IMG/VR virus record: IMGVR_UViG_3300025093_000015
Span: 23,711 to 87,710 of that record
Reading direction: 5' to 3' (one strand)
DNA: 64,000 nt
Source: a virus
Shown: positions 1-64,000 of the stretch, piece after piece
Layout of the letters: every line of letters starts with the position of its first letter
Position numbering within the stretch: the stretch's first letter is position 1
Notes under the pieces: generated by a model
The model's input: only the letters and a program-made list of their open reading frames with translations
What the model was told of the DNA's origin: nothing
Database searches by the model: none
Position numbers and translations under genes: made by a program

Positions 1-310
1 GATTAATCTCAAGATCTGCAGCAATATTAAATAGTTTATGATTACTAAACCTATCTCTCATTGTTATATGTCCAAAAGACACATGCAACAATTCATGTTT
101 TAATAATCCTATTCTTTGTTTCTCATTAAGATCAGCAAAGAAACCTGGGTTAATAGATAGTTGAACACCTATACCATTTTTACTCACACCTGCAGTAGGT
201 ATGTCTTTACGCATTTGTTTGTTTAATCCAATCAAAAAGAGCCCGTAATAGGGCTCATCTAAGATTAAGGATTTACTTGCTCTAGCAAGAATATCTGATA
301 TATTTACCAT
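1..310 (-). CDS. Putative zinc metallopeptidase-like protein (DUF2201-type), partial
   Basis: Reads from ATG at 310 leftward and leaves the window still open, so only about 103 N-terminal residues are visible. The piece contains KHELLHVSFGH, an HExxH-type zinc site followed by a further His, and then FNIAADLEIN. This arrangement is typical of the DUF2201 putative metallopeptidase domain, which in bacteria is usually coupled to a C-terminal vWA-like domain and lies beside a MoxR-type ATPase. Whether the vWA half is present lies outside the window. The start overlaps the stop of the upstream gene by a few bases, so it is probably the distal part of the early operon. Function in the phage is unknown. 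Confidence 0.8.
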   Translation of the reverse strand, partial: MVNISDILARASKSLILDEPYYGLFLIGLNKQMRKDIPTAGVSKNGIGVQLSINPGFFADLNEKQRIGLLKHELLHVSFGHITMRDRFSNHKLFNIAADLEIN

Positions 311-702
311 GCTAATTCCAAATTAATTTTTTTTACAAAATTCTTACTACTCATGCTACCTAGGTATAACATAGTTATTTCATATTCTACTATTCTTTTC
401 TCTATATTGCTAATAGATTCTTTTCTAAGAATTTGAAATAAATCACTCCAAGGTTTACACTTGTCTCTAAGATCAGTTGTTCTTTCCATGATTTCTTCTT
501 CTGTATTCCAATTTTCTGCATTGACAAAAGATCTTATAAAATTAAATCTATCACTACTATCTAATGATTTAGCTATTGCTATTATTACAGCATCAGATAC
601 TTTTAAGCTTATAAGATTAGATATACCAATTTGCATATCTTCATCAGAACCTTTTATTAATCTTTTATTTTGTAAATATAATTCTAAAGTTAATTCAATC
701 AT
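304..702 (-). CDS. Hypothetical early protein, 132 aa
   Basis: Complete reading frame with ATG start, overlapping its neighbours by a few bases at both ends, as expected inside a tightly packed operon. The protein is mixed helical, without membrane segment, cysteine cluster or recognisable catalytic motif. I do not recognise a family. It sits directly upstream of the DUF2201-type metallopeptidase gene. In bacteria that domain is normally partnered with a MoxR AAA+ ATPase, but this protein has no Walker A motif and cannot be that partner. Real gene by packing and codon pattern; role unknown. Confidence 0.75.
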   Translation of the reverse strand: MIELTLELYLQNKRLIKGSDEDMQIGISNLISLKVSDAVIIAIAKSLDSSDRFNFIRSFVNAENWNTEEEIMERTTDLRDKCKPWSDLFQILRKESISNIEKRIVEYEITMLYLGSMSSKNFVKKINLELAW

Positions 703-1042
703 TTATTTTCATTGTTTTTAAGGCCCATATAGGCGTTTTTTTACTATTAAGAATGTCTAACCATTCCTTTGCGGTAGGAATATAATTATTACAGTCCTCC
801 CTTACATGCTGCTCTGCAACATATCTAGTATATACAGTTTTACCATCTGAATTTTTAAATGATTTACCAAATCTATCTTCACAAGCAAAGATACCTTCAC
901 TGTGATGTCTAAACATTCTGTGCATAGAAGAACCTAACCAACTTTTAGTTTCATCCATCCAATCATGGATGTGAATATAATCTTCAGGTTTACCTCCAAA
1001 CTTTCTTGCAGAAGATTTAGAATGCAGTAATGGATGAGCCAT
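695..1042 (-). CDS. DUF6915-like conserved phage protein
   Basis: A 115-aa protein beginning MAHPLLHSKSSARKFGGKPED and containing IHDWMDETK, RHHSEGIFACEDRFG and AEQHVREDC. This pattern (aHPllHa.ssarkfGG.pedY..ihdW.DetK, then RHhSeGif..E..fG, then EQHv.eD.) matches a small family I know as DUF6915, widespread in phages and some bacteria. The many conserved His, Asp and Glu residues suggest a metal-binding or enzymatic role, but none is established. It overlaps the downstream gene by 8 bases and its start shares a base with the stop of the upstream gene, so it is translated within the early operon. Confidence 0.8.
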   Translation of the reverse strand: MAHPLLHSKSSARKFGGKPEDYIHIHDWMDETKSWLGSSMHRMFRHHSEGIFACEDRFGKSFKNSDGKTVYTRYVAEQHVREDCNNYIPTAKEWLDILNSKKTPIWALKTMKIND

Positions 1043-1422
1043 TATGCTAAAGCTTCAGTAATAGGATTATCATCTACAGAATATTCATAGTTTTCAGTAT
1101 GTCTTTGAGTGTGATGAATAGTTAATTCTCCTGTATCAACATTAATTTCTAAACTTCCATAACCACCATCATTATTAACCCAGTCCCACTCAACATTTCT
1201 ACTTATAAAATGATAAAGTGCTTCTTCAAACATACCAAGAAAATCATCAGGAACAATATCTTTGTCCCATTTTTCTTTACCTTTTTCATCTAATATATAT
1301 GCATCAGTGCTATCAATACAACCATCATCACCACCCCCACTATAATGTATCTGAACTCTTACTATTCCTAGATCTTTTAGTTCTCTTAATTTTAGTTTTT
1401 GTTTTATTGTTAGATTTTCCAT
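1042..1422 (-). CDS. DUF6878-like conserved protein
   Basis: A 126-aa acidic protein. The region VRVQIHYSGGGDDGCID, followed by WDWVNNDGGYGSLEINVDTG, fits the pattern of small phage and bacterial proteins of the DUF6878 type (V.i.YdGsGDsG.i, then W.NNdGGyG.l...). No catalytic function is known for them. The first 27 codons lie inside the 3' end of the RusA-like gene in another reading frame, an unusually long overlap of 83 bases. There is no later Met that would leave the conserved VRVQIHYSG strand intact, so the overlap seems real. Confidence 0.7.
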   Translation of the reverse strand: MENLTIKQKLKLRELKDLGIVRVQIHYSGGGDDGCIDSTDAYILDEKGKEKWDKDIVPDDFLGMFEEALYHFISRNVEWDWVNNDGGYGSLEINVDTGELTIHHTQRHTENYEYSVDDNPITEALA

Positions 1423-1786
1423 TTTTAATTATTTTAATTTCAACACCTGGATTTTCTTTATCATACACATACTCTTCAAAATGTGGTAACATAAATGTCA
1501 TGTTATCATCTTCAATCCACCCATGTTTTACCATGTCATCTTGAACTGTTTGTGCAGGATTTATATAATCAAACTTGTGCCGTGTACCTCTATAAAATTT
1601 AAATGATATTGTAACAGGAAGATCATGCTTTGCTAACTCTTTTGCAAAAGAAGCTGCATGCTTCTGATAATGTTTAGTAGTGTCCTTTCTATACTTCATA
1701 ACAGTTTTACTTGATATAAAATATTTACCAGTCCACCTTCTACCATTCTTACTTGAGGGTACATTCCCCGGTATAAACCATTTCAT
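1340..1786 (-). CDS. rusA: RusA-like Holliday junction resolvase
   Basis: A 148-aa protein with features of the RusA endodeoxyribonuclease family: an N-terminal P.SKN.R segment (VPSSKNGRR), and the acidic cluster KFDYINPAQTVQDDMVKHG followed by WIEDDN. In RusA, Asp residues in this part bind the catalytic metal. RusA cuts four-way DNA junctions, so it would resolve recombination or replication intermediates before packaging. The C-terminal 25 residues are very Lys/Arg/Ser-rich and overlap the next gene, suggesting a lineage-specific DNA-binding tail. It overlaps the stop of the upstream gene region by four bases at the primase junction, consistent with coupled translation. Confidence 0.82.
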   Translation of the reverse strand: MKWFIPGNVPSSKNGRRWTGKYFISSKTVMKYRKDTTKHYQKHAASFAKELAKHDLPVTISFKFYRGTRHKFDYINPAQTVQDDMVKHGWIEDDNMTFMLPHFEEYVYDKENPGVEIKIIKNGKSNNKTKTKIKRTKRSRNSKSSDTL

Positions 1787-2760
1787 TGTCTTAAGTTTTT
1801 AATTAATAAAGGTTTGAGCATGCTATGCACTGCATCAAAACCATGTTCTTTAACAGCATCTGATAAATCTTTACAACTATCTAATGCAAAGCCGTTGATC
1901 TGATATAGTTCTTTATATCTATCTATGGCCTTACTACCTGCTGTATCATTATCAAACAAAGTTATAACTTTTTTATACTTATCCTTAAGATTTTGAATTA
2001 TATAGGGTTTAATTACTGTATTCTCTGAGTCAGGAGCAATAACCTCAAGGTTATAACCAAACTGACTAAGACACATTGCGTCTTTCAAAGAAGAACATAT
2101 AACCAAATAAGGTTGATTATATTCTAACTGATCAAAGCCTTGCAGATGTGCATTGATCTTTATGAATTTATATTTTTTTTGTGACGGTTGGTATATTTTA
2201 TAAACTTTACCATCCTTGTCAAAGTAACCATATAATTTTGGATACTCCATCCTAATAGTTTTTACACCATCAGGATCATCTTTTGACATAGTATAATATT
2301 CAAGAGGTTTTACATTATATTTCTCTAATGTTGACTTGCCAATATTAAATTGTAACCAGTACTGCTGATCCAATCTATTCCATGGCCGTTCACTGCAATA
2401 ATCAACCTTATATCTAGGATGATCCTTAACCTCTATGTTATACTTACCTTTTTCTAATGCAAACTTATTGTAATCATTAATCATTTTGAATACAGCCTTT
2501 GAGTAGTCTATACTAAAAAGCTCTTTAATCAGATCAATTTTGTTACCATAGTTTCCTGTTGAGAAATCCTTAAATTTATACTGCCTTGTATTCTTATCAA
2601 CAAAGACCCACATGCTTGGTGTTCTTTCACCCGGATTAAATATAGAATGTATTCTAACATTTTGTCCAGTTAAACTTTCTGGTAAATCCAAATAGTATTG
2701 AAACACCCAAGCACTTGGAACTTTGCTTTCATCAGATACAAGATTCTTTGTACTTATCAT
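1783..2760 (-). CDS. DnaG-type primase (TOPRIM domain)
   Basis: The protein of 325 aa starts MISTKNLVSDE at ATG 2760; an upstream extension would need a TTG codon. The N-terminal half includes RTPSMWVFVDKN and YKFKDFSTG, resembling the primase N-terminal region, although I see no zinc-ribbon cysteines. The TOPRIM half has LVICSSLKDAMCL, where the usual Glu of the EGxxD strand is replaced by Ser, and TLFDNDTAGSKA with the DxD metal motif. This SLKD form is common in phage primases as far as I recall. It would make RNA primers for the DnaB-type helicase encoded in the same operon. About 100 bases separate it from the upstream gene. Confidence 0.85.
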   Translation of the reverse strand: MISTKNLVSDESKVPSAWVFQYYLDLPESLTGQNVRIHSIFNPGERTPSMWVFVDKNTRQYKFKDFSTGNYGNKIDLIKELFSIDYSKAVFKMINDYNKFALEKGKYNIEVKDHPRYKVDYCSERPWNRLDQQYWLQFNIGKSTLEKYNVKPLEYYTMSKDDPDGVKTIRMEYPKLYGYFDKDGKVYKIYQPSQKKYKFIKINAHLQGFDQLEYNQPYLVICSSLKDAMCLSQFGYNLEVIAPDSENTVIKPYIIQNLKDKYKKVITLFDNDTAGSKAIDRYKELYQINGFALDSCKDLSDAVKEHGFDAVHSMLKPLLIKNLRQ

Positions 2761-2862
2761 AATAATATTGGGGCTGAGGGTTGGATAACGCAAGTGTTTT
2801 CTCCTCAATTAAGCTGGTATTACCACGTCTGGATTTACACCATTCAACACCCCTTTTATTAT

Positions 2863-3564
2863 TTACAGTTCAAAGTCAGATCCACTACCTGATGTTCCTT
2901 CAAATGAAGAATCAGCAGCTGGTGTCTCTTTCCTTACAATCTCTCTAAGATGTGTAGACTTATCATATGTCATAAGTCTAGACTTAGTAGTATCAATATC
3001 TATAGCTTCTACAGGAACTCCATCTTTAGATGGTCTAGGTAAATAAAGATCATCATTAACATAACCTTCTTTATTTTCCCATTGTCTTGAACCTATACAA
3101 GCATTAAAGAAATCACTATTAGCAAACAACGCTGATGCTTTTGTCATAAAAGCTTCTATTGTGTCTGCCTCAATAGCATCTAGTTCATCTCTTTTACCTA
3201 ATTGCTCAGATAAAAAAATCATAGACTTCAATACTTCTTGATCTCTAGATACTTCACGTCCACTTGGAAGTGTTGCATCTTTATATGGATAAGGAGTCAT
3301 TCTAACTCTACCCACTTGACCTTCATATCTACCTTTAGATTGATCATTCATATCTCTATAGAAACCTTCAAAGTCTCCCTTAACTGGTTCTGTCTCTACA
3401 TGTAGAGTAATATTGTACGCTTCAGAGTCATATGGTGTTTTATCAAATGTAACAGAATTAATTCTAACAACTTGATTACCTGGACTCATTACTGGTTTTG
3501 GTCTGCTTGATCCAGCAGACATGTCTTTTGTATTAAACATAACTTTACTTTTTACTTCATTCAT
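2863..3564 (-). CDS. Putative single-stranded DNA-binding protein
   Basis: A 233-aa protein with an N-terminal beta-rich part (VVRINSVTFDKTPYDSEAYNITLHVETEP), a middle helical part, and a disordered Ser/Gly tail ending GSGSDFEL. Acidic tails finishing in hydrophobic residues are the protein-interaction tails of SSB proteins. Its gene lies immediately downstream of a Sak4-type ATPase (gap 5 bases); Sak4 recombinases are commonly paired with a phage SSB. I therefore infer ssDNA binding, but there is no motif that proves it. A second protein of this phage (10,945-11,577) has a similar FELD ending. Confidence 0.55.
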   Translation of the reverse strand: MNEVKSKVMFNTKDMSAGSSRPKPVMSPGNQVVRINSVTFDKTPYDSEAYNITLHVETEPVKGDFEGFYRDMNDQSKGRYEGQVGRVRMTPYPYKDATLPSGREVSRDQEVLKSMIFLSEQLGKRDELDAIEADTIEAFMTKASALFANSDFFNACIGSRQWENKEGYVNDDLYLPRPSKDGVPVEAIDIDTTKSRLMTYDKSTHLREIVRKETPAADSSFEGTSGSGSDFEL

Positions 3565-3569
3565 AATAA

Positions 3570-4250
3570 TTAATTTTCATAAGTTGTAATACAATCCTTT
3601 ACGAATTGTAAATCATTAGGTATAAAGGAATCTTCAAACATTCCCATTGGAGATTTACATGTGTTTTCTCCATTATTTTGTGTATCAAACCCATATTCTA
3701 ATGAGTCTTCATTCTTCTTAACTCTACCAAATAATACAATAGAGAAAAGACCTTCCAAAGTTAAAGTATTATCTATCATCTTACCAATAGTTTTAGCTTT
3801 AACTTTTCTGTGTCCGTTAATATCAGTTGAATCTTCTGAATGAGTTAAGAAAAAGATAGTTAAGTCTTCTCTCATGTCTTTAGGCATCTTAGCAACTTGT
3901 GCTAAATTTGCTGCAATTTGAGTAAACTTATCATAACCTTTCTCACTAGCTCTATCAAAGTATTCAAAGCTGGACATATACTGCCAATCATCAATAACTA
4001 ATGTTTTGATGTGTGGCATCTTATCATTGACATGCATCATAGCCTTAACTATACCATTAGCAGATGAAGCTGAAGTCATATTACCCTTTGGATTTTCTTT
4101 ACTAATATTTACGTAATTCTTCTTCCAACCTTTAAATGGTAACGGCTTGTTAGCAATGTTGATGATAAATGTTTCTTTAGGATCTAATGTCCTAATAGAT
4201 GTGGACTTACCTGTCCCTGAGTCTGCAATGACTAATACACTTTGTGCCAT
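3570..4250 (-). CDS. Sak4-like RecA-fold ATPase (recombinase)
   Basis: A 226-aa single-domain P-loop ATPase. Walker A is ADSGTGKS at residues 9-16 and Walker B is TLVIDD at about 83-88; FFLTHSED at the end of a core strand fits a sensor position. Length and pattern match the Sak4 family (AAA_24-like), phage RecA relatives that load on ssDNA with an SSB and support single-strand annealing. The SSB candidate is the next gene. The alternative reading, a helicase loader, is less likely because of the short RecA-like core and the SSB neighbour. Confidence 0.78.
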   Translation of the reverse strand: MAQSVLVIADSGTGKSTSIRTLDPKETFIINIANKPLPFKGWKKNYVNISKENPKGNMTSASSANGIVKAMMHVNDKMPHIKTLVIDDWQYMSSFEYFDRASEKGYDKFTQIAANLAQVAKMPKDMREDLTIFFLTHSEDSTDINGHRKVKAKTIGKMIDNTLTLEGLFSIVLFGRVKKNEDSLEYGFDTQNNGENTCKSPMGMFEDSFIPNDLQFVKDCITTYEN

Positions 4251-4252
4251 AC

Positions 4253-4783
4253 TTATTTATTTAATTTATTACTTATACTTAATAATGCTCTCTCAATACC
4301 TTTTAGTACATCTAGCATATCTCTACCAGTCTCTGGGTCTGGTAATTTAATTTTGTCAAAGTCTTCTTTAATGTCTTTAGTAGTAAACTTTTGTCCTCTA
4401 CTAGTTACATCATTCATAGGCTTTAACTCTGAAACAGGTATTAGATGTCTTTCAAATCCTGAGTTACTTGTAATTAGTTCATACTCTTCTTTCCAATGTG
4501 GATTATGTTTAACTAAATACAATGTTCTCTTTGGATCTTCAGACTCATATTGTATACTTACAAACTCTGTGTAAATATCTTTACCTTTTTCTAATTCACT
4601 AGGAAAAAATGATACATATAGTTCATCTTTACCAGTGGGTCTATAGGCCATCTTAGGAATATATAAAGCATGCTTTTCTCCAACACTATCAAAGTATGGT
4701 TGATGCTCTTCCCTAAGCTTGGAAACTTTCTGTTTACGTTCAGCTGGAGTCATAATATTATCTTTTAATTTTGTGCTTATCAT
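4253..4783 (-). CDS. Hypothetical replication-operon protein, 176 aa
   Basis: Starts MISTKLKDNIM, the same MISTK beginning as the primase in this operon. The central part is beta-rich (DELYVSFFPSELEKGKDIYTEFVSIQYES) and the C-terminal 40 residues form a probable amphipathic or coiled-coil helix (MLDVLKGIERALLSISNKLNK). No catalytic motif is visible and I do not recognise the family. Position between the DnaB-like helicase and the Sak4-like ATPase, with gaps of 2 bases on each side, suggests a replication accessory factor, which is inference only. Confidence 0.7.
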   Translation of the reverse strand: MISTKLKDNIMTPAERKQKVSKLREEHQPYFDSVGEKHALYIPKMAYRPTGKDELYVSFFPSELEKGKDIYTEFVSIQYESEDPKRTLYLVKHNPHWKEEYELITSNSGFERHLIPVSELKPMNDVTSRGQKFTTKDIKEDFDKIKLPDPETGRDMLDVLKGIERALLSISNKLNK

Positions 4784-4785
4784 AA

Positions 4786-5733
4786 TTATCTTCTTTCTTG
4801 CTGAGGTGGAGTATCCATCTCTGCTATTTGCATTCTCTCAAACTGAGCTTTGAAAAAACTCATTCTTGTGTCACCATTTCTGGCTTTTAGAAAATGTAAA
4901 ACTAGTGTTTTATCATCTTGTATAATATATCTATCAGGGCCATAGAATCTAATCTTTTGTTTTGCAGGACGGTTAATACCAATCAAGGTATCAGCATGTT
5001 GTAACATTGCATCTGAACCAAATATATCTGATTCAAGAACATAGTTACCATACTTACCATCTACTGCTCTATCCGGATTATCTATGTTTCTGTTTAACTG
5101 TGACAGTGCTATAAACATACAAGGATATTCACGTTTAACTTGTGTAAAAAACTCACCCAGCTCAAATAACATATCTAATCTGTTATTTTGATATGGTGCT
5201 CTTTTTACTAGTATAGTGTGATCTAAAGTTATAATAGTCTTTTGACCTTGATGTTCATTCATATACATGTCTATTTGTTCACGCATTTGATTTACAGTCA
5301 TAGGTGTAGATATAATATCCACTGGACTTTTAACTCTATCTTTTGCATACGAGTGACATTTATCAAATGTATCTTTAGTTAAAGTATGACCAGCACTACA
5401 TAACTCTTTATATGTTTTACCGGTTATTGAACTAAACTCTCTTAATGCTGAGGTTCTACCTACCATCTCAAATTGAAACTCAAGAACTCTGTAGTTTTCT
5501 TCAGGATTAAGAACAAATGATTCTCTAATTATTTGATCTTTAATTAATGTCTTACCTGACCCTGGTCTACCGCCTATAACAGTAAGAGTATTCCACTCTA
5601 ATCCATCTGTTACAGCATCATTAAACTTAGGCCATGGTGTTTGTATAGACTTCTCCTTACCGGATTGTCTGTCAAGCATATATTTAAGTGCTTCATTAAA
5701 TGATTGATATTGTCCATGCCATGCTTCTTTCAT
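4786..5733 (-). CDS. DnaB-type replicative helicase (C-terminal domain form)
   Basis: A 315-aa RecA-fold hexameric helicase. Walker A is GGRPGSGKT (residues 54-62); EFQFEM (about 85-90) corresponds to the DnaB E-x-S/F-x-EM strand; Walker B is ITLDH (about 168-172); SQLNR (211-215) is the typical DnaB motif after it. The N-terminal DnaB domain is absent, leaving about 50 residues before the ATPase core, a shortened form common in phages. The C-terminal region (FLKARNGDTRMSFF) matches the DnaB end pattern. It works with the TOPRIM primase of the same operon; the start overlaps the preceding gene by 4 bases. Confidence 0.9.
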   Translation of the reverse strand: MKEAWHGQYQSFNEALKYMLDRQSGKEKSIQTPWPKFNDAVTDGLEWNTLTVIGGRPGSGKTLIKDQIIRESFVLNPEENYRVLEFQFEMVGRTSALREFSSITGKTYKELCSAGHTLTKDTFDKCHSYAKDRVKSPVDIISTPMTVNQMREQIDMYMNEHQGQKTIITLDHTILVKRAPYQNNRLDMLFELGEFFTQVKREYPCMFIALSQLNRNIDNPDRAVDGKYGNYVLESDIFGSDAMLQHADTLIGINRPAKQKIRFYGPDRYIIQDDKTLVLHFLKARNGDTRMSFFKAQFERMQIAEMDTPPQQERR

Positions 5734-6314
5734 ACTACTTTCTCTTTAAAGTGGTTATCTTCAGGCTCTACTCCATCTCTAATCATATCACAATAATCTG
5801 CAAGGTCAGATGTTCTGACTTTAGATTTATCTTGTTTACTAATAAAGTACTGACTTGTTTTCATATACATATAATCATTGTCTCTGTATGCATTAACATA
5901 CATGCTTGTTGCATCTATAACTTCATCCCAACTAAAATCATAGTTTTCAAAGAACCATCTAAATGAATTTTCTAATGTTTTTACATTTACACGTGCAGGT
6001 TTACCACTTGGTAGCTTACCTGCAGGAAATATATCTCTATATTCATTGATTCTTTTCAAGAACTCTTTACCCATAAGCTGAATACTAGTTCTTTTTTTAG
6101 CTTTAATAAAGTAATTTTCAAATCTTGCTATTACTTTATTAGCTTTTATAGATAATGAACCATCCTGTTCAATGAAACCTAATGACTTAAGTTGTTGAAC
6201 ATCTGATTTACTATCAGGCAAGGGTAATGACAGACTCTTCTTTATTCCGTAAAGAATCAAGAATTGATTGGGTGTCATTTTCTCCTTCAGTATTTGTTGA
6301 AATAATTCCCACAT
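5730..6314 (-). CDS. Hypothetical DNA-binding replication protein, possible helicase loader
   Basis: A 194-aa protein. Residues 13-65 (MTPNQFLILYGIKK, then LKSLGFIEQDGSLSIKANKV) look like a winged-helix domain; the C-terminal part (SFRWFFENYDFSWDEVIDATSMYV, TSQYFISK, SDLADYC) is an all-helical domain that I have seen in phage proteins placed beside DnaB genes. A loader or initiation role is inference. The start at 6314 gives a 101-base overlap with the DnaA-like gene; an internal ATG at 6278 (residue 13) is preceded by AAGGAG six bases upstream, a rare Shine-Dalgarno-like site here, and may be the real start. Confidence 0.68.
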   Translation of the reverse strand: MWELFQQILKEKMTPNQFLILYGIKKSLSLPLPDSKSDVQQLKSLGFIEQDGSLSIKANKVIARFENYFIKAKKRTSIQLMGKEFLKRINEYRDIFPAGKLPSGKPARVNVKTLENSFRWFFENYDFSWDEVIDATSMYVNAYRDNDYMYMKTSQYFISKQDKSKVRTSDLADYCDMIRDGVEPEDNHFKEKVV

Positions 6315-6795
6315 AATCTTTAATGTTTTTTAATACAGCTTTATGTACTACCATATAATCCGTTTCATTAGTATCTATCATGTTTTGTACTGACTTTACT
6401 GAGTGTAACACAGTAGCATGATCTCTATTTATAAACTGTCCTATTCTAGTAGTAGTAAATCCAAGATTCCTTGCTATATATGTGTAACATTGTACCCATA
6501 TTAAAACATTTCTTCTTCTAGATTTAATGATCATGGAGTCTACATAACTGAGTGAAGGATCTATTTCATGCATTGTATGTATTACAATTTCTTCAAGTTC
6601 CTTAAGTTTATTAGTTATGTTTATATTGGCTAATGCATCTATTTCATTTTTCCACATAGTGGTGTAATTCTTTACACTAGATGAGCCTAATTTTTCACTG
6701 ACAATTACTTGCAGTTTTTTTTTATATTTTAATTCAAAGTTATTTACAAACAACTGAATTTCTCTAGTCATTTGCTTATGTTCTTCTTCAAACAT
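6214..6795 (-). CDS. DnaA domain IV-like DNA-binding protein
   Basis: A 193-aa protein whose central part reads like the helix-turn-helix domain IV of the initiator DnaA. IWVQCYTYIARNLGFTTTRIGQF is followed at residues 123-137 by NRDHATVLHSVKSVQ, close to the DnaA signature (GRDHTTVLHA.kkI). The N-terminal 80 residues are a helical, probably coiled-coil region and there is no AAA+ ATPase domain. I infer that it binds DnaA-box-like sites in phage or host DNA, either to start replication with the downstream helicase and primase or to act on the host initiator. It is the first gene of the early minus operon, 22 bases from a -7 box. Confidence 0.8.
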   Translation of the reverse strand: MFEEEHKQMTREIQLFVNNFELKYKKKLQVIVSEKLGSSSVKNYTTMWKNEIDALANINITNKLKELEEIVIHTMHEIDPSLSYVDSMIIKSRRRNVLIWVQCYTYIARNLGFTTTRIGQFINRDHATVLHSVKSVQNMIDTNETDYMVVHKAVLKNIKDYVGIISTNTEGENDTQSILDSLRNKEESVITLA

Positions 6796-6816
6796 ATTTA
6801 TTGGTTTTAAAGTTTA

Positions 6817-6824
6817 CAAAGATA
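6817..6824 (-). promoter_or_regulatory. Early promoter -7 box, leftward
   Basis: On the minus strand this reads TATCTTTG, an exact match to the Bacteroidota -7 consensus TAnnTTTG, 22 bases before the ATG of the DnaA-like gene. The -33 element is weak. It probably drives the replication operon down to position 1. Confidence 0.65.
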
Positions 6825-6836
6825 AGAAATTTTTGT

Positions 6837-6845
6837 TATATTTGC
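6837..6845 (+). promoter_or_regulatory. Early promoter -7 box, rightward
   Basis: TATATTTGC matches TAnnTTTG and is identical to the box at 18,021. It lies back to back with the leftward box only 12 bases away, so the two promoters must share or compete for polymerase. It would produce the transcript of the plus-strand gene at 6,955 with a leader of roughly 100 bases. Confidence 0.65.
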
Positions 6846-6954
6846 CACATGAACAACACGTTTCTCATACAAAATTTAATGGTTGCAATTAAAGAACCAA
6901 GTATAAAAAAACTAAGGATTAAAACTAATCCTGATTTATTAAAATTTTTAAATA

Positions 6955-7491
6955 ATGGCAAAGAAATTAACAAAAAAACAAATAGCTGAAAGATCTAATA
7001 AAGCTAAAGAAGCTATTAGAAATAACAAAGTTGTACAATTAGTACCTGATGCTATTACTCAGATACCTTTTACAACAGAATTTAGAACATATATAGAAGA
7101 AACTATAAATTATCTTTTTAGTTTGCATAGTGAAGATCATACAATAAAAGCATTACATCATATTAAAACAAACTTTGAACATATCAAAGAAGATGATCCT
7201 GTTGATCCATATATGAATTCATTATGGACATTAATGACAATTCAAACAGAAATGAATAGACAAGCTGTTGAACAAGGAAATGTCATTGTTACAGATGAAG
7301 ATGTAGATGAAGCTACTAAAAAGATGATTAAATCTTTAGAAACTTTTAATGAAGATGAATTAAAAGATATGTTTAAAGAGGTTAATGGTAATTATGAAAA
7401 TATGAGAAAAGAAGATGAAGCTAGAAGAGCTACAACAACTGATAATAATAGTGCATCAGCATATGACTCTCCACAATCTAACGAAGATTAG
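6955..7491 (+). CDS. Hypothetical acidic protein in isolated rightward early unit
   Basis: A 178-aa protein: a basic N-terminus (MAKKLTKKQIAERSNKAKEA), a helical middle, and an acidic disordered C-terminus. It is the only plus-strand gene inside about 15 kb of minus-strand genes and has its own Bacteroidota-type promoter about 110 bases upstream. The 3' end overlaps the convergent NinB-like gene by 14 bases. I do not recognise the family. Its promoter arrangement suggests very early expression, perhaps of a regulatory or host-directed protein; that is inference. A 46-codon frame starting at 6849 in the leader is probably not translated. Confidence 0.75.
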   Translation: MAKKLTKKQIAERSNKAKEAIRNNKVVQLVPDAITQIPFTTEFRTYIEETINYLFSLHSEDHTIKALHHIKTNFEHIKEDDPVDPYMNSLWTLMTIQTEMNRQAVEQGNVIVTDEDVDEATKKMIKSLETFNEDELKDMFKEVNGNYENMRKEDEARRATTTDNNSASAYDSPQSNED

Positions 7492-7861
7492 ATCCAACTT
7501 CATCACCTAATTCTATAATTTCTTGTATTACAGAGTTTAATTCCTCTTTACTACAATCTCCAAAAGATTTGCAGTACTCAGTTCCATTCTTATTGAAACA
7601 GAGTCCTGCTTTTCTTTTTACAAGTAATTTCATTTCACTAAAAGAATAACCAAGATCATTTGCAAGTTGTCTTATACTTACATGTATCTTAGCTATCTGT
7701 GCATTAGTGCCATTATCACCTGAGATGCTAATAAATATTTCTACTTTAGCTCCTTCAGGTAAATCTTCTACAAACTTATTGTATATTGTTTCTTGTGCTT
7801 TAACATTATATTCCAACTTACCATCACGTTTGGTTAGGTTGGCAAATAAATTTGCTTTCAT
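7478..7861 (-). CDS. NinB-like recombination protein (tentative)
   Basis: Start chosen at ATG 7861 (MKANLFANLTKRDG), which overlaps the stop of the upstream gene as ATGA. The 127-aa protein contains VEIFISISGDNGTNAQIAKIH and IRQLANDLGYSFSEMKLLVKRKAGL, then SKEELNSVIQEIIELGDEVG. This resembles the lambda NinB (Orf) family, where a short beta N-terminus precedes a helical part with an LGYs.eEmh-like segment and a C-terminal helix beginning s.eELs..I. NinB/Orf proteins help load recombinases on SSB-coated DNA, which fits the SSB and Sak4 genes of this phage. Similarity is by pattern only. Confidence 0.6.
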   Translation of the reverse strand: MKANLFANLTKRDGKLEYNVKAQETIYNKFVEDLPEGAKVEIFISISGDNGTNAQIAKIHVSIRQLANDLGYSFSEMKLLVKRKAGLCFNKNGTEYCKSFGDCSKEELNSVIQEIIELGDEVGSNLR

Positions 7862-8232
7862 GATACATCCATACAATTATCCCAATCAAACACACAATCT
7901 GGATAATGAATCTCATTAAACTGTCCCATTATATTATTAAGGATTGTTATAGAGTTATCTTGTGATATTGATTCAGGTAGTTTTTCTCCTATTCCTAATG
8001 ATCTTAAGACAGCATTAGCTTCTTCAACTCTACTAAGCTTACAATATCTTGTTGAATCATTATGTATATACATGCCATAAAACATGCCGCGGCCTTGTTC
8101 TACATAAGATACATTAATCTTTGTAGGAGCAAGCCTTGTTTTTCTATTTAATTTTCTTTCTATTTGAGTTGCTATGTAAAATCCAATAAGCATACCAGCA
8201 AGTATAGAAAAAAACCATATTGTTATTTCCAT
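7858..8232 (-). CDS. Membrane-anchored hypothetical protein
   Basis: A 124-aa protein with one N-terminal hydrophobic helix (residues 4-21, ITIWFFSILAGMLIGFYI) followed by positively charged residues, which predicts an anchor with the rest in the cytoplasm. The soluble part has no recognised motif. It sits between the NinB-like gene, with which it shares ATGA, and the zinc-ribbon gene one base upstream. Phage early membrane proteins often act in superinfection exclusion or host takeover, but nothing here shows that. Confidence 0.7.
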   Translation of the reverse strand: MEITIWFFSILAGMLIGFYIATQIERKLNRKTRLAPTKINVSYVEQGRGMFYGMYIHNDSTRYCKLSRVEEANAVLRSLGIGEKLPESISQDNSITILNNIMGQFNEIHYPDCVFDWDNCMDVS

Positions 8233-8233
8233 A

Positions 8234-8470
8234 TTATTTAAATCTTAATGTATTAATATCAACAAGAACAAATTCTTGTCCACATTTAGTACAGTTAATA
8301 TCATCTGTTGCCATGTAGTTTAATGTTTTACTAGAACAGTTAGGACATAGTTGATCCATCTGCGCTGGAGTATTTTTTGTTTGGTTATAATACCATTCAA
8401 GATACTCCATAGCAGATTTATCAGTCCCAGACTGCATATATTCCATATGCACTTCTTTCATTCTACCCAT
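8234..8470 (-). CDS. Small zinc-ribbon protein
   Basis: A 78-aa protein: a helical N-terminal half and a C-terminal zinc ribbon with two pairs, LCPNCSSK and INCTKCGQEF. Such ribbons bind nucleic acids or proteins. The start at 8470 lies three bases after the stop of the lipoprotein gene; MKEVHMEYMQ at residue 4 is an alternative start. Function unknown; location in the early operon next to the SF2 helicase suggests nucleic-acid metabolism or regulation. Confidence 0.75.
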   Translation of the reverse strand: MGRMKEVHMEYMQSGTDKSAMEYLEWYYNQTKNTPAQMDQLCPNCSSKTLNYMATDDINCTKCGQEFVLVDINTLRFK

Positions 8471-8473
8471 AAC

Positions 8474-8635
8474 TTAAGGCTTTTTATAGTATTCTATATA
8501 CAAAGAGTCTAAACTATAATAATAGTTTGCTTGCAGTATATCAATTTCTTTTTGAATTAGCAATTGACGTTGTGTTATATCTTGTGATACACCACACGAT
8601 GCTAAAAATAATACTAACATTATTAAATATTTCAT
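8474..8635 (-). CDS. Small lipoprotein, 53 aa
   Basis: A short frame beginning MKYLIMLVLFLASCGVSQD. The signal peptide ends in LASC, a good lipobox for signal peptidase II, so the mature product would be a lipid-anchored peptide of about 40 residues rich in Tyr and Gln, probably helical (QRQLLIQKEIDILQANYYYS). It fills the gap between the SF2 helicase and the zinc-ribbon gene almost exactly (2 and 3 bases of spacing), which supports that it is real. It could be an outer-membrane exclusion factor or a spanin-like lipoprotein; no partner inner-membrane spanin is recognisable beside it. Confidence 0.72.
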   Translation of the reverse strand: MKYLIMLVLFLASCGVSQDITQRQLLIQKEIDILQANYYYSLDSLYIEYYKKP

Positions 8636-8637
8636 AA

Positions 8638-9735
8638 TTAATTATCTAAAGGGTTATAAAAATGTATTTTGTCTTGGTCAAATGTAGATAACGCTGAGTT
8701 AACCCATTTAACATCTACTGTATTTGCATAACATAGTATATGACAGATAGACTGCTCATTAGGTAATAACCTAAGTAATCTACCTATACGTTGTGAAGTT
8801 TTTCTTTCATTACCATATGCATGCATTATAATACCTTGTTTTAAATTAGGTATAGATATACCTTCACTAAGTTGTAATACACAAGACATTTGATTTATTC
8901 TACCATCACTAAATAATTCTAAATTTTCTTCAGATTTTTTATTACCTGAGTGATAACTATGTAAACACATTCTGTCAGCCTGTTTCTTTGTATTAGCAAA
9001 TACAAGACACTTTTGATCTATATTTTTAAGTAAACCTTTTGCATATGCTTCTTTTGTTGGATAATCCATCATAGCTTTCATACGCATTATAGATGCAAAT
9101 TGCTTTTGTTTCTGTGTTTGTGCATCACCTACACGTGATGTAAAATAATCATAGTCTGCCTTTTCTGATGTATACCAGAAACCACCATTCTTAGCTTTCT
9201 TCTTATGTGTTTTAAGCTTAGATAGTTGTAACTCATGTACAATAATTTTGTAATCATTAAGTATATTACTATCTGTAGCCTCATCAACACTATAATTATA
9301 TACAATAGGACAATACTTATTGACCATTTTGTATTTTTCTGTGCCTTTTCTTGGTGGTGTACCAGTTAGACCAAGAATCTTACCTTTATATTCAGATAAA
9401 AATTCATTATGACTATCCAATAAACTGTGACATTCATCAAGATATACTATGTCATAATCATTTGGATTCTTTTTATTTAATGATAAGTATGTTACAAATT
9501 CTATATGTGACAATAACCTATCAGTTAAATTCATTTTTCTTAATTCATCTAACCAAGCATCCATAACAGATAGCTTAGGTATAACAACTAGTGTTTTTAT
9601 AAAAGGATTATAGTTTTTCTGTAGGTGCTGTATAGCAATTCTTGTTTTACCAACACCCATAGAAATACCTAATCCACATCTCTTATTATTTACAGCAAGA
9701 TCTAACGCTTGCTTTTGTACACTATCTCTTCCCAT
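8638..9735 (-). CDS. SF2 DNA helicase
   Basis: A 365-aa superfamily 2 helicase with motif I MGVGKT (residues 26-31), motif II DECH (100-103), motif III LTGTPPR (123-129), a motif V region LQLSEGISIPNLKQGI and motif VI SQRIGRLLRL. It is at the small end for this group, with no extra domain. SF2 helicases of this type are standard in crAss-like phages, where they act in replication or recombination. The start overlaps the upstream small gene by 14 bases. Confidence 0.9.
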   Translation of the reverse strand: MGRDSVQKQALDLAVNNKRCGLGISMGVGKTRIAIQHLQKNYNPFIKTLVVIPKLSVMDAWLDELRKMNLTDRLLSHIEFVTYLSLNKKNPNDYDIVYLDECHSLLDSHNEFLSEYKGKILGLTGTPPRKGTEKYKMVNKYCPIVYNYSVDEATDSNILNDYKIIVHELQLSKLKTHKKKAKNGGFWYTSEKADYDYFTSRVGDAQTQKQKQFASIMRMKAMMDYPTKEAYAKGLLKNIDQKCLVFANTKKQADRMCLHSYHSGNKKSEENLELFSDGRINQMSCVLQLSEGISIPNLKQGIIMHAYGNERKTSQRIGRLLRLLPNEQSICHILCYANTVDVKWVNSALSTFDQDKIHFYNPLDN

Positions 9736-9973
9736 CTCTCAAATATCTTATAGTTCCCATAGCATGTTCTAATACTTCAATAATATGTTGTTTATCAGTT
9801 TTCATTAACTGATGTACATTTATACTACCATATTTATCTATATTAGTATAGTTTCTAGCTTCAGCTATTTCTTTATTTAATACTTCTTTATAGTGTATCT
9901 GCTTCATGAATTCATGAGCTTCTTTATATTGTTTACCTTCAAGGGCTTGTTTTGCGTTATCTAATTTAGCCAT
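9722..9973 (-). CDS. Small hypothetical protein, 83 aa
   Basis: An all-helical small protein (MAKLDNAKQALEGKQYKEAHEFM) with no recognised motif. The N-terminal half looks like a single TPR-like hairpin. It is packed between the HNH gene (gap 2 bases) and the SF2 helicase (14-base overlap). Conserved packing supports that it is expressed; no function can be named. Confidence 0.65.
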   Translation of the reverse strand: MAKLDNAKQALEGKQYKEAHEFMKQIHYKEVLNKEIAEARNYTNIDKYGSINVHQLMKTDKQHIIEVLEHAMGTIRYLRDGKR

Positions 9974-9975
9974 AA

Positions 9976-10377
9976 CTAGTCTCTTTTAATTGATAAATTT
10001 AATTCTATTGCTTCTATTGGATGTTCTTCTATCCATGTATGACAAGATCTACACACAGAAAGCCAGGTTGTTGCATCATTATGATACTTACCCCTACCTT
10101 TCATGTGATGTACATCAGTTGATTGTTTAGTACAATTAGGTAAAGCAGCTTGACACATTGGATGTTTAGTAAGAAATACCCCTCTTAACTTACCATACAA
10201 TCCATCAAGTTTCTGCATCTTTGTAGATTTAACCTTAATTGGTTTAACCTTTTTTGATTTAAAAGGCTTACCTGCAAGTTTACCCCAGCAGTTTCTACAA
10301 TATTTATTACCTTCATGATTCTTCCATATATACTGGTCTGTTTCACAACCAGCACAATATTTCTTCTTTGGTTTCAT
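9976..10377 (-). CDS. HNH endonuclease with N-terminal zinc ribbon
   Basis: A 133-aa protein. An N-terminal ribbon has cysteines C8/C11 and C27/C30, followed by a Lys-rich linker with repeated KPIKVKS-like segments. The C-terminal HNH fold shows C75 and C82, then DVHHMKGRG (H90, H91), N100, and VCRSCHTWIEEHP (C109, C112, H113). The pattern is like NinG/HNH recombination nucleases and the HNH nucleases of many phages. Position in the early arm with SF2 helicase and NinB-like genes suggests recombination or DNA processing rather than packaging. It shares one base with its upstream neighbour's stop. Confidence 0.82.
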   Translation of the reverse strand: MKPKKKYCAGCETDQYIWKNHEGNKYCRNCWGKLAGKPFKSKKVKPIKVKSTKMQKLDGLYGKLRGVFLTKHPMCQAALPNCTKQSTDVHHMKGRGKYHNDATTWLSVCRSCHTWIEEHPIEAIELNLSIKRD

Positions 10378-10853
10378 TATTTAATGTCAAAAAAGTTAGA
10401 TGGTAATAATCCTTCTGATATAAACTTAACAATCAAATGTTCATATTGAATGCCCATTTCTTTTAAAGTTAGTTTATTCTGATAATCAGATATATAATCA
10501 AAAGGTTGCTCATAAAAAGCTTTACCTAATTTACTACCTGCAAATATAGCAAATATCTTCTGTGAATCATTATAACAAAGTCTTTGCTTCCATCTATTTA
10601 TAACATCTTGAGATCTTTTCCAGACTTTTATAATCCTTCTCTTCTTATCCCAATGCATTTTAGATATTTCTTCTTTGTTATATAACTTAAGACCATGCAA
10701 TACCCTTTTGAATAAAAAGTGTTGCTTTGGATTAAGTTTTTGATACTCTATTTTTCTATCATGAGACATATATTCATCATAGATTTCAAGTTTTCTTAAA
10801 CGTGCTAGATGTTTAGCTACTTTAAGTTGTTGGATTTGTTGTGCGTTTAGCAT
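10377..10853 (-). CDS. Hypothetical basic protein, 158 aa
   Basis: A Lys/Arg-rich helical protein with many Trp and Tyr residues (MHWDKKRRIIKVWKRSQDVINRW). No cysteine cluster or known catalytic motif is seen. The charge suggests nucleic-acid binding. It is the first gene after the terminator at 10,892-10,920 and therefore needs read-through or its own promoter; none matching TAnnTTTG is visible on the minus strand. Family not recognised. Confidence 0.7.
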   Translation of the reverse strand: MLNAQQIQQLKVAKHLARLRKLEIYDEYMSHDRKIEYQKLNPKQHFLFKRVLHGLKLYNKEEISKMHWDKKRRIIKVWKRSQDVINRWKQRLCYNDSQKIFAIFAGSKLGKAFYEQPFDYISDYQNKLTLKEMGIQYEHLIVKFISEGLLPSNFFDIK

Positions 10854-10872
10854 GTCAGTATAGTTTTAAGTT

Positions 10873-10890
10873 TATATTAAGTTTGAGTAA
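10873..10890 (+). promoter_or_regulatory. AAGTTTGAGT motif copy, possible antisense promoter
   Basis: TATTAAGTTTGAGTAA contains TAAGTTTG, a match to TAnnTTTG on the plus strand, and is almost identical to the motifs before the tRNA gene (minus strand, 13,501) and before the structured region (14,561). Here it would fire toward the hairpin at 10,892 and be antisense to the 3' end of the next gene. Confidence 0.4.
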
Positions 10891-10891
10891 T

Positions 10892-10920
10892 AAAAAAAGA
10901 GGGGCACATGGCCCCCCTTA
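10892..10920 (-). terminator. Intrinsic terminator, leftward
   Basis: On the minus strand a GC-rich hairpin (GGGGC arms closed over a 5-base loop, with outer A-T pairs) is followed by seven Ts. It lies 25 bases after the stop of the acidic-tailed gene at 10,945 and should end or attenuate that transcript. Confidence 0.8.
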
Positions 10921-10944
10921 GAAACAAAATAATAGTAATTAGGA

Positions 10945-11577
10945 TTAATCTAACTCAAAAGTTACATCATCATCCTCATCAACTACCACTTCTTCTTTTG
11001 ATTCTATTTCTTCAATAGAATCTTCTAAATCTACTTGCTTGTTACGTCTAGTAGACTTAGGCTTTTCTTCTTCATCATTAGCAGTCATTTCTTCCATTTG
11101 TTCTTTGGTTATCTTAACTGCTTTTGACTCAACACCATTAGCTTCTCTAATAGCTGCACCATTAGTATGAGCAATAAGTGTATCATGATCATTCATATCC
11201 ATAGAATAAAATGATTTTCTGTATATAGGACAGTCTACTTCACCTGTCTCTGGGTTAACACCTACACATACTATGCCTGTGTCCCCTGCTACTTTAAGAT
11301 CTCTATCAGGATTATCTGAACTAAATGGTTCAAATGATTCTCTAACAACAATCTTACCAGGCAATGTTTTTGCCTCAGCTAAACCTGTAGCTTGTAAGTC
11401 TTCTACAGTACCATGTATCAAGGTACTTCTACTCTGCTTCTTGACCCAGTTTCCGTTGCCAATAGCAGTTGTTTCCTGTACTAATCTAACGTGTCCAAAT
11501 TCAGGATTATTTTTGGATACTCTAATTACACTACCGTTGTCATCTGCAACAATAGTAACTTTACCATTTTCAGTCAT
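10945..11577 (-). CDS. Hypothetical acidic-tailed protein, possible ssDNA-binding protein
   Basis: A 210-aa protein. The N-terminal 140 residues are beta-rich (GKVTIVADDNGSVIRVS, HVRLVQETTAIGNGNWVKKQSRSTLIHG), and the C-terminal 70 are acidic and disordered, ending DEDDDVTFELD. The tail resembles SSB-type tails and that of the SSB candidate at 2,863-3,564 (ending DFEL). A strong terminator follows immediately and codon use is somewhat richer in G/C third positions, both of which suggest high early expression. ssDNA binding or a role as a DNA mimic is inference. Family not recognised with certainty. Confidence 0.72.
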   Translation of the reverse strand: MTENGKVTIVADDNGSVIRVSKNNPEFGHVRLVQETTAIGNGNWVKKQSRSTLIHGTVEDLQATGLAEAKTLPGKIVVRESFEPFSSDNPDRDLKVAGDTGIVCVGVNPETGEVDCPIYRKSFYSMDMNDHDTLIAHTNGAAIREANGVESKAVKITKEQMEEMTANDEEEKPKSTRRNKQVDLEDSIEEIESKEEVVVDEDDDVTFELD

Positions 11578-11619
11578 GTCAAAATTGGTTTTAAAAATTA
11601 ATAAAAAGTGTGAATAAAT

Positions 11620-11895
11620 TTAAATGTCATCAGGACGAAAGTAATCATCCTGGAACTTCTCTATATCAGGTATCTCATCAAGACGTTGTTCTCTGTCTTC
11701 TGGTAACATACCATCATCTGTTTTTTGTTTTTTAGTTTTTGAACTATGTAATGCAGATTTAAAGAAAGGATCTACTGGATCAGATGTATACTGGTCACCA
11801 AGACAGGCAAGCTCATGAAGCTCATCATCAGTCATATCTAAGTATTGTTCAATACTTAAATGTATAACTCTGCCATTTGGTAACTGGTATATCAT
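11620..11895 (-). CDS. Hypothetical acidic protein, 91 aa
   Basis: A small protein starting MIYQLPNGRVIHLSIEQYLDMTDDEL, followed by a charged, probably disordered tail ending YFRPDDI. The N-terminal pattern (YrLPnG..i.lsieqyL.mtD.el) is one I recall from small proteins of aquatic phages, without known function. It is the likely first gene of the transcript ending at 10,892. A minus-strand TATTTTTG box lies only five bases before the ATG, which would imply a very short leader, so the promoter is uncertain. Confidence 0.68.
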   Translation of the reverse strand: MIYQLPNGRVIHLSIEQYLDMTDDELHELACLGDQYTSDPVDPFFKSALHSSKTKKQKTDDGMLPEDREQRLDEIPDIEKFQDDYFRPDDI

Positions 11896-11985
11896 TTAAC
11901 AAAAATATCAAAAATTATCAGTGATAATACATACTTTTGTTGATACAGCAATATTTATTAATAGAAGTATAGCTATCTATTAATA

Positions 11986-12564
11986 TTAATCATAAAGATT
12001 TATTATATCCTTACTAAAAATTGCCTTTTTTCTTGCATAAAGATCACTCTTCTTTAGCATTTCATTAGTCCAAGTGTTACAAGTATACAATAATGAATAC
12101 TTACCTTTAGCTTTGTAATACCAACCATTATTTATTGTATCTATGACTCTAATTTTATTTCCATTAGAATCAAGCACATATGATTTTTTTACATTTAAAT
12201 GTAACATTTCTAATTGATACTTATCTACAAGAACAGGTATCCAGTGATCTTGTTTATTATAATGACGGATTTCTCTTATTACAACATCTTCCCTATTATT
12301 AGAAACATGTAAGTAATCTTTATAACTTGCATCATTCCATGTTGGAATGTTCATAAAGAAATGTGCTGCACCCCATCCATATGAAGTATACTCTCCATCT
12401 GTTGGTAATACTAAATCTACATGCACACCATTATCATTTAAATAAACAGTATCTACTATTTTTCTTGTGTCACCAAAAAATAAACATTTTTGATGATTTA
12501 CAGTAGGATTATAGTCACATCCTATAAAAACTGATGCTACTAATATTATTATTATTTTTTTCAT
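11986..12564 (-). CDS. DUF2459-like lipoprotein
   Basis: A 192-aa protein with a signal peptide ending IGC (MKKIIIILVASVFIGCDYN), predicted to be lipid-modified. The body matches the DUF2459 (TIGR02117) pattern: NGVHVDLVLPTD, then YTSYGWGAAHFFMNIPTW, a LHVS segment, YYKAKGKYSLLYTCNTWTNEMLKKSDL. The His in GVHVD and the Cys in TCNTW are the conserved polar positions and recall NlpC/P60-type thiol enzymes, though no activity is established for the family as far as I know. This is an uncommon gene in a phage. It could act on the host envelope, in exclusion or lysis. The start overlaps the upstream gene by four bases. Confidence 0.8.
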   Translation of the reverse strand: MKKIIIILVASVFIGCDYNPTVNHQKCLFFGDTRKIVDTVYLNDNGVHVDLVLPTDGEYTSYGWGAAHFFMNIPTWNDASYKDYLHVSNNREDVVIREIRHYNKQDHWIPVLVDKYQLEMLHLNVKKSYVLDSNGNKIRVIDTINNGWYYKAKGKYSLLYTCNTWTNEMLKKSDLYARKKAIFSKDIINLYD

Positions 12565-12803
12565 TTTAGTAATTTTATTATTTTACCTTCTCTTTTAATA
12601 TATTTTGCATCTTTTAACTCTTTTATACCCCTGCTAACGGTACTATAACCAACATTCAACATATCAGCTATAGTTCCATTGCTAGGGAAACAAGTACGGC
12701 TTTTATTAGCATGTATACAGTATACACTATATACACATTTTGCTATCAATGATAGTTCTGGATCAGATATAACTTCATGCGAAACTATTCCAAACCTTTC
12801 CAT
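12561..12803 (-). CDS. Winged helix-turn-helix protein
   Basis: An 80-aa protein that is essentially one winged-helix domain: SDPELSLIAKCVYSVY, then TCFPSNGTIADMLNVGYSTVSRGIKELKDAKYIKRE. This is the Rep-like wHTH_36 pattern (l...ak.vy..l........cfPS...iA..l..s..tV.r.i..L...gyI). It could be a transcriptional regulator of the phage or a plasmid-like initiator fragment. It overlaps the upstream gene by 19 bases and the DUF2459 gene by 4. Confidence 0.8.
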   Translation of the reverse strand: MERFGIVSHEVISDPELSLIAKCVYSVYCIHANKSRTCFPSNGTIADMLNVGYSTVSRGIKELKDAKYIKREGKIIKLLK

Positions 12804-13228
12804 TTATCTAAAGGTATTGCTACAATATCTTTAGTATATACTTCTACACTTGTAGATATAGGTTTATTATCACGTAAAGTAACACACTCCACATGCATCT
12901 TATAATAAGTAGGATTAAAATCACTACCATAAGATGTGTCACCAGTTATCATGCCGTAATGATAACCTTCTTTATCTACAAATCCTAGATCTTGTAGTAC
13001 ATCTATGTTTACACTATCAAATTCATACTTATCAGGTTTAAACTTAATCTTTTGATTCTTGTTTAAAAGTATATAGTCTGGTGTAGACATAATGTGCATT
13101 AATAATTCTATCTGTGAATCATTCAACATATACAATACTGCATCTGCTGCTTTACCAGCTTCTTGGTTAAACAAGTCAGATAATAGTATCTTTAGTTGTG
13201 GTACAGTAAGCTTTATGCTCCGTTCCAT
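12785..13228 (-). CDS. Hypothetical protein, 147 aa
   Basis: A helical N-terminus (MERSIKLTVPQLKILLSDLF) and a beta-rich C-terminus (YHYGMITGDTSYGSDFNPTYYKMHVECVTLRDNKP). No known motif. It is embedded in a chain of overlapping genes (16 bases upstream, 19 downstream). Expressed early by location; function unknown. Confidence 0.7.
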   Translation of the reverse strand: MERSIKLTVPQLKILLSDLFNQEAGKAADAVLYMLNDSQIELLMHIMSTPDYILLNKNQKIKFKPDKYEFDSVNIDVLQDLGFVDKEGYHYGMITGDTSYGSDFNPTYYKMHVECVTLRDNKPISTSVEVYTKDIVAIPLDKWKGLE

Positions 13229-13356
13229 AATAATTCAGGATTAAATATTGCCAAAACCATACATATAACTACTGAAATAGTAAATGCACATATGATTAAT
13301 GTTGTAAAAAGGAATTTCCATTGCTGTTTTACAAATGTTAAAAAGTTTCTTACCAT
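13213..13356 (-). CDS. Small membrane protein, 47 aa
   Basis: A short frame: MVRNFLTFVKQQWKFLFTTL, then a single hydrophobic helix (IICAFTISVVICMVLAIF) and a polar end. The basic N-terminus predicts the N-in orientation. It starts 26 bases to the left of the tRNA gene and overlaps the next gene by 16 bases. Small single-span proteins are frequent in phage early regions; role unknown. Confidence 0.62.
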   Translation of the reverse strand: MVRNFLTFVKQQWKFLFTTLIICAFTISVVICMVLAIFNPELLWNGA

Positions 13357-13381
13357 AATAATCTATTTAATTAGTTAACTG

Positions 13382-13455
13382 TACACCCAGTAGGACTTGA
13401 ACCTACAACCTACAGCTTAGAAGGCTGTTGCTCTATCCAATTGAGCTATGGGTGC
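13382..13455 (-). tRNA. tRNA-Arg (anticodon UCU)
   Basis: A complete cloverleaf on the minus strand. The acceptor arm GCACCCA pairs with TGGGTGT (one G-U at the end); the D-arm is AGCTCAATTGGATAGAGCA; the anticodon arm ACAGC closes loop CTTCTAA with anticodon TCT; the T-arm carries GTTCAAGTC. CCA is not encoded. It reads AGA, by far the commonest Arg codon in this phage, so it would supplement host supply for AGA-rich late genes. Confidence 0.96.
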
Positions 13456-13500
13456 AAACATGACAGTAAGAGTAGCTGTTACACTACCCTTACTATCTCT

Positions 13501-13516
13501 CACTCAAACTTAATAA
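13501..13516 (-). promoter_or_regulatory. AAGTTTGAGT promoter-like motif before tRNA-Arg
   Basis: On the minus strand TTATTAAGTTTGAGTG lies 46 bases before the tRNA. It contains TAAGTTTG, a TAnnTTTG match, and shares the AAGTTTGAGT core with copies at 10,873 and 14,561. It is probably the promoter for the tRNA transcript. Confidence 0.5.
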
Positions 13517-13569
13517 CCATTACTGACTATTAAATCATTAGTAACTATATACTGGTACTGTTATGTTTC

Positions 13570-14163
13570 TCATATATGAGAAATATCTACCATTATACGG
13601 TGACTGTCATAGCACTCATGCTCAGGATCAAGGTGTCTACCTTCCTTTACAAAAGCTTTAACTCTTTTGATAAGACCTTGATTGTCTTTTATCATTTTGA
13701 GTTGTGTGTAACTATCCATAAAAGCTATACCAGGTTTACTAGTTTTAAGTTTAAAGTCAATACTATGACAACTTGCAAATAATTCACAAGTGTAATCATC
13801 CATATCAACATCACCAAACATAGTCTTAAAAGGTTTAACTTCTATTAGATAATCACTAATAGCTTGTTTGAAATACTTTGGTGTATTCCAAGTACCAAGA
13901 TGAAAACATATCTCAGTCAAGTTATCTTTGGTCATGTATGTTTGTACACATACACCACCAAAGTAACTACAGACATATTCCAAATCACCGTTAACAACAT
14001 CCATTCTTCTATGGATCTTGTTTATTTTGTTACAGTCAGTTTGAAATATCTTACGACTATGGTAAGAGGTAATGCACTCTGCATCCCTCTTCCATAGATT
14101 TTTCCAAAAGTTTAACAATTTGTTAATCACTTTCCACGGTTTTTTTGTGTCCAGAATTTCCAT
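13570..14163 (-). CDS. Hypothetical protein, 197 aa
   Basis: The start is taken as ATG 14163 (MEILDTKKPWKVINKLLNFW); the longer frame would need GTG. Contains several Cys, Trp and Tyr residues (YVCSYFGGVCVQTYMTKDN) but no clear metal-binding spacing and no known motif. The start overlaps the upstream membrane-protein gene by 37 bases. Family not recognised. Confidence 0.7.
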   Translation of the reverse strand: MEILDTKKPWKVINKLLNFWKNLWKRDAECITSYHSRKIFQTDCNKINKIHRRMDVVNGDLEYVCSYFGGVCVQTYMTKDNLTEICFHLGTWNTPKYFKQAISDYLIEVKPFKTMFGDVDMDDYTCELFASCHSIDFKLKTSKPGIAFMDSYTQLKMIKDNQGLIKRVKAFVKEGRHLDPEHECYDSHRIMVDISHI

Positions 14164-14390
14164 GTCTGCCACTGGTTATACTTCTTTTTAACATCAAACA
14201 ACCACACTAATGATACAATTAAGTATACCCAAAACAATGTCATGAATATAGTTTTTGATGTATCAGGATGAGGTTGTAACCATTCAATCAATAAGATTGA
14301 AGATAAACCACTTATTAAAGTGGCAAATACTGCTGTAATCCATGCAACAAGAATCTTTGCTGGTGGATTAAAATTTTTAAATCTGTTCAT
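14127..14390 (-). CDS. Two-span membrane protein, 87 aa
   Basis: Two hydrophobic helices (about residues 12-33, AKILVAWITAVFATLISGLSSI, and 48-65, IFMTLFWVYLIVSLVWLF) separated by a short loop, with basic ends (KKKYNQWQTWKFWTQKNRGK). This predicts both termini in the cytoplasm. Holin-like size and topology, but its early location argues rather for a host-membrane-directed protein. The start overlaps the upstream small gene's stop as ATGA. Confidence 0.72.
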   Translation of the reverse strand: MNRFKNFNPPAKILVAWITAVFATLISGLSSILLIEWLQPHPDTSKTIFMTLFWVYLIVSLVWLFDVKKKYNQWQTWKFWTQKNRGK

Positions 14391-14539
14391 AGTCTAGATT
14401 TTTTAAAGTTATACGTGAGTTCAATGTCAAGAAAAGGTAATAACAATATAAAATCTATTGACTTACTTCTCTTTTGGTAGCCAAATCCTACACCAATGAA
14501 TGGTATAACACCTAGTCTACAGTTAAATTTCTTTTTCAT
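14387..14539 (-). CDS. Small conserved-type protein, 50 aa
   Basis: A short frame MKKKFNCRLGVIPFIGVGFG, continuing with YQKRSKSIDFILLLPFLDIEL. The alternating hydrophobic and glycine pattern predicts a small beta-rich protein, a type I have seen in phage genomes (F...G..ig.gy......i.f.lP...i.l). It is the first gene of the minus-strand block and its stop overlaps the next start (ATGA). Upstream lies the structured region. Confidence 0.65.
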   Translation of the reverse strand: MKKKFNCRLGVIPFIGVGFGYQKRSKSIDFILLLPFLDIELTYNFKKSRL

Positions 14540-14560
14540 AATAGTAATTTAATGGTTAAT

Positions 14561-14575
14561 AATAAAGTTTGAGTT
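14561..14575 (+). promoter_or_regulatory. AAGTTTGAGT motif before structured region
   Basis: AATAAAGTTTGAGTT matches the motif that precedes the tRNA-Arg gene. It ends just before the longest stem of the structured region begins at 14,578, placing a predicted start of transcription about there. The -7 box is imperfect (AAAGTTTG). Confidence 0.42.
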
Positions 14576-14577
14576 AA

Positions 14578-14711
14578 TAAATGATGAGTGACACTAGTGC
14601 AGGTCTTGTTTTTATTTGGGCATTTGTATGGATTTCTCCATCTCCCTGTCCTCAGAGATTGCTACTCTGTTATGCTTCATTACACTAGCAGACTGTCACT
14701 CATCAAGTTTA
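14578..14711 (+). repeat. Long inverted repeat forming a three-way-junction-like fold
   Basis: TGATGAGTGACA at 14582-14593 is the exact reverse complement of 14694-14705. The next six bases, CTAGTG, pair with CACTAG at 14683-14688 across a 5-base bulge, and TAAA/TTTA extend the outer end. Inside, CAGG/CCTG enclose a hairpin ATGGA-TTTC-TCCAT, followed by a CAGAG/CTCTG hairpin. Confidence 0.85.
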
Positions 14712-14718
14712 AATTGCA

Positions 14719-14774
14719 AACCATCTTTAATCTTGCAAGAGTACGTCTATATTTTTCAATATATAAAGATGGTT
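14719..14774 (+). repeat. Inverted repeat, 11 bp
   Basis: AACCATCTTTA (14719-14729) pairs perfectly with TAAAGATGGTT (14764-14774). The loop contains the palindrome TCTTGCAAGA. Confidence 0.8.
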
Positions 14775-15176
14775 CTAACCTTCACGATAAGGACTTACTA
14801 TGGTATTACAGTAATGACCAACCCAATACTGCCTATTCAAATGATGGTGTATTATATTAAAGCAGTTTATCTTCTTGCTTAGGAATACGCTGTTGCCAAT
14901 GTTATGAAATTGACTAATAGTACAGCCTTTCTATTTTTTAATATTGCGGATACATATATGCTCATCCTATAGAGAGAGAACATAAATATAATATAGGCTA
15001 TAACAACAAGTCTCTATCTATTACCGAATCTAACGGCTGAGTGGTCAAGAGGCCAATAGATGACTCTCACATCTTAAACCTTGTCATTATAGCTATATTA
15101 TATATTACTGTGATTAACAGTTGTAGTTGTGGATTAAAGTGGTAATATGTGGGAAATAAGATCTCACACACACAAT

Positions 15177-15200
15177 TTAATGCACACAATTAATTTTTTT
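15177..15200 (+). terminator. Possible terminator of the structured RNA
   Basis: A short hairpin TTAAT/ATTAA over a 7-base loop is followed directly by a run of seven Ts. The stem is short and AT-only, so this is a weak call. Confidence 0.35.
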
Positions 15201-15226
15201 GTCACTCAATTGTATTAAGTGTTAGT

Positions 15227-15273
15227 GTAACTGTGCATAGTAGTGTGGATGTAACGTAGCTATGCAGAGTTAC
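15227..15273. repeat. Inverted repeat, 13 paired bases with one mismatch
   Basis: GTAACT-G-TGCATAG (15227-15240) pairs with CTATGCA-G-AGTTAC (15260-15273) around a single G-G mismatch and a 19-base loop. It lies 20 bases beyond the stop of the minus-strand gene at 15,294 and could stabilise or end that transcript, although no T-run follows. Confidence 0.75.
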
Positions 15274-15293
15274 AGCAAGTACTAAACAGAATC

Positions 15294-15587
15294 TTAGATA
15301 GATTCTGCCCAGTACATACCAGTTGGTTCATCTGTTTCCTGGTCAAGGACCGGATTAGATGACAACTGGAATCCCTTAATCTCTTGGTTCTTCTTAAGAC
15401 CAAGAGTGGATGGGTCAAGGGAATTACCTGATTCATCCATAAGGCATAGTAGACCGTAGGTCACGGAGCCTTGTTCTCTGTCATAGACAGTTACACCGTT
15501 GATAGTGGACTTTTTAGTCCCTAGCACGGCAGTTTTTACTATGATAGTATTATTTACTATCTTGTGGAAAAAAATTGACTTTGTCAT
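15294..15587 (-). CDS. Hypothetical protein with atypical composition, 97 aa
   Basis: The start is ATG 15587 (MTKSIFFHKIVNNTIIVKTAVLG), just after an A-rich leader; a longer frame needs TTG. The sequence looks beta-rich (STINGVTVYDREQGSVTYGLLCLMDESG) and ends in an acidic stretch. No family recognised. The gene is clearly richer in G and C than its neighbours and uses third-position C/G often (for example ACC, GTC, CTG complements), as strongly expressed genes here do. It is a monocistronic minus-strand unit between the structured region and the first late promoter, suggesting abundant early product or recent acquisition. Confidence 0.75.
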   Translation of the reverse strand: MTKSIFFHKIVNNTIIVKTAVLGTKKSTINGVTVYDREQGSVTYGLLCLMDESGNSLDPSTLGLKKNQEIKGFQLSSNPVLDQETDEPTGMYWAESI

Positions 15588-15712
15588 TTTTTTTGGTTTT
15601 AATTGATCCACACTTTGACATAGGGGGTGGATATTGCCCAATGATAAGACGGGGAGCTGATCAGTAAAACCTTTTCACAACTTAACACATACAAAATTTC
15701 CATAGGCCAAAA

Positions 15713-15735
15713 ATTTTTAGTATATTATAGTATAC
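15713..15735 (+). promoter_or_regulatory. Late promoter motif (TATATTAT), copy 1
   Basis: ATTTTTAGTATATTATAGTATAC shares the core G-TATATTAT with six other sites that precede plus-strand genes. The core is at 15721-15728, 55 bases before the ATG of the UVR-like gene. Confidence 0.7.
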
Positions 15736-15783
15736 ATAGATCCTTTATAGAAAGGTTTGTTTAACACTTAAAAAATAAAATAG

Positions 15784-16104
15784 ATGGACAATTATGACTC
15801 ATTTGATGACATGGATGGAATGGATGGTCTAACACTCTCACAAAGGATGCATGTAGAGGAATTGATAATAGATGCAGCGTTTAGAAACTCATTTAAGATT
15901 ATAACTGGTAATAAGACTTTAGAGGATTTACTTGATAAGAAGTCTGATGATCCAAACGCAATGCACGCAATATGTGCGCATGAGCCTGGTGAAGAGCCAA
16001 GCATAGATACACTAGAAAATATGATGGCGTATTTTGTAGAAACTGAGGAATATGAAAAATGCGCTAAAATAAGGGATATAATAAATGTACGTATACAAGG
16101 CTAA
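15784..16104 (+). CDS. UVR-motif-like small acidic protein
   Basis: A 106-aa acidic protein. Residues 75-104 (DTLENMMAYFVETEEYEKCAKIRDIINVR) resemble the UVR motif, a helical hairpin found in UvrB/UvrC and in McsA/ClpC-type proteins, where it binds partner proteins. The N-terminus is Asp/Met-rich (MDNYDSFDDMDGMDGL). First gene of the late transcript; its end overlaps the thermonuclease gene by 20 bases. Role unknown, probably protein binding. Confidence 0.75.
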   Translation: MDNYDSFDDMDGMDGLTLSQRMHVEELIIDAAFRNSFKIITGNKTLEDLLDKKSDDPNAMHAICAHEPGEEPSIDTLENMMAYFVETEEYEKCAKIRDIINVRIQG

Positions 16105-16450
16105 ACTTGATAGAGTAGTTGATGGTGACACAGTAGATGCTATCATTGACTTGGGGTTTGATATAACAGTTCACAAAAGAATCCGCTTGATAGGAATTAA
16201 TACTCCTGAGTCAAGAACTCGTGATCTAGAAGAAAAGAAACGTGGACTAGCAGCAAAACAGGCATTGATTGACTTGCTGACAAAAGATAATGAGGAAGAA
16301 TACTTCATTGTTGAAAGTGAAAAGGTAGGAAAATATGGACGTGTACTTGGTAAATTACATGCATTGATAGAAAACAAGGAATGTTGTTTGAATGAAAAAC
16401 TAATAGAAATGGGTCATGCCGTGGAATATCATGGCGGTAAAAGAAAATAA
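16085..16450 (+). CDS. Thermonuclease (SNase-like)
   Basis: A 121-aa staphylococcal-nuclease fold protein. VVDGDTVDAIIDLG (residues 11-24) holds the metal-binding Asp; IRLIGINTPESRT (33-45) gives the catalytic Arg34 and Glu42; GKYGRVLGKLH (82-92) gives the third key residue, Arg86. No signal peptide, so it acts in the host cytoplasm. In a late-type transcript it might degrade host DNA or trim ends during packaging; which one cannot be told. Confidence 0.9.
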   Translation: MYVYKAKLDRVVDGDTVDAIIDLGFDITVHKRIRLIGINTPESRTRDLEEKKRGLAAKQALIDLLTKDNEEEYFIVESEKVGKYGRVLGKLHALIENKECCLNEKLIEMGHAVEYHGGKRK

Positions 16451-16451
16451 A

Positions 16452-16616
16452 ATGGCAAAGAAGAAAAAGAAAAAAGCTAAAAGAGACGCTTGTTACCATA
16501 AGGTAAGATCAAGATATAGTGTATGGCCATCAGCTTATGCATCTGGGGCACTAGTAAGATGTAGAAAGGTAGGGGCTGCTAACTGGGGCAACAAGTCTAA
16601 AAAGAAAAAGAAATAA
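16452..16616 (+). CDS. Tiny Lys-rich conserved protein
   Basis: A 54-aa protein starting at ATG 16452: MAKKKKKKAKRDACYHKVRS, then RYSVWPSAYASGALVRCRK and VGAANWGNKSKKKKK. The core RYsVWPSAYASGalvrCRkvGa.nWG is a small motif I recognise from aquatic phages and large DNA viruses of algae and amoebae, without a known function. Both ends are poly-Lys, so it should bind DNA. It is the first of three consecutive tiny basic Cys-containing genes. Confidence 0.85.
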   Translation: MAKKKKKKAKRDACYHKVRSRYSVWPSAYASGALVRCRKVGAANWGNKSKKKKK

Positions 16617-16831
16617 TGGCTAAAGAAAGCTTACATAAATGGTTTAGTAGAAACAAAGGTAAAGGTTGGATAGACTGCAAGACTGGTAAACCTTGTGGAA
16701 GAAAGTCAGCAAAAGGCGGATCTAAAAGACCGTATCCTGCTTGTAGACCAACTAAAGCACAATGTACATCTGCAGCTAAAAAGAAAACTAGTTCAAAAAG
16801 AATTAGTTGGAAAAAAAGAAAAAAGAAATAG
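16616..16831 (+). CDS. DUF5872-like Lys/Cys-rich protein
   Basis: A 71-aa protein: MAKESLHKWFSRNKGKGWID, then CKTGKPCGRKSAKGGSKRPY and PACRPTKAQC, ending in a Lys/Arg-rich tail. The motif GkGWidCkTgkPCGRk...kRPYPaCRPt..qC is the DUF5872 pattern, found in phages and nucleocytoviruses. The four cysteines could bind zinc; the rest is highly basic. The start overlaps the previous stop (TAATG). Probably a virion- or DNA-associated protein, which is inference. Confidence 0.87.
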   Translation: MAKESLHKWFSRNKGKGWIDCKTGKPCGRKSAKGGSKRPYPACRPTKAQCTSAAKKKTSSKRISWKKRKKK

Positions 16832-16833
16832 TT

Positions 16834-17097
16834 ATGGCAAGCAAAAAGAAAGGAGCTATGAAAGGATGCTCCATAAAGAATGGATGTAAAAGTAAATCTG
16901 GTGGTCTTACTGCTAAGGGGCGTAGGATGATCAATAGAAAGACTGGATCTAAACTTAAAGCTCCACAACCAGGAGGGGGTCCACGTAAAAGATCTTTTTG
17001 TGCTAGAAACTTAGGCCAGATTAAAAAATTTAATATTGATTGCAGAAAGACTCCTAAGAAAAGAGCTTGTCTTGCAAGAAAAAAATGGAAGTGCTAA
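16834..17097 (+). CDS. DUF6321-like Lys/Cys-rich protein
   Basis: An 87-aa basic protein from ATG 16834 (MASKKKGAMKGCSIKNGCKS). It contains SGGLTAKGRRMINRKTGSKL, then KAPQPGGGPRKRSFCARN and a C-terminal RKKWKC. This GGLtakGR..yNr.tGs.LkaPqp....rrkSFCAR pattern is the one I know as DUF6321, which often sits beside DUF5872 genes in phages and giant viruses. Spaced two bases from the previous gene, so the three small genes form one cassette. Confidence 0.85.
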   Translation: MASKKKGAMKGCSIKNGCKSKSGGLTAKGRRMINRKTGSKLKAPQPGGGPRKRSFCARNLGQIKKFNIDCRKTPKKRACLARKKWKC

Positions 17098-17098
17098 T

Positions 17099-17314
17099 AT
17101 GTGGAAATTATTTAAAGATGAAAATGACATCAATGAAAAAGCTGTAGTAGGCTTTGCTTCATTTATACTAATGGTAATATTTGCTATATGTGATCTTATT
17201 ACCGGATGGTGTGGAATGGAGCTTGTAATAAATGAAGTTATATACAACTCATTTGTTATTGTAACTCTTGGGAGCTTTGGTATAAGCTCATTTGAGAAAA
17301 TTAAAGGTAAATAA
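17099..17314 (+). CDS. Holin-like two-span membrane protein
   Basis: A 71-aa protein (MWKLFKDENDINEKAVVGFA). Two hydrophobic helices, about residues 16-38 (VVGFASFILMVIFAICDLITGW) and 46-63 (VIYNSFVIVTLGSFGISSF), with a short polar N-terminus and a Lys-rich C-terminus. The aspartate-containing DLITG in the first helix and GSFGI in the second resemble small holins of Bacteroidota phages. Late expression supports a lysis role; the putative YkuD-like endolysin is 1.1 kb downstream. ATG overlaps the upstream stop region. Confidence 0.68.
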   Translation: MWKLFKDENDINEKAVVGFASFILMVIFAICDLITGWCGMELVINEVIYNSFVIVTLGSFGISSFEKIKGK

Positions 17315-17321
17315 ATCATCT

Positions 17322-17981
17322 ATGACAAATAAAGAAAAGACTCCTCCAAAAGGGAGTATTAGGTTTTCATTAAGCCTTTCACCAGAACAAAAAAAGGCTA
17401 AGACAGAAATTTTAAAACATCCTTATAACTTTGTAGTAGGAAATGCTGGAAGTGGTAAGACATTACTTGCTGTCCAGATAGCACTTGATCTTTTATTCAA
17501 AAGGCAAGTAAATAAAATTATAATAACAAGACCTACAGTATCTACAGAAGATAATGGATTTCTACCAGGATCAGAGCATGAAAAGATGGAACCTTGGTTA
17601 GTTCCTATTAGATCTAACATGCGTAAGGTATATAACAAACCTTTAATCTTGCAGAAACTTGAAAAGGAAGAAAAAATAGAATTGGTATCACTTGCACACT
17701 TTAGAGGACGTACTTTTGATGACTCAGTAGTAATAGTAGATGAATACCAAAATTTAACAAAATCACAACTAGCAATGTGTATTGGAAGATTAGGTAAAGA
17801 ATCTAAGATGATTTTTTGTGGTGATTCATATCAAATAGATTTAAAAGACAAACAACACTCAGCTTTTCATGATATGTCTAAACTTATTCCATCTCAATAT
17901 GTTTTTAAAACAACATTAAAAGATTCTCATAGACATCAAGCAATAAATGAACTATTAGAGATGTTAAACGGGTATCATTAA
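17322..17981 (+). CDS. phoH: PhoH-like ATPase
   Basis: A 219-aa protein, start ATG 17322 (MTNKEKTPPKGSIRFSLSLS). Walker A is GNAGSGKT (residues 40-47); IIITRPTVSTEDNGFLPG is the characteristic PhoH strand (R-P-x-V/T...GfLPG); Walker B is VVIVDEYQNL (136-145, DEYQ 140-143); GDSYQIDLK and a C-terminal SHRH follow. PhoH ATPases are common auxiliary genes of marine phages and are standard in crAss-like genomes; an RNA-helicase/nuclease role is suspected from the fold. Last gene of its transcript. Confidence 0.92.
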   Translation: MTNKEKTPPKGSIRFSLSLSPEQKKAKTEILKHPYNFVVGNAGSGKTLLAVQIALDLLFKRQVNKIIITRPTVSTEDNGFLPGSEHEKMEPWLVPIRSNMRKVYNKPLILQKLEKEEKIELVSLAHFRGRTFDDSVVIVDEYQNLTKSQLAMCIGRLGKESKMIFCGDSYQIDLKDKQHSAFHDMSKLIPSQYVFKTTLKDSHRHQAINELLEMLNGYH

Positions 17982-18020
17982 AAAAAATGCTTTAAACTTT
18001 TTTTATTTAAACTTTTTATA

Positions 18021-18029
18021 TATATTTGC
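18021..18029 (+). promoter_or_regulatory. Early-type promoter -7 box
   Basis: TATATTTGC, identical to the rightward box at 6,837 and matching TAnnTTTG, lies 27 bases before the ATG at 18,057. The upstream sequence is T-rich, with no perfect -33 TTG. Confidence 0.6.
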
Positions 18030-18056
18030 CATTATTAATTAAAAATTAAAATTGCT

Positions 18057-18392
18057 ATGGCAACAAAAACAAAAGTGAAGGATATTGATCCTAAAACAGC
18101 ATCTAAAAAAGAAATGGATGCAAAAAGAAAGGAAGTTACACAATTTTACAAAGATAACATTCCCCATTTAGAAACTCAATTAAAGTATGAAGAATTACTT
18201 AGAGATATTGAGAAAACACGTGCTGAAAGACTACAAGCTCAAATGTTTATTGCACAAACAATGGCTACTCCAACTGAAGAAGAAGGAGAAGATTCAAATG
18301 AAATGAGAGCAGAATTTAATGCAAATGCTGATGGTGCAGAAGCAGCAAGGCAAATTAAAAGAACTTTAAAACGTGAAGCAAATGGTGTATAG
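18057..18392 (+). CDS. Hypothetical coiled-coil protein, 111 aa
   Basis: An almost entirely helical, highly charged protein (MATKTKVKDIDPKTASKKEM, LETQLKYEELLRDIEKTRAERLQAQM) with an acidic Asn-rich C-terminal part. Coiled coil predicted at about residues 35-70. First gene of the transcript from 18,021; it overlaps the YkuD-like gene by 11 bases. Possibly a virion assembly or terminase accessory factor by location, but no family is recognised. Confidence 0.7.
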   Translation: MATKTKVKDIDPKTASKKEMDAKRKEVTQFYKDNIPHLETQLKYEELLRDIEKTRAERLQAQMFIAQTMATPTEEEGEDSNEMRAEFNANADGAEAARQIKRTLKREANGV

Positions 18393-19002
18393 TGTTGATC
18401 ATATAAGACGTGCTTTAGAACGTAAAAATTATAAGTTTTTTGAAAACGGTGACTATAATGTCAATATAGTAGGAGTAAGAAACTCCCTAACTAAGGATAA
18501 GGTAACAAATGCTTTTGATGATCTTATGACTTTATGTTATAAGATTGATGGTGAATGGCAGTATCATGAATTTGATTGTACTACTGATCCTGGAACTCAT
18601 TATATGAATAGTCCTATAGTAGAAAGTAAAGGTACAGCAATACTAAAACCAGGACAATACAGAGGTTCTCACAAGATTAGAAAGCATCAAGGTAGATATG
18701 AAGCTTTAGGTCAGTGTAGACCAGTAACAGTGTATAGAGACAATAATAGAGATGATGTATATAATTTAAATACTGAAAATACAGATACAGGTTTATTTGG
18801 TATTAATATACACAGAGCAACTAAGTATGCAGGTAAAAAATCTAGTCAAGTAGATAAATGGTCTGCAGGTTGTCAAGTTATTGCAGCTAATGATGATTGG
18901 ACTAAATTTATGAAGATCATGAGAAAAGCTAGAGATACATGGAGTAATAGTTTTACATATACACTTATTGAAAGTGAAGATATACCAACAACATGGCTCT
19001 AG
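18382..19002 (+). CDS. YkuD/L,D-transpeptidase-like putative endolysin
   Basis: A 206-aa protein from ATG 18382 (MVYSVDHIRRALERKNYKFF); a longer frame needs GTG. The C-terminal half holds GLFGINIHRATKYAGKKSSQ and VDKWSAGCQVIA, giving a His followed 19 residues later by S-A-G-C. The H...SxGC arrangement is that of the YkuD catalytic site (His and nucleophilic Cys). No signal peptide, so it would need the holin-like protein at 17,099 to reach the wall. An endolysin that cuts peptide cross-links is the best reading; amidase-like alternatives are possible. Confidence 0.68.
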   Translation: MVYSVDHIRRALERKNYKFFENGDYNVNIVGVRNSLTKDKVTNAFDDLMTLCYKIDGEWQYHEFDCTTDPGTHYMNSPIVESKGTAILKPGQYRGSHKIRKHQGRYEALGQCRPVTVYRDNNRDDVYNLNTENTDTGLFGINIHRATKYAGKKSSQVDKWSAGCQVIAANDDWTKFMKIMRKARDTWSNSFTYTLIESEDIPTTWL

Positions 19003-19364
19003 TAAATAAAGTAGATAAAAGGGCAAAAGTAAGTATTGATGAAGCTATAAAGTTTCAAATACTTACTTATTGCTTTTTTAATGATATACAAATTAGTTTA
19101 TCAGATCTAAATTGTTTACACTTATTAGCTATGTCAGGTAATATTGAAATGACTAAATTTTGTAATATGGTTTCAGAAGGTGGTGTATTTAAAAGTGCAC
19201 AGTCTTGTAGAAATGCTATAACAAAAGCAGAAAAAAAAGGTCTGATTGTTAAGAATGGTAATAATAAAAAAACAATAACTATTAATCCAGCTATGAATAT
19301 ACAGATTGAGGGTCCATTGTTTTTAGAATATAAGATATTAGGTGTTGAATCCGAAGAACTATAA
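18993..19364 (+). CDS. Winged helix-like conserved protein
   Basis: A 123-aa protein. DEAIKFQILTYCFFNDIQIS, then LSDLNCLHLLAMSGNIEMTKF, and SAQSCRNAITKAEKKGLIVKNGNNKKTITINP form a helix-rich DNA-binding layout in which the last part looks like a recognition helix and wing. This kind of protein occurs next to the IHF-like gene in crAss-like phages. Probably DNA-binding; whether it is a regulator or packaging factor is unknown. Overlaps its neighbours by 10 and 23 bases. Confidence 0.72.
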   Translation: MALVNKVDKRAKVSIDEAIKFQILTYCFFNDIQISLSDLNCLHLLAMSGNIEMTKFCNMVSEGGVFKSAQSCRNAITKAEKKGLIVKNGNNKKTITINPAMNIQIEGPLFLEYKILGVESEEL

Positions 19365-19704
19365 AAAATTTTATGATGATATTGCTGAAGAAGCAGAAGT
19401 ACATAAAGATTTAGTTAAAGATTTTATTTATTTCTTTTATGCTAAAGTTAGAAAAGAATTATCTGAACTTAATCATCCAAAAATACATTTGCCTAACTTA
19501 GGAACTTTTTCTATAAGAGTTGGTAAACTAAAAAAACATATAAAGAAAAACAAAGACATTTTAGGTAATCTACAAAAAATGACTTTTGAAGGATATGACA
19601 AGTCTGTACCTGTAAAAGAAAAATTACAAAAGATGGAAGACTTGTTAGAAGTAATAGAAGAAAACATAAAAAATAAAAAAAAGTTTAAAAATGAGAATAA
19701 ATAA
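19342..19704 (+). CDS. IHF/HU-like DNA-bending protein
   Basis: A 120-aa protein. The segment IHLPNLGTFSIRVGKLKKHI is the beta-arm entry of the IHF/HU fold (i.l..fGtF.vr), and the N-terminal helices (EAEVHKDLVKDFIYFFYAKVRKEL) fit the dimerisation helices. IHF-like proteins are a crAss-like hallmark and may organise DNA for packaging or replication. There is no in-frame ATG near the 5' end; translation must begin at GTG 19342 or TTG 19345, inside the previous gene, which is unusual here. Confidence 0.82.
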   Translation: MLNPKNYKKFYDDIAEEAEVHKDLVKDFIYFFYAKVRKELSELNHPKIHLPNLGTFSIRVGKLKKHIKKNKDILGNLQKMTFEGYDKSVPVKEKLQKMEDLLEVIEENIKNKKKFKNENK

Positions 19705-20113
19705 ATTATTAGGTGCCCTAGGTAATTTAGATAAAATTGCTGAAGGTATTAAAAATAAAATTTTTAAAAGAGATGATGTAGAAGCTATTGCTAAAATGAG
19801 ATGGTTAGAATGTTCTGTTTGTCCGTTTTTGGATAAAGAAGGTTCTAGTTGTGCTGTTAATGGTACACAACCATGTTGTTCAGATTGCGGTTGTAGTATT
19901 GCACTTAAAATAAGAGCAATGTCAGCTGATTGTCCAAAAGGAAGATGGAAAGCTATTATGCCAGAAGAAATGGAAAATGAATTAAAAAAACAGATTTATT
20001 TAAACATGGAAGAAACTGATAAGCATAGAGCAGATATAAAAAGAAGAGCTGAAGAACAAAATAAAAAAATAAGAGATAAACATAAAAACAATAAAGATGC
20101 CAGTAATATTTAG
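19691..20113 (+). CDS. Cysteine-cluster (zinc-binding) conserved phage protein
   Basis: A 140-aa protein with MRWLECSVCPFLDKEGSSC, then QPCCSDCGCSIALKIRAMSAD and CPKGRW. The eight or so cysteines in C-x2-C...C...CC-x2-C-x-C...C spacing suggest one or two zinc sites. The pattern (RwlECsvCp.ld..G..C......cCs.CGCsl..K.Ra.sa.CPkGrW) is frequent in phages of many kinds, placed close to packaging genes. The C-terminal 45 residues form a charged helix. Role unproven. Confidence 0.8.
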   Translation: MRINKLLGALGNLDKIAEGIKNKIFKRDDVEAIAKMRWLECSVCPFLDKEGSSCAVNGTQPCCSDCGCSIALKIRAMSADCPKGRWKAIMPEEMENELKKQIYLNMEETDKHRADIKRRAEEQNKKIRDKHKNNKDASNI

Positions 20114-20930
20114 AGAAAAAGGTCATGTGTATGAAAGCCTTGATGAGCAATTAGAAAAAGATCAAATTAAATGGACTAGTGTAACTAGTTTTATTGGCTT
20201 GTTTAAACCTAAATTTGATGCTAAATCTCAAGCTGTAAAATCAAGTAAGAATAAAAGATCTAAATGGTACGGAATGACACCAAAAGAAATTACTGATGCT
20301 TGGAATAATGAAACTACAAGAGCAATAGAATTAGGTAATTGGTATCATAATCAAAGAGAAGAAAATTTATGTGAGTTTAATACTATTGAAAGAGATGGTG
20401 TTGAAGTACCTATTATAAGACCTATAACAGATGATAATGGTATTAAGATAGCTCCAGATCAAAAAATAAAAGATGGTGTATATCCTGAACATTTTGTATA
20501 TCTTAAATCATTAGGTTTATGTGGACAAGCTGATTTAGTTACTATTGTAAATGGAAAAATAAATATATTAGATTATAAGACTAATAAGGAAATCAAAGAA
20601 AAAGGATTTACAAATTGGGAAGGTATAACATCAAAGTTATATAATCCTGTCTCACATTTGGATGATTGTAATTTAAACCATTACAATTTACAACTTAGCT
20701 TATATGCATATATAATTAAAAAACATAATCCTAAATTAAAAATAGGTAAATTACAAATACAACATGTATCATTTGAAAAAGAAGGTGAGAATGAGCATGG
20801 TTATCCTATCACTAAGTATAATGATCAGGGTGAACCAATTATTAAAGAAATTAAAATGTATGAACTACCATATTTAAAAGATGAGATTAATAGTCTTGTA
20901 ATGTGGTTAAAAGATAATCCACAATGCTAG
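20097..20930 (+). CDS. PD-(D/E)XK nuclease (RecB/Cas4-like)
   Basis: A 277-aa nuclease. Motifs in order: ELGNWYHNQRE (G80...H84), LCGQADLVTI with D146, NGKINILDYKTNKE with D159-x-K161, and NLQLSLYAY (Q199...Y203). This is the RecB-type exonuclease set. Such genes occur in crAss-like genomes near the packaging module. It could resect DNA ends for recombination or process concatemers. Overlaps the cysteine-cluster gene by 17 bases and the next gene by 7. Confidence 0.87.
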   Translation: MPVIFREKGHVYESLDEQLEKDQIKWTSVTSFIGLFKPKFDAKSQAVKSSKNKRSKWYGMTPKEITDAWNNETTRAIELGNWYHNQREENLCEFNTIERDGVEVPIIRPITDDNGIKIAPDQKIKDGVYPEHFVYLKSLGLCGQADLVTIVNGKINILDYKTNKEIKEKGFTNWEGITSKLYNPVSHLDDCNLNHYNLQLSLYAYIIKKHNPKLKIGKLQIQHVSFEKEGENEHGYPITKYNDQGEPIIKEIKMYELPYLKDEINSLVMWLKDNPQC

Positions 20931-21442
20931 TAAAACTATTTGACGTACAAAATGGTAAAGTAATACCATCAGAACATTGCTATTCTATTAAATCACTTAA
21001 AGGTATTATGGATAAGTATCCTGATACATATATGGAAATATATTTATTTGTATTTTATATGACATGTCCAGATCCTGATATGAATCCATTTTTTAATATG
21101 CCTGAGCATGAAAAAGAAGATTTAATTATAGAAGAGGTAGGTTTAGAAGAATCACCAGAAGATGAAACAATCAGAAATGCTATAAGATTATGTGAAGATC
21201 TTTATCATACACCTACGTATAGAGCATATAAAGGTATAAAGACAATGTTAGATAGATTAGCAAGATATATGGAAACCACATCCATAGAACATGGTAGAGA
21301 TGGTAATTTAACATCATTAGTAAATACTGCAGCTAAGTTTGAACAAATAAGACAATCATTCAAAGGTGCATATAATGATATGAAAGATGAACAAAAAAGT
21401 CAAGTGCGTGGTGGACAAGGCTTGGCTTATGATCAAATGTAA
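20924..21442 (+). CDS. Hypothetical pre-terminase protein, 172 aa
   Basis: A mostly helical acidic protein. The segment RAYKGIKTMLDRLARYMETTSIEHGRDGNLTSLVNTAAKFEQIRQSF is the most conserved-looking part. It lies two genes before the large terminase gene, in the position where a small terminase subunit may be expected, and helical content would suit one, but I see no clear HTH. Treated as unknown, with small terminase subunit as a weak hypothesis. Confidence 0.72.
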   Translation: MLVKLFDVQNGKVIPSEHCYSIKSLKGIMDKYPDTYMEIYLFVFYMTCPDPDMNPFFNMPEHEKEDLIIEEVGLEESPEDETIRNAIRLCEDLYHTPTYRAYKGIKTMLDRLARYMETTSIEHGRDGNLTSLVNTAAKFEQIRQSFKGAYNDMKDEQKSQVRGGQGLAYDQM

Positions 21443-21459
21443 ATTAAAACTAAAATAAA

Positions 21460-21732
21460 ATGAGTAAAATTAGACCAGTAGGAGATAGACTCCTAATTAA
21501 ACAACACAAATCAGAAGAAACTTATGGTAATACAGGAATATATATTCCAGAATCTTCACAAGAAAAACAAGATAAAGGTACAGTTGTTTCTGTAGGAGAA
21601 GATGTAGAAGGTATACATGAAGGTGAAGTTGTATTATTCAATCAGTTTATTCAACCGGTAAAAGTAAACCACATGGATGAAGATCATATCTTGTTAAGAC
21701 AACAAGATATATGGGCAATACAAGATGTATAA
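21460..21732 (+). CDS. groES: GroES-like co-chaperonin
   Basis: A 90-aa protein with the Cpn10 layout: KIRPVGDRLLIKQHKSEETYGNTGIYIPESSQEKQDKGTVVSVGED, then GEVVLFNQF and a final strand. The mobile loop lies around residues 18-30. T4 gp31 shows that phage co-chaperonins can replace host GroES for folding capsid protein in host GroEL; here the gene sits immediately before terminase, portal and capsid genes, which supports the same job. It overlaps the terminase gene by 8 bases. Confidence 0.92.
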   Translation: MSKIRPVGDRLLIKQHKSEETYGNTGIYIPESSQEKQDKGTVVSVGEDVEGIHEGEVVLFNQFIQPVKVNHMDEDHILLRQQDIWAIQDV

Positions 21733-23917
21733 AATTGTACCTACATACAAAGATGGTAAATGGACTACAACTGATTTTAAATCAAGAGAAGACTTTACTA
21801 AATATATTTTAACTTTATTTAAAGAGCCAGGGCAGTATCAATTTGATGAGACTGCTCTGCTTTTTAATAATGAAGCTACTATATTTAACAAGAATGGTTT
21901 TTACTGTGATAAACCATTTAGATCAAAAGATTATATAAAATATTGGGAAGATCAAAAACATAAATGCAGAGAGGGTGTTCTATACCATGGTAAGAAGAAT
22001 ATATTTTATTTAACTAGAGATTATTACATGTGGTTAAACTTCTTACCAATCTTTGATAAAGAAGAAAAGAAGTATGGTTTTGCAAAAGTTAGAGATGCAC
22101 AATATCATATGGCCTTATATGAACTACTTGCAGAATTACATTATAAGCATGCTGCTATCTTAAAGAAAAGACAGATAGCTTCATCATATTTTCATATGGC
22201 AAAACTTTTAAATCAGTTCTGGTTTGAAGAAGGGTCTATATGTAAAATGGGTGCTTCATTAAAAGATTATATTAATGATAAAGGTTCTTGGAAGTTTTTA
22301 GATGAATATAAAACATTCCTTAATGAACATACAGCTTGGTATAGACCATGTACACCTGAGAAGGTATTGCTATGGGAACAGAAGATAGAAGTAAGAATAA
22401 ATAATAGAAAAACTAACAAAGGACTTATGTCTAAAATACAAGGTGCATCTTTTGAAAAAAATGCAACAACAGGTGTAGGTGGACCTTGTACTTACTTCTT
22501 TCATGAAGAGGCTGGTATTGCTCCAAAGATGGATCAAACTTATGAGTATATCAGACCAGCCATGTCATCTGGTATGATTACTACCGGTATGTTTATAGCT
22601 GCAGGATCTGTGGGTGATCTTGATCAGTGTAATCCTCTAAAGGAAATGATACTTAATCCACAATCAAATGATATATACGCTGTAGAAACAGATCTAATGG
22701 ATGATAAAGGTGGTTTTGGTATTGCAGGTCTATTTATACCAGAACAGTGGTCTATGCCCCCTTATATTGATAAATACGGTAACTCACAAATAAAAGAAGC
22801 TTTGCAAGCTATTAAAGATGAAAGAGGTCAATGGGAAAAAGATTTAGCACCAGAACAATATCAATTACGTATATCACAGAAACCTATTAATATTGCAGAA
22901 GCTTTTGCTTATAGACAAGCATCTATATTTCCACAAGGTATTATTGCTAAACAATTAAAGAAGATTGAAGATAAAGAATATTCTTATGAGTTTATACAAC
23001 TAGAACGTGATCAAAAAGGTATAACAGCAAAAAGAACTAAAAAATTACCTATATCTACTTTTCCTGTAAAGAAAAAGATGGAAGATAAAACTGGATCACT
23101 TGTAGTATGGGAAAGACCAATTAAGAATCCAGACTTTGGTACATACTATGCATCTATTGACCCTGTATCAGAAGGTAAAACAACTACATCAGATTCATTG
23201 TGTAGTATATTTGTTTATAAAAATCCAGTAGAGGTTACAAGAGAAACACCAGATGGATCTGAAACATTTATAGAAAAAGATAAAATAGTAGCATCATGGT
23301 GTGGTAGATATGATGATATAAATAAAACTCATGAGCAATTAGAAATGATTATAGAGTGGTATAAAGCATGGACTATTGTTGAGAACAATATATCTTTATT
23401 TATACAACATATGATTGCTAAAAGAAAACAAAAATATCTTGTACCTAAACAGCAAGTATTATTTTTAAAAGATCTTGGCTCAAACAGAACTGTATATCAA
23501 GAGTATGGTTGGAAAAATACAGGAACATTATTTAAAAATCATTTAATATCTTATGCAATAGAATATATTAGAGAAGTGATAGATGAGGATTTAGATGATA
23601 ATGGAGAAGTAATATCACAAACATTTGGTATAGATAGAATACCTGATCCAATGTTGTTAACAGAAATGTCACAATATTATCCTGGATTAAACGTGGATAG
23701 ACTTGTAGCTTTTTCTGCATTAGTTGCATTTGCTAAGGTTCAACAGTCTAATAGAGGCTATTTAAAACGTAAAGAACTGGATAAGTCAGCAAATAACTTG
23801 GATAATTCAAGAAATTTGTATAAATTATCTATGAGCCCTTTTAAGAATTTAGGGAGGGGTAAAAAGAATAATGGAAGTAAAAAATTTAGAAAGTCACCTT
23901 TTAAAAATATAAAATGA
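21725..23917 (+). CDS. terL: Large terminase subunit
   Basis: A 730-aa DNA-packaging motor. The ATPase half has a degenerate Walker A at KKRQIASS (residues 147-154) and Walker B at TYFFHEEA (256-263, catalytic Glu pair). The nuclease half begins at YASIDPVSEGKTTTSDS with metal ligand D479, and includes later acidic residues (DRIPDPMLLTEMSQY). Length and the K-K-R-Q-x-x-x-S form match crAss-like terminases. The C-terminus is Lys/Ser-rich (KKNNGSKKFRKSPFKNIK). Order groES-terL-portal is typical of the module. Confidence 0.92.
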   Translation: MYKIVPTYKDGKWTTTDFKSREDFTKYILTLFKEPGQYQFDETALLFNNEATIFNKNGFYCDKPFRSKDYIKYWEDQKHKCREGVLYHGKKNIFYLTRDYYMWLNFLPIFDKEEKKYGFAKVRDAQYHMALYELLAELHYKHAAILKKRQIASSYFHMAKLLNQFWFEEGSICKMGASLKDYINDKGSWKFLDEYKTFLNEHTAWYRPCTPEKVLLWEQKIEVRINNRKTNKGLMSKIQGASFEKNATTGVGGPCTYFFHEEAGIAPKMDQTYEYIRPAMSSGMITTGMFIAAGSVGDLDQCNPLKEMILNPQSNDIYAVETDLMDDKGGFGIAGLFIPEQWSMPPYIDKYGNSQIKEALQAIKDERGQWEKDLAPEQYQLRISQKPINIAEAFAYRQASIFPQGIIAKQLKKIEDKEYSYEFIQLERDQKGITAKRTKKLPISTFPVKKKMEDKTGSLVVWERPIKNPDFGTYYASIDPVSEGKTTTSDSLCSIFVYKNPVEVTRETPDGSETFIEKDKIVASWCGRYDDINKTHEQLEMIIEWYKAWTIVENNISLFIQHMIAKRKQKYLVPKQQVLFLKDLGSNRTVYQEYGWKNTGTLFKNHLISYAIEYIREVIDEDLDDNGEVISQTFGIDRIPDPMLLTEMSQYYPGLNVDRLVAFSALVAFAKVQQSNRGYLKRKELDKSANNLDNSRNLYKLSMSPFKNLGRGKKNNGSKKFRKSPFKNIK

Positions 23918-23982
23918 AAAAGTACTGGACAACTTCTACAACATGTGGTGATATTAGTATCATCTATTATATAAAGAAATAA
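23914..23982 (+). CDS. Possible micro-ORF, 22 aa
   Basis: ATG overlaps the terminase stop (ATGA) and the frame runs MKKYWTTSTTCGDISIIYYI to TAA, three bases before the portal ATG. It exactly fills the gap, which favours a translational spacer or tiny gene, but it is too short to judge from codon use. Confidence 0.3.
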   Translation: MKKYWTTSTTCGDISIIYYIKK

Positions 23983-23985
23983 ATA

Positions 23986-26751
23986 ATGAAAGTATTTAAC
24001 GCTCTTCAATTAAAAAATGGTGCAAAAGCCAAAGAATCTAGATACCCGGCTACATCAAGTTTAACTCAACCTGTACAGTTTTTATCTGCAAAACGTAAAA
24101 CTAATGATTGGGCTGCATGGAATTTAGATTGGCTTGAAGAACAAGGTATGGAGTTCTTAAGAAGAAATGCCAGAAAACTTTTAAAGAATTATAAGCTAGC
24201 AAAAGGTATCATTGATAAGACAGATTATATTATTGAAGAGAATAATCAATATTCAGAACTTATTGATGTATTAACAGAAGAAGACAACTCAGCATTAGAG
24301 TTGAAGTTCTATCCTATAATCCCAAACGTAATTAACGTTCTCTCAGGAGAATTTTCTAAAAGATTTAATAAAGTTCAATTTAGAGCTGTAGATGATCTAT
24401 CATATAATGAAATGATGGAACAGAAAAGATCTATGATTGAAGAAAATCTATTAGCTGATGCTGCAATACAAGTTCAACAAAAGTTAATTGAACAAGGTCT
24501 TGATCTTTCAGGAGAAGAAGCACAAAAAGCTCTTGCACCAGAACAATTAAAATCATTACCTGAAATAGAAGAATTTTTTCAAAAAGATTATAGAAGCTTA
24601 GTAGAAGAATGGGCTAGTCATCAATTAAGAGTTGATGAAGAAAGATTTAAAATGCAGGAATTAGAAGAAAGAGGATTCCGTGACATGCTTATATGTGATA
24701 GAGAATTTTGGCATTTTAAAATGATGGAAGATGACTATAAAGTAGAATTATGGAATCCAGTATTAACGTTCTACCAAAAGTCTCCAGACACAAGATATAT
24801 TTCAGAATCTAATTATGCAGGTAAGTGTGAGATGATGACAATATCAGATGTTATTGATAGTTATGGTTACTTGATGTCTAAAAAACAATTAGAGTCATTA
24901 GAATCAATACATCCTGCTAAATCTGCAATTTATATGAATCAACCAGTTCAAAATGATGGTTCATTCTATGATCCTACAAAATCTCATAAATGGAACACAC
25001 AATCTCCTTCATTAGGATATAGACAGTTTATGAGTAACTGGAATAAGTTTCCAGGTGGTGGAGGTGACATTGTATCACAAATCTTAGGTGAAGGTGAAGA
25101 TCTTGCATCATATGGTAACACTGATCTTTTAAGAGTATCTACAATTTATTGGAAGACTCAAAGAAAGGTTGGGCATTTAACTAGAGTTATGCCAGATGGT
25201 GAAGTAGAACAATTAATTATTGATGAAAACTGGAAACAGTCACACAAACCTATTTATAATACGCATCTATTCAAAGAGAAAACAAAAGATAATCTTATTG
25301 AAGGAGAACATGTAGATTGGATATGGATTAATGAAGTATGGGGTGGAGTAAAAATAGGTAGAAACTTACCACATAGTTGGAGAACAGAAATGTCATCTGA
25401 TTTTGATCCAATATACTTAGGTATAAATAAAAAGAAACCAGGTAGAGTACAGTTTCAATTTAAAGGAGATAACAATCTTTATGGTTGTAAACTACCTATT
25501 GAGGGAAGAGTATTCTCAGATAGAAATACGAGATCTACTTCTTTAGTAGACTTAATGAAACCATATCAAGTAGGATACAATATGGTTAATAATCAAATTG
25601 CAGATATACTAGTAGATGAACTAGGAACTGTAATTATGTTTGATCAGAATGCATTACCACGTCACTCAATGGGAGAAGATTGGGGTAAGAATAATATGGC
25701 AAAAGCATATGTAGCTATGAAGGACTTTGGTATGTTACCATTAGATACTTCTATAACAAACACAGAAAATGCTACAAACTTTAATCATTATCAGACATTA
25801 AATCTTGAACAGTCAGGAAGATTAATGTCAAGAATACAATTAGCCAATCATTTTAAGCAACAAGCTTTTGATGCTATTGGTGTTAATCCACAAAGATTAG
25901 GTGCACCAGTTGCTCAACAAACAGCTACAGGTGTAACACAAGCTATGAATCAATCATATGCACAAACAGAAATGTACTTTATACAACACTCAGATAATCT
26001 TATGCCAAGGGTACATCAGATGAGAACTGACTTATCACAATACTACCATAGTAAAATGCCTAGTGTTAGATTAAATTATATTTCTAGTGAAGCTGAAAAA
26101 GTAAACTTCCAAATAAATGGTACAGAATTATTAATGAGAGATTTTAATATTTTCTGTACAACAAGAACAAATCATAGATCTATATTAGATCAACTTAAAC
26201 AATTAGCAATGACTAATAACACATCAGGCGCAAGTATATTTGATCTTGGTGGTATTATTAAAGCTGACTCAATTGCAGAAGTTTCTAACATTCTTAAAGG
26301 TGCTGAAGAAAAACAACAAGCTCAAAGACAACAAGAAATGCAACAACAACAGCAAATGCAACAGCAACAAATTGAAGCACAAGCTAAAGAAAAAGCTGCT
26401 GAACGTGAGTTCCAAGCTTCACAAAATGCTGAAGAACGTAAAAATGATCTTATGGTTGCAGAAATTAGAGCTGCTGGTTATGGTGCACAAACTGATATTG
26501 ATCAAAATGAGCAAAGTGATTTCCGTGATGCAATGCAAGATATGGAAAAAAGAGAGCAGTATAGAGAGCAAATGGACTTCAAAAGAGATGAAGCAATTAG
26601 AAGAGATTCTATGAGTCAAGCAAAAATGGATATTGATAGACAAAAATTACAAACTCAACGTGATATTGCAGCTACAAATCTAGAAATTGCTAGAGAGAAT
26701 AAGAATAAATATGATGTTCAAAAATCCCCAAAAGACAAGGATAAAGAGTAA
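23986..26751 (+). CDS. Portal protein
   Basis: A 921-aa protein. N-terminal half: FLRRNARKLLKNYKLAKGII, FYPIIPNVINVLSGEFSKRF and a long wing/stem region; KPYQVGYNMVNNQIADILVDELG and IGVNPQRLGAPVAQQTATGVTQAMNQSYAQTE are portal-core patterns of crAss-like phages. The C-terminal 160 residues are a Gln/Glu/Lys-rich coiled coil (EMQQQQQMQQQQIEAQAKEKAAE), probably the barrel inside the head. It forms the dodecameric DNA entry ring. Followed by a hairpin and a late promoter, so capsid genes downstream are also transcribed separately. Confidence 0.88.
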   Translation: MKVFNALQLKNGAKAKESRYPATSSLTQPVQFLSAKRKTNDWAAWNLDWLEEQGMEFLRRNARKLLKNYKLAKGIIDKTDYIIEENNQYSELIDVLTEEDNSALELKFYPIIPNVINVLSGEFSKRFNKVQFRAVDDLSYNEMMEQKRSMIEENLLADAAIQVQQKLIEQGLDLSGEEAQKALAPEQLKSLPEIEEFFQKDYRSLVEEWASHQLRVDEERFKMQELEERGFRDMLICDREFWHFKMMEDDYKVELWNPVLTFYQKSPDTRYISESNYAGKCEMMTISDVIDSYGYLMSKKQLESLESIHPAKSAIYMNQPVQNDGSFYDPTKSHKWNTQSPSLGYRQFMSNWNKFPGGGGDIVSQILGEGEDLASYGNTDLLRVSTIYWKTQRKVGHLTRVMPDGEVEQLIIDENWKQSHKPIYNTHLFKEKTKDNLIEGEHVDWIWINEVWGGVKIGRNLPHSWRTEMSSDFDPIYLGINKKKPGRVQFQFKGDNNLYGCKLPIEGRVFSDRNTRSTSLVDLMKPYQVGYNMVNNQIADILVDELGTVIMFDQNALPRHSMGEDWGKNNMAKAYVAMKDFGMLPLDTSITNTENATNFNHYQTLNLEQSGRLMSRIQLANHFKQQAFDAIGVNPQRLGAPVAQQTATGVTQAMNQSYAQTEMYFIQHSDNLMPRVHQMRTDLSQYYHSKMPSVRLNYISSEAEKVNFQINGTELLMRDFNIFCTTRTNHRSILDQLKQLAMTNNTSGASIFDLGGIIKADSIAEVSNILKGAEEKQQAQRQQEMQQQQQMQQQQIEAQAKEKAAEREFQASQNAEERKNDLMVAEIRAAGYGAQTDIDQNEQSDFRDAMQDMEKREQYREQMDFKRDEAIRRDSMSQAKMDIDRQKLQTQRDIAATNLEIARENKNKYDVQKSPKDKDKE

Positions 26752-26772
26752 GAATAATATACTTAGCTATAT

Positions 26773-26800
26773 ACTACAAAAAACTTTAGTAGATTTTCAA
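26773..26800 (+). terminator. Weak hairpin after portal gene
   Basis: CTACAAA pairs with TTT-A-GTAG (one bulged A, AAAC loop), followed by ATTTTCAAATTTTT. This may end part of the portal transcript before the late promoter at 26,831. Confidence 0.35.
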
Positions 26801-26823
26801 ATTTTTAAGGTTTAAATAAAAAA

Positions 26824-26845
26824 AACTTAGTATATTATATATGTA
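26824..26845 (+). promoter_or_regulatory. Late promoter motif (TATATTAT), copy 2
   Basis: AACTTAGTATATTATATATGTA; core at 26831-26838, 35 bases before the scaffold candidate's ATG. The same TTAG-TATATTAT start as in copy 1. Confidence 0.7.
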
Positions 26846-26873
26846 ATCATTAACATTAAAACCAATAATAGTT

Positions 26874-28160
26874 ATGGCTGAAACAAAAACAGTAGAAACC
26901 AAAGTAGAAAAGGTAGAGGTAAACCTTGATGAAATTTTTAACGGAGCTCCAGGTGCGGAGTCAATAACATTACCGGAAGAAGAATCAAAAAAACCTAACG
27001 TATTTAGTAGAAAAAAAGATGTTGACATGTCATTTATTGACAAACCAGTAGCTGAAGAAACTAAAGAAGAAGAAAAACCAGAAGCTACAGAAGAAACGTC
27101 TGAAGTAGTTGAGGAGAAAAAAGAAAAGAAAGAAACTGTTACTCCTGATCAGATTGATGAAATCTTAGGAGATAATCAAGAAGAAGAAGAAGTAACAGCA
27201 GAAACTGAAACAAAGAAGAGAGGTAGAAAACCAATCAGCGGAGTTTCAGATGTCTTCAAAAAGTTAATTGATGAAGAAAAACTTTTAGCTTTTGATGACG
27301 GAAAGGAGTTAGAAGACTATACTGCAAAAGATTGGCAAGAGCTTATTCAGGCTAATTTAGATGAAAGAGCAAATGCAGTAAGAAGAGAAACTCCAAAACA
27401 GTTCTTTGACAGTTTACCACAGGAACTTCAAATTGCAGCAAGATATGTTGCAGATGGAGGTACTGATCTTAAAGGAATATTTAAAGCATTATCAGTTGTT
27501 GAAGAAACAAGAGATCTCAATGTAAAAGAAGTGAAAGATCAGAAGCACATAATTAGAGAATATTTATCTGCAACTGGTTACGGAACACAAGAAGAAATTG
27601 ATGAAGAGATTGAAGTATGGTCTGATTTAGGAAAACTAGAGCAACAAGCCATGAAGTTTAAACCTAAATTAGATAAAATGCAAGAGCAAGTTGTTGCTAG
27701 AAAACTTCAAGAACAAGACATGAAGAAAAAACAACAACAACAAGCTTCTCAAAACTATATGCAAAATGTATATAACACACTTAAAGATGGTAAAGTAGGT
27801 GATATTAAAGTAGATAAGAAAGTTCAATCCTTCTTATATAATGGTTTAGTTAATCCAGCTTATCCTTCAATTAGTGGACAAAATACAAACTTGTTAGGTC
27901 ATTTGTTAGAAAAGTATCAGTTTGTTGAACCAAACTATAGTATTGTAACTGAAGCATTATGGTTGCTTGCTGATCCAAAAGGATACAAAGCTAACATTAT
28001 GAAAATAGGTGAAAATAAAGCTGTTGAAAAAACAGTTAGAAAACTTAAAACAGCACAAAGTAATAGAGCAAATGCTGCAGCTGTACAAGAAGAAACACCT
28101 CAAAAAAGACAAACAAGAAAATTACCAAGAGGTAATAAAAATATTTTTAAAAGAATTTAA
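26874..28160 (+). CDS. Putative scaffolding protein
   Basis: A 428-aa protein between portal and capsid genes. The first 120 residues are extremely Glu/Lys-rich and disordered (EEKPEATEETSEVVEEKKEK), then a KKRGRKP AT-hook-like segment, helical regions, a Gln-rich coiled coil (QEQDMKKKQQQQASQNYMQN) and a basic C-terminus (KKRQTRKLPRGNKNIFKRI). An acidic, helical, unstructured protein with basic C-terminus in this position is the expected profile of a scaffolding protein that guides head assembly. Identity is inferred from position and composition only. Confidence 0.65.
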   Translation: MAETKTVETKVEKVEVNLDEIFNGAPGAESITLPEEESKKPNVFSRKKDVDMSFIDKPVAEETKEEEKPEATEETSEVVEEKKEKKETVTPDQIDEILGDNQEEEEVTAETETKKRGRKPISGVSDVFKKLIDEEKLLAFDDGKELEDYTAKDWQELIQANLDERANAVRRETPKQFFDSLPQELQIAARYVADGGTDLKGIFKALSVVEETRDLNVKEVKDQKHIIREYLSATGYGTQEEIDEEIEVWSDLGKLEQQAMKFKPKLDKMQEQVVARKLQEQDMKKKQQQQASQNYMQNVYNTLKDGKVGDIKVDKKVQSFLYNGLVNPAYPSISGQNTNLLGHLLEKYQFVEPNYSIVTEALWLLADPKGYKANIMKIGENKAVEKTVRKLKTAQSNRANAAAVQEETPQKRQTRKLPRGNKNIFKRI

Positions 28161-28201
28161 CAATAAACAATTAATTATTAACTAAACTAAATTTTTAAAT
28201 C

Positions 28202-28585
28202 ATGGCAAAAAATCCAAAAATTCATACGGTTACCTGTAAATATGTCTTTGCAGACGATGGTGCTGGTTCAACTTCAGCAACTACAGCATTAGCAGATACA
28301 GGTTTCATTCCAAAAGGTGCACAAATACTACGTGTTGGTGCTTTTTGTAAAACAGCATTAGCAGGATCAGGTGGTGGTCTTGAGCTTTATGCAGAAGGTA
28401 CAGATGGTACTGATTCTGTAAAAGTTGCAACATTTGCAGGTGGTACATTTGCAGCGAATGGTGATGCAGAAACATCAACAGTTACAGGTGCAATTATAAC
28501 AGAAGAATCTGATTTTGCAATTAAGATGGTAACTGCGGTAGCATCAGCAGGAGATATAACTTTTGTAATAGAATACATAAACTAA
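28202..28585 (+). CDS. Small head decoration-like protein
   Basis: A 127-aa Ala/Gly/Thr-rich beta protein (TGFIPKGAQILRVGAFCKTALAGSGGGLELYAEGTDG) directly before the capsid gene. The pattern giPkGA.i..v, then a series of short strands, is typical of small head-decoration or head-fibre proteins of aquatic phages. Composition (few Lys, no Trp) is like that of abundant virion surface proteins. Head decoration is inference from sequence type and location. Confidence 0.65.
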   Translation: MAKNPKIHTVTCKYVFADDGAGSTSATTALADTGFIPKGAQILRVGAFCKTALAGSGGGLELYAEGTDGTDSVKVATFAGGTFAANGDAETSTVTGAIITEESDFAIKMVTAVASAGDITFVIEYIN

Positions 28586-28620
28586 TTAAATTAATATTAA
28601 CTTTAAAACAATAATCAATT

Positions 28621-30255
28621 ATGGCAACTCCAGTATTAAATAATGGGATTTTCCTAAGAGATACAAACTACAAAGCTAGTTCTCATGTTGATTCTTACCA
28701 CTTAACAGCAATGTTAGGATCTGCAGAACCTATGGATATGGGTCCTGTTGATTTGTGGGCAATGACACAAAAGGTTGAAATGCCTTTGTATCAGTTAGCT
28801 TCATTTGGTGGACAGAATACAATTATGGTTGACAATGCACGTGGTGAGTATAAATGGCAAACTCCTATTGCACAAGACCTTCCTTACTCTCTAGGTAAAA
28901 TTGACGGTGTCACTGACGCTGATGGAACAGTTAGAGGTATAGATGGTAAAACTTTTAAAATTCTTTTAAGTAAGAGAGCATTTGGTCACGGTGATATTAT
29001 TACTTATGACAAGTACAATGGTAAAGAACTTTACGTTACTGCGGATGATATTCTTCCTTCAGGTGACGGATTTGTTTATACTGTACAACTTGTAAACAAT
29101 GATAACACTGCTGGTCTAGCTGACAAATACCTTAAGTCAGGAACTAAATTCTTTAGAAAAGGTTCTGCAAGAGGTGAGTACGGTGAAAGATTTTCAGATA
29201 TTCAAACAGGAACTGGTTTCAGAGAATTCTACAACTTTGTAGGAGGAGCTGAAGCACACGTTCACTATTCAGTTTCTTCAAGAGCAGACTTAATGCTTAA
29301 AGGAGGAATGAATGCTGACGGTTCTATTCCTGTAACTGAGATTTGGAGAACATTTGACCAAGACGTTGATCCTTCTGTATCTTCTTTAGAGAGCATGGTA
29401 GAGATCATGGGTGCTGATTACGTGAAGAGAGCATTTGATAATGGTTCATTATCTAGAACTTTCTTAACTAACTTAGAAGCAGCACACCTTAACAAAATTG
29501 CTAGTGACATTGAAACTTACTTAATGTGGGGTCACGGTGGTAGAGTTAGACAAGACGGTCCAGATGACATCAGAATGTCAGTTGGTCTTTGGAAGCAATT
29601 AGACAACTCTTACAAGAGAATCTATAACAAGTCTTCTTTCAGCTTAGATATGTTTAAAACTGAGCTTTACAACTTCTACCAAGGTAAAGTTGAATTAGAA
29701 GGACCAGATCCACAAAGAACATTAATTGTTCAGACTGGTATTGGTGGTATGAAGCTTGTTAATGATGCAATTGCTAAAGAAGCTGCAGGTCTAGGAACTG
29801 CTTATGTAACTAATACTGATCAAATTGGTATGGTAACTGGTAGTGGAATGGACTTAGGTTTTGGATATGCATTCACTTCTTATGTAATTCCTTTCTTGGC
29901 AAACGTAAGATTTGTATTGAATCCTGCATTTGATAACCTACATACTAATGACATTGAGAATCCACTTATTGATGGAAGACCATTAAGCTCATACAGCTTT
30001 ATTATCTTTGACATCACTGAGTCTGGTAATGACAATATTCACTTATTGAAATTATCTTGGGATAATGCATTAAAATGGTTCTACCAAAATGGTACTATGG
30101 ACTATATGGGAAGAACTCAAGGTTTTGCATCATCAGGTAACTTTAATGGATACCGTGTAATGATGACACAAACTATGCCTTCAGTATGGGTAAAAGACCC
30201 AACTAAGGTTCTTAAAATTGTAATGAAGAATCCAATAACAGGAGGATCATTCTAA
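28621..30255 (+). CDS. Major capsid protein
   Basis: A 544-aa protein with no visible signal or maturation site, in the capsid position of the crAss-like order. Segments WQTPIAQDLPYSLGKIDG, GAEAHVHYSVSSRADLMLKGG, YLMWGHGGRVRQDGPDDIRMSVGLWKQLD and FGYAFTSYVIPFLANVRFVLNPAFDN fit a long HK97-fold capsid protein of this group. Codon use differs from neighbouring genes, with many C-ending codons (AAC, TAC, TTC, GAC), as expected for the most abundant virion protein. A strong terminator follows 16 bases after the stop. Confidence 0.85.
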   Translation: MATPVLNNGIFLRDTNYKASSHVDSYHLTAMLGSAEPMDMGPVDLWAMTQKVEMPLYQLASFGGQNTIMVDNARGEYKWQTPIAQDLPYSLGKIDGVTDADGTVRGIDGKTFKILLSKRAFGHGDIITYDKYNGKELYVTADDILPSGDGFVYTVQLVNNDNTAGLADKYLKSGTKFFRKGSARGEYGERFSDIQTGTGFREFYNFVGGAEAHVHYSVSSRADLMLKGGMNADGSIPVTEIWRTFDQDVDPSVSSLESMVEIMGADYVKRAFDNGSLSRTFLTNLEAAHLNKIASDIETYLMWGHGGRVRQDGPDDIRMSVGLWKQLDNSYKRIYNKSSFSLDMFKTELYNFYQGKVELEGPDPQRTLIVQTGIGGMKLVNDAIAKEAAGLGTAYVTNTDQIGMVTGSGMDLGFGYAFTSYVIPFLANVRFVLNPAFDNLHTNDIENPLIDGRPLSSYSFIIFDITESGNDNIHLLKLSWDNALKWFYQNGTMDYMGRTQGFASSGNFNGYRVMMTQTMPSVWVKDPTKVLKIVMKNPITGGSF

Positions 30256-30270
30256 TATTTATTTTGATAA

Positions 30271-30310
30271 TGGGGAGGGTAATTAAACTCTCCCCAATAT
30301 CTTTTTTTTA
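30271..30310 (+). terminator. Intrinsic terminator after capsid gene
   Basis: A nine-pair stem (GGGGAGGGT with ACTCTCCCC, one G-U) over a six-base loop is followed by a run of Ts. It should lower expression of the adaptor genes relative to the capsid gene. Confidence 0.88.
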
Positions 30311-30337
30311 AACTATAAACCAATAATTAATTTAAAG

Positions 30338-31414
30338 ATGGCTAAAAAACAAAACATTAAACCAACAGAACAAGTAATAGAGAATACTACAACACCAGTA
30401 GAACCTATTACTGAAATAACAATGATTGAAAAATATCAAGAAGGTAAAAATCAATCAATTGCAATACGTACTTTTTTTGATGGATCCAATGAAAATATGG
30501 GTCTTGAAAATTATGGTATGTCACTTTTTGAAGGTGTAGTTCATGAAGAAGAATTATCATGTCTTGAAATCAATGGTATTAAAAGATATGTTACAGGCTT
30601 AAATGAATTTGCTCCTGAAATAAAGAAACTACCTCCTCAAAAGAGAGTAGCAAAAATAAATGAAATTAGAAAGGCTGTTGCAGTACTTGAAAGAGATCTT
30701 GCAGCTAATATAATTGATCCAGAAGATCCAGAGTTTTGGAATAAAGTAAAATTACTTAGACATGATAATCATGAATTCTGGGGAAAAATTAGCATTAGAG
30801 TAGGTAATGATCCAATTTATTTAGATCCTTCAACAGATCCTTATGATCTAATAAAATTATATGCAATTGAAGCAGGTGGCTTTTCTATTGTTGCACCAAA
30901 TTTAAAAACAGCAAAAGGAACACCAGGTTGTAAATTTTATTTAGATAAACTAGAAGATACTGTTGGTACAAGAACAGAATTATCTAAATTAAGAAATAGA
31001 GCTTTAGCAGCACTAACAACTATGTTTGATTCAGAAAATAAAAAATTATTTTATGTTGCAAAAGTTTGTGATGCTAATAGTACACAATATAATAATTCAA
31101 CTGCGCATGATGTAATCTATGAAAATATGGATGCATTTATTCATGGTGATGGTCATGATAGAAATCAAAGAAGAGCAGCACAAATGTTCTTAGATACTTC
31201 AAGACTTTCTATGGAAGATTTAAAGTTGAAAGCTATTATTAAAGATGCTAGTGCATATGGTGTTATTACAAATAAAGCAGATGGATGGATTTATTTAGGA
31301 AGTGTTAAGCTTGGTAAATCATCTGATTCATGTGTTGAGTTTTTAAAGAACCCGTTAAATGAAGAACATTTAGCATCTATTCAAAGTCAAGTTGAATATT
31401 ACTGGACAATGTAA
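30338..31414 (+). CDS. Virion-associated hypothetical protein, 358 aa
   Basis: A soluble protein with no recognised motif. The N-terminal 30 residues are low complexity (QVIENTTTPVEPITEITMI); the rest mixes helices and strands and contains ALTTMFDSENKKLFYVAKVCDANSTQYNN and GWIYLGSVKLGKSSDSCVEFL. It lies between the capsid gene and the first ring protein, downstream of the terminator, so it is transcribed by read-through. Similar-size proteins at this place in aquatic crAss-like phages are thought to be structural; role not known. Confidence 0.72.
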   Translation: MAKKQNIKPTEQVIENTTTPVEPITEITMIEKYQEGKNQSIAIRTFFDGSNENMGLENYGMSLFEGVVHEEELSCLEINGIKRYVTGLNEFAPEIKKLPPQKRVAKINEIRKAVAVLERDLAANIIDPEDPEFWNKVKLLRHDNHEFWGKISIRVGNDPIYLDPSTDPYDLIKLYAIEAGGFSIVAPNLKTAKGTPGCKFYLDKLEDTVGTRTELSKLRNRALAALTTMFDSENKKLFYVAKVCDANSTQYNNSTAHDVIYENMDAFIHGDGHDRNQRRAAQMFLDTSRLSMEDLKLKAIIKDASAYGVITNKADGWIYLGSVKLGKSSDSCVEFLKNPLNEEHLASIQSQVEYYWTM

Positions 31415-31416
31415 TT

Positions 31417-32154
31417 ATGAATAATACTACACTACAATTAAAATTTAGACAAAGGCTTAATAAAATAGCTAGTAATGACTATGATAACATAGAGTGCTGG
31501 CAGATTGTTGAGGCATTTAATAAAGCACAAGTTGAATGGTGTAGAAGACAATTACATGGTAATAATATGTATAAAGAAGGAGATGAGATGTCTAAAAGAA
31601 GAATTGATGATCTCCAACCTTTATTAAGAGATATTAGTTTTGCATTTGTTAATCAACCTACATATATACAGTCTACATCTTTTCCTGATGATTATTTTGA
31701 ATACAAAAGAATGACAGTTGAAGCTATCTCAGAATGCTGTCCTGCAGAGAAAATTAAAACTGCTTCTGGTTTAAGATCAAAAGGAAGAGATATGACGGTA
31801 TATCTTTCAGAAGAAGCTAATGTAGATCTTATAATGAGAGATCCTCTTAAAAGACCTGATTTTGAATGGGGAGAAACATATTGTACTATACAAGGTAATA
31901 GGTTAAGAGTATACAAAAGAGATTTTGATATTATTAATCCTACTTTAACATATTATAGACAACCTAGAAATATTCAAATAGAAGGTTGTGTTGATCCATA
32001 TACATTAGTGCAATCACCTGTAGATGTTGAATGTGAATTTAAAGATGATGTTGTTGAATTAATTATTGATGAAGCAGTATCAGTAATTGCAGGTGATATA
32101 AATGATATAAATCAATATGTTAGAGGTTCAGCAAGTGCAGAAAAAAATAATTAA
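31417..32154 (+). CDS. Head-tail adaptor / ring protein 1-like
   Basis: A 245-aa protein. The N-terminal helical part (RLNKIASNDYDNIECWQIVEAFNKAQVEWCRRQL), a beta middle (FPDDYFEYKRMTVEAISECCP) and the C-terminal helix FKDDVVELIIDEAVSVIAGDINDINQY fit the adaptor proteins below the crAss-like portal, the latter being the typical closing helix (ddvvElIiDEAv.iiaGDi...nqy). It would bind the portal and connect it with the tail. Spacing of 2 bases from the preceding gene. Confidence 0.78.
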   Translation: MNNTTLQLKFRQRLNKIASNDYDNIECWQIVEAFNKAQVEWCRRQLHGNNMYKEGDEMSKRRIDDLQPLLRDISFAFVNQPTYIQSTSFPDDYFEYKRMTVEAISECCPAEKIKTASGLRSKGRDMTVYLSEEANVDLIMRDPLKRPDFEWGETYCTIQGNRLRVYKRDFDIINPTLTYYRQPRNIQIEGCVDPYTLVQSPVDVECEFKDDVVELIIDEAVSVIAGDINDINQYVRGSASAEKNN

Positions 32155-32173
32155 TATATGAGGTAAATACATT

Positions 32174-32197
32174 TTTATTTTGTATATTATTAATGTA
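32174..32197 (+). promoter_or_regulatory. Late promoter motif (TATATTAT), copy 3
   Basis: TTTATTTTGTATATTATTAATGTA; core at 32183-32190, 60 bases before the ATG of the 455-aa virion protein. TTAATGTAT after the core is shared with copy 5. Confidence 0.75.
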
Positions 32198-32250
32198 TCA
32201 CTATGATACAACTATATATCAATATTTATTAACTTTTAAAAAAAGAAATT

Positions 32251-33618
32251 ATGGCTTATTTTAATCATGCGTTTTGCAAAGCTTTCTTAGCAAAGACGCA
32301 CAACCAAGATACTACTAAAGCATCTCAGGATTTAACTACTGGGAATGTAGCTCTTCTTGGTGCAGACTACAAAGTTCTTGACGCTGCTGGCGTTGCAGGA
32401 ACAAATGGCGGTATTTATATTGCTACTGGTTCTTTTATGGCTAATGACAAGATTGGAAACAATCCTGGTCATGGTGGATATAAAGAGTCAATTAAATCAA
32501 AAATGATTCTAAAGAAATATATCTCTGATATGTGGATTTCAGAATGTAATGATGAAACTGCAGCTACTGCTGAAATTATTATCAAACCTACTGCAGCAAA
32601 TAAATCTTGCTTCCCATGTGGTTCTGATCCAATTTTTAGAGTAGATATTAAAGGTACTGCAGCATTAAGATTATTGAATCACAATGCTTATGCTTCTTTA
32701 TCTGGATCACTTCCAATGTTACAAGATGGTCAAAAAAATGCAGGTGGTACTGCACTAACACATCCAGCTAATGGTGTAGACATGTGTTGTGTTGAGCAAT
32801 CTACTAGTAAATCAGGTATTGCTCCATCTATTGTTGCTGCTAACTTAAGAGATCAATTTAATAATGATCCAATCTTAAAGAATTTTGGTACAGCTAAATT
32901 AACACAATCTGTGGGTGGTGCTGCTTATGCTGATCCAACTCTTGCGCAAGAAAATGCAATTTATGCAGGTGGTGCAGCTGGTATTAATGGTGATGGTACT
33001 TGGTTAGTAGATACACTATACAAAGTTACTATTACACTTAAAACTAGTTGTGAATTACAAACTCAATTCTCTTCTTGTTCATTTGATACTAGAGATTTCT
33101 ATTTAATGGGAGGTCTTAAAGCATCTATTGATTTACAAGATGAAGTAGGTAATCCATGTGTTGCTTGTCAAGGATATGTTATTGAGTCTGAAACTGAATT
33201 TAAGCAAAGAAGAACTTCAGCTGAAACTGCTGCAAGAGATATTCTTTTAACTGAAGGATACAGACAATCTCCTTACAACCAAGGAAACAAAGACTCTGCA
33301 AGATTTAGAGAAATTGAGCAAATGTCTGGTATTGTTGATGAGGTAGGTAGAGATGCTACTGCTACTCCATGTACAGGTAAATACAGAGTATATCACTTAG
33401 TACACAATGTTCCAAGATTTAACAACCCATCTGGAGTATTTGATAATGATCAGTATGTATACAGATTATATGTTCCATGTACTGGTGCTTCTGCAGCAAC
33501 TACATCATTAGATGCTGACTGGTTAGCATTAGCACAAGATGCAAATGTACAGAAGTTTGATGGTTCAGGACCTGTAACATCTGTAGCAGATCTAGTTAAA
33601 AAAGGTGGTGACATTTAA
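32251..33618 (+). CDS. Abundant virion protein of unknown type, 455 aa
   Basis: A Ala/Gly/Thr-rich, beta-looking protein (MAYFNHAFCKAFLAKTHNQD; ALTHPANGVDMCCVEQSTSK; ETAARDILLTEGYRQSPYNQGNKDSARFREIEQM; GKYRVYHLVHNVPRFNNPSGVF). It forms its own transcription unit: a late promoter motif 60 bases upstream and a strong terminator 30 bases downstream, as for very abundant proteins. Several Cys pairs (CFPCG, CVACQ) are notable. The middle-to-C-terminal pattern resembles tube- or decoration-like structural proteins I have seen in aquatic Bacteroidota phages, but no function can be assigned; major tail or head-surface protein are candidates. Confidence 0.75.
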   Translation: MAYFNHAFCKAFLAKTHNQDTTKASQDLTTGNVALLGADYKVLDAAGVAGTNGGIYIATGSFMANDKIGNNPGHGGYKESIKSKMILKKYISDMWISECNDETAATAEIIIKPTAANKSCFPCGSDPIFRVDIKGTAALRLLNHNAYASLSGSLPMLQDGQKNAGGTALTHPANGVDMCCVEQSTSKSGIAPSIVAANLRDQFNNDPILKNFGTAKLTQSVGGAAYADPTLAQENAIYAGGAAGINGDGTWLVDTLYKVTITLKTSCELQTQFSSCSFDTRDFYLMGGLKASIDLQDEVGNPCVACQGYVIESETEFKQRRTSAETAARDILLTEGYRQSPYNQGNKDSARFREIEQMSGIVDEVGRDATATPCTGKYRVYHLVHNVPRFNNPSGVFDNDQYVYRLYVPCTGASAATTSLDADWLALAQDANVQKFDGSGPVTSVADLVKKGGDI

Positions 33619-33648
33619 TAGTTAACACTATATATACACAATTAAAGG

Positions 33649-33678
33649 AGGGGTGGATTAAATTCTACCCCTTTTTTA
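33649..33678 (+). terminator. Intrinsic terminator after 455-aa virion gene
   Basis: AGGGGTGG pairs with CTACCCCT (one G-U) over a short A/T loop, directly followed by TTTTTT. Confidence 0.88.
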
Positions 33679-33693
33679 TTTCATTTAGTGTAT

Positions 33694-33716
33694 AAAATTT
33701 TGTATATTATTATTGA
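33694..33716 (+). promoter_or_regulatory. Late promoter motif (TATATTAT), copy 4
   Basis: AAAATTTTGTATATTATTATTGA; core 33703-33710, 33 bases before the next ATG. ATTTTGTATATTATTA is shared with copy 3. Confidence 0.75.
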
Positions 33717-33743
33717 GTATTGTATATAATAAATTGAAAACTT

Positions 33744-34322
33744 ATGGCAGCTAAACATATTTTAAGTCTAGATATACCAGCAAGTTCTAATTGTGAAATA
33801 CTTCCTATTGTTGATACAAGTGATTATACAAGCAATTTAGGTGTAAGTTGTCCTGAGCTATCAATAACTGCTCCTGGATATAATAATCCTAAAATTATTG
33901 AGACAGTTGTATCTAAAAATAATGATGGAGAATGGGAAGGTTTTGGAAGATTGAATTTAACAGCGTGTGCATTGGGACTACAAACTTCTAGTTGTTCTTC
34001 TAGTAGAGCAACAATTCCAGATGGTATCTATATTATAAAATATAGTGTTTCTCCTAATGATAAAGTATATGTAGAATATAATCATTTAAGAGTAACAGAG
34101 CTATTATCTACTTACTATAAAAAATTATGTGAGTTAGATGTTAAACCTTGTGAACCAAGTTCAGAGTTTCAAAAAGTTATGGCAGAAATGAAATATATAC
34201 GTACATTAATAGATGCAGCTGTAGCTAAAGTAGAATACTGTCAAAGTCCAAATGAAGGGTTAGAGCTTTATAATTTTGCTAAAACAAAATTAAAGAAGAT
34301 TACCTGTGAGATATGCTGTTAA
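33744..34322 (+). CDS. Conserved crAss-like tail-associated protein
   Basis: A 192-aa protein. An N-terminal beta domain (KHILSLDIPASSNCEILPIVDTSDY, PELSITAPGYNNPK), a middle with IPDGIYIIKYSVSPNDKVYVEYNHLRVTELL, and a C-terminal helical part with four Cys. The motif lPDGiY.IkYSVsPNdkvyVeYnhlRvt is one I recognise from a conserved gene of crAss-like phages situated between head and tail modules. It probably belongs to the tail-spike or baseplate-like appendage. Start of the appendage transcript driven from 33,703. Confidence 0.78.
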   Translation: MAAKHILSLDIPASSNCEILPIVDTSDYTSNLGVSCPELSITAPGYNNPKIIETVVSKNNDGEWEGFGRLNLTACALGLQTSSCSSSRATIPDGIYIIKYSVSPNDKVYVEYNHLRVTELLSTYYKKLCELDVKPCEPSSEFQKVMAEMKYIRTLIDAAVAKVEYCQSPNEGLELYNFAKTKLKKITCEICC

Positions 34323-34340
34323 TATTTTAAAAACTCTGAT

Positions 34341-36395
34341 ATGTCTTGCAATAAAAAGAAAGATGAAGAAATCATAAAAAAGATAAATATTGAGCAAGCT
34401 TTTGCTGACTTAAAATTTAGAAAAATGAGAGAAGATAGATTTGGTTTATCTTCTTGTTGTAATTTAGATAAGTTAGATAAGTTATCTGCTCAAAAAGAAC
34501 TTTGTGATTGGGATGATAATAAAGTTCCTATATATCTAGATAAAAAATATAAAGATAAAGATGATGACTCAACTTATAAGTGGAACTTTGAAAGTACACC
34601 TATACCTGATTGGGTTTTAAAAGCTTGTACACCGTGTACAGAATATAGTAGTGTAGTTACAACTACAACTGCTTCTATGACACTTACACTTACATCAACT
34701 GTTATAAGCTCTTCATCTGATTATATACCTGGTACAACAAAAGTATATGCTTTAGCTAAATATGATGGAACAGCTGCTAGTACATATTTTACTATAGGTT
34801 ATGGAGTTTTACCTGGTTCAGGAAATTTTTCACTAACTATTTATGGTAATACAAATACTGTAGATCCTAAAAATGGAGCAGATAATTCTGAAGTTTTAAA
34901 AATCATTATTGATGTAAATGGTGATGGTTCAGTAATTAAATCTGTAGATTATTCTGCTGTTGGATGGACTAATCAACTATATACAACTAGTGCAACTATA
35001 GAACCATCAGCAGCTGGCACAATAACTACAGAATGTACATATGGTATAGCTACAGATTGTACTTTTTGTGGAGAAGCTAGAAAGAATGATCCAGACATGT
35101 ATTTCTTTTATGATACTACATCACTAGGACGTCAAGAAGTAATAGATACACATAGTGTTGTTGAAACATGGATAACTGGTTTAAGAGATTTAGGTGCGTT
35201 TAATGGTAAAGTATATCACACATCTGTATTAGGTGAAAGATGGTTAGATTGGGCTGTTGTACCTTTTACTGGACAATTTAATAATGCAGGCTATTGTGGC
35301 GGATCTTATTCTCCAGGTGTAGGACAACCAGGTGTTATAGGACCACAAAATCCTACTTGGGGTAACAACCCTCCTACAGGAGGATATGTAGATGCAGTAA
35401 CTCCTCCAACATCTAATACAAATACAATAGAATGGGGTGTACTAGATTATTTTATTAATGTAAAAGAAATAGATTGGTTTAATGGTGGTAATACAACATC
35501 AACTGTTACATATACAGGAACAGGAGCATCAGGAGATAGTGTAACAAGTCCTGGCCCACCACCTATAGCATCAAGTAAAAGAATATTAGTTGTTGTATTT
35601 GCTGATGAAGCTACATCTCCACAACCTTATCCACAACCTTATCATGTAAATGCAAATACAGTTGCACCAACTTGGACTAATGCTACAGGTGGAACAAATG
35701 GAATTCAAGCAGTACCTACACCATGTTGGAGTGCTGATTATAATGAATTTGTAACTCAACATAATAAATTTTTAAATCAAGGATCAGATTATGAAGCAAA
35801 TTATTTTATATATCCTGCATATCCAAAAAGTGTAGCAGATGCTCATAAATCATTTCCTTTACATGTTGTTGGTGCAATTGATTCTGGTATAAATAATACA
35901 GGTATATTAGCAAGTGCTCCAGCTAACGGTATAGTTTCTTTAGCACAAACTACTAGTGGTACTAATCCATATGTTCAATATAATGTTGGTAGATTAGATC
36001 AATATAATTGGGGTTATAATGTATCTCAACCACCTACAGGATTTACACAAGTTGATTTTGAAACTAATCTTGAAGCATTTTGGGACCCAGGTGATGAAGA
36101 ATGCGTAGGTGATGTAGAGTGTTTAGTAATATATGTAAAAGATACTGAGGGTAATCCAATTGAGTGTTATCCAATTTATATAGATAATAAAGAAGTAGGT
36201 GTAACAGATGAGGATGGTTATTTTACACATAGCATACCTAATGCTAGTGTTGATAAAAAACATTCAATAGATCTATGTCATTGTTTTGATACAACAGGTG
36301 GTTGTAGTCAGCAAAGAATAGATATTACTGTAACACCACAAGAAACAAAAATAAAGTGTACAAAGCAGACAATTGATTGTACACCTGAAGAATAA
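34341..36395 (+). CDS. Tail appendage protein with vWA-like region
   Basis: A 684-aa protein. The N-terminal 95 residues (KMREDRFGLSSCCNLDKLDKLSAQKELCDWDD; YKWNFESTPIPDWVLKACTPC) are the conserved crAss-like anchoring part. From about residue 253, MYFFYDTTSLGRQEVIDTHSVVETWITGL (D258) and later SKRILVVVFADEAT (412-425) look like the first and fourth strands of a vWA (Rossmann) fold, though the metal site is not canonical. The C-terminal 95 residues (LVIYVKDTEGNPIECYPIYIDNKEVGVTDEDGYFTHSI) form a carboxypeptidase-regulatory-like beta domain. It probably forms a fibre or appendage; ligand binding by the vWA-like part is inference. Confidence 0.72.
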   Translation: MSCNKKKDEEIIKKINIEQAFADLKFRKMREDRFGLSSCCNLDKLDKLSAQKELCDWDDNKVPIYLDKKYKDKDDDSTYKWNFESTPIPDWVLKACTPCTEYSSVVTTTTASMTLTLTSTVISSSSDYIPGTTKVYALAKYDGTAASTYFTIGYGVLPGSGNFSLTIYGNTNTVDPKNGADNSEVLKIIIDVNGDGSVIKSVDYSAVGWTNQLYTTSATIEPSAAGTITTECTYGIATDCTFCGEARKNDPDMYFFYDTTSLGRQEVIDTHSVVETWITGLRDLGAFNGKVYHTSVLGERWLDWAVVPFTGQFNNAGYCGGSYSPGVGQPGVIGPQNPTWGNNPPTGGYVDAVTPPTSNTNTIEWGVLDYFINVKEIDWFNGGNTTSTVTYTGTGASGDSVTSPGPPPIASSKRILVVVFADEATSPQPYPQPYHVNANTVAPTWTNATGGTNGIQAVPTPCWSADYNEFVTQHNKFLNQGSDYEANYFIYPAYPKSVADAHKSFPLHVVGAIDSGINNTGILASAPANGIVSLAQTTSGTNPYVQYNVGRLDQYNWGYNVSQPPTGFTQVDFETNLEAFWDPGDEECVGDVECLVIYVKDTEGNPIECYPIYIDNKEVGVTDEDGYFTHSIPNASVDKKHSIDLCHCFDTTGGCSQQRIDITVTPQETKIKCTKQTIDCTPEE

Positions 36396-36424
36396 TAATA
36401 ATAAGACAACTTGGTTGTTTATTA

Positions 36425-36450
36425 AAATTTGTGTATATTATAATGTATAC
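36425..36450 (+). promoter_or_regulatory. Late promoter motif (TATATTAT), copy 5
   Basis: AAATTTGTGTATATTATAATGTATAC; core 36434-36441, 44 bases before the ATG of the 1,194-aa gene. A short hairpin (ACAAC/GTTGT) lies just upstream at about 36,404 and may end the preceding transcript. Confidence 0.75.
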
Positions 36451-36485
36451 ATGTAATAATTTACAGCTACAAAAACAATATATTT

Positions 36486-39400
36486 ATGATACCTAATCAA
36501 TCTAGTAATAACAACGGATGTACAGATAACATGTCATCAAACTGTGTTGTATGGCAAGGACCAGATTTAACATGTATTGAAGTATGTAATGGAGATACAG
36601 TTAGTAATGTAGTTGCTAACATGGCAGAAAAGCTTTGTGAAGTAATTGAAAACTCAGGAGGAGCTATAGATATTACTACTGTAAATCAAAAATGTTTAAT
36701 AGCTGATTATGGTACCGCAGCAACAATACAAGAACTTTTTAATAATATTATTGATAAACTGTGTAACTGTTGTGCAACTAGCCAAACGCCAACAGATCCT
36801 TGTTCATGTGTTATAGAAATTCCTGATTGTTTAAGAAAAGCTGCACGTGATTATGCTAATAACGGAACTTCACCAATATCATTTGCATTAAACAATGATC
36901 CTTCAGTAGGACCTGGTAGAGGTTATGCACATTTTTTAGCATTACAGATTTGTGAAAATATTAGTGCAATTTCATTAATGCAATTGCAAGTTAATAACTT
37001 AGAACAAAGAGTAACATTTATAGAAGATAATTGTTGTAGTCCTTCATCAGCACCATCATCAACTACAGATAAAGTAGTTGCATCTAATTCTACAGGAAAT
37101 AATAGTCCTGTAACATTTGCTACAGCAATAGGTGCATTAGATGATAAAGTTGGATCTATAGATAATACAGTTGGTACAGCTCAACAAATAAATACAGCAG
37201 TAGCATATACACCTGCTCTATCACAAAAAGATAGACTTAGTGGTTCAGGTACAATGGCAGCTACAAGAGGTTGGATAACTACACCAAAGAATATGGCGCA
37301 GTCATTCCAAAACTTGTGGATTACAATGAATGACACAAGAAATGCTGTAGAAAATTTAAATGAAACTGTAGCAAAACCTACATGTGCAGATATTACATTT
37401 GATGTTGTTGGTTCAACAAAGAAAACTACTACAGGAGCTGTATCTGCTCTTGTATTTGATTTTCAAGGTACATCTATTCCAAAAGCATTTAGTGAGTGTA
37501 ATTCAAGAGGAACAAAATTAACTATTACAGATTCTTCTTTAAATACTGTAGTTAAATATGTTGATGTTGGATATTATCAAAATAATCCACCTTATTATCT
37601 TGCTACTTCAGAAATGGGTAATCTTGATTTAGGTAGTAATTATTCTGTTAGAATAGATTTTTGTGCAAGTGATGGTAATACAACATGTCAAGAAATACAA
37701 AATATAACTATAGAAAATGAATTAGGATGTCCTACTTTAACAATAGGAACAGTAACAGCAGATTCTATTCCTTTTACAGTTTCTAATATAACCCTTCCGG
37801 TAAATAAAGGACATATTGTAAATGTTGAGTTGCTTAACAAAGCAGGTTCTTTACAGGATTCAAGATCATTTACGTATCAAGGAAGAGATATTACAGGTAC
37901 ATTTACTAACTTAGTACCTAATACACAATACCAAGTTAAAAATACTTTAACACAAGATGGTAAAGTTGGTACAACAGATTGTCCAGTACAATTAGTTTCA
38001 ACTTCAACTCCTGTATGTTCTACAGTTTTATATACACCAACTAGTTCAGAATGGAGAACTAGTAGAAGTGATTTAGTCACAGGTGGAAATGTTGTAGAAT
38101 TAGCAAGTTATAATAGTGGTGTCTCACAAACAAAATGGGAAGTAGGTTTTGATTCAAGCTATAATCCTATTGTTGTTATGGCATCAGCAACAGGTATAAC
38201 AGGATGGAATCATTCTGGTAAATTTATTAATGATGAGTTAACTACAGAACCATTACAAATTACTGGATTAACAGGTTCTCCAGTATCTCCTGCAGGTATT
38301 ACAAGATCTAATTTAGAAAGTGGGTGGAAGTATATGGGAACAATTACTGATCCAAACAGTCAACTTTATTATGTATATGCTGCAGTAGACACTAATAATA
38401 AATCAATTAAACAAGTTGTTTTTGCTTGTAATTGTAGTGGTATATATTTAGATACTACTCAACCTGTATACTATTCAAGAACAAGTGCAACAACAGATAT
38501 TACACTTAATGTAGTTGGATATACTGCAGGTTCAGAAGAGCACACTTGGGCTATTACTACACAACCTGCACATGGTACATTAGCTTATAAAGCTGGTTCA
38601 CCTACAAACAGTAGTGCAACTTATGTGTACACACAAAATGGTGATTTTATGACATCTGATAGTTTTGTTATTACATTATCAAATGCATGTGGTACAACAA
38701 TAGGTACTAAGTATGTACAAATATTACCTTCACAAAGAATTAAATATACCTCAACTGATGTAATTGTATTTTTTGATACTAATGCTATGACTACTGCAAA
38801 TGCAGCAGATATTAAAAAATCATTTAATGCAATTAGAAGTGGATTTAGTGGTGCTACAAAACCTAATTTCTATTATGTAGCAGTTAATGGAACAGAATCT
38901 GGTGATTATTTAAAACATGTTAAAGGTTGTGTAGAACATGTAGGTGCTTTTAATAGTGCAGGATCATATGGAGCAGCTTTAAGTTATCCAACATCTGGAA
39001 CATGGTACACTGATATAATGTCTAATGGTGCAACGTTACCAAGTTATTGGACAACGACAGGTGCAGAATTTCCACCAGATGTACATATAATATCTTTTGT
39101 TGGTCAAGTAAATGCAAATGGAACTTATGGTAAAGCAAGTTTACCTGGAACTCCAGCATGGGCAACACCGTTGGAACCTACTACAAATAGTGGATCTGGT
39201 ACAGCACAATATCAAGAAGATTATGATGCTATAGTAGATATAACATCATCAGCAGCACCAACAAGTGCATGGGGTATTGCATGTCAAGCACAAACAAGTT
39301 TCCCTTGGGTTTCAGGATCTATACCATTTACTGTAAGTCAAGTTGTTGTTACATTATTAAATGATATAGCTGGTGCAACAGCGTCTGTAGCTTTACAAGC

Positions 39401-40070
39401 ATTTGCAGCACTTCAAGGAGAAAATCTTCTTTCTACACAAGAATATTATGGTGCAGCATTAGGTTTAGAAAGATATAGAAATCATGGAGCAATAGGAACA
39501 GGTTTAGATTTAACAGCATATTTACTTTCAGGTGTAGCATCTGTAAATATTCCATATAGTGTAACAACTAATGGTGCTGCTAATACAATGGTAGGTTTAA
39601 AAGATGTTTCACCTTCAAATTATTTTAATGCTGTTCATGCTTATATTGAAAATGGAACTGATTTAGATCTTTCAACTAATCCTATGATAACAACATATTT
39701 TAGAGGTATGTTTGGATTACTAACATCAGGATCAACAGGAGAGCCAAGTTCTGCAGGTGGTCAACGTATGGGAAGCACAGCTACTTATGCAGTACAAATT
39801 AGTGGTAGTACTGATGCAGATAAAATATTAAGTGCTTGTACACAAGCTAAGACTGCTAGTAATTGTATAAATATATATAACTCAACAGGTACACAATTTG
39901 ATACAACTGTAAGAGCATATACAACTTTATCAGGATTAGTAAATGAGCAATCAGAATATGAATTAGAAAATGGAAAATTTTATGCATTGTGCCCAGGTGG
40001 AACAGGTGTAAATGTTGCTAGATATAGCACAACTTCACCACATTGGAATACGGTAAGCACGTGCCCTTAA
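36486..40070 (+). CDS. Large tail fibre-like protein with Fn3 and vWA-like domains
   Basis: A 1,194-aa protein. N-terminal anchor: CVVWQGPDLTCIEVCNGDTVSNVVANMAEKLCEV, a pattern I know from crAss-like fibre N-termini. Then a Cys-rich segment, a helical stalk, and fibronectin-III-like beta repeats at about 415-505 (CPTLTIGTVTADSIPFTV; TFTNLVPNTQYQVKNTL). A cadherin-like repeat follows around 660-740. From residue 757, DVIVFFDTNAMTTANAADIK (D764) and DVHIISFVGQ (about 865) again suggest a vWA-like fold. Probably a receptor-contacting appendage. Thr/Ser/Asn content is high throughout, as usual for fibres. Confidence 0.72.
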   Translation: MIPNQSSNNNGCTDNMSSNCVVWQGPDLTCIEVCNGDTVSNVVANMAEKLCEVIENSGGAIDITTVNQKCLIADYGTAATIQELFNNIIDKLCNCCATSQTPTDPCSCVIEIPDCLRKAARDYANNGTSPISFALNNDPSVGPGRGYAHFLALQICENISAISLMQLQVNNLEQRVTFIEDNCCSPSSAPSSTTDKVVASNSTGNNSPVTFATAIGALDDKVGSIDNTVGTAQQINTAVAYTPALSQKDRLSGSGTMAATRGWITTPKNMAQSFQNLWITMNDTRNAVENLNETVAKPTCADITFDVVGSTKKTTTGAVSALVFDFQGTSIPKAFSECNSRGTKLTITDSSLNTVVKYVDVGYYQNNPPYYLATSEMGNLDLGSNYSVRIDFCASDGNTTCQEIQNITIENELGCPTLTIGTVTADSIPFTVSNITLPVNKGHIVNVELLNKAGSLQDSRSFTYQGRDITGTFTNLVPNTQYQVKNTLTQDGKVGTTDCPVQLVSTSTPVCSTVLYTPTSSEWRTSRSDLVTGGNVVELASYNSGVSQTKWEVGFDSSYNPIVVMASATGITGWNHSGKFINDELTTEPLQITGLTGSPVSPAGITRSNLESGWKYMGTITDPNSQLYYVYAAVDTNNKSIKQVVFACNCSGIYLDTTQPVYYSRTSATTDITLNVVGYTAGSEEHTWAITTQPAHGTLAYKAGSPTNSSATYVYTQNGDFMTSDSFVITLSNACGTTIGTKYVQILPSQRIKYTSTDVIVFFDTNAMTTANAADIKKSFNAIRSGFSGATKPNFYYVAVNGTESGDYLKHVKGCVEHVGAFNSAGSYGAALSYPTSGTWYTDIMSNGATLPSYWTTTGAEFPPDVHIISFVGQVNANGTYGKASLPGTPAWATPLEPTTNSGSGTAQYQEDYDAIVDITSSAAPTSAWGIACQAQTSFPWVSGSIPFTVSQVVVTLLNDIAGATASVALQAFAALQGENLLSTQEYYGAALGLERYRNHGAIGTGLDLTAYLLSGVASVNIPYSVTTNGAANTMVGLKDVSPSNYFNAVHAYIENGTDLDLSTNPMITTYFRGMFGLLTSGSTGEPSSAGGQRMGSTATYAVQISGSTDADKILSACTQAKTASNCINIYNSTGTQFDTTVRAYTTLSGLVNEQSEYELENGKFYALCPGGTGVNVARYSTTSPHWNTVSTCP

Positions 40071-40088
40071 TAATTAAAAAAATAAATT

Positions 40089-40646
40089 ATGAGTTGTAGT
40101 AGTTGTAAAAGTGGATCAACAAAGTCATCACCATGTGCATGTAAAGATCATGGACTAGTAACTCCTTGTAGTTATACAAATTGTCAAAGAAAAAATGATA
40201 CTGAAACATGTGAAGATATACAATGTTCAGCATGTGTAGGATGGTGTCAAAATAGTTTTTGTGTAACTAATGCTGCTAACCAAACTTTTTGTGTTAATAA
40301 AGGAGAAAAACTTGACTTTATACTACAGAAACTAGTATTATTTGTTGCTAATCCTGGATGTTGGAATAGTAATATTGCACATTTATTTGTAGATACAATT
40401 ACTAGTACAAGCATTAAATTAATGTGGGATGGTATTCCAACTGGAACAACTGCAATAAATGTATATTATGCTACCGCATCTGGTGCTTATATATTAGCAA
40501 ATACTGCAGGACCATTACCAGCTGGAACAGTAGAATTTGATGTAACAGGTTTATCATCTAATACAGCATATAAATTTAAAGTTGCAGCAACTACTGGCGC
40601 AGCAACTTGTGATTCAGTAGAAGTATATGCAAACACAATAGCATAA
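40089..40646 (+). CDS. Cys-rich appendage protein with Fn3-like domain
   Basis: A 185-aa protein. The N-terminus is Cys-rich (MSCSSCKSGSTKSSPCACKD; EDIQCSACVGWCQNSFCVTN), followed by a helix (GEKLDFILQKLVLFVANPGC) and a C-terminal fibronectin-III-like domain (VDTITSTSIKLMWDGIPTGTTAINVYYA; VTGLSSNTAYKFKVAAT). The N-terminal CssC...pC.CkdhgL.TpC.Yt.C pattern is shared with small crAss-like tail proteins. Disulfides are unlikely in the cytoplasm, so zinc binding or late oxidation may apply. Last gene before a strong terminator. Confidence 0.78.
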   Translation: MSCSSCKSGSTKSSPCACKDHGLVTPCSYTNCQRKNDTETCEDIQCSACVGWCQNSFCVTNAANQTFCVNKGEKLDFILQKLVLFVANPGCWNSNIAHLFVDTITSTSIKLMWDGIPTGTTAINVYYATASGAYILANTAGPLPAGTVEFDVTGLSSNTAYKFKVAATTGAATCDSVEVYANTIA

Positions 40647-40689
40647 CAAAAGTAGAGAAAGTTTGTTGGTTTTAACTCTGCAATTGTTT

Positions 40690-40737
40690 GGAAACCCTGG
40701 AGAAATCTAGGGTTTCCTCTTATATGATTTTTTTTTG
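40690..40737 (+). terminator. Intrinsic terminator after appendage block
   Basis: A perfect nine-pair stem, GGAAACCCT (40690-40698) with AGGGTTTCC (40709-40717), extended by two inner pairs, then an AT-rich stretch ending in ten Ts. Confidence 0.88.
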
Positions 40738-40745
40738 TATCTTGC
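40730..40745 (+). promoter_or_regulatory. Promoter-like box TATCTTGC
   Basis: TTTTTTTGTATCTTGC gives TATCTTGC, one base from the early TAnnTTTGC box, 31 bases before the metallophosphoesterase ATG. If real, this late-region gene is expressed under early or host control. Confidence 0.45.
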
Positions 40746-40776
40746 AAACAATTTTAAAAATAACTTATTAACTATT

Positions 40777-41958
40777 ATGGATTCATTATTAGAAAAAATC
40801 AAAGCATCATTTAAATGGAAAAAAACATCAGACTACTGTGCTGATAAGTTAGGTATGACTGTAGAAGACTATGACGTACTTAAGGACATGGTAAAAGCTA
40901 GACTTTTACAAGAATCAGGATCATTATCCTATGAATACAACTTAGAAAAAGGAGAAGCAAAGATGGAAGCTATATCATCATCTGAACCAAAATCTCCTGA
41001 AGAAATAATTAAAATATTAAATATAGACACTACACAATGGAAGTTGTCTAGTTATTGGAATAAGCAAATGGGTGATCATTGGCGTGTATCAGCAATGGTT
41101 ACAAAACTAAAAGATAAAGAAATTGATAATGTTGTTGAATTATTAAAAGACTTTAAACCAAAGAAACATAAATTAGTTAAAAGAATTAAAACTCCAGGTA
41201 AAGTAAAAACAGCTGGAGTTTTGTCTTTACAGGACATACACTTTGGTAAAGAAGGAAATGAAACTATTGATAAAGACTTTGAGGAGACTATCATTGATCT
41301 TGCAGAAAGAGCAAGTAAGTCACATCACTTAGAAAAATTATATTATGTCATAGGAGGTGATTTAATTAACATGGATACATGGAGTGGTACTACTACATCA
41401 GGAACACCATTAGACAACTGTATGACATCTACAGAGGCTTATATGCAAGCATTTGATGCATTGCAATGGAGCATTAATTATTTAAAACAATATTGTGATA
41501 CATTACAAATTGTATATATTCCTGGTAATCATGATAGACTTTCTTCTTTTCATTTAGCTCATGCATTATCTAAGTGTTTTAAAGATAAAAAAATATTATG
41601 GGATGTTGTTTATCTTGAGAGAAAGGTATTTGTATATGGGGATAACTTTTTTGCATTTGAACATGGAGATGTAAATACTAAAAATTCTTTAATGTTATAC
41701 TCTATGGAATATCCAAGAGAATGGGGTAAGACATTATATAGAACATTATACACAGGTCATTATCATCATAAGAAAAAGATTGAGTACATAACTCAACATG
41801 AAAATACAGGTTTTACATTAAAGATTTTACCAAGTTTATCAAAGACAGATTATTATCATTATCATAATAAATTTGTAGGATCAAGAAGATCTGGAGTATT
41901 ATCACTTCATACCCCAGATAAAGGTGAGATATGTGAACTAACATATTCACCTGAATAA
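40777..41958 (+). CDS. Calcineurin-like metallophosphoesterase
   Basis: A 393-aa protein (start ATG 40777, MDSLLEKIKASFKWKK). The N-terminal 140 residues are helical and of unknown fold. The C-terminal part holds all metallophosphoesterase motifs: SLQDIHFG (D153-x-H155), IGGDLIN (G194-D195), PGNHD (249-253), FEHGD (H296) and TGHYHH (GHxH 327-330). Such enzymes cut phosphodiesters in DNA (Mre11/SbcD-like) or nucleotides. It is flanked by a terminator upstream and a late promoter motif downstream, so it is a separate unit within the tail region. A DNA-processing or anti-defence role is possible; substrate unknown. Confidence 0.9.
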   Translation: MDSLLEKIKASFKWKKTSDYCADKLGMTVEDYDVLKDMVKARLLQESGSLSYEYNLEKGEAKMEAISSSEPKSPEEIIKILNIDTTQWKLSSYWNKQMGDHWRVSAMVTKLKDKEIDNVVELLKDFKPKKHKLVKRIKTPGKVKTAGVLSLQDIHFGKEGNETIDKDFEETIIDLAERASKSHHLEKLYYVIGGDLINMDTWSGTTTSGTPLDNCMTSTEAYMQAFDALQWSINYLKQYCDTLQIVYIPGNHDRLSSFHLAHALSKCFKDKKILWDVVYLERKVFVYGDNFFAFEHGDVNTKNSLMLYSMEYPREWGKTLYRTLYTGHYHHKKKIEYITQHENTGFTLKILPSLSKTDYYHYHNKFVGSRRSGVLSLHTPDKGEICELTYSPE

Positions 41959-41974
41959 ACTTGAATAAATCACC

Positions 41975-41996
41975 TTTTTTTTGTAAATTATAATGT
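41975..41996 (+). promoter_or_regulatory. Late promoter motif variant (TAAATTAT), copy 6
   Basis: TTTTTTTTGTAAATTATAATGT; core 41984-41991 differs by one base from TATATTAT, and TAATGTAT after it matches copy 5. An ATG inside the motif (41993) is unlikely as a start; the next in-frame ATG, 42008, is preferred. Confidence 0.65.
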
Positions 41997-42007
41997 ATGG
42001 TAATATT

Positions 42008-42529
42008 ATGATAAATAATTTTAAAAAACCTAATTTAAATGCACCAAGATATAGAGAGAAAGTCTTGGGGTTATTAAATGCGGAATTAATAAATGAATTT
42101 AAAGACAAAAATCCAATATATTCAAAAATAGATAATAACAAATTAAAAAATATAATTAAATTATTTAATGGAAGAATATGGGAAGAAGTTATAAAAAATA
42201 GAGATGGTGTAGAGTTACCTGATTCATTAGGTTACATATTTATAGGAACCTGCCCTGCAGCTAAAACTGTAAATACAAACTATGCACTGTCAAAACAATA
42301 TGGTAAAGTTTTGCAGAATAAAAACTGGGAAACTGATGGTAATGTAGCAAAAATATTTTACACAAACTACTCTACTAAATACCGTTTTAAAAATAGAGAG
42401 CTTTGGCAATTTACAGCCATCAGACAATTTAAAAGATCTGTTGCAAGTGAATATCCTAAAAAATGGACAAAGTATATTAAAATGGAAAATAAAAAAAGAG
42501 TGGCTGATATGTATAAAAAAAACAGTTAG
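42008..42529 (+). CDS. Conserved crAss-like structural protein
   Basis: A 173-aa protein from ATG 42008 (MINNFKKPNLNAPRYREKVL). The promoter motif lies directly upstream, which excludes the earlier ATG at 41993. Characteristic stretches are FNGRIWEEVIKNRDGVELPDSLGYIFIGTC and KIFYTNYSTKYRFKNRELWQF; I recognise this combination (fN..iwe.vi.nRDGveLPe.lGyifIGtC...ifYTNy..kYRFk.relW.F) from a conserved gene preceding ring proteins in crAss-like phages. Several Tyr, Trp and Lys residues; no catalytic motif. Probably a tail or head-completion component. Confidence 0.78.
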   Translation: MINNFKKPNLNAPRYREKVLGLLNAELINEFKDKNPIYSKIDNNKLKNIIKLFNGRIWEEVIKNRDGVELPDSLGYIFIGTCPAAKTVNTNYALSKQYGKVLQNKNWETDGNVAKIFYTNYSTKYRFKNRELWQFTAIRQFKRSVASEYPKKWTKYIKMENKKRVADMYKKNS

Positions 42530-42531
42530 TT

Positions 42532-43203
42532 ATGACAACAATAGGAGAAGTAGTTTCAAGAGTAAGACAATCTATCAAAGCAGAGGTACAAGATGCATTT
42601 ATGACTGATAGATATATCTATAGTCTTATATTAAAAAATGCACAACTGTTTATGAGAAGACAAGATCATGCTAATAAGCTTATGAAGTTTAATAGTGTGT
42701 GGCAAGCACTTCCCTATATTGAATTAATTGAAGTTGATAAAGTAGAAGCACAGTGTAGTGGAATTCAAAGTGGATGTACTATAAAACGTACAAAAGAAAA
42801 ACTACCAACATTTATGGAAGGTTACTGGGGACCATTAATTAGAACTGTTAGTTCTATTGACGGTTCAATTGAATTACAACCAACTAATCCTGGTACTTAT
42901 GCTTCTATGACAAAGACTACATCTTTTAAGTACAATAAAACAAAATACTTTTGGTGGCTAAATGATTATCTATATTTCCCAAATATTGAATGGGATGCAG
43001 TAAAAGTAGAAGGTATTTTTGAAGGAGATATATCTGGATATAATTGTGATACAGAAGATGATTGTACCCCAAGATACATGCAACAATTATTTATTCCTGA
43101 ATTTTTGTTTGCAGAAATTGAAACACAAGTGTTAAATCAATTGATGAATACTATGAAGGTTCCTTCTGAAGATTCAGATAATAAAATAAACATAAATAGA
43201 TAA
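42532..43203 (+). CDS. Ring / tail-tube-like structural protein
   Basis: A 223-aa protein: IGEVVSRVRQSIKAEVQDAFMTDRYIYSLILKNAQLFMRRQD, IELIEVDKVEAQCSGIQSGCTIKRTKEKLPTFMEGYWGPLIRTV, KYFWWLNDYLYFPNIEWDAVKVEGIF. This is close to a crAss-like structural protein that I recall as one of the ring or collar proteins between portal adaptor and tail hub. It would form a ring in the neck. One base of overlap with the next gene (TAATGG) shows coupled translation. Confidence 0.82.
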   Translation: MTTIGEVVSRVRQSIKAEVQDAFMTDRYIYSLILKNAQLFMRRQDHANKLMKFNSVWQALPYIELIEVDKVEAQCSGIQSGCTIKRTKEKLPTFMEGYWGPLIRTVSSIDGSIELQPTNPGTYASMTKTTSFKYNKTKYFWWLNDYLYFPNIEWDAVKVEGIFEGDISGYNCDTEDDCTPRYMQQLFIPEFLFAEIETQVLNQLMNTMKVPSEDSDNKININR

Positions 43204-44126
43204 TGGCTATATCACATAAATACAGAACCTTTGATCAATTGTTAGAAGATGTAACTGTAGATTTTTCTACATATGCACTAGAAGGTATGATTGAACCTCA
43301 GCAATTAATTAAAGTTGCTACAAGAGTTAATTATGATTTAGGTTTAAGAATTAATAGAACAAAAGAAACTGTAGTAGAAATAGAACACGGTAAAGCAAAA
43401 TTACCTACAGATTTTATGTATTTAAATTATGCTTTTTGTTGTAATTCATATACAATGTCTAGCAAGATGCCTGCTGGTACTACAGTAGATACAACATATA
43501 CTAAGTATGTTCCAGATCCAGGAGATCCTAAACAATGTGTAACACCAACAGATTGTAAAGATGTTTGTGTAGTACAAACATGTCCTACTACTACAACAGA
43601 TGGAAGAGGTCCAGCTAAAACAACATATAAAAATGAACATATAGTAGTTCAGTTTGTAGGTGCTGATCAGTATAGACATTATACAGATTATCATCCTTTA
43701 AGATTTAGCACATCAAATAAAGTTCAGTGTGATTGTCCTAATGTAAATATACAGTCTAGATACGTAGCAGAAATTAAAGATAATTACATACTAACTAATT
43801 TTACAAATGGTAATGTATACATTAGCTATCAAGGTGCTATGGAAGATGATGATGGTAATCTTTTAGTTTTAGATCATCCTTACTGTAATGAGTACTATGA
43901 GTATGCATTAAAAGAAAGAATATTAGAAAATATGGTTTTTGCTGGTGAGAATGTTTCTCAGCAGTTATCATATATTAAAGGTCAATTGAGAGCATCAAGA
44001 AACAATGCTTTAGGTTTTGTTAATACACCTGATTTTGAAGAAATGAGAAAAATATGGGAAGTTAACAGAAGAGCTCAATATCATAATTACTATGATATGT
44101 TTAAAAGTCACCCAACATTAGGATAA
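43203..44126 (+). CDS. Ring / tail adaptor protein (gp4-like)
   Basis: A 307-aa protein. The N-terminus (YRTFDQLLEDVTVDFSTYALEGMIEPQQLIKVATRVNYDLG) and the C-terminal helix (YYEYALKERILENMVFAGENVSQQL) fit the crAss-like tail accessory protein next to the hub. A Cys/Thr-rich insertion (PKQCVTPTDCKDVCVVQTCPTTTT) lies around residues 117-140. Together with the genes at 31,417 and 42,532 it completes the three ring-type genes expected between portal and tail hub. Confidence 0.8.
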   Translation: MAISHKYRTFDQLLEDVTVDFSTYALEGMIEPQQLIKVATRVNYDLGLRINRTKETVVEIEHGKAKLPTDFMYLNYAFCCNSYTMSSKMPAGTTVDTTYTKYVPDPGDPKQCVTPTDCKDVCVVQTCPTTTTDGRGPAKTTYKNEHIVVQFVGADQYRHYTDYHPLRFSTSNKVQCDCPNVNIQSRYVAEIKDNYILTNFTNGNVYISYQGAMEDDDGNLLVLDHPYCNEYYEYALKERILENMVFAGENVSQQLSYIKGQLRASRNNALGFVNTPDFEEMRKIWEVNRRAQYHNYYDMFKSHPTLG

Positions 44127-44138
44127 ATATAAATAGTA

Positions 44139-47100
44139 ATGGCTAAACAGCAATCTCCAAAATTACAAAATACTAGTTCTACGGATACTAAGATTCCTAT
44201 TAAAGGAATGACTAAGGATCTAAATACATCTTTAGTGGGTAAAGAAAACTGGACTCATGCTAGAAATGCTATTAATAATTCTAAGGATGGTGATGTTGGA
44301 ACTTTAGGTAATGAACCAGGAAATAAAGTTTGTAGTTCAGCACCATATACTATTATTGGTGCTATTCATTTATATGGAGATAAGTGGGTTTTATATTCAA
44401 CAAATAATGAGCAAAGTGAAATAGGTAAATGGGATGATAGTGAATGTAAGTATGAACCTATTGTAAATGATTATACTTGTTTTCAATGTCAAAATGATGA
44501 TGGTTTAGATAGCACTAGTTTTACACCTTGTTTAAATTTTGATACGCAACATTTAATTACAGGAGCGGCAAAAGAAAACTTTGATTGTACATGGCAAGTA
44601 TATTGGGATGATGGTAAAAATCCATCACGTACACTTAATATAGATAAAGTACCTTACATACAAAATGTAATTTCTGAAATAGGTGCTGAATGTACAGTTT
44701 ATGAAGATACAGCATGTTTAGATTGTGAAGCTCTTAGACTTGCACCATTAGTAGATATTCCATGTATAAAACTTTCTAAATCAGATGACGGAGGACAATT
44801 AAGAAATGGAACATACCAAGCATTTATTGCTTATACAATTAATGATCAAGTTGTTGGTGATTACTATGGTATGTCAAATCTTCAACCATTATATGATCAT
44901 GAAGATTTACTATCTGGTTTAGAAATTGAAATATCAAATCTAGATAAAGGTTTTGAATATTTTAAACTTGTAATTCTTAGTCATAACCAAGGAGAAATAC
45001 AAGCTAAAGAAATAGGTATATATAGCACAGAACAATCTACTATTAGTATTGATTATATAAATCAAGCATTAAAAGCTGTTCCTATTAATACATTACCATT
45101 AACTACACCTGCTTTTGAAAAGTCAGATAAAATGTATGTGGTTAATGATTATTTAATTAGACAAGGGCCAACAGAAAGATATGATTTTAATTATCAACCA
45201 ATAGCAAATAGAATACATACGCATTGGACAGTTACACAATTTGATTCTGATTATTATAAAAAAGGTGGTAATAAACCTACATTTATGAGAGATGAGGTTT
45301 ATTCATTCTTTATTAGATTTGTTTATAATACAGGTGAAAAATCTAGATCATATCATATACCAGGTAGACCGCTTTCATGGAATGGTTGGCAAGCTCCAGA
45401 TGGAACTATTATTAGTGAACTAGATCAATTAACAGGTGATGTAAATAACTTATCAGCACAAGCATCAGCATTAGGACTTTGTGATACTAATGATAGTGAT
45501 TATGCATTTGAAATATATAATACTGCACAAAATCAAACAGATCAATTTTGGCAAAATCCAAATAACTTAACAGAAGGTCCAATAACAGATGACTGTGGTA
45601 CTGTAATTGCAGAAGGTCATATGGCTTATTGGCAATCAACAGAAAGGTATCCAAATGATCCTGTTAGATATAATTCAGATATAGGTGATGATAGATATGA
45701 TTTATGTGGTAAACCTATAAGACATCATAAATTTCCAGATGAAACATTTAGTGGTTCTGGACCAGGAGGATTTTTAGACAGATCTTCTAATAATGGACAA
45801 TCAATAAATGTACTTGGTGTTAAGTTTGATGGTATTAGAATGCCAAGGTATAGTGAAAGCTTTGGACAAATATGTTCTCCAGATAATGGCACACCAACAG
45901 GACCACCTATTCCAGGAATTATAGGTTATGAAATACTTGTAGGATCAAGGGAGGGTAACAAGTCTATTATAGCAAAAGGTTTATCTAGGAATATGAGGCA
46001 GTACAATCTTCCTGCTGGACAAAATGCTGCAGACAGTACAGCAACAATAGGTTATATTCCTAACTATCCTTTTAATAGTGCTCAAGCAGATCCATATTTA
46101 TCAGGAGATCCAGGTTTTAGTTTTGGTTATAATAATCCCACAAATATTACACAATATCCACAAGCTAATACTGCAGCAAATGTATTTACATTTCATTCAC
46201 CTGAAACATCTTTCAATAAACCATTCTTATCACCATTTGAAATTAAAACATATGGTTTAACAACAGGTAGATCTGTAGGTAGATTTAGACCATCTGAAAA
46301 TCACCCACAACATAAACTACTTAGAAACTTAGCAATGTGGGTTGGTATTATAGTTGGTGTAGGTTATGCTATTGGTCAGATGCGTGGTAAAAGAATGACA
46401 AAAACCAGAAGACCACAAGGTTATAGTATGGGCTTGCAACAAAATGCAAGATCTGGTGGTTCTATGACAAATACAATTAATGGACCAAATGGTGGTGGAG
46501 GTGGTGCTGTAGGTACAGGTGCATGGTCAATAACTACAATTTCTAGTAATATTAATACTGACCAAGGTGGTGCACGTGCTGGTGCTCCTGCTGCTGCTGG
46601 TCAAGGTTTAACATTAATGAACCCTGATCAAACTATTAATCAAACAGAAGCTGCACAAAATTTACCATTAGGGCCAAATGATTTAAGAGAAACAACACTT
46701 ACAACAGCTACTATTATCGGTGCACCAAAAATAGCAAAAAAGATTGCTTACGATAATACAATGAGATTCCAGGATAATTTAAAAACAAATGCATTACGTA
46801 GAGGTTATATAGGTAGAATGCAAGAAGAATCTTATGAAGGTGAAAGATTTACAGAAGCTCCTGGTTTAGCTCAAGTTTTATTTGGTATATTTAATTTTAT
46901 GCAATTAACTGCTGAAGGTGGTCAGCATATTATTGACATGATCTATGAACTTGTTAGTTTGCAAGATTATGCTTGGAAGTATAGTGGTCATGGACTTTAT
47001 CTAAATACAAATGCACCTTTAGCAGGACAGGTAAGTAGAATGCTAGTTGATAAAGGAAGATATATTGGACCTTCAATTCAAAACTTAACAGCTAATATTA

Positions 47101-50100
47101 GAATTAATAACTTACAAAGACCAAGTACAGTTGCTGTATCAGCAATAGCTCCAGCCGGTGCTGCAGGATTTGCAACACCATCACAAGCACAAGATGATTC
47201 AAGATTTATTATTGGTACGTTTGGTGGATGGTGGAATCCTTCACAATGGGTAGGTGCTAGTATTGCAGCACACTATACAGCCCTTAAAGTAGCATTTAAA
47301 AATCAATATGGACAGTTAGATCAAATTAAACAAATTCCAATTGGTTGTATACATTACTTTGAACAAGAAAGTGTTCAAAAAGACCCAAATGGTAATTACT
47401 ATGATGATATAAGTAAAGATGGAGTACCTATAGAAGATGCACGTTTTCAAACTAAAATATTATATGGAGGAGACTGTTATATAAATAGATATACAGAAAA
47501 AGTTATTATGCCTTTCTTCTGGGATTTTTTAGATGGACAACCAGATATGTTTCCGTATGACTATAGATTGAGAGCTAATGTACCACGCCCTATATATTGG
47601 ATGACAACAGAAAAATATGATCTTTCTCAATTAGTAAGGTATATTGTAGATTTAACTTGGCTTACAGGTGGTGGTAATAATACTAATATGACTAATATTA
47701 CTCCTAATAATTTACATTTTTTAGATAGACCTAATAATGATTTAGTCAATGATACATTAAGTGGTAATGGTAGTCAAACTAATGCTGGTGGACCTGTAGG
47801 AGTAGCAAATCCTAATCAAGGTGCTGATGGTATAACACAGGATAAAGGAGGTAGGTCTATATTTCATATTAAAAATGGATATATGTATACCCATTGTAAT
47901 GGTGTACAAGATTTCTTTGTTGAGTCTTCACTTAACATGGGTCTAAGAGACTATGAAGATACTGATGATAAAAGACATTATGATTTTGCAGAATATACAG
48001 ATGTAGAAGCAATGTTTCATTCTAAAATTATTAGAAAAGATAATTTCTATAAGTATGATTTCTCATTAAGTAAAACTAGATTTAATACTCAGCTTATATC
48101 TTTTGGACAAATACAAGATAGAGATTATGATCCTATTACTGCAGAGAAGTGTTTTACACATTTCCCTAAGAGATTAATATATTCTCTCCAAGCTCAAAAA
48201 GAAGCTAAGAAAGATTTCTGGAGGGTATTCTTACCAATGAATTACAAAGACTTTAAGGATAAAGTTAATGTAATCAAACCAATGTCAAAAAGTGGTGCAG
48301 TAGTTACATTCCCTAATTTAGCTCCAGCATTATTCCAAGGTGTAGATCAGTTACAAACAGATTTAGGAACTAAACTTACTATTGGTGACGGAGGACTATT
48401 TAGTCAGCCAATGCAAAATATTGTTAATGCTGATGAAGCTCATGAATATGGATCATGTGAAAGTTCTAGAAGTGTCATAAATACACCTAACGGATTATAC
48501 TATATATCACAAGCACAAGGTAAAATATTTAATTATGCAGGTAGAGGTTTAGAGAATATTGCAAATAATGGTATGAAACAATGGTTTAATAAATATTTAC
48601 CATCTGTACTATTATCACAATTTCCTGAACTAGAAGACTGCAGTGGATGGATAGATAACCCAGTGGCAGGTGTAGGATGTCAATCAGTATATGATCCTAA
48701 CTATGATATAGTTTATTTCTGTAAAAAAGATTATCAAGCATTAAATCCAGAATGTATTGACTTTGATCCATGTGAAGGTTTTGTATTTAATCAAACAGCA
48801 TGTGGAACTGCACAACCAGTACCTTGTTGTCCAGATGGATACACATTTGATATATCAAGTAATGAATGTATTAGAACTACAATTATAGAACCTATAGTAG
48901 ATCAAGAATTAGGTAATGTAGATATTGTATTTGCAATTGATTCTTCAAACTCAGTTGATGGTAATAATAATGTTGGTAATATGCAAAACTTCTTAAGAGG
49001 TTTTATTGATGGTATGTCACCAGAATTAAGTAGTGGTCAAGCAAGAATAGGTTTATGTCATTTTGGAGCTGGTAGAAATACAAGAGATCCATTATATAAT
49101 GGTCAGCAAAATTTATGTAATAATCCAAATACAGCAGATGAAATGTTTGAAGGAGCTAATCAAGTAACTTTAACAGATAATCAAGCTGTATTAGAAAATT
49201 GGATTGGATCACCATCAGGAGCTACTGCACCATTTACACCAGATTTCACTTCTGTATATGGTGCTTCATCTAGAAATATTGTAGGTATAGGAAGAGATTT
49301 CCCATATGGAACTGATATTGCTGCTGGTGTTTGGTGTGGTCAAAATTTATTATATATGGATGGATTTAGCAGAAATGTTAAAAAAATCTTAATTACAATA
49401 TTTGATGGACCACAAGCTACTGACTTACAAACAAATGGGCAACCTGCTATGTGTAGTCCAGGATTTTATACATCTGCAATATATACTTCAGGTGCTGTTA
49501 CTGGAACAGATGTTTATCAAAATAATACTGTTACACCAATAACTCCTGATATTACTTTTGGTAGAGAACCTTTAAATACTTTTTCTGCAGCAGGAGATTT
49601 AGCAACTACATGGTTCCAAAATAATATAGTATCAAATCCACAATATACTGCAGCACCATTCAATCAAGATTTTTATGCTGTTGTATTACCTCCTGGTGCA
49701 GCAGGTGATTTTGTTTCATATTCACAATTATGGTCTTCAGCACCAGGTTTTGCATATCAAGGTGATTTTGCAGTACAACAAGATATTATAGATATTGTAG
49801 ATGCAATTACAGCAGCAATAACACCTGATCCAGTATTTTCTTGCCCTCCTGGTTGTACTTTATTTACAGATTCTAATGGAGATCCAATGTGTTCTTGTGT
49901 TGAAACAACACCAGTAACATATAATGATGTAACAACTCCTATTGATTTACATGATGAAACATATTTTAAAGATGTATCATGGACAGTAAGTTATGATCCA
50001 AAAGCTAAAGCTTGGATTTCATTCCATGATTGGCATCCTGATTTAACAATACCTAGTTTAAATCATTTCTTTACAACTAAGAATTTTGTAGATACAACTA

Positions 50101-51971
50101 TTCCAGAATGTCCTCCAGGATTTACATGGGATCCAGTACAACAAATATGTTGTCAACAATATCCAGGAGAATTCCCATCAGAAATTATTGTTGATGAGGT
50201 ACCAGTAATAACTAACTTAGAAACTGTTGGTTGTAAATTAGATATTGTTATTGGTGTAGATAATAGTGGTTCTATGAATACAAATGGTCTTTGGAATCCT
50301 GCAATGATTTTTATAGATACTTTTGTAGGTGAGTTTGCACAATCTATGGCGGATGGTGATGTTCAAATTGGAATAGTTGGTTGGGGAAATCAAATGCTAA
50401 ATGTTACACCAAACATGAGTGGTAATTTATCAACAAATAATTTAGTTGGTACACAATGTAATTTAAATGCTGGAAATAGTAGCCCATCTATGTCTAATTA
50501 TACAGGTAGTACAAATTGGGGAACTATGTTAAGTAATAATCTTTTAGGAAATAGTATTTCACCTAATGGAGGAGGAACATTTTTACAAACAGCATTTAAT
50601 ACAGTACAAGCTCAATTATCAAATGTAAGACAATCAACACTTGGTGATAGAACAGATGAACAATCATATAAAAGAATTTCAATTATAATTACAGATGGTG
50701 CTCCATCTGCAGGACAAGCTCCTACTAATAATCAAGGAGGTCCTTTTGCACCAAATATGAATTCTAATTATCCAAGTTTAAACTATGGTTATGCTCCTAA
50801 TGCTGCAGAAAGTAGTGGTCAATTAACTGTAGCTTCTGAAACTTATTGTATTTATACAGCAAATACTGCACCTACTGGACAAGCATTAGCAAACATAACT
50901 GGAGTATTTAATGATTTAACTAGTGCACCATTTCAAGAAATACCATTATTACCTGCTGATAATAGAGATTTTGCAGAAGATCTTGCAAATAATATATGCT
51001 CTATTACTGTATGTAGTTGTCCACCTGACTATCAAAGAATTACAACTGAGTTTTCATCTCCAGCTTCACCACCATATGCACTATTAGATAATGATGCAGA
51101 TTGTTCAGCAGGTGGTGGACTTAAGAATGGAGTATGTAGAAAAATAGAATGTACTTGTCCTACAGACCGTCTACCTAGTACATATGTACCAAATACTTTA
51201 ACTCAAACTGGTCAATGTCCAGATGATATTATGCCAAACGGTATTGCTTTATATTATAATCCTGATACTGGAGTAGGTGATCCAACATGGCTAAATGTAA
51301 ATCCTCCTATTTGTAGATTTGAGTTTTTATGTTGCTTAGAACCTAATTTTGAAAAAGGTGGTGTATGGAAACATAATGATAGATGTGATTTATATACTAA
51401 TTACTATGAGAAAGATTATGGATGGGAAGTTGAACTTATTGAATCTGTTGGACAAACTGTAAATACTGTAAGAAGTATTGAGTATCAACTAGAGTCTTAT
51501 ATTTATAGAGGTAATTTAGAAGGTGATTGTGGTGATAGATTCCATGATCTTGATTATAATTTTGATCATGCTATACTTCACAATACAGAACAAGTTTCAG
51601 GATTATTAACATTTAATTTAAGTCCTAAAAATAATGCGCCATTAATTACACAGTTCCCACAGATTACTGCAAATGATATTCAAATACTATACAGTAAAGA
51701 AGAACAAAAGTATAGGTTTAATCAGTTCTGGGATGTTACTGCTGACAGAGGAGAATTTAATCCTAATGTAAGTGAACCAATATTTATTACTCAATTAAAT
51801 GGTTATATTAGAGATTTAAATCAAAATAATATTAATTTAGCAAAACCATCTTTCCAACGTAAGAAGTTTAGACATTATTGGAATGCTGTAGTTCTAAGAA
51901 AGAATGAATCAGGTAATAGAAAAATGTTATTGAAATTAAAGAATAGTAAAATTAATGTATCATTTAGATAA
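44139..51971 (+). CDS. Tail stabilisation/hub protein with two vWA domains
   Basis: A 2,610-aa protein. The N-terminus (TKIPIKGMTKDLNTSLVGKENWTHARNAINNSKDGDVGTLGNEPGN) is the hallmark of the crAss-like tail stabilisation protein (P22 gp10-like). A hydrophobic stretch at about 731-748 (LAMWVGIIVGVGYAIG) is followed by basic residues, resembling a membrane segment. Two canonical vWA domains are inserted in the C-terminal half: NVDIVFAIDSSNSVDG with DxSxS at 1601-1605, and KLDIVIGVDNSGSM with DxSxS at 2041-2045. Both have complete first metal-site motifs. It is far longer than the usual hub. Its stop overlaps the next start. vWA domains would bind ligands through Mg, perhaps at the host surface. 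Confidence 0.85.
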   Translation: MAKQQSPKLQNTSSTDTKIPIKGMTKDLNTSLVGKENWTHARNAINNSKDGDVGTLGNEPGNKVCSSAPYTIIGAIHLYGDKWVLYSTNNEQSEIGKWDDSECKYEPIVNDYTCFQCQNDDGLDSTSFTPCLNFDTQHLITGAAKENFDCTWQVYWDDGKNPSRTLNIDKVPYIQNVISEIGAECTVYEDTACLDCEALRLAPLVDIPCIKLSKSDDGGQLRNGTYQAFIAYTINDQVVGDYYGMSNLQPLYDHEDLLSGLEIEISNLDKGFEYFKLVILSHNQGEIQAKEIGIYSTEQSTISIDYINQALKAVPINTLPLTTPAFEKSDKMYVVNDYLIRQGPTERYDFNYQPIANRIHTHWTVTQFDSDYYKKGGNKPTFMRDEVYSFFIRFVYNTGEKSRSYHIPGRPLSWNGWQAPDGTIISELDQLTGDVNNLSAQASALGLCDTNDSDYAFEIYNTAQNQTDQFWQNPNNLTEGPITDDCGTVIAEGHMAYWQSTERYPNDPVRYNSDIGDDRYDLCGKPIRHHKFPDETFSGSGPGGFLDRSSNNGQSINVLGVKFDGIRMPRYSESFGQICSPDNGTPTGPPIPGIIGYEILVGSREGNKSIIAKGLSRNMRQYNLPAGQNAADSTATIGYIPNYPFNSAQADPYLSGDPGFSFGYNNPTNITQYPQANTAANVFTFHSPETSFNKPFLSPFEIKTYGLTTGRSVGRFRPSENHPQHKLLRNLAMWVGIIVGVGYAIGQMRGKRMTKTRRPQGYSMGLQQNARSGGSMTNTINGPNGGGGGAVGTGAWSITTISSNINTDQGGARAGAPAAAGQGLTLMNPDQTINQTEAAQNLPLGPNDLRETTLTTATIIGAPKIAKKIAYDNTMRFQDNLKTNALRRGYIGRMQEESYEGERFTEAPGLAQVLFGIFNFMQLTAEGGQHIIDMIYELVSLQDYAWKYSGHGLYLNTNAPLAGQVSRMLVDKGRYIGPSIQNLTANIRINNLQRPSTVAVSAIAPAGAAGFATPSQAQDDSRFIIGTFGGWWNPSQWVGASIAAHYTALKVAFKNQYGQLDQIKQIPIGCIHYFEQESVQKDPNGNYYDDISKDGVPIEDARFQTKILYGGDCYINRYTEKVIMPFFWDFLDGQPDMFPYDYRLRANVPRPIYWMTTEKYDLSQLVRYIVDLTWLTGGGNNTNMTNITPNNLHFLDRPNNDLVNDTLSGNGSQTNAGGPVGVANPNQGADGITQDKGGRSIFHIKNGYMYTHCNGVQDFFVESSLNMGLRDYEDTDDKRHYDFAEYTDVEAMFHSKIIRKDNFYKYDFSLSKTRFNTQLISFGQIQDRDYDPITAEKCFTHFPKRLIYSLQAQKEAKKDFWRVFLPMNYKDFKDKVNVIKPMSKSGAVVTFPNLAPALFQGVDQLQTDLGTKLTIGDGGLFSQPMQNIVNADEAHEYGSCESSRSVINTPNGLYYISQAQGKIFNYAGRGLENIANNGMKQWFNKYLPSVLLSQFPELEDCSGWIDNPVAGVGCQSVYDPNYDIVYFCKKDYQALNPECIDFDPCEGFVFNQTACGTAQPVPCCPDGYTFDISSNECIRTTIIEPIVDQELGNVDIVFAIDSSNSVDGNNNVGNMQNFLRGFIDGMSPELSSGQARIGLCHFGAGRNTRDPLYNGQQNLCNNPNTADEMFEGANQVTLTDNQAVLENWIGSPSGATAPFTPDFTSVYGASSRNIVGIGRDFPYGTDIAAGVWCGQNLLYMDGFSRNVKKILITIFDGPQATDLQTNGQPAMCSPGFYTSAIYTSGAVTGTDVYQNNTVTPITPDITFGREPLNTFSAAGDLATTWFQNNIVSNPQYTAAPFNQDFYAVVLPPGAAGDFVSYSQLWSSAPGFAYQGDFAVQQDIIDIVDAITAAITPDPVFSCPPGCTLFTDSNGDPMCSCVETTPVTYNDVTTPIDLHDETYFKDVSWTVSYDPKAKAWISFHDWHPDLTIPSLNHFFTTKNFVDTTIPECPPGFTWDPVQQICCQQYPGEFPSEIIVDEVPVITNLETVGCKLDIVIGVDNSGSMNTNGLWNPAMIFIDTFVGEFAQSMADGDVQIGIVGWGNQMLNVTPNMSGNLSTNNLVGTQCNLNAGNSSPSMSNYTGSTNWGTMLSNNLLGNSISPNGGGTFLQTAFNTVQAQLSNVRQSTLGDRTDEQSYKRISIIITDGAPSAGQAPTNNQGGPFAPNMNSNYPSLNYGYAPNAAESSGQLTVASETYCIYTANTAPTGQALANITGVFNDLTSAPFQEIPLLPADNRDFAEDLANNICSITVCSCPPDYQRITTEFSSPASPPYALLDNDADCSAGGGLKNGVCRKIECTCPTDRLPSTYVPNTLTQTGQCPDDIMPNGIALYYNPDTGVGDPTWLNVNPPICRFEFLCCLEPNFEKGGVWKHNDRCDLYTNYYEKDYGWEVELIESVGQTVNTVRSIEYQLESYIYRGNLEGDCGDRFHDLDYNFDHAILHNTEQVSGLLTFNLSPKNNAPLITQFPQITANDIQILYSKEEQKYRFNQFWDVTADRGEFNPNVSEPIFITQLNGYIRDLNQNNINLAKPSFQRKKFRHYWNAVVLRKNESGNRKMLLKLKNSKINVSFR

Positions 51972-54900
51972 TGAAATTTAGTAAAGACGGATATAAAAGA
52001 AATAGTAAGGATAGAAACAATCCTTATAATATAATACCATCAGGTAATATAACCATGAAGGATGTGGACTTTCCTGTATTTGGTATAGATAACCTAGGTA
52101 ATATTGAAATTATGATGCCAGGTGGTGAATATAAATTTCCTGGCAGTTCTGTTTTTGAAATTCCATTAGCACAAATTGGCAAAGAATTATCTGAATTAGA
52201 AAAAAAGATTAATGTTTATTTAAATAATCCAGGTGAAAGAGCAAAAGCTTTTTCTGAAAGTGAAGAAGAATTAGCAAACATTGATAATCTAAGACATGCA
52301 ATGGCAGGTAGATATACTGCTGAAGAACTTCAAAATAAAGTAAAAGGAATTCCTTATATAGGTAGTATTTTAGATGCTACAGGTGTTGATAAATTAGTTG
52401 GATTTTTAGGATCTAACGCACTTGGTATAGGTCATGAAGTTTCTACATTAGTTGAAGATGAAAGACCTTTTTTTGCAGCTCTTCAAGAAACTGGAGAAGA
52501 TGTGTTTAACAATTTTGTTGGATCAATAGTTGGTTCAACAGATGCAAGCTCTGAAAGAAAAGATAATATGTTACAGTTCCTTTCATATAATAATCTTTTA
52601 CCTGATGGATATGTACAAACTGATCCAAATTTTTCAGAGAATGTTTATTTTAAAAATCCAGACACTACTATAAAGAAACCTAACTTTGATAGCTATCAAG
52701 GTGGAGGAGAAGGAAAATATCAAGTAGAGGTAATTAAATATCCTCTTGGTTATCCAGGTATGCCTCCAGGTCATATTGAATCAAGAATATTAAATACAGA
52801 AGATCTACCAGAAAAATATAAAAAATTAGATGAAGATGGTAGACTAATTTATAAACCATATTTAAATGCTTGGCCAAACAGAAATAGAGAAGTAGATTAT
52901 GATCCAAAATATGATTATGAACCTGGTGTACAAACACTTATTCTAAATTTAAATGAATCAGATTTAGAAAAATATATGAATGCATCTCAATTAAGTAGAG
53001 CAGGTGGGATGGAAATTCCGTTAGTTAATTATGAATTAAATACAATGTTTGGTTTTGGAAATAAAGGTCAATATGATTTTTTTACTGATAATTGTGCAGA
53101 TCAAACATGTAGAGCGTTAGGATTATCTGATGCTAATAGTTCAATGCTAGGAGTAACAACACCACAACAAGTATATGATGCATTAATGAGTGATCCAAGA
53201 TTATTAGCAGGATCAGTAAAAGGAGATCCAACAGTTTTAGAAACTGCTGGAAAATCTATATATAATACTTATAGAACTACACCATGGTCTCTTTCACGAC
53301 CTTTAAGAGAAAAAGCAGTAAACTATATAGAAGATAATACAGATCTTCAATTTGACTGGGAAGGTGTTAAGAATATTCCTGGTTATCATTACCGTAATTG
53401 GATTAGACCAACTGGCCGTACAATTGAAAAAGGTGCTAAAGCTGTAAAAGAAACATATGAGGATTTATCACAATCATTTATAGATGGAATTAATAAGATT
53501 AATCCTATGAATTGGAAAAATGGAGGTTCATTACCAAAAGCACAAAATGGATTAAATATGCTAAATATAATAAATCCTTCAATGTTCACTACTAGTTATC
53601 TAGTTAATAAAGGTATGGATTTAGTAAAAAATAAAATAGCAGATAATGTAAGCCCATATGGATATCATGATGCATATAATAGACTTTATGATGCTATTTT
53701 TACTACAGAAAATCATGAAGGTTTTTCTTCTGAAGCAGGTGATGAAAGAAGAGATTTATTACATATGTTAATGGGTCTTCCTCAAGAGAATAATACAATA
53801 CTAGAACAAACTACATATGTTCCTACTAAAGGTCATAATGAAGGAGATATATATTATTCTTCACCATTCACTGAACAGGAAATTCAAAAAAATATTAACA
53901 ATATAGGAAAAAGTGAAAAAGACATTTGGTATGAGGATTATTTGTTAAATGAGAAAGGTGATCCAAAAGATTGGGAACTATATTGGAATGAAATATTGGA
54001 AGACGGCTTAGATTATAAGCTTTTTAATAGGCTACTTGATAGTAACGAAGCTGATGATCCTTTTATGTGGAATGGTAAAGAAGCAACTGATGATAAATTT
54101 CAAGCAGAAGAAGAGCCAGAGAAGTATATATACTATAAAGATATACAAGAACACAAAGATTTTGTAAATAGCAGTGATTATAAAAAATGGGAAAAGGAAG
54201 CAAAAGAACAAATAGAGGATAGATATAACCGGGTTCAGTTTCCTGATTTAGAAACTCTTTTAACAACACCTGGGAATAAAGAAGAGGGAACTGATCAGTC
54301 TGGTGGATTTTATGGTTCCGTTTTAGGTAACTTTACTTTAGGTCAAGGAGAAGATGAAAAAGGTAAATACATTAGTTACTATGATAAATGGGATTTATCT
54401 CCATATCAATATGATGGAGGTTGGAAGGAAACACTTTCTAATTTAGCACAAGAATATATATTAGGAGTAACGCCAGCATCAATATATAATAGAATGTATT
54501 ATACAATAGATGATGAAGGAAACTATGTATTTGAAAAGAAAAATGGAGGCTCACTACCACAAGCTCAATATGGGGTAGAACCTTATACAGCAGTTCAAGA
54601 TAACACATATGTTCATATACCACCACCTCCTCCAGCACCAACAAAAGTTATAGATCAATTTCCTCATGGTACAATTAGTCCAGCTGGTCCAGAACCTGCG
54701 TGGTATGAAAAATTACTTAATGTTGTAGCTCACCCAATGGAAGCTTTTGGTAGAAGTATTCATAATCAAGATTGGTGGACAGGTGACTTAGGAGAAGGAC
54801 TACCAATGAGTCCACAACATAGTACAAATATTGGGGGTGGTTTTGATATGCTTAATACATTTGTTAATCCTGCTAGTTGGGTGGAAGATATATCTGATTC

Positions 54901-57900
54901 TGAATCTATAACTGAAGGTGTTGTTAATACGGCAATGTTATTTCCTATATTTAGAGGTGGTAAATTAGTTAAACATGCAGATGAAGTTGTTGATGCTTCA
55001 AAACAAATAACTAAAGGTTCAGGTAAAGTAAAAATAGAAGATCCAAATACATTATACAGAGTAGTAGATGTTCCTGTGGGAACAAGTGCAGATGAAATAG
55101 CTAAAGCTGCAGAGTATGGTACAACAATACCAAACGTAGCAACTACAGGAAGACGTACAGGATATTCACAATTACAAAGAGAAACTCCTTTTGATGTATT
55201 AAATACTACTAGTAATCAAGGATGGATTTTAGGTAGAGGGCCAAATGATCCAGGTAATCTAATGAATTTATATGGAGGAAAAAATCCTTATGTAATAAAA
55301 ATGAGTAGAGGAAACCCTCTTGTAGGACCAGAAACTCTTAAAACCATTAATCAAAGAACAGATATTTTAAGAGACTTTAGTTTTCCATATACTCAAAATG
55401 TAGGAAAATGGAATCCAGCTACAGGTCAATTTGATTTACCTCTAGAACTGGGTGCAGGTGTATTTACAACAGTTGGAAAAAGTGCAGATGATCTTGCTAA
55501 GATAATGCCAGGATCTATTGTTAATCCTAATATGGTAAGTAGAGGCAATAATAATATCACTACAATATTTGGTCCAAAAGGTTTTCAAGTTAGACAACCA
55601 CAAGAAGTTTTACCAATAAGTGAATATATAAAACGTATAGGAAATAATCCTAATTTTAAATTTAATCTAGGAGGTTCATTACCAAAAGCACAAGATGGAG
55701 ATGGATATATAGAACAATATACAACAATGAATCAGGATGGTGTTTATAATCCATATACACTTACTGATGAAGAAATGGCAGTAGCAAATAAATATCAACC
55801 TGTAGTAGATTGGTATGATTCATATCTACAAGGTGATACGTTTAATCATCTATACAATAAAATACTTGATAATACTTCAGATCCGTGGGTTCCCCGTTTT
55901 ATGAAAACAGGTTTAAAACAAACTCAACAATATGTACAAGATTATCCATATGTAAAACAACATAATGATATTTGGAATTGGGATCCATTAAATGATCCAG
56001 TTAACGTAGCTCCTTCTATAATAGAGAAAAGAACTAATACTGGTGGACTACATAGAAGTAAGGCATCAAATCAAACAACAACTAAAAGTAGGATTAGTAT
56101 AGATCCTCAAAATGAATACTTTGGTCCTTACAGCACTGAGCAACAAGAAGGTATTATGGCTCATGAATTAGGACATACTGAAGGTAGATTTTTTACAGGA
56201 TCTCCTGAATTAGATGCAGAGATAAATAAAAGAAATAAAGCATACCAAAGAGTATGGAATAATTTACCAGAAGAAGATAAGAAACGTATGACAGAAAATC
56301 CTGTTGAAATAGGTTATTGGTTATCAGATAACTATAATAGTTCAAGTGATTTTCATGATGCAGCTTCACACGAAGTTAGGTCTGATGTGATAAGATTTAG
56401 ATATTTAGCAGATAAAGCTGGTATATATAATAGTTCAGGAGATTATAAAAAATTTAATGAAAGTGACTTAAAGAAAATGAAAGATCAATTTGGTAATAAC
56501 AGATTGTTTAGACACTTTGAAGATAAAGACATTATATGGCTTATGGATAATGTTGCACAACAAACTCCTGAAGGAACGGATAATCCTTATGAAATAGTAG
56601 ATGATTTTGGACAATCTAGTTTTATGTCTAGATACGGTGGTCAGTTACCAAAAGCTCAAGAAGGAAAAGAAACAATTAGTTTTGATGATCTTGAAAAGGG
56701 TATAAGATATGTTGAAAGTTTAAATGGAGAGTTAATGCTAAATCCTGAATCTTCAGCTACAGGATTATATGGTCAATTATGGAATGAAATTAAAGATAAA
56801 TATGATGGTACTAGAGAGGAGTTTGCTAAAGATTTAGATTATCAAAAACAGTTATTTAAAGATAGAGCAAATGGATTAATAGAAGGTGTTCCTGGTTTAA
56901 TTAGTAATGGAATTGATTTATATAATGAATACAGTGAGGTAGAGCATGGTATGTCTATGTTAGAAATTGCTGCTTTATCAAACATGTTAGGAAGACAAGG
57001 AACTAGAAAATATATTGGTAATCATATAAGAGATGGTAGATCTTTAGAAAGTGTATTTCCTAATCTATATGGTGAAGATGCAAAATATACAAATAAAACT
57101 CCTGGAGAGTATATTGAAAAGTTTAAAAAAGGACTACTAGAAGAATTAAAATCAGGTGGTGAGTTTATGAAAAAAATGAATAGACTTAAACAACAACTTG
57201 AATTATATAATAGTGGAAAAGAAATATCTGGAATTGCTAAAAAAGAATTAGAACTGAGAGGTTTAATAAAGCAACCTGTGATGCGTACAGGTGGATCTGT
57301 CCCAGTAAAAGAAGGTGATTATTTAGGAAAAATTGCAAGAGATGCTGGTTACACATTAGATGAAGTTATGCAATTTAATCCACAACTTAAAGACAGAAAA
57401 GACTACGTTATTTATCCAGGTGAAAAAATTTATTTTGATAATGAAACTAGAGAATATGATCTTAGTGGTAAACCTAAATTATTTCATACAGTGCAAAGAG
57501 GTGATACACTAGGAGAAATTGCTAGTAAGTATGATTTAAATTTAACTGAGGTAGCAAAATTAAATAATATTACAGGTGATGCAATTAATAGAATTTATCC
57601 TGGAGATCAAATACTTTTACCTGAACATGCTAAGTTTGAAAGAAATGATGATATAAAAAAACAAGAAGATATTGCTAAATCACCAGTAACTAATACAGAT
57701 AGTGTAGTTGTAAACACACCTTCTCCTGTAAATGATATTTGGGTAGAAAGAGAATATGATTCTGAAACAGGTAGATATAAAATTATAGGTGGTAAAAAAC
57801 AAAATATTCAAGAAATAAATACTTATAATAATTTACAAACTATAATTAAAGGTAAAAATGATTTTGATAAATCAACAAGTACAAAAAAAATATACACAGT

Positions 57901-60037
57901 AAAAGAAGGTGATACACTATCACGAATAGCATCTGATTTTGGAGTTCCTTTAAACACTTTAGTTACTGATAATAATATTAGTGATCCTAGTAAAATTTTA
58001 GTTAATCAAAAAATAACAGTAAATAAAAATACTGCTAAACCATATTTAGTGATTGATAAATCAAAAAGTAAGATGCATTTAATTTATCCTGGTGATACCC
58101 AACCAAGAGAATCATATGATATTCTTACAGGTACAATGGTAGGAGATCAAGCAACAGTTACAAAATCTGATTACTTTTATCAAGGTAAGAAGTTAACTCA
58201 AGATGAACTTAATCAACACATGGAAGATAATGGTGTTAAAAACATTAGAGAATTATTAAGTATTAAATTAGATGGTAAACCTTTATACACTAGTTCTACA
58301 GATTATTATGCAGGTAACAGAATGACAGGTGCAGGAAAATATACTATTTCTGAAACTAATGCAGATGGTGGTAGATCATACCGTGGTGATGCTGCACCAG
58401 GAGAATTAGTACCATCATTTAACTTAGTTAATGAACAAGGTGTAGAACAAGCACTTGCTATACATGGTGTAACAAGAGGTAGAACAGCATCACTATATGA
58501 TAATAACCCATATAACAATAGATTAACTTCTGGTTGTATAAATGGTAAGTGTGAAGATCTACAATCATTATATGAAAATCCTGATATTACTAAAGGGACT
58601 GAAGTTTATGTGTTACCAGAAAACGAAGATTCAGGTAGTTCTTTTGTATATGAAAATGGTAAGATAAACTTTTACACTAAAAGAGAAAACCAAGAAAGAG
58701 CACGTAAAGGATTTTATAAGGCTAAAGACAATAAAAATAGATATAGTGGTAAAGGTGGAGATGAAGGTGAGTTTGTAGAAGATGGACCAGGTATTAATGT
58801 TACTACTAACTTTGGTAATTATAATCCTATTATGTTTGAATTTGATAAATCATTACATCAATCAGAAGGAGCTAATAATCCTTATGTACAAGCTGATGGT
58901 AGTGTAATAAATTTAAATAAAGAATTTACAGAGCACACACAACCATTTTTAAATTCATTAGCAGAAAATAAAAAACGTGTAATGGAGACTATAAATATAG
59001 ATGGTGACTTATATAATGATTTAGCATTAGTATCATTTGGTATATATGCTAATGAAAGTGGTATGGGAGATATAAATCCATTAGGTGAAGATATACTTAA
59101 GTTAGGAAGAAAAACTGGAGTAACACTATTAAATAAATTAGGTGCAGGTTTAAATCCTGTAGGATCAGGAAGTGTTGAAAGAAAATATAATATAGGATTT
59201 CAAAATGATCCTTCAAATAGTGTAGGATGGACACAATTAAGAGTTGGTGATGGTAATACTGGTCCAAATGAAAGAGAAGCTTTAGCAAGATATGATAATA
59301 AATATGATACTAAATTTACAAATAAAATAGAAACAGTATTATCACAAGATGATTTAAATACTTTACAATCATATGATCAAAAAAATGGAACTGATTTATA
59401 TTCTCAAGCTACATCTAATAATAATAAAGGAAGAATTTATGTGAATAGGTTAGGAGAAGTTCAGTATCATAAATATGATATTGATAATAGTTTATTATTG
59501 GATCCTGAATATTCTGCAATAGCAACTGCAATTATATTAGGAGAAAGATATAAAAATCAAATTTCAAGAGATAAAAAGAATTCATCTGATTTTGATATAT
59601 ATCATGAAGTAGCTAAAACATGGAGGCCAGGTACTAAATCTGATGACTATGCTAGATTAGTAAATGCAAATATTCCATTAGTTACATTGAGAGAAACAGA
59701 CATTAATAATATTGACAAGAATGTAATTATAAAAGGTGAATATCAAAATACTTCTGAGACTACAAAAGATTTAGCTGTTGAAGCTGCACATAATACTGTA
59801 TTACCTAATTTATTATCTACAATTTTTGGTTTTTCTAGAGGTGGAGAGTTTGGATTAAATAATCAAATACAATTTTATAAAGATTATGTAGAGGGTCTTT
59901 ATAAAAATACTAATCAAGAAAAGTCAGCTAAAAAACTCTATGATAAATTAAATAGAATGTATTACAATGAGTATAGAGGTACGGATAGTAATGCATTAGA
60001 TATAATGAACTTAATGAATAGTGGTACAAATAATTAG
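51971..60037 (+). CDS. Giant multidomain cargo polyprotein with cell-wall enzymes
   Basis: A 2,688-aa protein divided by GGSLPKAQ-type motifs at residues 518, 859, 1234 and 1556, plus a diverged one at 1774. Segments: 1-517 has a TDNCADQTC site (C375) recalling NlpC-like folds; 528-858 and 869-1233 unrecognised; 1244-1555 has AHELGH (H1398, E1399, H1402), a zinc metallopeptidase site; 1566-1773 has a lysozyme/transglycosylase-like VESLNG...NPESSATGLYG (E1582); then three LysM domains (about 1780-1826, 1839-1886, 1975-2020), a YkuD L,D-transpeptidase domain (H2165, SGC 2187-2189) and a second transglycosylase-like region with ANESGMG (E2362). It is probably carried in the head and ejected to open the wall. 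Start overlaps the hub stop. Confidence 0.85.
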   Translation: MKFSKDGYKRNSKDRNNPYNIIPSGNITMKDVDFPVFGIDNLGNIEIMMPGGEYKFPGSSVFEIPLAQIGKELSELEKKINVYLNNPGERAKAFSESEEELANIDNLRHAMAGRYTAEELQNKVKGIPYIGSILDATGVDKLVGFLGSNALGIGHEVSTLVEDERPFFAALQETGEDVFNNFVGSIVGSTDASSERKDNMLQFLSYNNLLPDGYVQTDPNFSENVYFKNPDTTIKKPNFDSYQGGGEGKYQVEVIKYPLGYPGMPPGHIESRILNTEDLPEKYKKLDEDGRLIYKPYLNAWPNRNREVDYDPKYDYEPGVQTLILNLNESDLEKYMNASQLSRAGGMEIPLVNYELNTMFGFGNKGQYDFFTDNCADQTCRALGLSDANSSMLGVTTPQQVYDALMSDPRLLAGSVKGDPTVLETAGKSIYNTYRTTPWSLSRPLREKAVNYIEDNTDLQFDWEGVKNIPGYHYRNWIRPTGRTIEKGAKAVKETYEDLSQSFIDGINKINPMNWKNGGSLPKAQNGLNMLNIINPSMFTTSYLVNKGMDLVKNKIADNVSPYGYHDAYNRLYDAIFTTENHEGFSSEAGDERRDLLHMLMGLPQENNTILEQTTYVPTKGHNEGDIYYSSPFTEQEIQKNINNIGKSEKDIWYEDYLLNEKGDPKDWELYWNEILEDGLDYKLFNRLLDSNEADDPFMWNGKEATDDKFQAEEEPEKYIYYKDIQEHKDFVNSSDYKKWEKEAKEQIEDRYNRVQFPDLETLLTTPGNKEEGTDQSGGFYGSVLGNFTLGQGEDEKGKYISYYDKWDLSPYQYDGGWKETLSNLAQEYILGVTPASIYNRMYYTIDDEGNYVFEKKNGGSLPQAQYGVEPYTAVQDNTYVHIPPPPPAPTKVIDQFPHGTISPAGPEPAWYEKLLNVVAHPMEAFGRSIHNQDWWTGDLGEGLPMSPQHSTNIGGGFDMLNTFVNPASWVEDISDSESITEGVVNTAMLFPIFRGGKLVKHADEVVDASKQITKGSGKVKIEDPNTLYRVVDVPVGTSADEIAKAAEYGTTIPNVATTGRRTGYSQLQRETPFDVLNTTSNQGWILGRGPNDPGNLMNLYGGKNPYVIKMSRGNPLVGPETLKTINQRTDILRDFSFPYTQNVGKWNPATGQFDLPLELGAGVFTTVGKSADDLAKIMPGSIVNPNMVSRGNNNITTIFGPKGFQVRQPQEVLPISEYIKRIGNNPNFKFNLGGSLPKAQDGDGYIEQYTTMNQDGVYNPYTLTDEEMAVANKYQPVVDWYDSYLQGDTFNHLYNKILDNTSDPWVPRFMKTGLKQTQQYVQDYPYVKQHNDIWNWDPLNDPVNVAPSIIEKRTNTGGLHRSKASNQTTTKSRISIDPQNEYFGPYSTEQQEGIMAHELGHTEGRFFTGSPELDAEINKRNKAYQRVWNNLPEEDKKRMTENPVEIGYWLSDNYNSSSDFHDAASHEVRSDVIRFRYLADKAGIYNSSGDYKKFNESDLKKMKDQFGNNRLFRHFEDKDIIWLMDNVAQQTPEGTDNPYEIVDDFGQSSFMSRYGGQLPKAQEGKETISFDDLEKGIRYVESLNGELMLNPESSATGLYGQLWNEIKDKYDGTREEFAKDLDYQKQLFKDRANGLIEGVPGLISNGIDLYNEYSEVEHGMSMLEIAALSNMLGRQGTRKYIGNHIRDGRSLESVFPNLYGEDAKYTNKTPGEYIEKFKKGLLEELKSGGEFMKKMNRLKQQLELYNSGKEISGIAKKELELRGLIKQPVMRTGGSVPVKEGDYLGKIARDAGYTLDEVMQFNPQLKDRKDYVIYPGEKIYFDNETREYDLSGKPKLFHTVQRGDTLGEIASKYDLNLTEVAKLNNITGDAINRIYPGDQILLPEHAKFERNDDIKKQEDIAKSPVTNTDSVVVNTPSPVNDIWVEREYDSETGRYKIIGGKKQNIQEINTYNNLQTIIKGKNDFDKSTSTKKIYTVKEGDTLSRIASDFGVPLNTLVTDNNISDPSKILVNQKITVNKNTAKPYLVIDKSKSKMHLIYPGDTQPRESYDILTGTMVGDQATVTKSDYFYQGKKLTQDELNQHMEDNGVKNIRELLSIKLDGKPLYTSSTDYYAGNRMTGAGKYTISETNADGGRSYRGDAAPGELVPSFNLVNEQGVEQALAIHGVTRGRTASLYDNNPYNNRLTSGCINGKCEDLQSLYENPDITKGTEVYVLPENEDSGSSFVYENGKINFYTKRENQERARKGFYKAKDNKNRYSGKGGDEGEFVEDGPGINVTTNFGNYNPIMFEFDKSLHQSEGANNPYVQADGSVINLNKEFTEHTQPFLNSLAENKKRVMETINIDGDLYNDLALVSFGIYANESGMGDINPLGEDILKLGRKTGVTLLNKLGAGLNPVGSGSVERKYNIGFQNDPSNSVGWTQLRVGDGNTGPNEREALARYDNKYDTKFTNKIETVLSQDDLNTLQSYDQKNGTDLYSQATSNNNKGRIYVNRLGEVQYHKYDIDNSLLLDPEYSAIATAIILGERYKNQISRDKKNSSDFDIYHEVAKTWRPGTKSDDYARLVNANIPLVTLRETDINNIDKNVIIKGEYQNTSETTKDLAVEAAHNTVLPNLLSTIFGFSRGGEFGLNNQIQFYKDYVEGLYKNTNQEKSAKKLYDKLNRMYYNEYRGTDSNALDIMNLMNSGTNN
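53522..53551 (+). repeat. GGSLPKAQ motif 1
   Basis: Encodes GGSLPKAQNG, residues 518-527 of the giant cargo protein, after a Trp-Lys-Asn spacer. It separates the first domain from the second. Confidence 0.85.
54545..54574 (+). repeat. GGSLPKAQ motif 2
   Basis: Encodes GGSLPQAQYG, residues 859-868, preceded by Lys-Lys-Asn and followed by a Pro-rich linker (IPPPPPAPTK). Confidence 0.85.
55670..55699 (+). repeat. GGSLPKAQ motif 3
   Basis: Encodes GGSLPKAQDG, residues 1234-1243, preceded by FNL. It directly precedes the metallopeptidase segment. Confidence 0.85.
56636..56665 (+). repeat. GGSLPKAQ motif 4
   Basis: Encodes GGQLPKAQEG, residues 1556-1565, preceded by SRY. It directly precedes the first transglycosylase-like segment. 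Confidence 0.85.
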
Positions 60038-60049
60038 CATATCTGCTGA

Positions 60050-60072
60050 TAATTTAGTATATTATTAAAGTA
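60050..60072 (+). promoter_or_regulatory. Late promoter motif (TATATTAT), copy 7
   Basis: TAATTTAGTATATTATTAAAGTA; core 60058-60065, 19 bases before the ATG of the 819-aa gene. Same TTTAG-TATATTAT form as copies 1 and 2. Confidence 0.72.
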
Positions 60073-60084
60073 AACTGTAACTAT

Positions 60085-62544
60085 ATGTTTTTTAATACCA
60101 ATCCATATTTAATGTTAGCAAAGCTGGGCGGTTCATTACCTAAATATCAAGGTAATGAAGGATCTAGTGAAACTAATACAAATGATTCTGATGGTAATGG
60201 TATTCCAGATAATGCTGTTATAGAACATGGTAGTGCATACTGGGAAGATGAAAATGGTGTTTTGCAGATGGCTACTGTAGATCCACAAGGTAATTGGGAA
60301 ATAGCAAGCAATGACGAAGGTCAAGGTAGTGGAACAACTGATCCTGGAACAGGTTTAACATTTAGTCAAGCTTATAGACAAGCTAGAGATGCAGGTGAAA
60401 AAACTTTTACTTGGAATGGTAAACAATATACAACTAGATCAGAAAGTGAAAGTGAAGAAGAATTTGAATCAAAATTTAATACAGAAGAAAATACAGAAGA
60501 AAATAATGATGAAAATGCTAATGTAAATAATAATACTAATAATGAAAATGATGAGGATTTAACAGATTTGGAAAAAGCTCAAAGGCTTGCTAATCAAGCT
60601 GAAAATGATTTAAGTTTTAGAAATCCTGATGAAGCAACTATACTTTCTGGTATAGGAGATAATCCATTTTTAGAATTAGTAGATGCTGTTGAAAGAGGAG
60701 TAAAAAGTTTTAAAGGTGAAAACTATTATGATCCTGGCAGCAAAGAAGATTATATGAAATATACTATAAGAAATGTATCTGATCAAGACTTATATTATAA
60801 TGAAGAGGATAGGCTTAAAATGGCTTACAACCCTGGTAAATATTTAAAAGATGAAGAAGAGATACGTGAAGAAGATATGGTAAACTTTCTTAATGAAAGA
60901 AGAAAGGGTAGACGTGATATGTATGGTAAGGTCAAAGATTTTGATTATGATTTATATGAACTTACAGGTAAAGGTAAAACATACAGTAGATTTTCTGGAG
61001 CTAAACAAGGAGATTTATTAGAGGAAAAATACAGGGATGCAGATTATTTAGGTTATACAGAAAGAAGTGATGGTAGCTCAAATCCATATAACTATTTAGA
61101 AAGATTAGAAGGATCAGGAGATCCAAATTATATAGGTCCACAAGGAAACACTATTATACAAGGTCAAGATGACTCATTTTTGTCAAGAGACTTTGAAGGA
61201 TCAAGCACACCTTTTAATAGAGATGATGATTCTATAGAATGGCAAAGATCAATGGCTAATCCAATGAATCAACCTATAACAATGCCAACAATTCCAGTTA
61301 CAGAAATACCTCTTAATAATTCTGAACCAGAGTTACAAAAAGCTATTCCATATATTCCTGCAGAACCAGTAGATGCACCTGTAGATCCTAATGCACCAGG
61401 TGTTGAAGATCTTCAAGACATTCCACCTAATCTTGCAAGATATGGTGGTGGCTTACCAAAATATCAATCATTAGGAGAATTTAGTACACCAACACAAGGA
61501 ATGTTTACTCCAACATTTTCAGGATATAGTTTATCAGGTAATCAAATTTCACCTTTTACTAACCCAGGTCCAACATTAAATAATCCTGCAGGTTTTTTGA
61601 ATACTCCTGTATTAGGTGCACCAACTACTGAGGATCAATACAAACCTATGACTGATGCACAAATGTATGCTAATTCACAAGCAGTTCAAAGATCAATGGA
61701 TAGCTTTGAAGCATTTACTGCAGATATGAATAAAAGATTAGAAAATCCTTCTTTAAGTATGAATCAGGTTGACACAAACCCATTAAATCTTCCAGAAGTA
61801 GATTTTAGCCCATCTCCAGAGTTACAAAATACAATGGATGCAATGGATTATACAATAGCAGAAAGTCAAGGTAGATTAATGGGAACTGGTGCTAATGCAA
61901 CAATTATACCATCTGCAGAACAAATGCAACAACAGTCAGAAGAATTTAGTGCAAACTTAGAAGAACAGATGAGTAATATACCAGAGTATCAGGGAACTCA
62001 AGAAAATCTAGATAGATATGATAGATCTATGGAATTAGGTTTTGATGGTGATTTAGCAGCTATGGATGCATATGATGAGTCAGAGGCAGCAGAAGCACAG
62101 ATGAGATCTGATAGAGCAGATGCTATTGAATTAGCAAGTGAAAAACCAAGTTTTGGAACTAGAGCATATAATACTATGTTAAGAGTAGCTGATAGTAAAC
62201 CAGTTCAAACATATACTAAGATTAGTGATATGGCAATTAATATGTCAAAACCTATTACTAAAATAGCAAGAGCTGCAAATGAAAGAAAACAAAAACTTGA
62301 TATGATGAACAATGCATTTTTAGCAGATAATATATTTGCTGCTACAGATGCAGATACATCAGGTAATAAAGGTAACTATGATCCTAATACTGGTATATTT
62401 AGACCAGATGATAAAGTTATTTCTGGTACTACACAATCAGCAAAAAGAGGAGGAAGTTTCTATAAATCAGGAGGATCTATAGATATAGATATAAATACAT
62501 ATAAACAATTAGTTGCTGCGGGAGCAGATATAACAATATTATAA
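60085..62544 (+). CDS. Cargo-type virion protein, 819 aa
   Basis: Begins MFFNTNPYLMLAKLGGSLPK, so the GGSLPKYQG motif is at residues 15-23; a second copy GGGLPKYQ is at 454-461 (after ARY). Between them is a very acidic, Asn-rich disordered region (EENTEENNDENANVNNNTNN) and then charged helical parts. The C-terminus (KSGGSIDIDINTYKQLVAAGADITIL) matches a short closing pattern (GGsidi....y..l.a.Ga.i..l) seen at the ends of crAss-like cargo proteins. No enzyme motif. Probably packed in the head and ejected. Driven by its own late promoter motif. Confidence 0.75.
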   Translation: MFFNTNPYLMLAKLGGSLPKYQGNEGSSETNTNDSDGNGIPDNAVIEHGSAYWEDENGVLQMATVDPQGNWEIASNDEGQGSGTTDPGTGLTFSQAYRQARDAGEKTFTWNGKQYTTRSESESEEEFESKFNTEENTEENNDENANVNNNTNNENDEDLTDLEKAQRLANQAENDLSFRNPDEATILSGIGDNPFLELVDAVERGVKSFKGENYYDPGSKEDYMKYTIRNVSDQDLYYNEEDRLKMAYNPGKYLKDEEEIREEDMVNFLNERRKGRRDMYGKVKDFDYDLYELTGKGKTYSRFSGAKQGDLLEEKYRDADYLGYTERSDGSSNPYNYLERLEGSGDPNYIGPQGNTIIQGQDDSFLSRDFEGSSTPFNRDDDSIEWQRSMANPMNQPITMPTIPVTEIPLNNSEPELQKAIPYIPAEPVDAPVDPNAPGVEDLQDIPPNLARYGGGLPKYQSLGEFSTPTQGMFTPTFSGYSLSGNQISPFTNPGPTLNNPAGFLNTPVLGAPTTEDQYKPMTDAQMYANSQAVQRSMDSFEAFTADMNKRLENPSLSMNQVDTNPLNLPEVDFSPSPELQNTMDAMDYTIAESQGRLMGTGANATIIPSAEQMQQQSEEFSANLEEQMSNIPEYQGTQENLDRYDRSMELGFDGDLAAMDAYDESEAAEAQMRSDRADAIELASEKPSFGTRAYNTMLRVADSKPVQTYTKISDMAINMSKPITKIARAANERKQKLDMMNNAFLADNIFAATDADTSGNKGNYDPNTGIFRPDDKVISGTTQSAKRGGSFYKSGGSIDIDINTYKQLVAAGADITIL
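60127..60153 (+). repeat. GGSLPKYQ motif 5
   Basis: Encodes GGSLPKYQG at residues 15-23, right at the N-terminus of the 819-aa protein. Confidence 0.8.
61444..61467 (+). repeat. GGGLPKYQ motif 6
   Basis: Encodes GGGLPKYQ, residues 454-461 of the 819-aa protein, after ARY. It splits the acidic half from a Pro/Thr-rich half. Confidence 0.8.
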
Positions 62545-62546
62545 TT

Positions 62547-64000
62547 ATGAAAGTAAACATTAATAAATTACCAGCTGGCTTTTCTATTGTAAATGGAAAA
62601 GTGTACAAAGACGGAGGTACTACTGGTGATCAGTCAGATTTTGGATTAGTAACATATCCACATTTAGATCCGTTTGCAACTGAAGATCCAACATCTAAGG
62701 TTAATTATTCTATTAACGCTGTTCCTAGAGATGAAGCTAATCTAGAAGCTGAGAAAGGTGAGACCGTCCTTACTGATCTTAACAATGATGGGAACTTTGA
62801 ATTATATGAAATACAAGGTAAAAGACATCATCAAGGTGGTACTCCGTTAAATCTTCCACCTCAATCATTTATTTACTCTGACACACCAGCAATGAAATTT
62901 AGTAAATTTGAACTTGCTGAAATGGGGTTAGAGTCAAAGAAAAAATTAACTCCTGCTGCTGTTTCTAAAAAGTATCAACTTAATAATTTTATGGGATTAT
63001 TAGATGATGAGTCTTCAGATAATATAACAAGAGATACAGCTGAGTATATGATAGGTAAAAATAAAAGAGCTTTATCTCAAATAGCATTTCTACAAGAAGC
63101 AAAAAAAGAATTTGAAGATGGTGTTCCATTAGCTGCATATCCATACTTATCTGAAAAAGGTATTGATCCACTACAATTTTCACAACAAGTTCAAGATATA
63201 TCTAGAAAAGAAGCTGAATTACAAATGTTAGTACAACTTCCATTTGAACAAAGAATGCAATTACTTAGTGCAAAACAAATGATGGAAGAGCAGCAAAGAA
63301 GACAGCAAGAACAAAACATGTTGGCACAACAAGGTATGTTACCTCCATCACAAGCTAATATGTCTGCACCAGCTCCTGGTCAAGAGATGATGGCAATGCA
63401 ACCAAACATGCAGCCTAATATGCAGCCTAATATGCAACCAGCTATGGCTAAACGAGGTGGTCAATTATCTAATCTATTACCAAAAGCACAGTTTGGATAT
63501 ATGGGTAGTAACAGAGGAAGATCTAATTTAAATCAGTCTATGAAAATAGCAGGTACAACTGCACTTGGTAGTATGTTACTTAGAACAGTACCTCAAATGA
63601 TTAGCAGGTATAATAGAAAGAATGATGCTTGGGAAATGTATAATGATAACATGGATCAAATGTGGGCTAGACCAGGTTCAGGTTATGATAGCTGGGCAGA
63701 TTTTTGTGAAAACAACACATGTCCAAATTTACCAAACTTTACACCAAGCAAATCAGATTGGTTTTCTGGACAAGGATATACTGGTCAAGGTAGCGGTATG
63801 GATCCTGATTATTATATGGGTCTAGTAGGAGGTAACACTAAAGAAGAATATAGACAAAATATAGGTGCTGGAATAAAACAAGGATTAAAAGATGGTCTAA
63901 AAACTGGTCTAGTTAATTATGGTCTTAATGCATTATTAGACAATACTAGGTTTGGAAGAAAACTACAAAGAAACTTTGATATTAATTTAGGTTGGTATAA
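62547..64000 (+). CDS. Conserved crAss-like cargo/structural protein, partial
   Basis: Starts MKVNINKLPAGFSIVNGKVY two bases after the previous stop and is open at the right edge (at least 484 aa). The N-terminal part includes EANLEAEKGETVLTDLNNDG and KRHHQGGTPLNLPPQSFIYS, a strongly conserved crAss-like pattern (EaE.GE.vltdln.dg..el..i.GkrHh.GGtPl.lp..SFi.S). A Gln-rich coiled coil (MMEEQQRRQQEQNMLAQQ), a four-unit QPNM repeat and the motif RGGQLSNLLPKAQFGY (an expanded GGxLPKAQ) follow. Its Gly-rich later part resembles disordered ejected proteins. The whole suggests a head-internal protein. Confidence 0.83.
   Translation, partial: MKVNINKLPAGFSIVNGKVYKDGGTTGDQSDFGLVTYPHLDPFATEDPTSKVNYSINAVPRDEANLEAEKGETVLTDLNNDGNFELYEIQGKRHHQGGTPLNLPPQSFIYSDTPAMKFSKFELAEMGLESKKKLTPAAVSKKYQLNNFMGLLDDESSDNITRDTAEYMIGKNKRALSQIAFLQEAKKEFEDGVPLAAYPYLSEKGIDPLQFSQQVQDISRKEAELQMLVQLPFEQRMQLLSAKQMMEEQQRRQQEQNMLAQQGMLPPSQANMSAPAPGQEMMAMQPNMQPNMQPNMQPAMAKRGGQLSNLLPKAQFGYMGSNRGRSNLNQSMKIAGTTALGSMLLRTVPQMISRYNRKNDAWEMYNDNMDQMWARPGSGYDSWADFCENNTCPNLPNFTPSKSDWFSGQGYTGQGSGMDPDYYMGLVGGNTKEEYRQNIGAGIKQGLKDGLKTGLVNYGLNALLDNTRFGRKLQRNFDINLGWY
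63396..63443 (+). repeat. In-frame 12-bp tandem repeat
   Basis: Four units of ATG-CAR-CCN-AAY (the last ends GCT) encode MQPN MQPN MQPN MQPA. Units 2 and 3 are identical at the DNA level, so slippage may vary the count. Confidence 0.85.
63456..63497 (+). repeat. GGxLPKAQ motif 7, expanded
   Basis: Encodes GGQLSNLLPKAQFG, where four residues separate GGQ-L from LPKAQ. Preceded by AKR, as other copies are preceded by a basic or aromatic residue. Confidence 0.7.

What the first reader, a model, noticed from the sequence alone, without database searches (positions are those of the whole stretch)
14576..15293. Large, highly structured gene-free region: candidate ornate phage RNA
Seen: about 715 bases without a credible gene, holding a 22-pair imperfect stem (14578-14599 with 14683-14711, 12 pairs perfect), an 11-pair stem (14719-14729 with 14764-14774), a 13-pair stem (15227-15273) and at least five shorter hairpins, in a genome that is otherwise densely coding. 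It is flanked by a promoter-like motif and a possible terminator and lies about 1.1 kb from a tRNA gene. Known: very large structured RNAs of the ROOL and GOLLD classes (about 500-800 nt) occur in phages and prophages, often near tRNAs. Inference: this is such an RNA, or a new class. An origin of replication is the main alternative.
Basis: partly seen in the sequence, partly recalled or inferred. Interest (0 to 1): 0.85.

Follow-up and report, generated by a model that had tools for sequence, protein, structure and literature searches.

The report
Swappable structured-RNA cassettes in crAss-like phage
A gene-free stretch of a crAss-like bacterial virus genome holds not one giant RNA but a chain of small folded RNAs, read from the opposite strand to the one proposed, that related viruses swap in and out next to a fixed DNA control site; no RNA or phage collection searched contains them.

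Summary
The gene-free, hairpin-rich interval is real (14540-15293, 754 nt) and lies between two minus-strand genes of a crassvirus. It is not ROOL, GOLLD or any Rfam family, and not one conserved large RNA. Comparison with about 40 related contigs shows three layers on the minus strand. (1) A fixed DNA box (15191-15099) with CCAC repeats every ~10 bp, ending in ATAATATAGCTAT. (2) A hairpin (15098-14991) whose sequence differs in nearly every phage while its two arms keep matching: own arms pair at -18.5 kcal/mol, permuted arms at -11.8 (0 of 20,000 permutations). A fixed 48-nt motif follows. G-U pairs put the RNAs on the minus strand. Phages 94-97% identical on both sides carry different hairpins and cassettes. 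A second new RNA (R0, 13561-13456) sits beside the tRNA. Shown: structure, strand, exchange, absence from Rfam. Inferred: transcription, the origin or promoter role of the box, and function (accessory RNAs, perhaps anti-defence).

The parts
15294..15587 (-). Upstream gene, 97 aa (P0001), neighbour of the element in 22 of 41 loci; frame only, not part of the RNAs
   Evidence: no Pfam or PHROG family
15216..15282 (.).
15107..15191 (.). DNA box: TGTG repeats, then CCACA/ACCACTT/CCACA at ~10-bp spacing; putative origin or early control site
   Evidence: GC-skew minimum at 15108
15107..15121 (.). Small inverted repeat ACTGT-TAATC-ACAGT whose arms covary between phages
15089..15106 (-). AT-rich near-invariant AATATATAATATAGCTAT at the end of the box; overlaps the 5' arm of the hairpin
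14991..15098 (-). Hypervariable hairpin RNA: fixed base, body replaced between phages, arms coevolve
14937..14984 (-). Fixed 48-nt motif CTCTCTCTATAGGAT...CCGCAATATT after the hairpin
14852..14935 (-). Cassette M1: new RNA family, three helices, conserved unpaired core
14713..14851 (-).
14582..14705 (-).
14387..14539 (-). Downstream gene, 50 aa, right border of the array
13456..13561 (-). Second RNA (R0) outside the interval: three hairpins, self-complementary loop in relatives
13381..13455 (-). tRNA-Arg (TCT)

Best explanation
The interval is a control site followed by a string of exchangeable structured-RNA cassettes, read from the minus strand (the strand of the replication genes) of a crassvirus. 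Layer 1 is a DNA box with regularly spaced CCAC repeats and an AT-rich end; it most likely works as the replication origin or early promoter. Layer 2 is a hairpin RNA starting at the box, with a fixed base and a freely replaced body, followed by a fixed 48-nt motif. Layer 3 is cassettes M1, M2 and M3, separately folding RNAs. Shown: noncoding status; minus-strand RNA structure kept by compensatory change in the hairpin base and in M1; cassette replacement between near-identical flanks; absence from Rfam. Inferred: early transcription through the array, processing into separate RNAs, recombination at the fixed blocks as the route of exchange, and the purpose. I judge the purpose most likely to be accessory regulatory or anti-host-defence RNAs (about 0.35), because the content turns over as in phage accessory gene islands and in some relatives the same slot holds small genes.
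For: Noncoding; M1 lengths differ by non-multiples of 3. Hairpin: arm-swap test in 26 non-redundant phages, own -18.5 against permuted -11.8 +/- 0.6 kcal/mol, 0 of 20,000; 77.9% of cells paired against 71.1% shuffled and 46 double-changed cells against 24.1, 0/500, slid registers lower. Strand: 87 G-U pairs in the minus sense against 30 in the plus; closing pair G-U in 25 of 30. M1: 90.4% paired against 81.8%, 26 double-changed cells against 11.2, 0/500, slid versions under 50%; further copies found by model R1 at E 4e-7 and 1e-6. Exchange: flanks 94-97% identical to L001 and L002, hairpin body without detectable similarity in any of 9 relatives, M1 only in L001 and L004 among them; relatives' capsid proteins are 81-96% identical, yet M1 is also in the record of L088, whose capsid protein is 26% identical. 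The fixed motif occurs once in 8 of 10 records. Box; GC-skew minimum at 15108, median offset -1 nt in 21 loci. Crassvirus proteins. Small ORFs in the same slot in L005, L006, L011.
Against: No transcript data. M2 is seen in two genomes and M3 in one, so their structures rest on folding. M1 alone does not fold better than shuffles in the window (z -0.2); its support is comparative. The GC-skew minimum is confounded by the divergence of transcription about 0.5 kb away, individual minima scatter by up to 0.9 kb, and the segment between has intermediate skew. Three of 39 hairpins (L055, L071, L076) pair worse than most swapped arms. Related sequences inflate shuffle tests. Nothing here tests an anti-defence role.
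Confidence: 0.6

Rival explanations
1. The whole interval is a replication origin, and the hairpin is a primer or copy-control RNA of that origin, as in ColE1- or R1-type plasmids; its sequence diverges because related phages must not interfere with one another.
For: Fixed motif single in 8 of 10 records; CCAC repeats every ~10 bp and an AT-rich end next to the hairpin; a small covarying inverted repeat at the edge of the AT-rich stretch (3.81 against 3.24 +/- 0.13 pairs, 0 of 20,000); GC-skew minimum at 15108; helicase and primase genes on the minus-strand side.
Against: Skew is confounded by divergent transcription. Cassettes M1-M3 are not needed for an origin, and M1 sits elsewhere in other phages. 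Hairpin bodies are replaced whole, not only in their loops.
Confidence: 0.25
2. The structures are DNA elements (cruciforms or protein-bound inverted repeats) and not RNA.
For: Pairing exists on both strands; the small repeat at 15121-15107 and the inverted repeat at 15216-15282 may well be DNA elements.
Against: G-U pairs are about three times commoner in the minus sense of the hairpin; R0 and M1 keep U-G pairs in the minus sense that would be A-C mismatches on the other strand; M1 has strictly conserved unpaired positions.
Confidence: 0.1
3. One large ornate RNA of the ROOL or GOLLD kind, or a new class of that kind.
For: Size, position near a tRNA, phage origin, many stems.
Against: No Rfam match; close relatives keep only the box and the 48-nt motif and replace everything else.
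Confidence: 0.05

Closest known systems
ROOL and GOLLD RNAs (PMC12286853)
   Same: Structured phage RNAs without known function, often near tRNA genes
   Different: Those are single conserved large RNAs with Rfam models that do not match here; this is a mosaic of roughly 80-140-nt RNAs
ColE1/R1-type antisense or primer RNAs at origins (own knowledge)
   Same: Hairpin beside an origin-like site, stem kept while sequence diverges
   Different: Whole hairpin bodies are replaced and cassettes are shared with distant phages; no antisense partner shown
Bacterial Y RNAs with Ro/TROVE proteins (own knowledge)
   Same: Structured RNAs; some related arrays carry tRNA-like pieces
   Different: No TROVE protein in 16 related records
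Phage N4 hairpin promoters (own knowledge)
   Same: Small covarying inverted repeat just upstream of an AT-rich site
   Different: No transcription evidence here; the crassvirus polymerase is of a different type

Membership tests
ROOL (Rfam) | Match to the Rfam covariance model | tested here: not met
   No match at gathering score in the window or in 16 relatives; absent at E up to 10 in 14391-15783
GOLLD (Rfam) | Match to the Rfam covariance model | tested here: not met
   Same searches
ROOL/GOLLD-like large RNA | One RNA conserved over several hundred nt in relatives | tested here: not met
   Only the box and the 48-nt motif are kept; the rest is exchanged
Structured noncoding RNA (general) | Compensatory changes in helices across relatives | tested here: met
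   Hairpin base and M1 inside the interval; R0 helix P3 beside it
Structured noncoding RNA (general) | Transcript of the right strand and size | not testable with these tools
   No RNA-seq available
Replication origin | Repeated initiator sites next to an AT-rich stretch at a skew switch | tested here: inconclusive
   Repeats and AT-rich end present, skew minimum near but confounded by transcription
Y RNA with Ro/TROVE protein | TROVE protein encoded by the same phage | tested here: not met
   0 of 16 records; some records are fragments
Hatchet ribozyme | Match to the Rfam model | tested here: not met
   M1 of L088 gives no hatchet match at E up to 10; the lead was a remembered resemblance of one loop
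Crassvirales phage | Crassvirus capsid and muzzle proteins | tested here: met
   Pfam Crass_capsid 3e-34 and crAss_MUZ 9e-23

The most novel reading that the evidence does not exclude
Crassviruses carry a landing site for RNA cassettes: fixed sequences on either side allow one structured RNA to be exchanged for another between phages, giving an RNA counterpart of the hypervariable anti-defence gene islands of phages, with at least two uncatalogued RNA families (M1, R0) and a hairpin whose body is different in almost every phage.
Probability: 0.3. Interest if true: 0.85.

Novelty: new variant of a known kind. Interest (0 to 1): 0.68.

Why it matters
Crassviruses are among the most abundant gut phages, yet no paper found in the search reported noncoding RNAs of theirs (open-access library only). 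Two compact RNA families with strong comparative support, and a locus where RNAs are exchanged as genes are, give concrete targets: M1 has strictly conserved unpaired positions, as ligand-binding, protein-binding or catalytic RNAs do. If the cassettes act against host defence, RNA would join small proteins as a currency of phage-host conflict.

Tried and rejected
ROOL/GOLLD and all Rfam families: no match. Ro/TROVE partner, suggested by a TROVE protein among crAss001 early genes: absent in 16 records. Hatchet ribozyme, suggested by a remembered loop resemblance in M1: no match. A gene-specific riboswitch: genes downstream of M1 differ between phages. A conserved protein in the interval: none. 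The box as RNA: judged by eye in the alignment, its halves do not keep pairing; not formally tested. Cultured phages: no DNA match in INPHARED for the window, M1 or two stretches of other loci. Cellular genomes: the fixed motif has no exact match. A misregistered pair count served as an accidental negative control. Alignment A1 had wrong ends and was not used.

Full report
What is there. The window is part of an 87.7-kb virus record that encodes a crassvirus major capsid protein and a crassvirus muzzle protein; cultured relatives by capsid protein are distant (best 27.7% identity). Minus-strand genes, including a helicase and a primase, lie to the left; plus-strand genes start at 15784. The finding lies in a 754-nt gap (14540-15293) between two minus-strand genes, so it is not the divergent region itself. 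Over the whole gap the minus strand folds better against shuffles (z -4.3) than the plus strand (z -1.9).

How relatives were found. The neighbouring protein P0001 gave 11 loci in IMG/VR. The sequence AATAWATAATATAGCTAT, seen to be constant among them, gave 54 stretches, and a second constant motif gave 34. After removing chance hits and duplicates, 41 distinct loci with both motifs remained. The second motif has no exact match in the cellular genome collection, and no cultured phage in INPHARED matches by DNA.

Anatomy, reading the minus strand. First an inverted repeat (15282-15216), shared only with the closest relatives. Then a DNA box (15191-15099): alignment of 36 copies shows CCACA, ACCACTT and CCACA spaced about 10 bp apart, preceded by TGTG repeats and ending in a near-invariant ATAATATAGCTAT. 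Then a hairpin (15098-14991) and a fixed motif CTCTCTCTATAGGAT...CCGCAA (14984-14937). Then cassettes M1 (14935-14852), M2 (14851-14713) and M3 (14705-14582), and the leader of a 50-aa gene (14539-14387).

The hairpin. Its body is different in almost every phage: the window's has no detectable similarity in nine relatives. Yet most copies fold into a hairpin closed by the fixed base. In an arm-swap test on 26 non-redundant copies, each arm pairs with its own partner at -18.5 kcal/mol on average, against -11.8 +/- 0.6 for permuted partners; none of 20,000 permutations reached the observed value. Pair counts agree: 46 cells changed on both sides against 24.1 in shuffles, 0 of 500; a misregistered count showed no excess.

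Cassette M1. A scan for its core gave, with earlier loci, 16 family members. They share UAGAAAGG, a five-pair helix, a variable inner arm, GCGUAWUCCU, and a 3' hairpin with a conserved loop. Lengths vary from 81 to 123 nt without regard to codons. Pair counts: 90.4% paired against 81.8% in shuffles, 8 of 15 pairs with change on both sides, 26 double-changed cells against 11.2, 0 of 500, and all slid registers below 50%. A covariance model finds further, shorter copies in L029 and L085 at E of about 1e-6 or below; by eye these have two more versions of the first helix (GUAG/CUAC and AUAU/AUAU). M1 occurs upstream of different genes, is present in some close relatives and absent in others, and also occurs in a phage whose capsid protein is only 26% identical. 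M2 is shared with one relative, L001.

Exchange. Against L001 and L002 the gene before and the genes after are 95-97% identical and the box 94-95%, while between them the hairpin body is replaced in both, and M1 is present in L001 and missing in L002; the fixed motif remains. Hairpin bodies recur elsewhere in other phages: that of L067 in L023, and, read by eye, those of L025 in L053 and of L068/L069 in L083, L086 and L095. In L005, L006 and L011 the slot after the fixed motif holds a small ORF. A short hairpin AACAGAGTAAACTGTTTAAATC often stands between cassettes and before genes.

A second RNA nearby. R0 (13561-13456, minus), directly upstream of the tRNA-Arg, has three hairpins and is found in 22 loci. 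Its third helix in ten copies is 98.7% paired, with 10 of 15 pairs changed on both sides, 0 of 500 shuffles. In the window its minus strand folds at z -4.4 and its plus strand at -1.3. In many relatives its loop is UAUAGCUA, which is self-complementary and would allow two copies to pair; that is inference.

What the box does. The fixed motif occurs once in 8 of 10 larger records. The GC-skew minimum of the window is at 15108; over 21 loci the median offset is -1 nt with scatter up to 0.9 kb. Transcription diverges about 0.5 kb away and the intervening segment has intermediate skew, so this does not prove an origin. A small inverted repeat just before the AT-rich end keeps pairing across phages. 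Origin and early promoter are both open and not exclusive.

Mechanism, with status. Shown: noncoding, structured, minus-strand, mosaic, uncatalogued. Inferred: transcription from the box through the array as part of early expression; release of cassettes, perhaps at the separator hairpins; exchange by recombination in the fixed blocks. Least certain: purpose. I rate accessory regulatory or anti-defence RNAs as most likely (about 0.35), because the content behaves like a phage accessory island, and an origin-linked RNA as the main rival.

Relation to known families. ROOL and GOLLD are conserved large phage RNAs with unknown function (PMC12286853); their models do not match. No paper found reports noncoding RNAs of crassviruses, within an open-access library only. 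A Ro/TROVE partner, known among early genes of crAss001 (PMC10136315), is absent from 16 related records.

Noticed in passing
window 13456-13561 (-): Second structured RNA (R0), three hairpins with strong compensatory change and, in many relatives, a self-complementary loop; just upstream of tRNA-Arg; not in Rfam.
   Followed up: yes
L029, L032 (same as L062), L055, L080: A gene-free module of about 400 nt conserved in a few records only, the nearest thing here to a large ornate RNA.
   Followed up: partly
L006, L029, L053, L054, L124: tRNA-like pieces with a T-arm and acceptor-like stem inside the RNA arrays; those of L006, L029, L053 and L054 are not called by ARAGORN, L124 was not scanned.
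   Followed up: no
34 stretches of viral contigs, e.g. L039: Short hairpin AACAGAGTAAACTGTTTAAATC repeated between modules and before genes.
   Followed up: partly
record behind L080 (245,646 bases): Two capsid genes, 86% and 81% identical to the window's: possibly two phage genomes joined in assembly.
   Followed up: no
window 15590-15780, 26740, 32150, 33610, 36390, 60030: Recurrent motif like TTWGTATATTATW..GTAWAC upstream of plus-strand genes, probably a late promoter.
   Followed up: no

Follow-up and report, generated by a model that had tools for sequence, protein, structure and literature searches.

The gate function of the Crassvirales muzzle is known from crAss001 only, in which the muzzle is a hexameric gate at the end of the tail that must change its conformation to open, and crAss muzzles vary in length through insertions in their crass and IG2 regions (PMC10172136). 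How Crassvirales recognise their hosts is poorly understood, and the muzzle has so far been treated as a conserved gate. As a scaffold with two cassette sites for adhesion domains, carbohydrate-binding-like domains or a protease, it would offer a specific location at which the host specificity of a major order of phages could be read, tested and predicted. Here, we describe such a muzzle and two proteins encoded upstream of it, all three with domains of the von Willebrand factor A (vWA) fold, the latter two according to predicted structures.

The DNA analysed, referred to as the window, is a stretch of 64,000 nt from an 87.7-kb virus record in IMG/VR, and the phage is an uncultured crAss-like phage. 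The window contains a crAss-like structural block, that is, terminase, portal, Crass_capsid major capsid protein (MCP), ring proteins R3/R4, R2 and R1, and a muzzle of 2610 aa. The first-pass annotation had marked three open reading frames (34341-36395, 36486-40070 and 44139-51971) and two motifs, D1601 (DSSNS) and D2041 (DNSGS), all of which are found in place. The relatives used for comparison (loci numbered with L) are all metagenomic, and the homologues of A and B were collected from IMG/VR. The features discussed below are listed in window coordinates.

28621..30255, + strand: Crassvirus major capsid protein (PF23898, 3.2e-34)
31417..32154, + strand: ring protein R3/R4 homologue (hhalign against crAss001 gp34, P 6.4e-8)
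34341..36395, + strand: protein A, 684 aa, with conserved N-terminal segment, vWA-type domain and CnaB-like domain (ORF, family anatomy, model)
35082..36110, + strand: predicted vWA-type domain of A, residues 248-590, with D258-T-T260-S261-L, GERWLDW at 298-304 and F-A-D422-E423 (AlphaFold, VIA-align, conservation)
36117..36392, + strand: C-terminal CnaB/SpyCatcher-like beta domain of A, residues 593-684 (Foldseek probability 0.97-0.99 to SpyCatcher; low local pLDDT)
36486..40070, + strand: protein B, 1194 aa, with conserved N-terminal motif SSNCVxWQGPD, beta-rich body, vWA-type domain and C-terminal beta domain (ORF, alignment)
36486..36845, + strand: putative N-terminal docking segment of B, common to several neighbouring proteins of relatives (iterative HMM, alignment)
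38742..39758, + strand: predicted vWA-type domain of B, residues 753-1091, with degenerate metal site (DTNAM, beta-4 Asp absent) (AlphaFold, VIA-align, conservation)
39765..40067, + strand: C-terminal beta domain of B, residues 1094-1194, found in separate genes of relatives (model; HMM matches in proteins of 348-382 aa)
42532..43203, + strand: ring protein 2 (R2) homologue (hhalign against crAss001 gp40, P 1.9e-7)
43203..44126, + strand: ring protein 1 (R1) (PF24228, 1.4e-13; hhalign against gp43)
44139..51971, + strand: muzzle, 2610 aa, the tail-tip gate of Crassvirales (PF25731 crAss_MUZ, 8.7e-23; PHROG 37948, 2.6e-49; aligns to crAss001 gp44)
48744..48908, + strand: Cys-rich linker preceding vWA1, residues 1536-1590, where cassette site 1 begins, at about gp44 residue 1206 (muzzle alignment, insert table)
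48915..49652, + strand: vWA1, residues 1593-1838, with MIDAS residues D1601-S1603-S1605 and D1756 (PF00092 in full muzzle, HMM envelope, MIDAS counts)
49719..49943, + strand: Cys-rich linker following vWA1, residues 1861-1935 (alignment)
50094..50228, + strand: Cys-rich (EGF-like) linker preceding vWA2, residues 1986-2030, where cassette site 2 begins, at about gp44 residue 1235 (alignment; cEGF match in one member)
50235..50939, + strand: vWA2, residues 2033-2267, with MIDAS residues D2041-S2043-S2045, T2147 and D2186 (PF00092/PF13519, MIDAS 41/41, dN/dS)
51024..51323, + strand: Cys-rich linker following vWA2, residues 2296-2395 (alignment)

Apart from these, a DNA-repair-exonuclease-type gene (PHROG 704) is present amid the structural genes at 40735-41958, and a tRNA-Arg (TCT) gene is located at 13381-13455 on the - strand. 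Downstream of the muzzle, a protein of 2688 aa (51971-60037) carries three LysM domains and a weak YkuD (L,D-transpeptidase) match, and is possibly a cargo or wall-acting protein.

The 2610-aa protein had been taken for a tail hub with two vWA domains. Both domains are borne out, and the protein is identified instead as the muzzle, since its match to the PF25731 profile reaches 80.8 bits against a cut-off of 27 and extends over three stretches. The context is also that of Crassvirales, with R1 and R2 directly upstream and the MCP gene earlier in the same block (28621). The best-covering GenBank match to the muzzle, with 25% identity, is in PP438436 (Leptolyngbya phage Lbo-JY46, our L131), a cyanophage for which every listed gene is annotated as hypothetical, which indicates that the crAss-type tail reaches a cyanobacterial host. 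Sequence searches of the PDB with the muzzle, vWA1 and vWA2 gave nothing useful. In L075 (9962-16396), the muzzle is present as two ORFs of 1376 and 762 aa with the break near site 1 and a vWA-like domain in the second, and either the gene is truly split or the sequence contains an error.

Both muzzle regions exceed the Pfam cut-offs for VWA and VWA_2 when the full protein is scanned (PF00092, 6.1e-10, 40 bits against 23.8; PF13519, 32 against 27), and vWA2 in isolation is still above that for PF00092, with 25.8 bits. Among the relatives whose muzzle modules were tested, 10 of 17 have a VWA match at E 0.01. As had been proposed for this pair, the metal site is retained: in vWA2 the D, S and S of the DxSxS motif are each found in 41 of 41 relatives, the T in 40 and the final D again in all 41, and in vWA1 the corresponding counts are 11, 12 and 11 of 13 for D, S and S and 13 of 13 for the final D, the site being lost in L007 and L045.

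Are these domains then a fixed part of the muzzle? The insert table covers 78 muzzles, of which 26 have no insert, 31 have a vWA domain at site 2 only and 11 at both sites, while the remaining 10 carry other modules at one or both sites. The latter comprise CBM-like 'NPGFE' modules, a reprolysin-type metalloprotease (L079) and modules of unassigned family, and the modules are flanked by Cys-rich linkers, which are EGF-like, with a cEGF match, in one member. The muzzle body of L004 is 82% identical to that of the window but the site-1 modules are unrelated (31%), so the exchange has been recent in places; conversely, L004 and the distant L126 share 52% identity in the body and 56% in the site-1 module. 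L056, with a body 75% identical to that of the window, has different modules at both sites. Two domains have even changed site in the tree, since the site-2 vWA of L073 falls within the site-1 clade and the site-1 vWA of L056 within the site-2 clade. Judged from these alignments, the two muzzle positions are exchangeable cassettes.

The vWA2 domain is also the least conserved part of the muzzle relative to the nearest relatives, with 91% (L001) and 82% (L002) identity against 99.5-100% for the last 215 residues. Its dN/dS is 0.65-0.96 compared with at most 0.31 in the body in the L001 and L002 comparisons, values that come from few close pairs and in which dS is raised in vWA2 as well (0.19 against L002), so recombination may account for part of the divergence.

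Several cassettes deserve mention in their own right. Site 2 of the L079 muzzle (ORF 9971-18481) holds a reprolysin/M12B-like zinc peptidase module with HEMGHVVGAYH and a Met-turn-like LMSYC, which is above the Pfam cut-off for both Reprolysin_5 and Reprolysin_3; a predicted protease on a phage tail tip merits separate study. The CBM-like modules ('NPGFE...', with a weak CBM_4_9 match in L079) are found at site 1 in L015 and L079 and at site 2 in L056, L127 and L008. Modules with no clear Pfam family occupy site 1 in L004 and L126 and site 2 in L017 and L018 and in L014 and L046, and include one of a 'KTVHILLAADN' type, one with a weak Laminin_G_3 match and an unknown one of 400 aa.

The replacement of vWA cassettes by CBM-like, metalloprotease and other modules is what would be expected of host-specificity determinants. 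We therefore favour, with a probability of about 0.62, the reading that the vWA domains and the other modules are exchangeable host-attachment modules of a crAss-like phage, whose location and exchange are read from the sequences and whose binding we infer. The Cys-rich, EGF-like linkers flanking the two insertion sites would serve as stalks, the muzzle and the appendages formed by A and B would display the binding heads, the vWA1 and vWA2 heads would grip the host via a bound divalent cation, and the swapping of modules would change specificity. Such a role would imply modules that are exposed on the surface, bind ligands and contribute to host range. In gp44, sites 1 and 2 fall near residues 1206 and 1235, in the C-terminal part and past the distal 'crass' domain (453-1012), which counts against assuming exposure at the very tip.

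The same position could suggest more than anchoring. The inserts are in the part of the chain that follows the IG2/crass domain and in which the propeller continues; in vWA I-domains, as is established for integrins, the binding of a ligand is coupled to a change in conformation; and the muzzle is a gate whose opening requires that its conformation change (PMC10172136). The muzzle vWAs might thus act as an integrin-like trigger, in which the metal-dependent binding of a ligand signals the gate to open. However, the 26 muzzles without inserts must open too, and non-vWA cassettes are present at the same sites, so that such a trigger seems improbable. We regard as equally improbable the fuller version, in which exchangeable, metal-dependent muzzle vWAs would bind the host and directly trigger the gate, with first contact made by fibres bearing re-engineered vWA domains.

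We now turn from the putative host-attachment modules of the muzzle to A and B, which, from gene position and domain make-up only, are probably appendage, fibre-like proteins. Scans of both with Pfam, PHROG and NCBIfam models found no family, and the Pfam vWA models matched none of 31 A homologues and none of 30 B homologues. AlphaFold models were built from homologue alignments, with pLDDT 73 and pTM 0.72 for A and pLDDT 79 and pTM 0.85 for B. In these models, the strands that had drawn attention at first (FFYDTTSLG and ILVVVFADE at about 255-263 and 415-423 of A; VIVFFDTNAM and HIISFVG at about 756-765 and 866-872 of B) form beta-1 and beta-4 of a vWA-type alternating alpha/beta fold. After realignment with VIA-align, about 49 of the 50 rows for A are vWA domains (Z 6.8-7.9, with 144-177 residues aligned in most rows), as are essentially all top rows for B (Z 6.3-7.5, the best to vWF A1). 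The chains matched include vWF A1-A3, integrin I and beta-I, Sec23/24, Ku, TFIIH p44 and PilB.

Another possibility is that A and B contain other Rossmann-like alpha/beta domains and that true vWA domains are confined to the muzzle. The lack of any vWA profile match in the 61 homologues would fit, as would the middling Z scores, all below 8, the raw Foldseek E values of about 0.01-0.02, which are not significant alone, and the short-chain dehydrogenases that also occur in the raw list for B. Against it, nearly all of the top 50 rows are vWA domains after structural realignment of both models, and the strand order, the DxT after beta-1 and, in A, the Asp after beta-4 match vWA topology. It is because the match lists are so uniformly vWA that the fold is assigned, and the Rossmann-like alternative appears very improbable. 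The prediction that the appendage regions fold as vWA domains is thus upheld by the models (best Z 7.9 for A and 7.5 for B), the vWA-type fold of A and B is highly probable, and the window would have four vWA-fold domains in three genes, the muzzle pair by Pfam and the others by AlphaFold.

On this basis, A and B would display a second, very divergent vWA-type family, with a rebuilt acidic site and a CnaB-like domain in A and a degraded site in B. In A, the D of DxT is conserved in 27 of 31 homologues, the T/S in 27, the D of FADE in all 31 and the E in 30, with L or M as the fifth residue of DxSxS, and the domain has further residues that are invariant and peculiar to it (H, GERWLDW, YH); this looks like a rebuilt but conserved acidic site. 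The A-type domain occurs in tandem in the longer proteins of L100, L102, L103, L107 and L108 and in two adjacent proteins of L115; in the upstream tandem copies that were aligned (L100, L102, L103 and L108), the beta-1 Asp is replaced by Lys or Arg. In L057, L059, L071, L077 and L078, which are relatives without muzzle inserts, the N-terminal segment of A is found again at the C-terminus of other large proteins. For A, the matches in BFVD were all weak, and the best (E 0.0095) was to a protein of 1189 aa from Virus NIOZ-UU157.

Most homologues of B have N or G in place of the beta-4 Asp, and DTNAM is found where DxSxS is expected. About 25 relatives of B, here called Bc, have the same N-terminal half with SSNCVxWQGPD and a canonical MIDAS vWA tip (DYTGSM...TDxLPGG), which in the window-type B is replaced by an extra beta region and the divergent vWA. 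None of the loci examined has both tip types, a pattern consistent with a single gene whose binding heads alternate. In each genome, the motif SSNCVxWQGPDxxCIxLCxGDT is found at the head of several different proteins encoded near each other (window 36486-36845; e.g., L060, L062 and L077), and the segment is likely a common docking segment for appendages. The N-terminal parts of A and B that were compared gave no match to crAss001 structural proteins in hhalign and were rejected as homologues of its hub or fibres.

It should be noted that vWA domains also act as structural or assembly parts. The chief rival to host attachment is therefore a purely structural role, in which the domains would join muzzle subunits, fibres and hub within the virion and make no contact with the host. 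The complex-assembly vWAs of Sec23/24, Ku, TFIIH and INTS14 are among the structural matches of A and B, the metal site of B is degenerate as in purely structural vWAs, and a muzzle vWA and a vWA-type tip (B or Bc) are usually present in the same genomes. However, this co-occurrence is phylogenetically structured, and B is also found beside non-vWA cassettes (L014, L015, L017, L018, L046 and L079). Close relatives with a muzzle body of 82% identity lack the modules or have unrelated folds in their place, a change that would not be tolerated at an assembly interface. Such replacement among close relatives agrees poorly with a purely structural role, which is unlikely, and host attachment is preferred.

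How are the four domains related to each other? Profile-profile comparison and a maximum-likelihood tree were carried out with 42 bacterial vWA domains as the control set, which are unrelated and were reached via one short Myxococcota match from a scan of genome contigs. The muzzle vWAs all fall into one clade apart from the bacterial vWAs (100/99), split by site save for the two jumps mentioned above, and vWA1 and vWA2 match each other at 2.8e-19 and the bacterial vWAs at about 1e-11 each. The domains of A and B align end to end only in the global mode of hhalign (P 2.3e-6), with a score of 33.9, while the highest score among 60 block shuffles was 18.8. Neither of them matched vWA1, vWA2, Bc or the bacterial vWAs in profile-profile comparison (P at least 0.03), and the canonical tip of Bc groups with bacterial vWAs, outside the muzzle clade.

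The first-pass annotation had suggested that one adhesion module was duplicated within the tail, the four domains being closest to each other and two of them having lost the metal site. At the sequence level, the duplication is real, and since the links in the tree and the profiles are within pairs only, it consists of two pairs, vWA1/vWA2 and A/B; with Bc included, there are two or three vWA lineages. A single fourfold duplication was rejected from the profile comparison, the shuffles and the tree, and A and B are no closer to the muzzle vWAs than to unrelated vWAs. The loss of the metal site holds for B, where the beta-4 Asp is gone, and was rejected for A, in which both acidic positions are conserved (27/31 and 31/31) and the Ser is changed. 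Read from its residues, the site is intact twice (vWA1 and vWA2), apparently rebuilt once (A) and degenerate once (B).

Searches by tblastn of 50,697 GenBank phages gave no match for A, B, vWA1 or vWA2, nor did the N-terminal part of B match GenBank phages. Together with the lack of Pfam, PHROGs and NCBIfam entries for the A and B families, this indicates that current annotation misses these modules. The literature search, which did not cover subscription papers, found none linking von Willebrand domains with Crassvirales, and both the muzzle sites with vWA, CBM and protease cassettes and the vWA-type families of A and B appear to be new to the collections and papers searched.

Among the closest known systems is crAss001 gp44 (1371 aa), a tail-tip gate of the same family (PF25731) with the gene order R2-(IHF)-R1-muzzle. 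However, gp44 carries neither a vWA domain nor any other cassette at the corresponding positions (about residues 1206 and 1235), both of which are outside the insertion regions named previously (PMC10172136). The same phage encodes gp52, annotated as 'von Willebrand factor type A-like', but this is a stand-alone protein of 255 aa among nucleotide-metabolism genes on the other strand and is not structural; it was rejected as the source of the vWAs for its different genomic context. The Ig-like/BACON adhesins of gut crAss-like phages (PMC13370021) are likewise modular adhesion domains, but of another fold and in other proteins, and that work names neither vWA nor the muzzle. Gram-positive pilus-tip adhesins, such as RrgA and PilB of S. 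sanguinis, combine vWA and CnaB-like domains on an extended surface structure, a combination similar to that predicted in A, and PilB is one of the top structural matches for both A and B. A and B, however, are phage proteins with no sequence similarity to these adhesins in family scans, with an altered site in A and a degenerate one in B. Finally, VWA domains are reported in the tail fibres of extracellular contractile injection systems (PMC12923769), particles derived from phage tails on which they would likewise serve for binding, but those systems are bacterial and their domains are on fibres, while here they are in the gate protein of a podovirus. On the host-attachment reading, the tail tip of podoviruses would be a further place for a fold that is familiar mainly from integrins and pilus adhesins.

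What the first reader, a model, noticed from the sequence alone, without database searches (positions are those of the whole stretch)
51971..64000. Recurrent GGxLPKxQ motif punctuates three cargo proteins
Seven copies of G-G-x-L-P-K/Q-A/Y-Q (at 53522, 54545, 55670, 56636, 60127, 61444 and, with an insertion, 63456; a diverged one at 57290) occur in three consecutive proteins. They fall between predicted domains or at an N-terminus, and are preceded by a basic, aromatic or Asn residue. Such spacing suggests either a protease processing site that releases domains or a tag for packaging into the head or for ejection. I recall similar motifs in related phages, but no function is established to my knowledge.
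Basis: partly seen in the sequence, partly recalled or inferred. Interest (0 to 1): 0.85.

Follow-up and report, generated by a model that had tools for sequence, protein, structure and literature searches.

The report
Swappable-module joint motif in crassvirus cargo
A short conserved peptide, roughly [K/R]xGG-S-LPKAQ-x-G, marks the joints between interchangeable pieces of the giant proteins that environmental crAss-like phages appear to carry in their particles; related phages gain and lose whole pieces exactly at this peptide, but what reads it is still unknown.

Summary
Six strict copies of GGxLP[K/Q][A/Y]Q, plus one with an insertion, lie in three consecutive cargo-type ORFs after the muzzle gene. 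The diverged copy at 57290 is not significant.

From 112 unrelated contexts the motif extends to about 13 residues, [FYK][KRQ][Y]GG[S]LPKAQxG, with no conservation outside. A profile finds 347 redundant hits and none in reversed proteins. Of 50 motif-bearing records, 46 carry a crassvirus capsid or muzzle gene. Bacterial genomes show only chance hits. Codon use inside the motif equals background, so selection is on the protein.

The main new result is that the motif is where modules are exchanged. Close relatives differ by exact motif-to-motif insertions and deletions: M1 joined to M3, a 204-aa module inserted at M2, the M3-M4 module lost, and a ~243-aa module inserted at the second protein's motif. 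Homology ends coincide with motifs 30 times against 0.7 expected.

The function of the joint is unresolved. I favour a docking or handling signal (about 0.4) over a processing site (about 0.33). No S78 or C39 protease was found, and one crAss001 C1 half-motif lies uncut at the start of a portal-bound domain.

The parts
44139..51971 (+). muzzle (crAss_MUZ) gene with VWA domains, immediately upstream of the cargo block
   Evidence: PF25731 E 8.7e-23; VWA 6e-10
51971..60037 (+). F1: 2,688-aa modular cargo-type protein with four strict motif copies
   Evidence: its N-terminal domain is shared with phi4:1 gp40, annotated as virion protein by MS/MS
51971..52195 (+). conserved F1 N-terminal domain (aa 1-75), ending ..FPGSSVFEIPLAQIG
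52163..52180 (+). PLAQIG: end of the N-terminal domain, resembling the second half of the motif (PxAQxG)
   Evidence: P[LMK]AQxG in most relatives; phi4:1 gp40 PNFQAGG
52700..53521 (+). module 1 (aa 244-517); NlpC/P60-like by inspection (inference); also found between two motifs of another cargo protein in L180
   Evidence: 27% identity to L180 529-889, E 4e-21
53522..53545 (+). M1 GGSLPKAQ (DNA identical to M3)
53546..54544 (+). module A (aa 526-858), absent in L183
54545..54568 (+). M2 GGSLPQAQ; site of a 204-aa inserted module in L184
54569..55669 (+). module B (aa 867-1233), absent in L183; 85% identical and motif-bounded in L109
55670..55693 (+). M3 GGSLPKAQ
55694..56635 (+). module with HELGH (zincin-like by inspection, no Pfam hit), homologous to part of phi4:1 gp41; absent in L184
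56636..56659 (+). M4 GGQLPKAQ, low-confidence coil in the AlphaFold2 model
56660..57280 (+). transglycosylase-like module (by inspection; Foldseek to lytic transglycosylases not significant)
57290..57313 (+).
57296..58612 (+). three LysM repeats and a YkuD-like region (YkuD below Pfam cut-off, 20.8 vs 23.4 bits); no motif between them
60085..62544 (+). F2: 819-aa cargo-type protein, C-terminus ..LVAAGADITIL shared by the family
60127..60150 (+). F2 N-terminal copy GGSLPKYQ (aa 15)
61444..61467 (+). F2 internal copy GGGLPKYQ; site of a ~243-aa inserted module in L112
62547..63998 (+). F3: cut off by the record end (1,803 aa in L121); same gene position as crAss001 C1 (gp45)
63456..63491 (+). 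F3 copy GGQLSNLLPKAQ, in a pLDDT <50 region

Best explanation
The motif [K/R]xGG-S-LPKAQ-x-G is a short linear peptide kept at the joints between modules of three adjacent cargo-type proteins (F1, F2, F3) of environmental crassviruses. Shown from sequence: it is selected as protein; it lies at module boundaries, in a predicted unstructured stretch in the two places modelled; and modules are gained, lost and swapped in frame exactly at it, including by crossover within shared motif DNA. Inferred: these proteins are packaged and ejected cargo (from gene order and from homologs detected by MS in phi4:1), and the peptide is a docking or handling signal by which each module of a long, threaded polypeptide is recognised by a phage-encoded partner (portal, tail barrel or another cargo protein) during loading or ejection. 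Because every joint carries the same signal, any module flanked by it can be plugged in. I hold the joint and exchange part at about 0.9 and the docking role at about 0.4.
For: 112 non-redundant contexts give a 13-residue motif with unconserved flanks; positions -3, -2, -1, +2 and +9 were not imposed by the search. Profile: 347 forward, 0 reversed. Crassviral: 35/50 records with MCP, 11 of the other 15 with muzzle. Homology ends at motifs in both proteins: 49 vs 3.7 expected; at >=60% identity 30 vs 0.73, maximum 6 in 500 shuffles. Exact exchanges: L183 joins M1 upstream to M3 downstream, the window's M1 and M3 being the same 24-mer; L184 inserts a 204-aa module at M2 and lacks the M3-M4 module. 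L112, the same contig as L184, inserts a module at the F2 motif; L052/L095, L023/window, L189/L191 and L109/window show further one-sided or two-sided joins. Codon use equals background, so it is not a DNA element. Linker position. For docking: in crAss001 C1 five half-motifs xxGGx[LIM] (shuffle mean 0.26) include ones at or just before the starts of the ordered segments 214-245 (tail barrel) and 425-552 (portal-bound) reported in PMC10172136; the second, AFGGWL at 425-430, begins the modelled domain, so the chain is not cut after that GG.
Against: No binding partner identified. C1 carries only half-motifs, and its homology to F3 is unsupported by profile or fold; it rests on synteny. A docking tag need not sit precisely at every module boundary, which a cleavage site would. 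Many relatives have degenerate copies or none, so the signal is dispensable in some lineages. The pattern could be shaped partly by recombination alone.
Confidence: 0.45

Rival explanations
1. Processing site: an unidentified protease cuts cargo polyproteins at the motif, releasing N-terminal leaders and individual enzyme modules during maturation or after ejection.
For: Between modules, several copies per chain, in predicted unstructured linkers; the F1 N-terminal domain ends with the same PxAQxG core, as a cleavable leader would; in phi4:1 the F1-type N-domain (gp40) and the HELGH-containing region (gp41) are separate adjacent genes, both MS/MS-annotated virion proteins, so fusion is dispensable. 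Precedent: ASFV pS273R cuts pp220 at Gly-Gly-X (PMC10308890).
Against: S78 and C39 peptidases absent in 18 motif records with controls ringing; S77 and C48 tests uninformative. About nine conserved positions is far more than the AXE of the SPN3US prohead protease (PMC10052503). The zincin-like module is not the enzyme in cis: L184 lacks it in F1 yet keeps the motifs. The crAss001 C1 half-motif at 427 is intact in the published model. LysM/YkuD/C-terminal joints have no motif.
Confidence: 0.33
2. Passive recombination joint: a flexible linker that persists because it lets modules recombine in frame, without being recognised by anything.
For: Exact motif-to-motif exchanges, M1 and M3 identical at DNA level, chimeric motif sequences at joins; within-locus copies somewhat more alike at synonymous sites than between loci, 0.60 vs 0.49.
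Against: Codon choice inside the motif is as varied as background, so DNA identity is not what is kept. A flexible linker would not need LPKAQ. The copy at aa 15 of F2 is positionally conserved in relatives with no module in front of it.
Confidence: 0.2
3. A host sorting signal, or a translation-arrest or other host-read peptide.
For: Short, conserved, independent of context.
Against: In 84,980 bacterial and archaeal genomes the extended pattern gives 62 hits against about 60 expected (my estimate); one is in a convincing setting and that contig looks crassviral.
Confidence: 0.03

Closest known systems
CdiA VENN-type peptide that marks the swappable C-terminal toxin region (own knowledge, not tested)
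   Same: Short conserved peptide at the border of exchangeable modules
   Different: There one border per protein and a C-terminal toxin; here up to six copies per protein, internal modules variable on both sides, in phage cargo-type proteins
Polyvalent proteins of phages and conjugative elements (PMC5512222)
   Same: Multidomain proteins thought to be delivered with the DNA; ART-type domains occur; processing by zincin-like peptidases proposed
   Different: The passages read describe no recurrent joint peptide; here the zincin-like module is not required in cis
Crassvirus cargo protein C1, crAss001 gp45 (PMC10172136)
   Same: Same gene position as F3; recurrent xxGGxL half-motifs, some at the starts of ordered segments
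   Different: No LPKAQ half; no profile or fold match to F3
Prohead-protease cleavage sites (SPN3US gp245, AXE; PMC10052503) and ASFV Gly-Gly-X sites (PMC10308890)
   Same: Short recurrent sites in several virion proteins or polyproteins
   Different: Much shorter motifs; no corresponding protease found here

Membership tests
Crassvirales (the virus that carries the motif) | Crassvirus MCP, muzzle and ring proteins | tested here: met
   Crass_capsid 3.2e-34, crAss_MUZ 8.7e-23, rings 1 and 2
Crassvirus cargo proteins | Position between muzzle and C2/vRNAP | tested here: met
   in relatives; a vRNAP-type gene was recognised by BLAST to crAss001 gp47 only in some loci, and the C2-like gene is named by position and N-terminus
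Crassvirus cargo proteins | Physical presence in the virion | not testable with these tools
   indirect: phi4:1 gp40 and gp41 homologs annotated by MS/MS
C1 (gp45) homolog, for F3 | Sequence or fold similarity to gp45 | tested here: not met
   hhalign probability 0.6%; no gp45 among the listed Foldseek matches, none with E <= 0.001
Prohead-protease cleavage site | Cognate S78-type protease in the genome | tested here: not met
   0 of 18, control rings in 4; records may be fragments
Prohead-protease cleavage site | Cognate S77 (T4 gp21-type) protease | tested here: inconclusive
   no control rang
Gly-Gly-X processing site | C39 peptidase in the genome | tested here: not met
   0 of 18, control rings in 8
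Gly-Gly-X processing site | Ulp1-type (C48) protease | tested here: inconclusive
   no control rang
Processing site of any kind | Cut termini in mature virions | not testable with these tools
   needs virion mass spectrometry
Module-border peptide (VENN-like function) | Homology blocks end at the peptide | tested here: met
DNA recombination element | Conserved at synonymous positions | tested here: not met

The most novel reading that the evidence does not exclude
Crassviruses use a universal plug-in peptide: a phage-encoded reader recognises GGxLPKAQxG and so handles (loads, anchors or threads) any module that carries it, making the ejected proteome an open cassette system in which enzymes can be exchanged among three cargo proteins without redesign.
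Probability: 0.35. Interest if true: 0.9.

Novelty: new variant of a known kind. Interest (0 to 1): 0.72.

Why it matters
How crassviruses, the most abundant viruses of the human gut, load and eject very large proteins through a narrow tail is open. This peptide gives a sequence handle: it predicts module borders in otherwise unannotated giant proteins, gives a probe for pull-downs, and shows that these proteins evolve by plug-in exchange at a defined joint. I found no description of it in the open-access literature held, which rarely prints sequences, so absence there is weak evidence.

Tried and rejected
Literature search for the peptide: only unrelated papers. Full motif in cultured phages: none in phi14:2, crAss001 or the phi4:1 stretch. 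F3 as sequence or structural homolog of C1: not supported. DNA element: rejected by codon use. Host signal: rejected by genome scan. N-terminal enrichment of the core (a uniform leader peptide): not found, 6 observed vs 6.9 expected. AlphaFold2 of aa 1200-1790: only the part after M4 is confident, so M3 is untested. Foldseek gave nothing significant for either model. Assembly artefact: L183 differs from the window at up to about 5% of nearby bases and L184 comes from another sample, with frames intact, so I consider the joins real, but reads were not available.

Full report
WHAT WAS CHECKED. The strict motif GGxLP[K/Q][A/Y]Q occurs in frame at 53522, 54545, 55670 and 56636 in the 2,688-aa ORF (F1) and at 60127 and 61444 in the 819-aa ORF (F2); the third ORF (F3) has GGQLSNLLPKAQ at 63456. 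The diverged copy at 57290 scores below threshold. The window is the last 64 kb of an 87.7-kb linear virus record, so F3 is cut off.

WHICH VIRUS. The record carries a crassvirus major capsid protein, muzzle and two ring proteins. The three motif ORFs follow the muzzle. In relatives the order is muzzle - F1 - F2 - F3 - C2-like - vRNAP-like, and in the loci laid out there the motif was seen in F1-F3 only.

HOW REAL AND HOW COMMON. After removing related contexts, 112 remain. Conservation spans -3 to +9, [FYK][KRQ][Y]GG[S]LPKAQxG; the flanks are background. Positions -3 to -1, +2 and +9 were free in the search, yet informative (G at +9 in 85 of 112). A profile built from these finds 347 hits (redundant across loci) at score >=12 and none in reversed sequences. 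Of 50 larger motif-bearing records, 35 have the crassvirus capsid gene and 11 of the other 15 the muzzle gene. In 36 loci chosen by the F1 N-terminal domain instead, I count 18 with a copy. In 84,980 prokaryote genomes the extended pattern gives 62 hits, about what I estimate by chance; one, in a 114.7-kb contig of a Pseudomonadales MAG, has the look of a crassvirus cargo ORF.

PROTEIN, NOT DNA. Codon choice within the motif matches genome background for Gly, Pro, Ala and Gln and is close for Leu; Lys is biased by the pattern used. Within-locus copies are slightly more alike than between loci (0.60 vs 0.49), as expected from occasional exchange.

THE MAIN FINDING: MODULE EXCHANGE AT THE MOTIF. 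BLAST alignment ends internal to both proteins coincide with motifs in both 49 times, against 3.7 expected; in a larger set at >=60% identity 30 times against 0.73, maximum 6 in 500 shuffles. Several sequences are related, so these are not all independent events. Exact cases: L183 runs with the window at 95% DNA identity up to M1, then continues with what follows M3 at 99.7%; M1 and M3 in the window are the same 24 bases. L184 carries an extra 204-aa module at M2, with a motif on each side, and has lost the M3-M4 module, M3 being joined to what follows M4. The F2 gene of that same contig (L112) has an extra ~243-aa module at the motif at residue 454; the window's motif there combines the upstream half of one L112 copy with the downstream half of the other. 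L052 against L095 shows the loss of a ~600-aa module; L023, L109 and L189/L191 show different neighbours beyond a shared motif. A module of F1 (aa 244-525) also lies between two motifs of a different cargo protein in L180.

WHERE IT SITS. In an AlphaFold2 model of aa 1200-1790 of F1, M4 falls in a coil with pLDDT <50 just before a confident helical domain; the region around M3 is too poorly modelled to judge. In F3 the copy follows a confident domain (aa 52-262) and lies in a pLDDT <50 stretch. Low confidence is consistent with, but not proof of, disorder.

WHAT THE MODULES ARE. Pfam finds LysM, YkuD, SLT, NlpC/P60, SET, ART-PolyVal and M91 domains among 30 motif-bearing ORFs, so many modules look like cell-wall enzymes. 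The zincin-like (HELGH), NlpC-like and transglycosylase-like names for window modules are by inspection.

HALF-MOTIFS. The F1 N-terminal domain ends in P[LMK]AQxG in most relatives, and in PNFQAGG in phi4:1 gp40, a virion protein by MS/MS annotation. The form [AYF]QxGG is common in these ORFs (102 vs 12 reversed; some of these overlap full motifs). crAss001 C1 has five xxGGx[LIM] half-motifs against 0.26 expected in shuffles, with a pattern chosen after seeing the sequence; two lie at or just before the starts of the ordered segments 214-245 and 425-552 reported in PMC10172136.

MECHANISM. Shown: protein-level conservation, module-boundary position and exchange at the motif. Inferred: virion packaging (synteny; phi4:1 homologs) and recognition by a phage factor. 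Between docking and cleavage the evidence is divided. Position at joints and the leader-like N-terminal core favour cleavage; motif length, absence of S78 and C39 proteases and the intact half-motif in C1 favour docking. The S77 and C48 searches cannot be read because no control rang. Most crassvirus genes are unannotated, so an unknown protease is not excluded. The HELGH module is not needed in cis. I put docking or handling at 0.4, processing at 0.33 and a passive joint at 0.2.

NOVELTY. A short peptide marking exchangeable modules is known in principle (CdiA VENN, own knowledge); its use many times per protein, across three phage cargo-type proteins and as the observed exchange point, appears undescribed in the papers searched. 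Hence 'new variant of a known kind'.

Noticed in passing
window 44139-51971: The muzzle ORF (2,610 aa) contains two VWA domains and is about twice the length of the crAss001 muzzle gene.
   Followed up: no
L184 8001-15698, aa 863-1058: The module inserted at M2 reads like an outer-membrane beta-barrel (alternating Gly/aromatic strands), odd for an ejected protein; by inspection only.
   Followed up: no
L017 aa 478-556; L040 aa 63-107: SET-domain matches inside phage cargo-type proteins.
   Followed up: no
L142 (245.6-kb record), 4550-14536: A 245.6-kb record with a 3,330-aa F1 relative whose motif copies are degenerate; possible jumbo crassvirus relative or a concatenated record.
   Followed up: no
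L259 (WLWP01000004.1): A 114.7-kb contig binned in a Pseudomonadales MAG bears a motif ORF and looks like a mis-binned crassvirus.
   Followed up: partly
L281 5288-7747: 820-aa phage ORF with GCTDPxAxNYxxxAxxDDGSC repeats; Pfam finds a Por_Secre_tail (host-type secretion) domain in one ORF of this record, probably this one.
   Followed up: no
window 62547-63998 and relatives: F3 has a confidently predicted domain (aa 52-262, with E.GE..H..GG.P..SFI[YF]SD) with no significant PDB fold match; possibly a new fold.
   Followed up: partly
L149 22065-26971 (phi4:1 gp40, gp41): Pieces fused in F1 are separate adjacent virion genes in phi4:1, and gp40 also has a weak match to F3 (E 0.004).
   Followed up: partly
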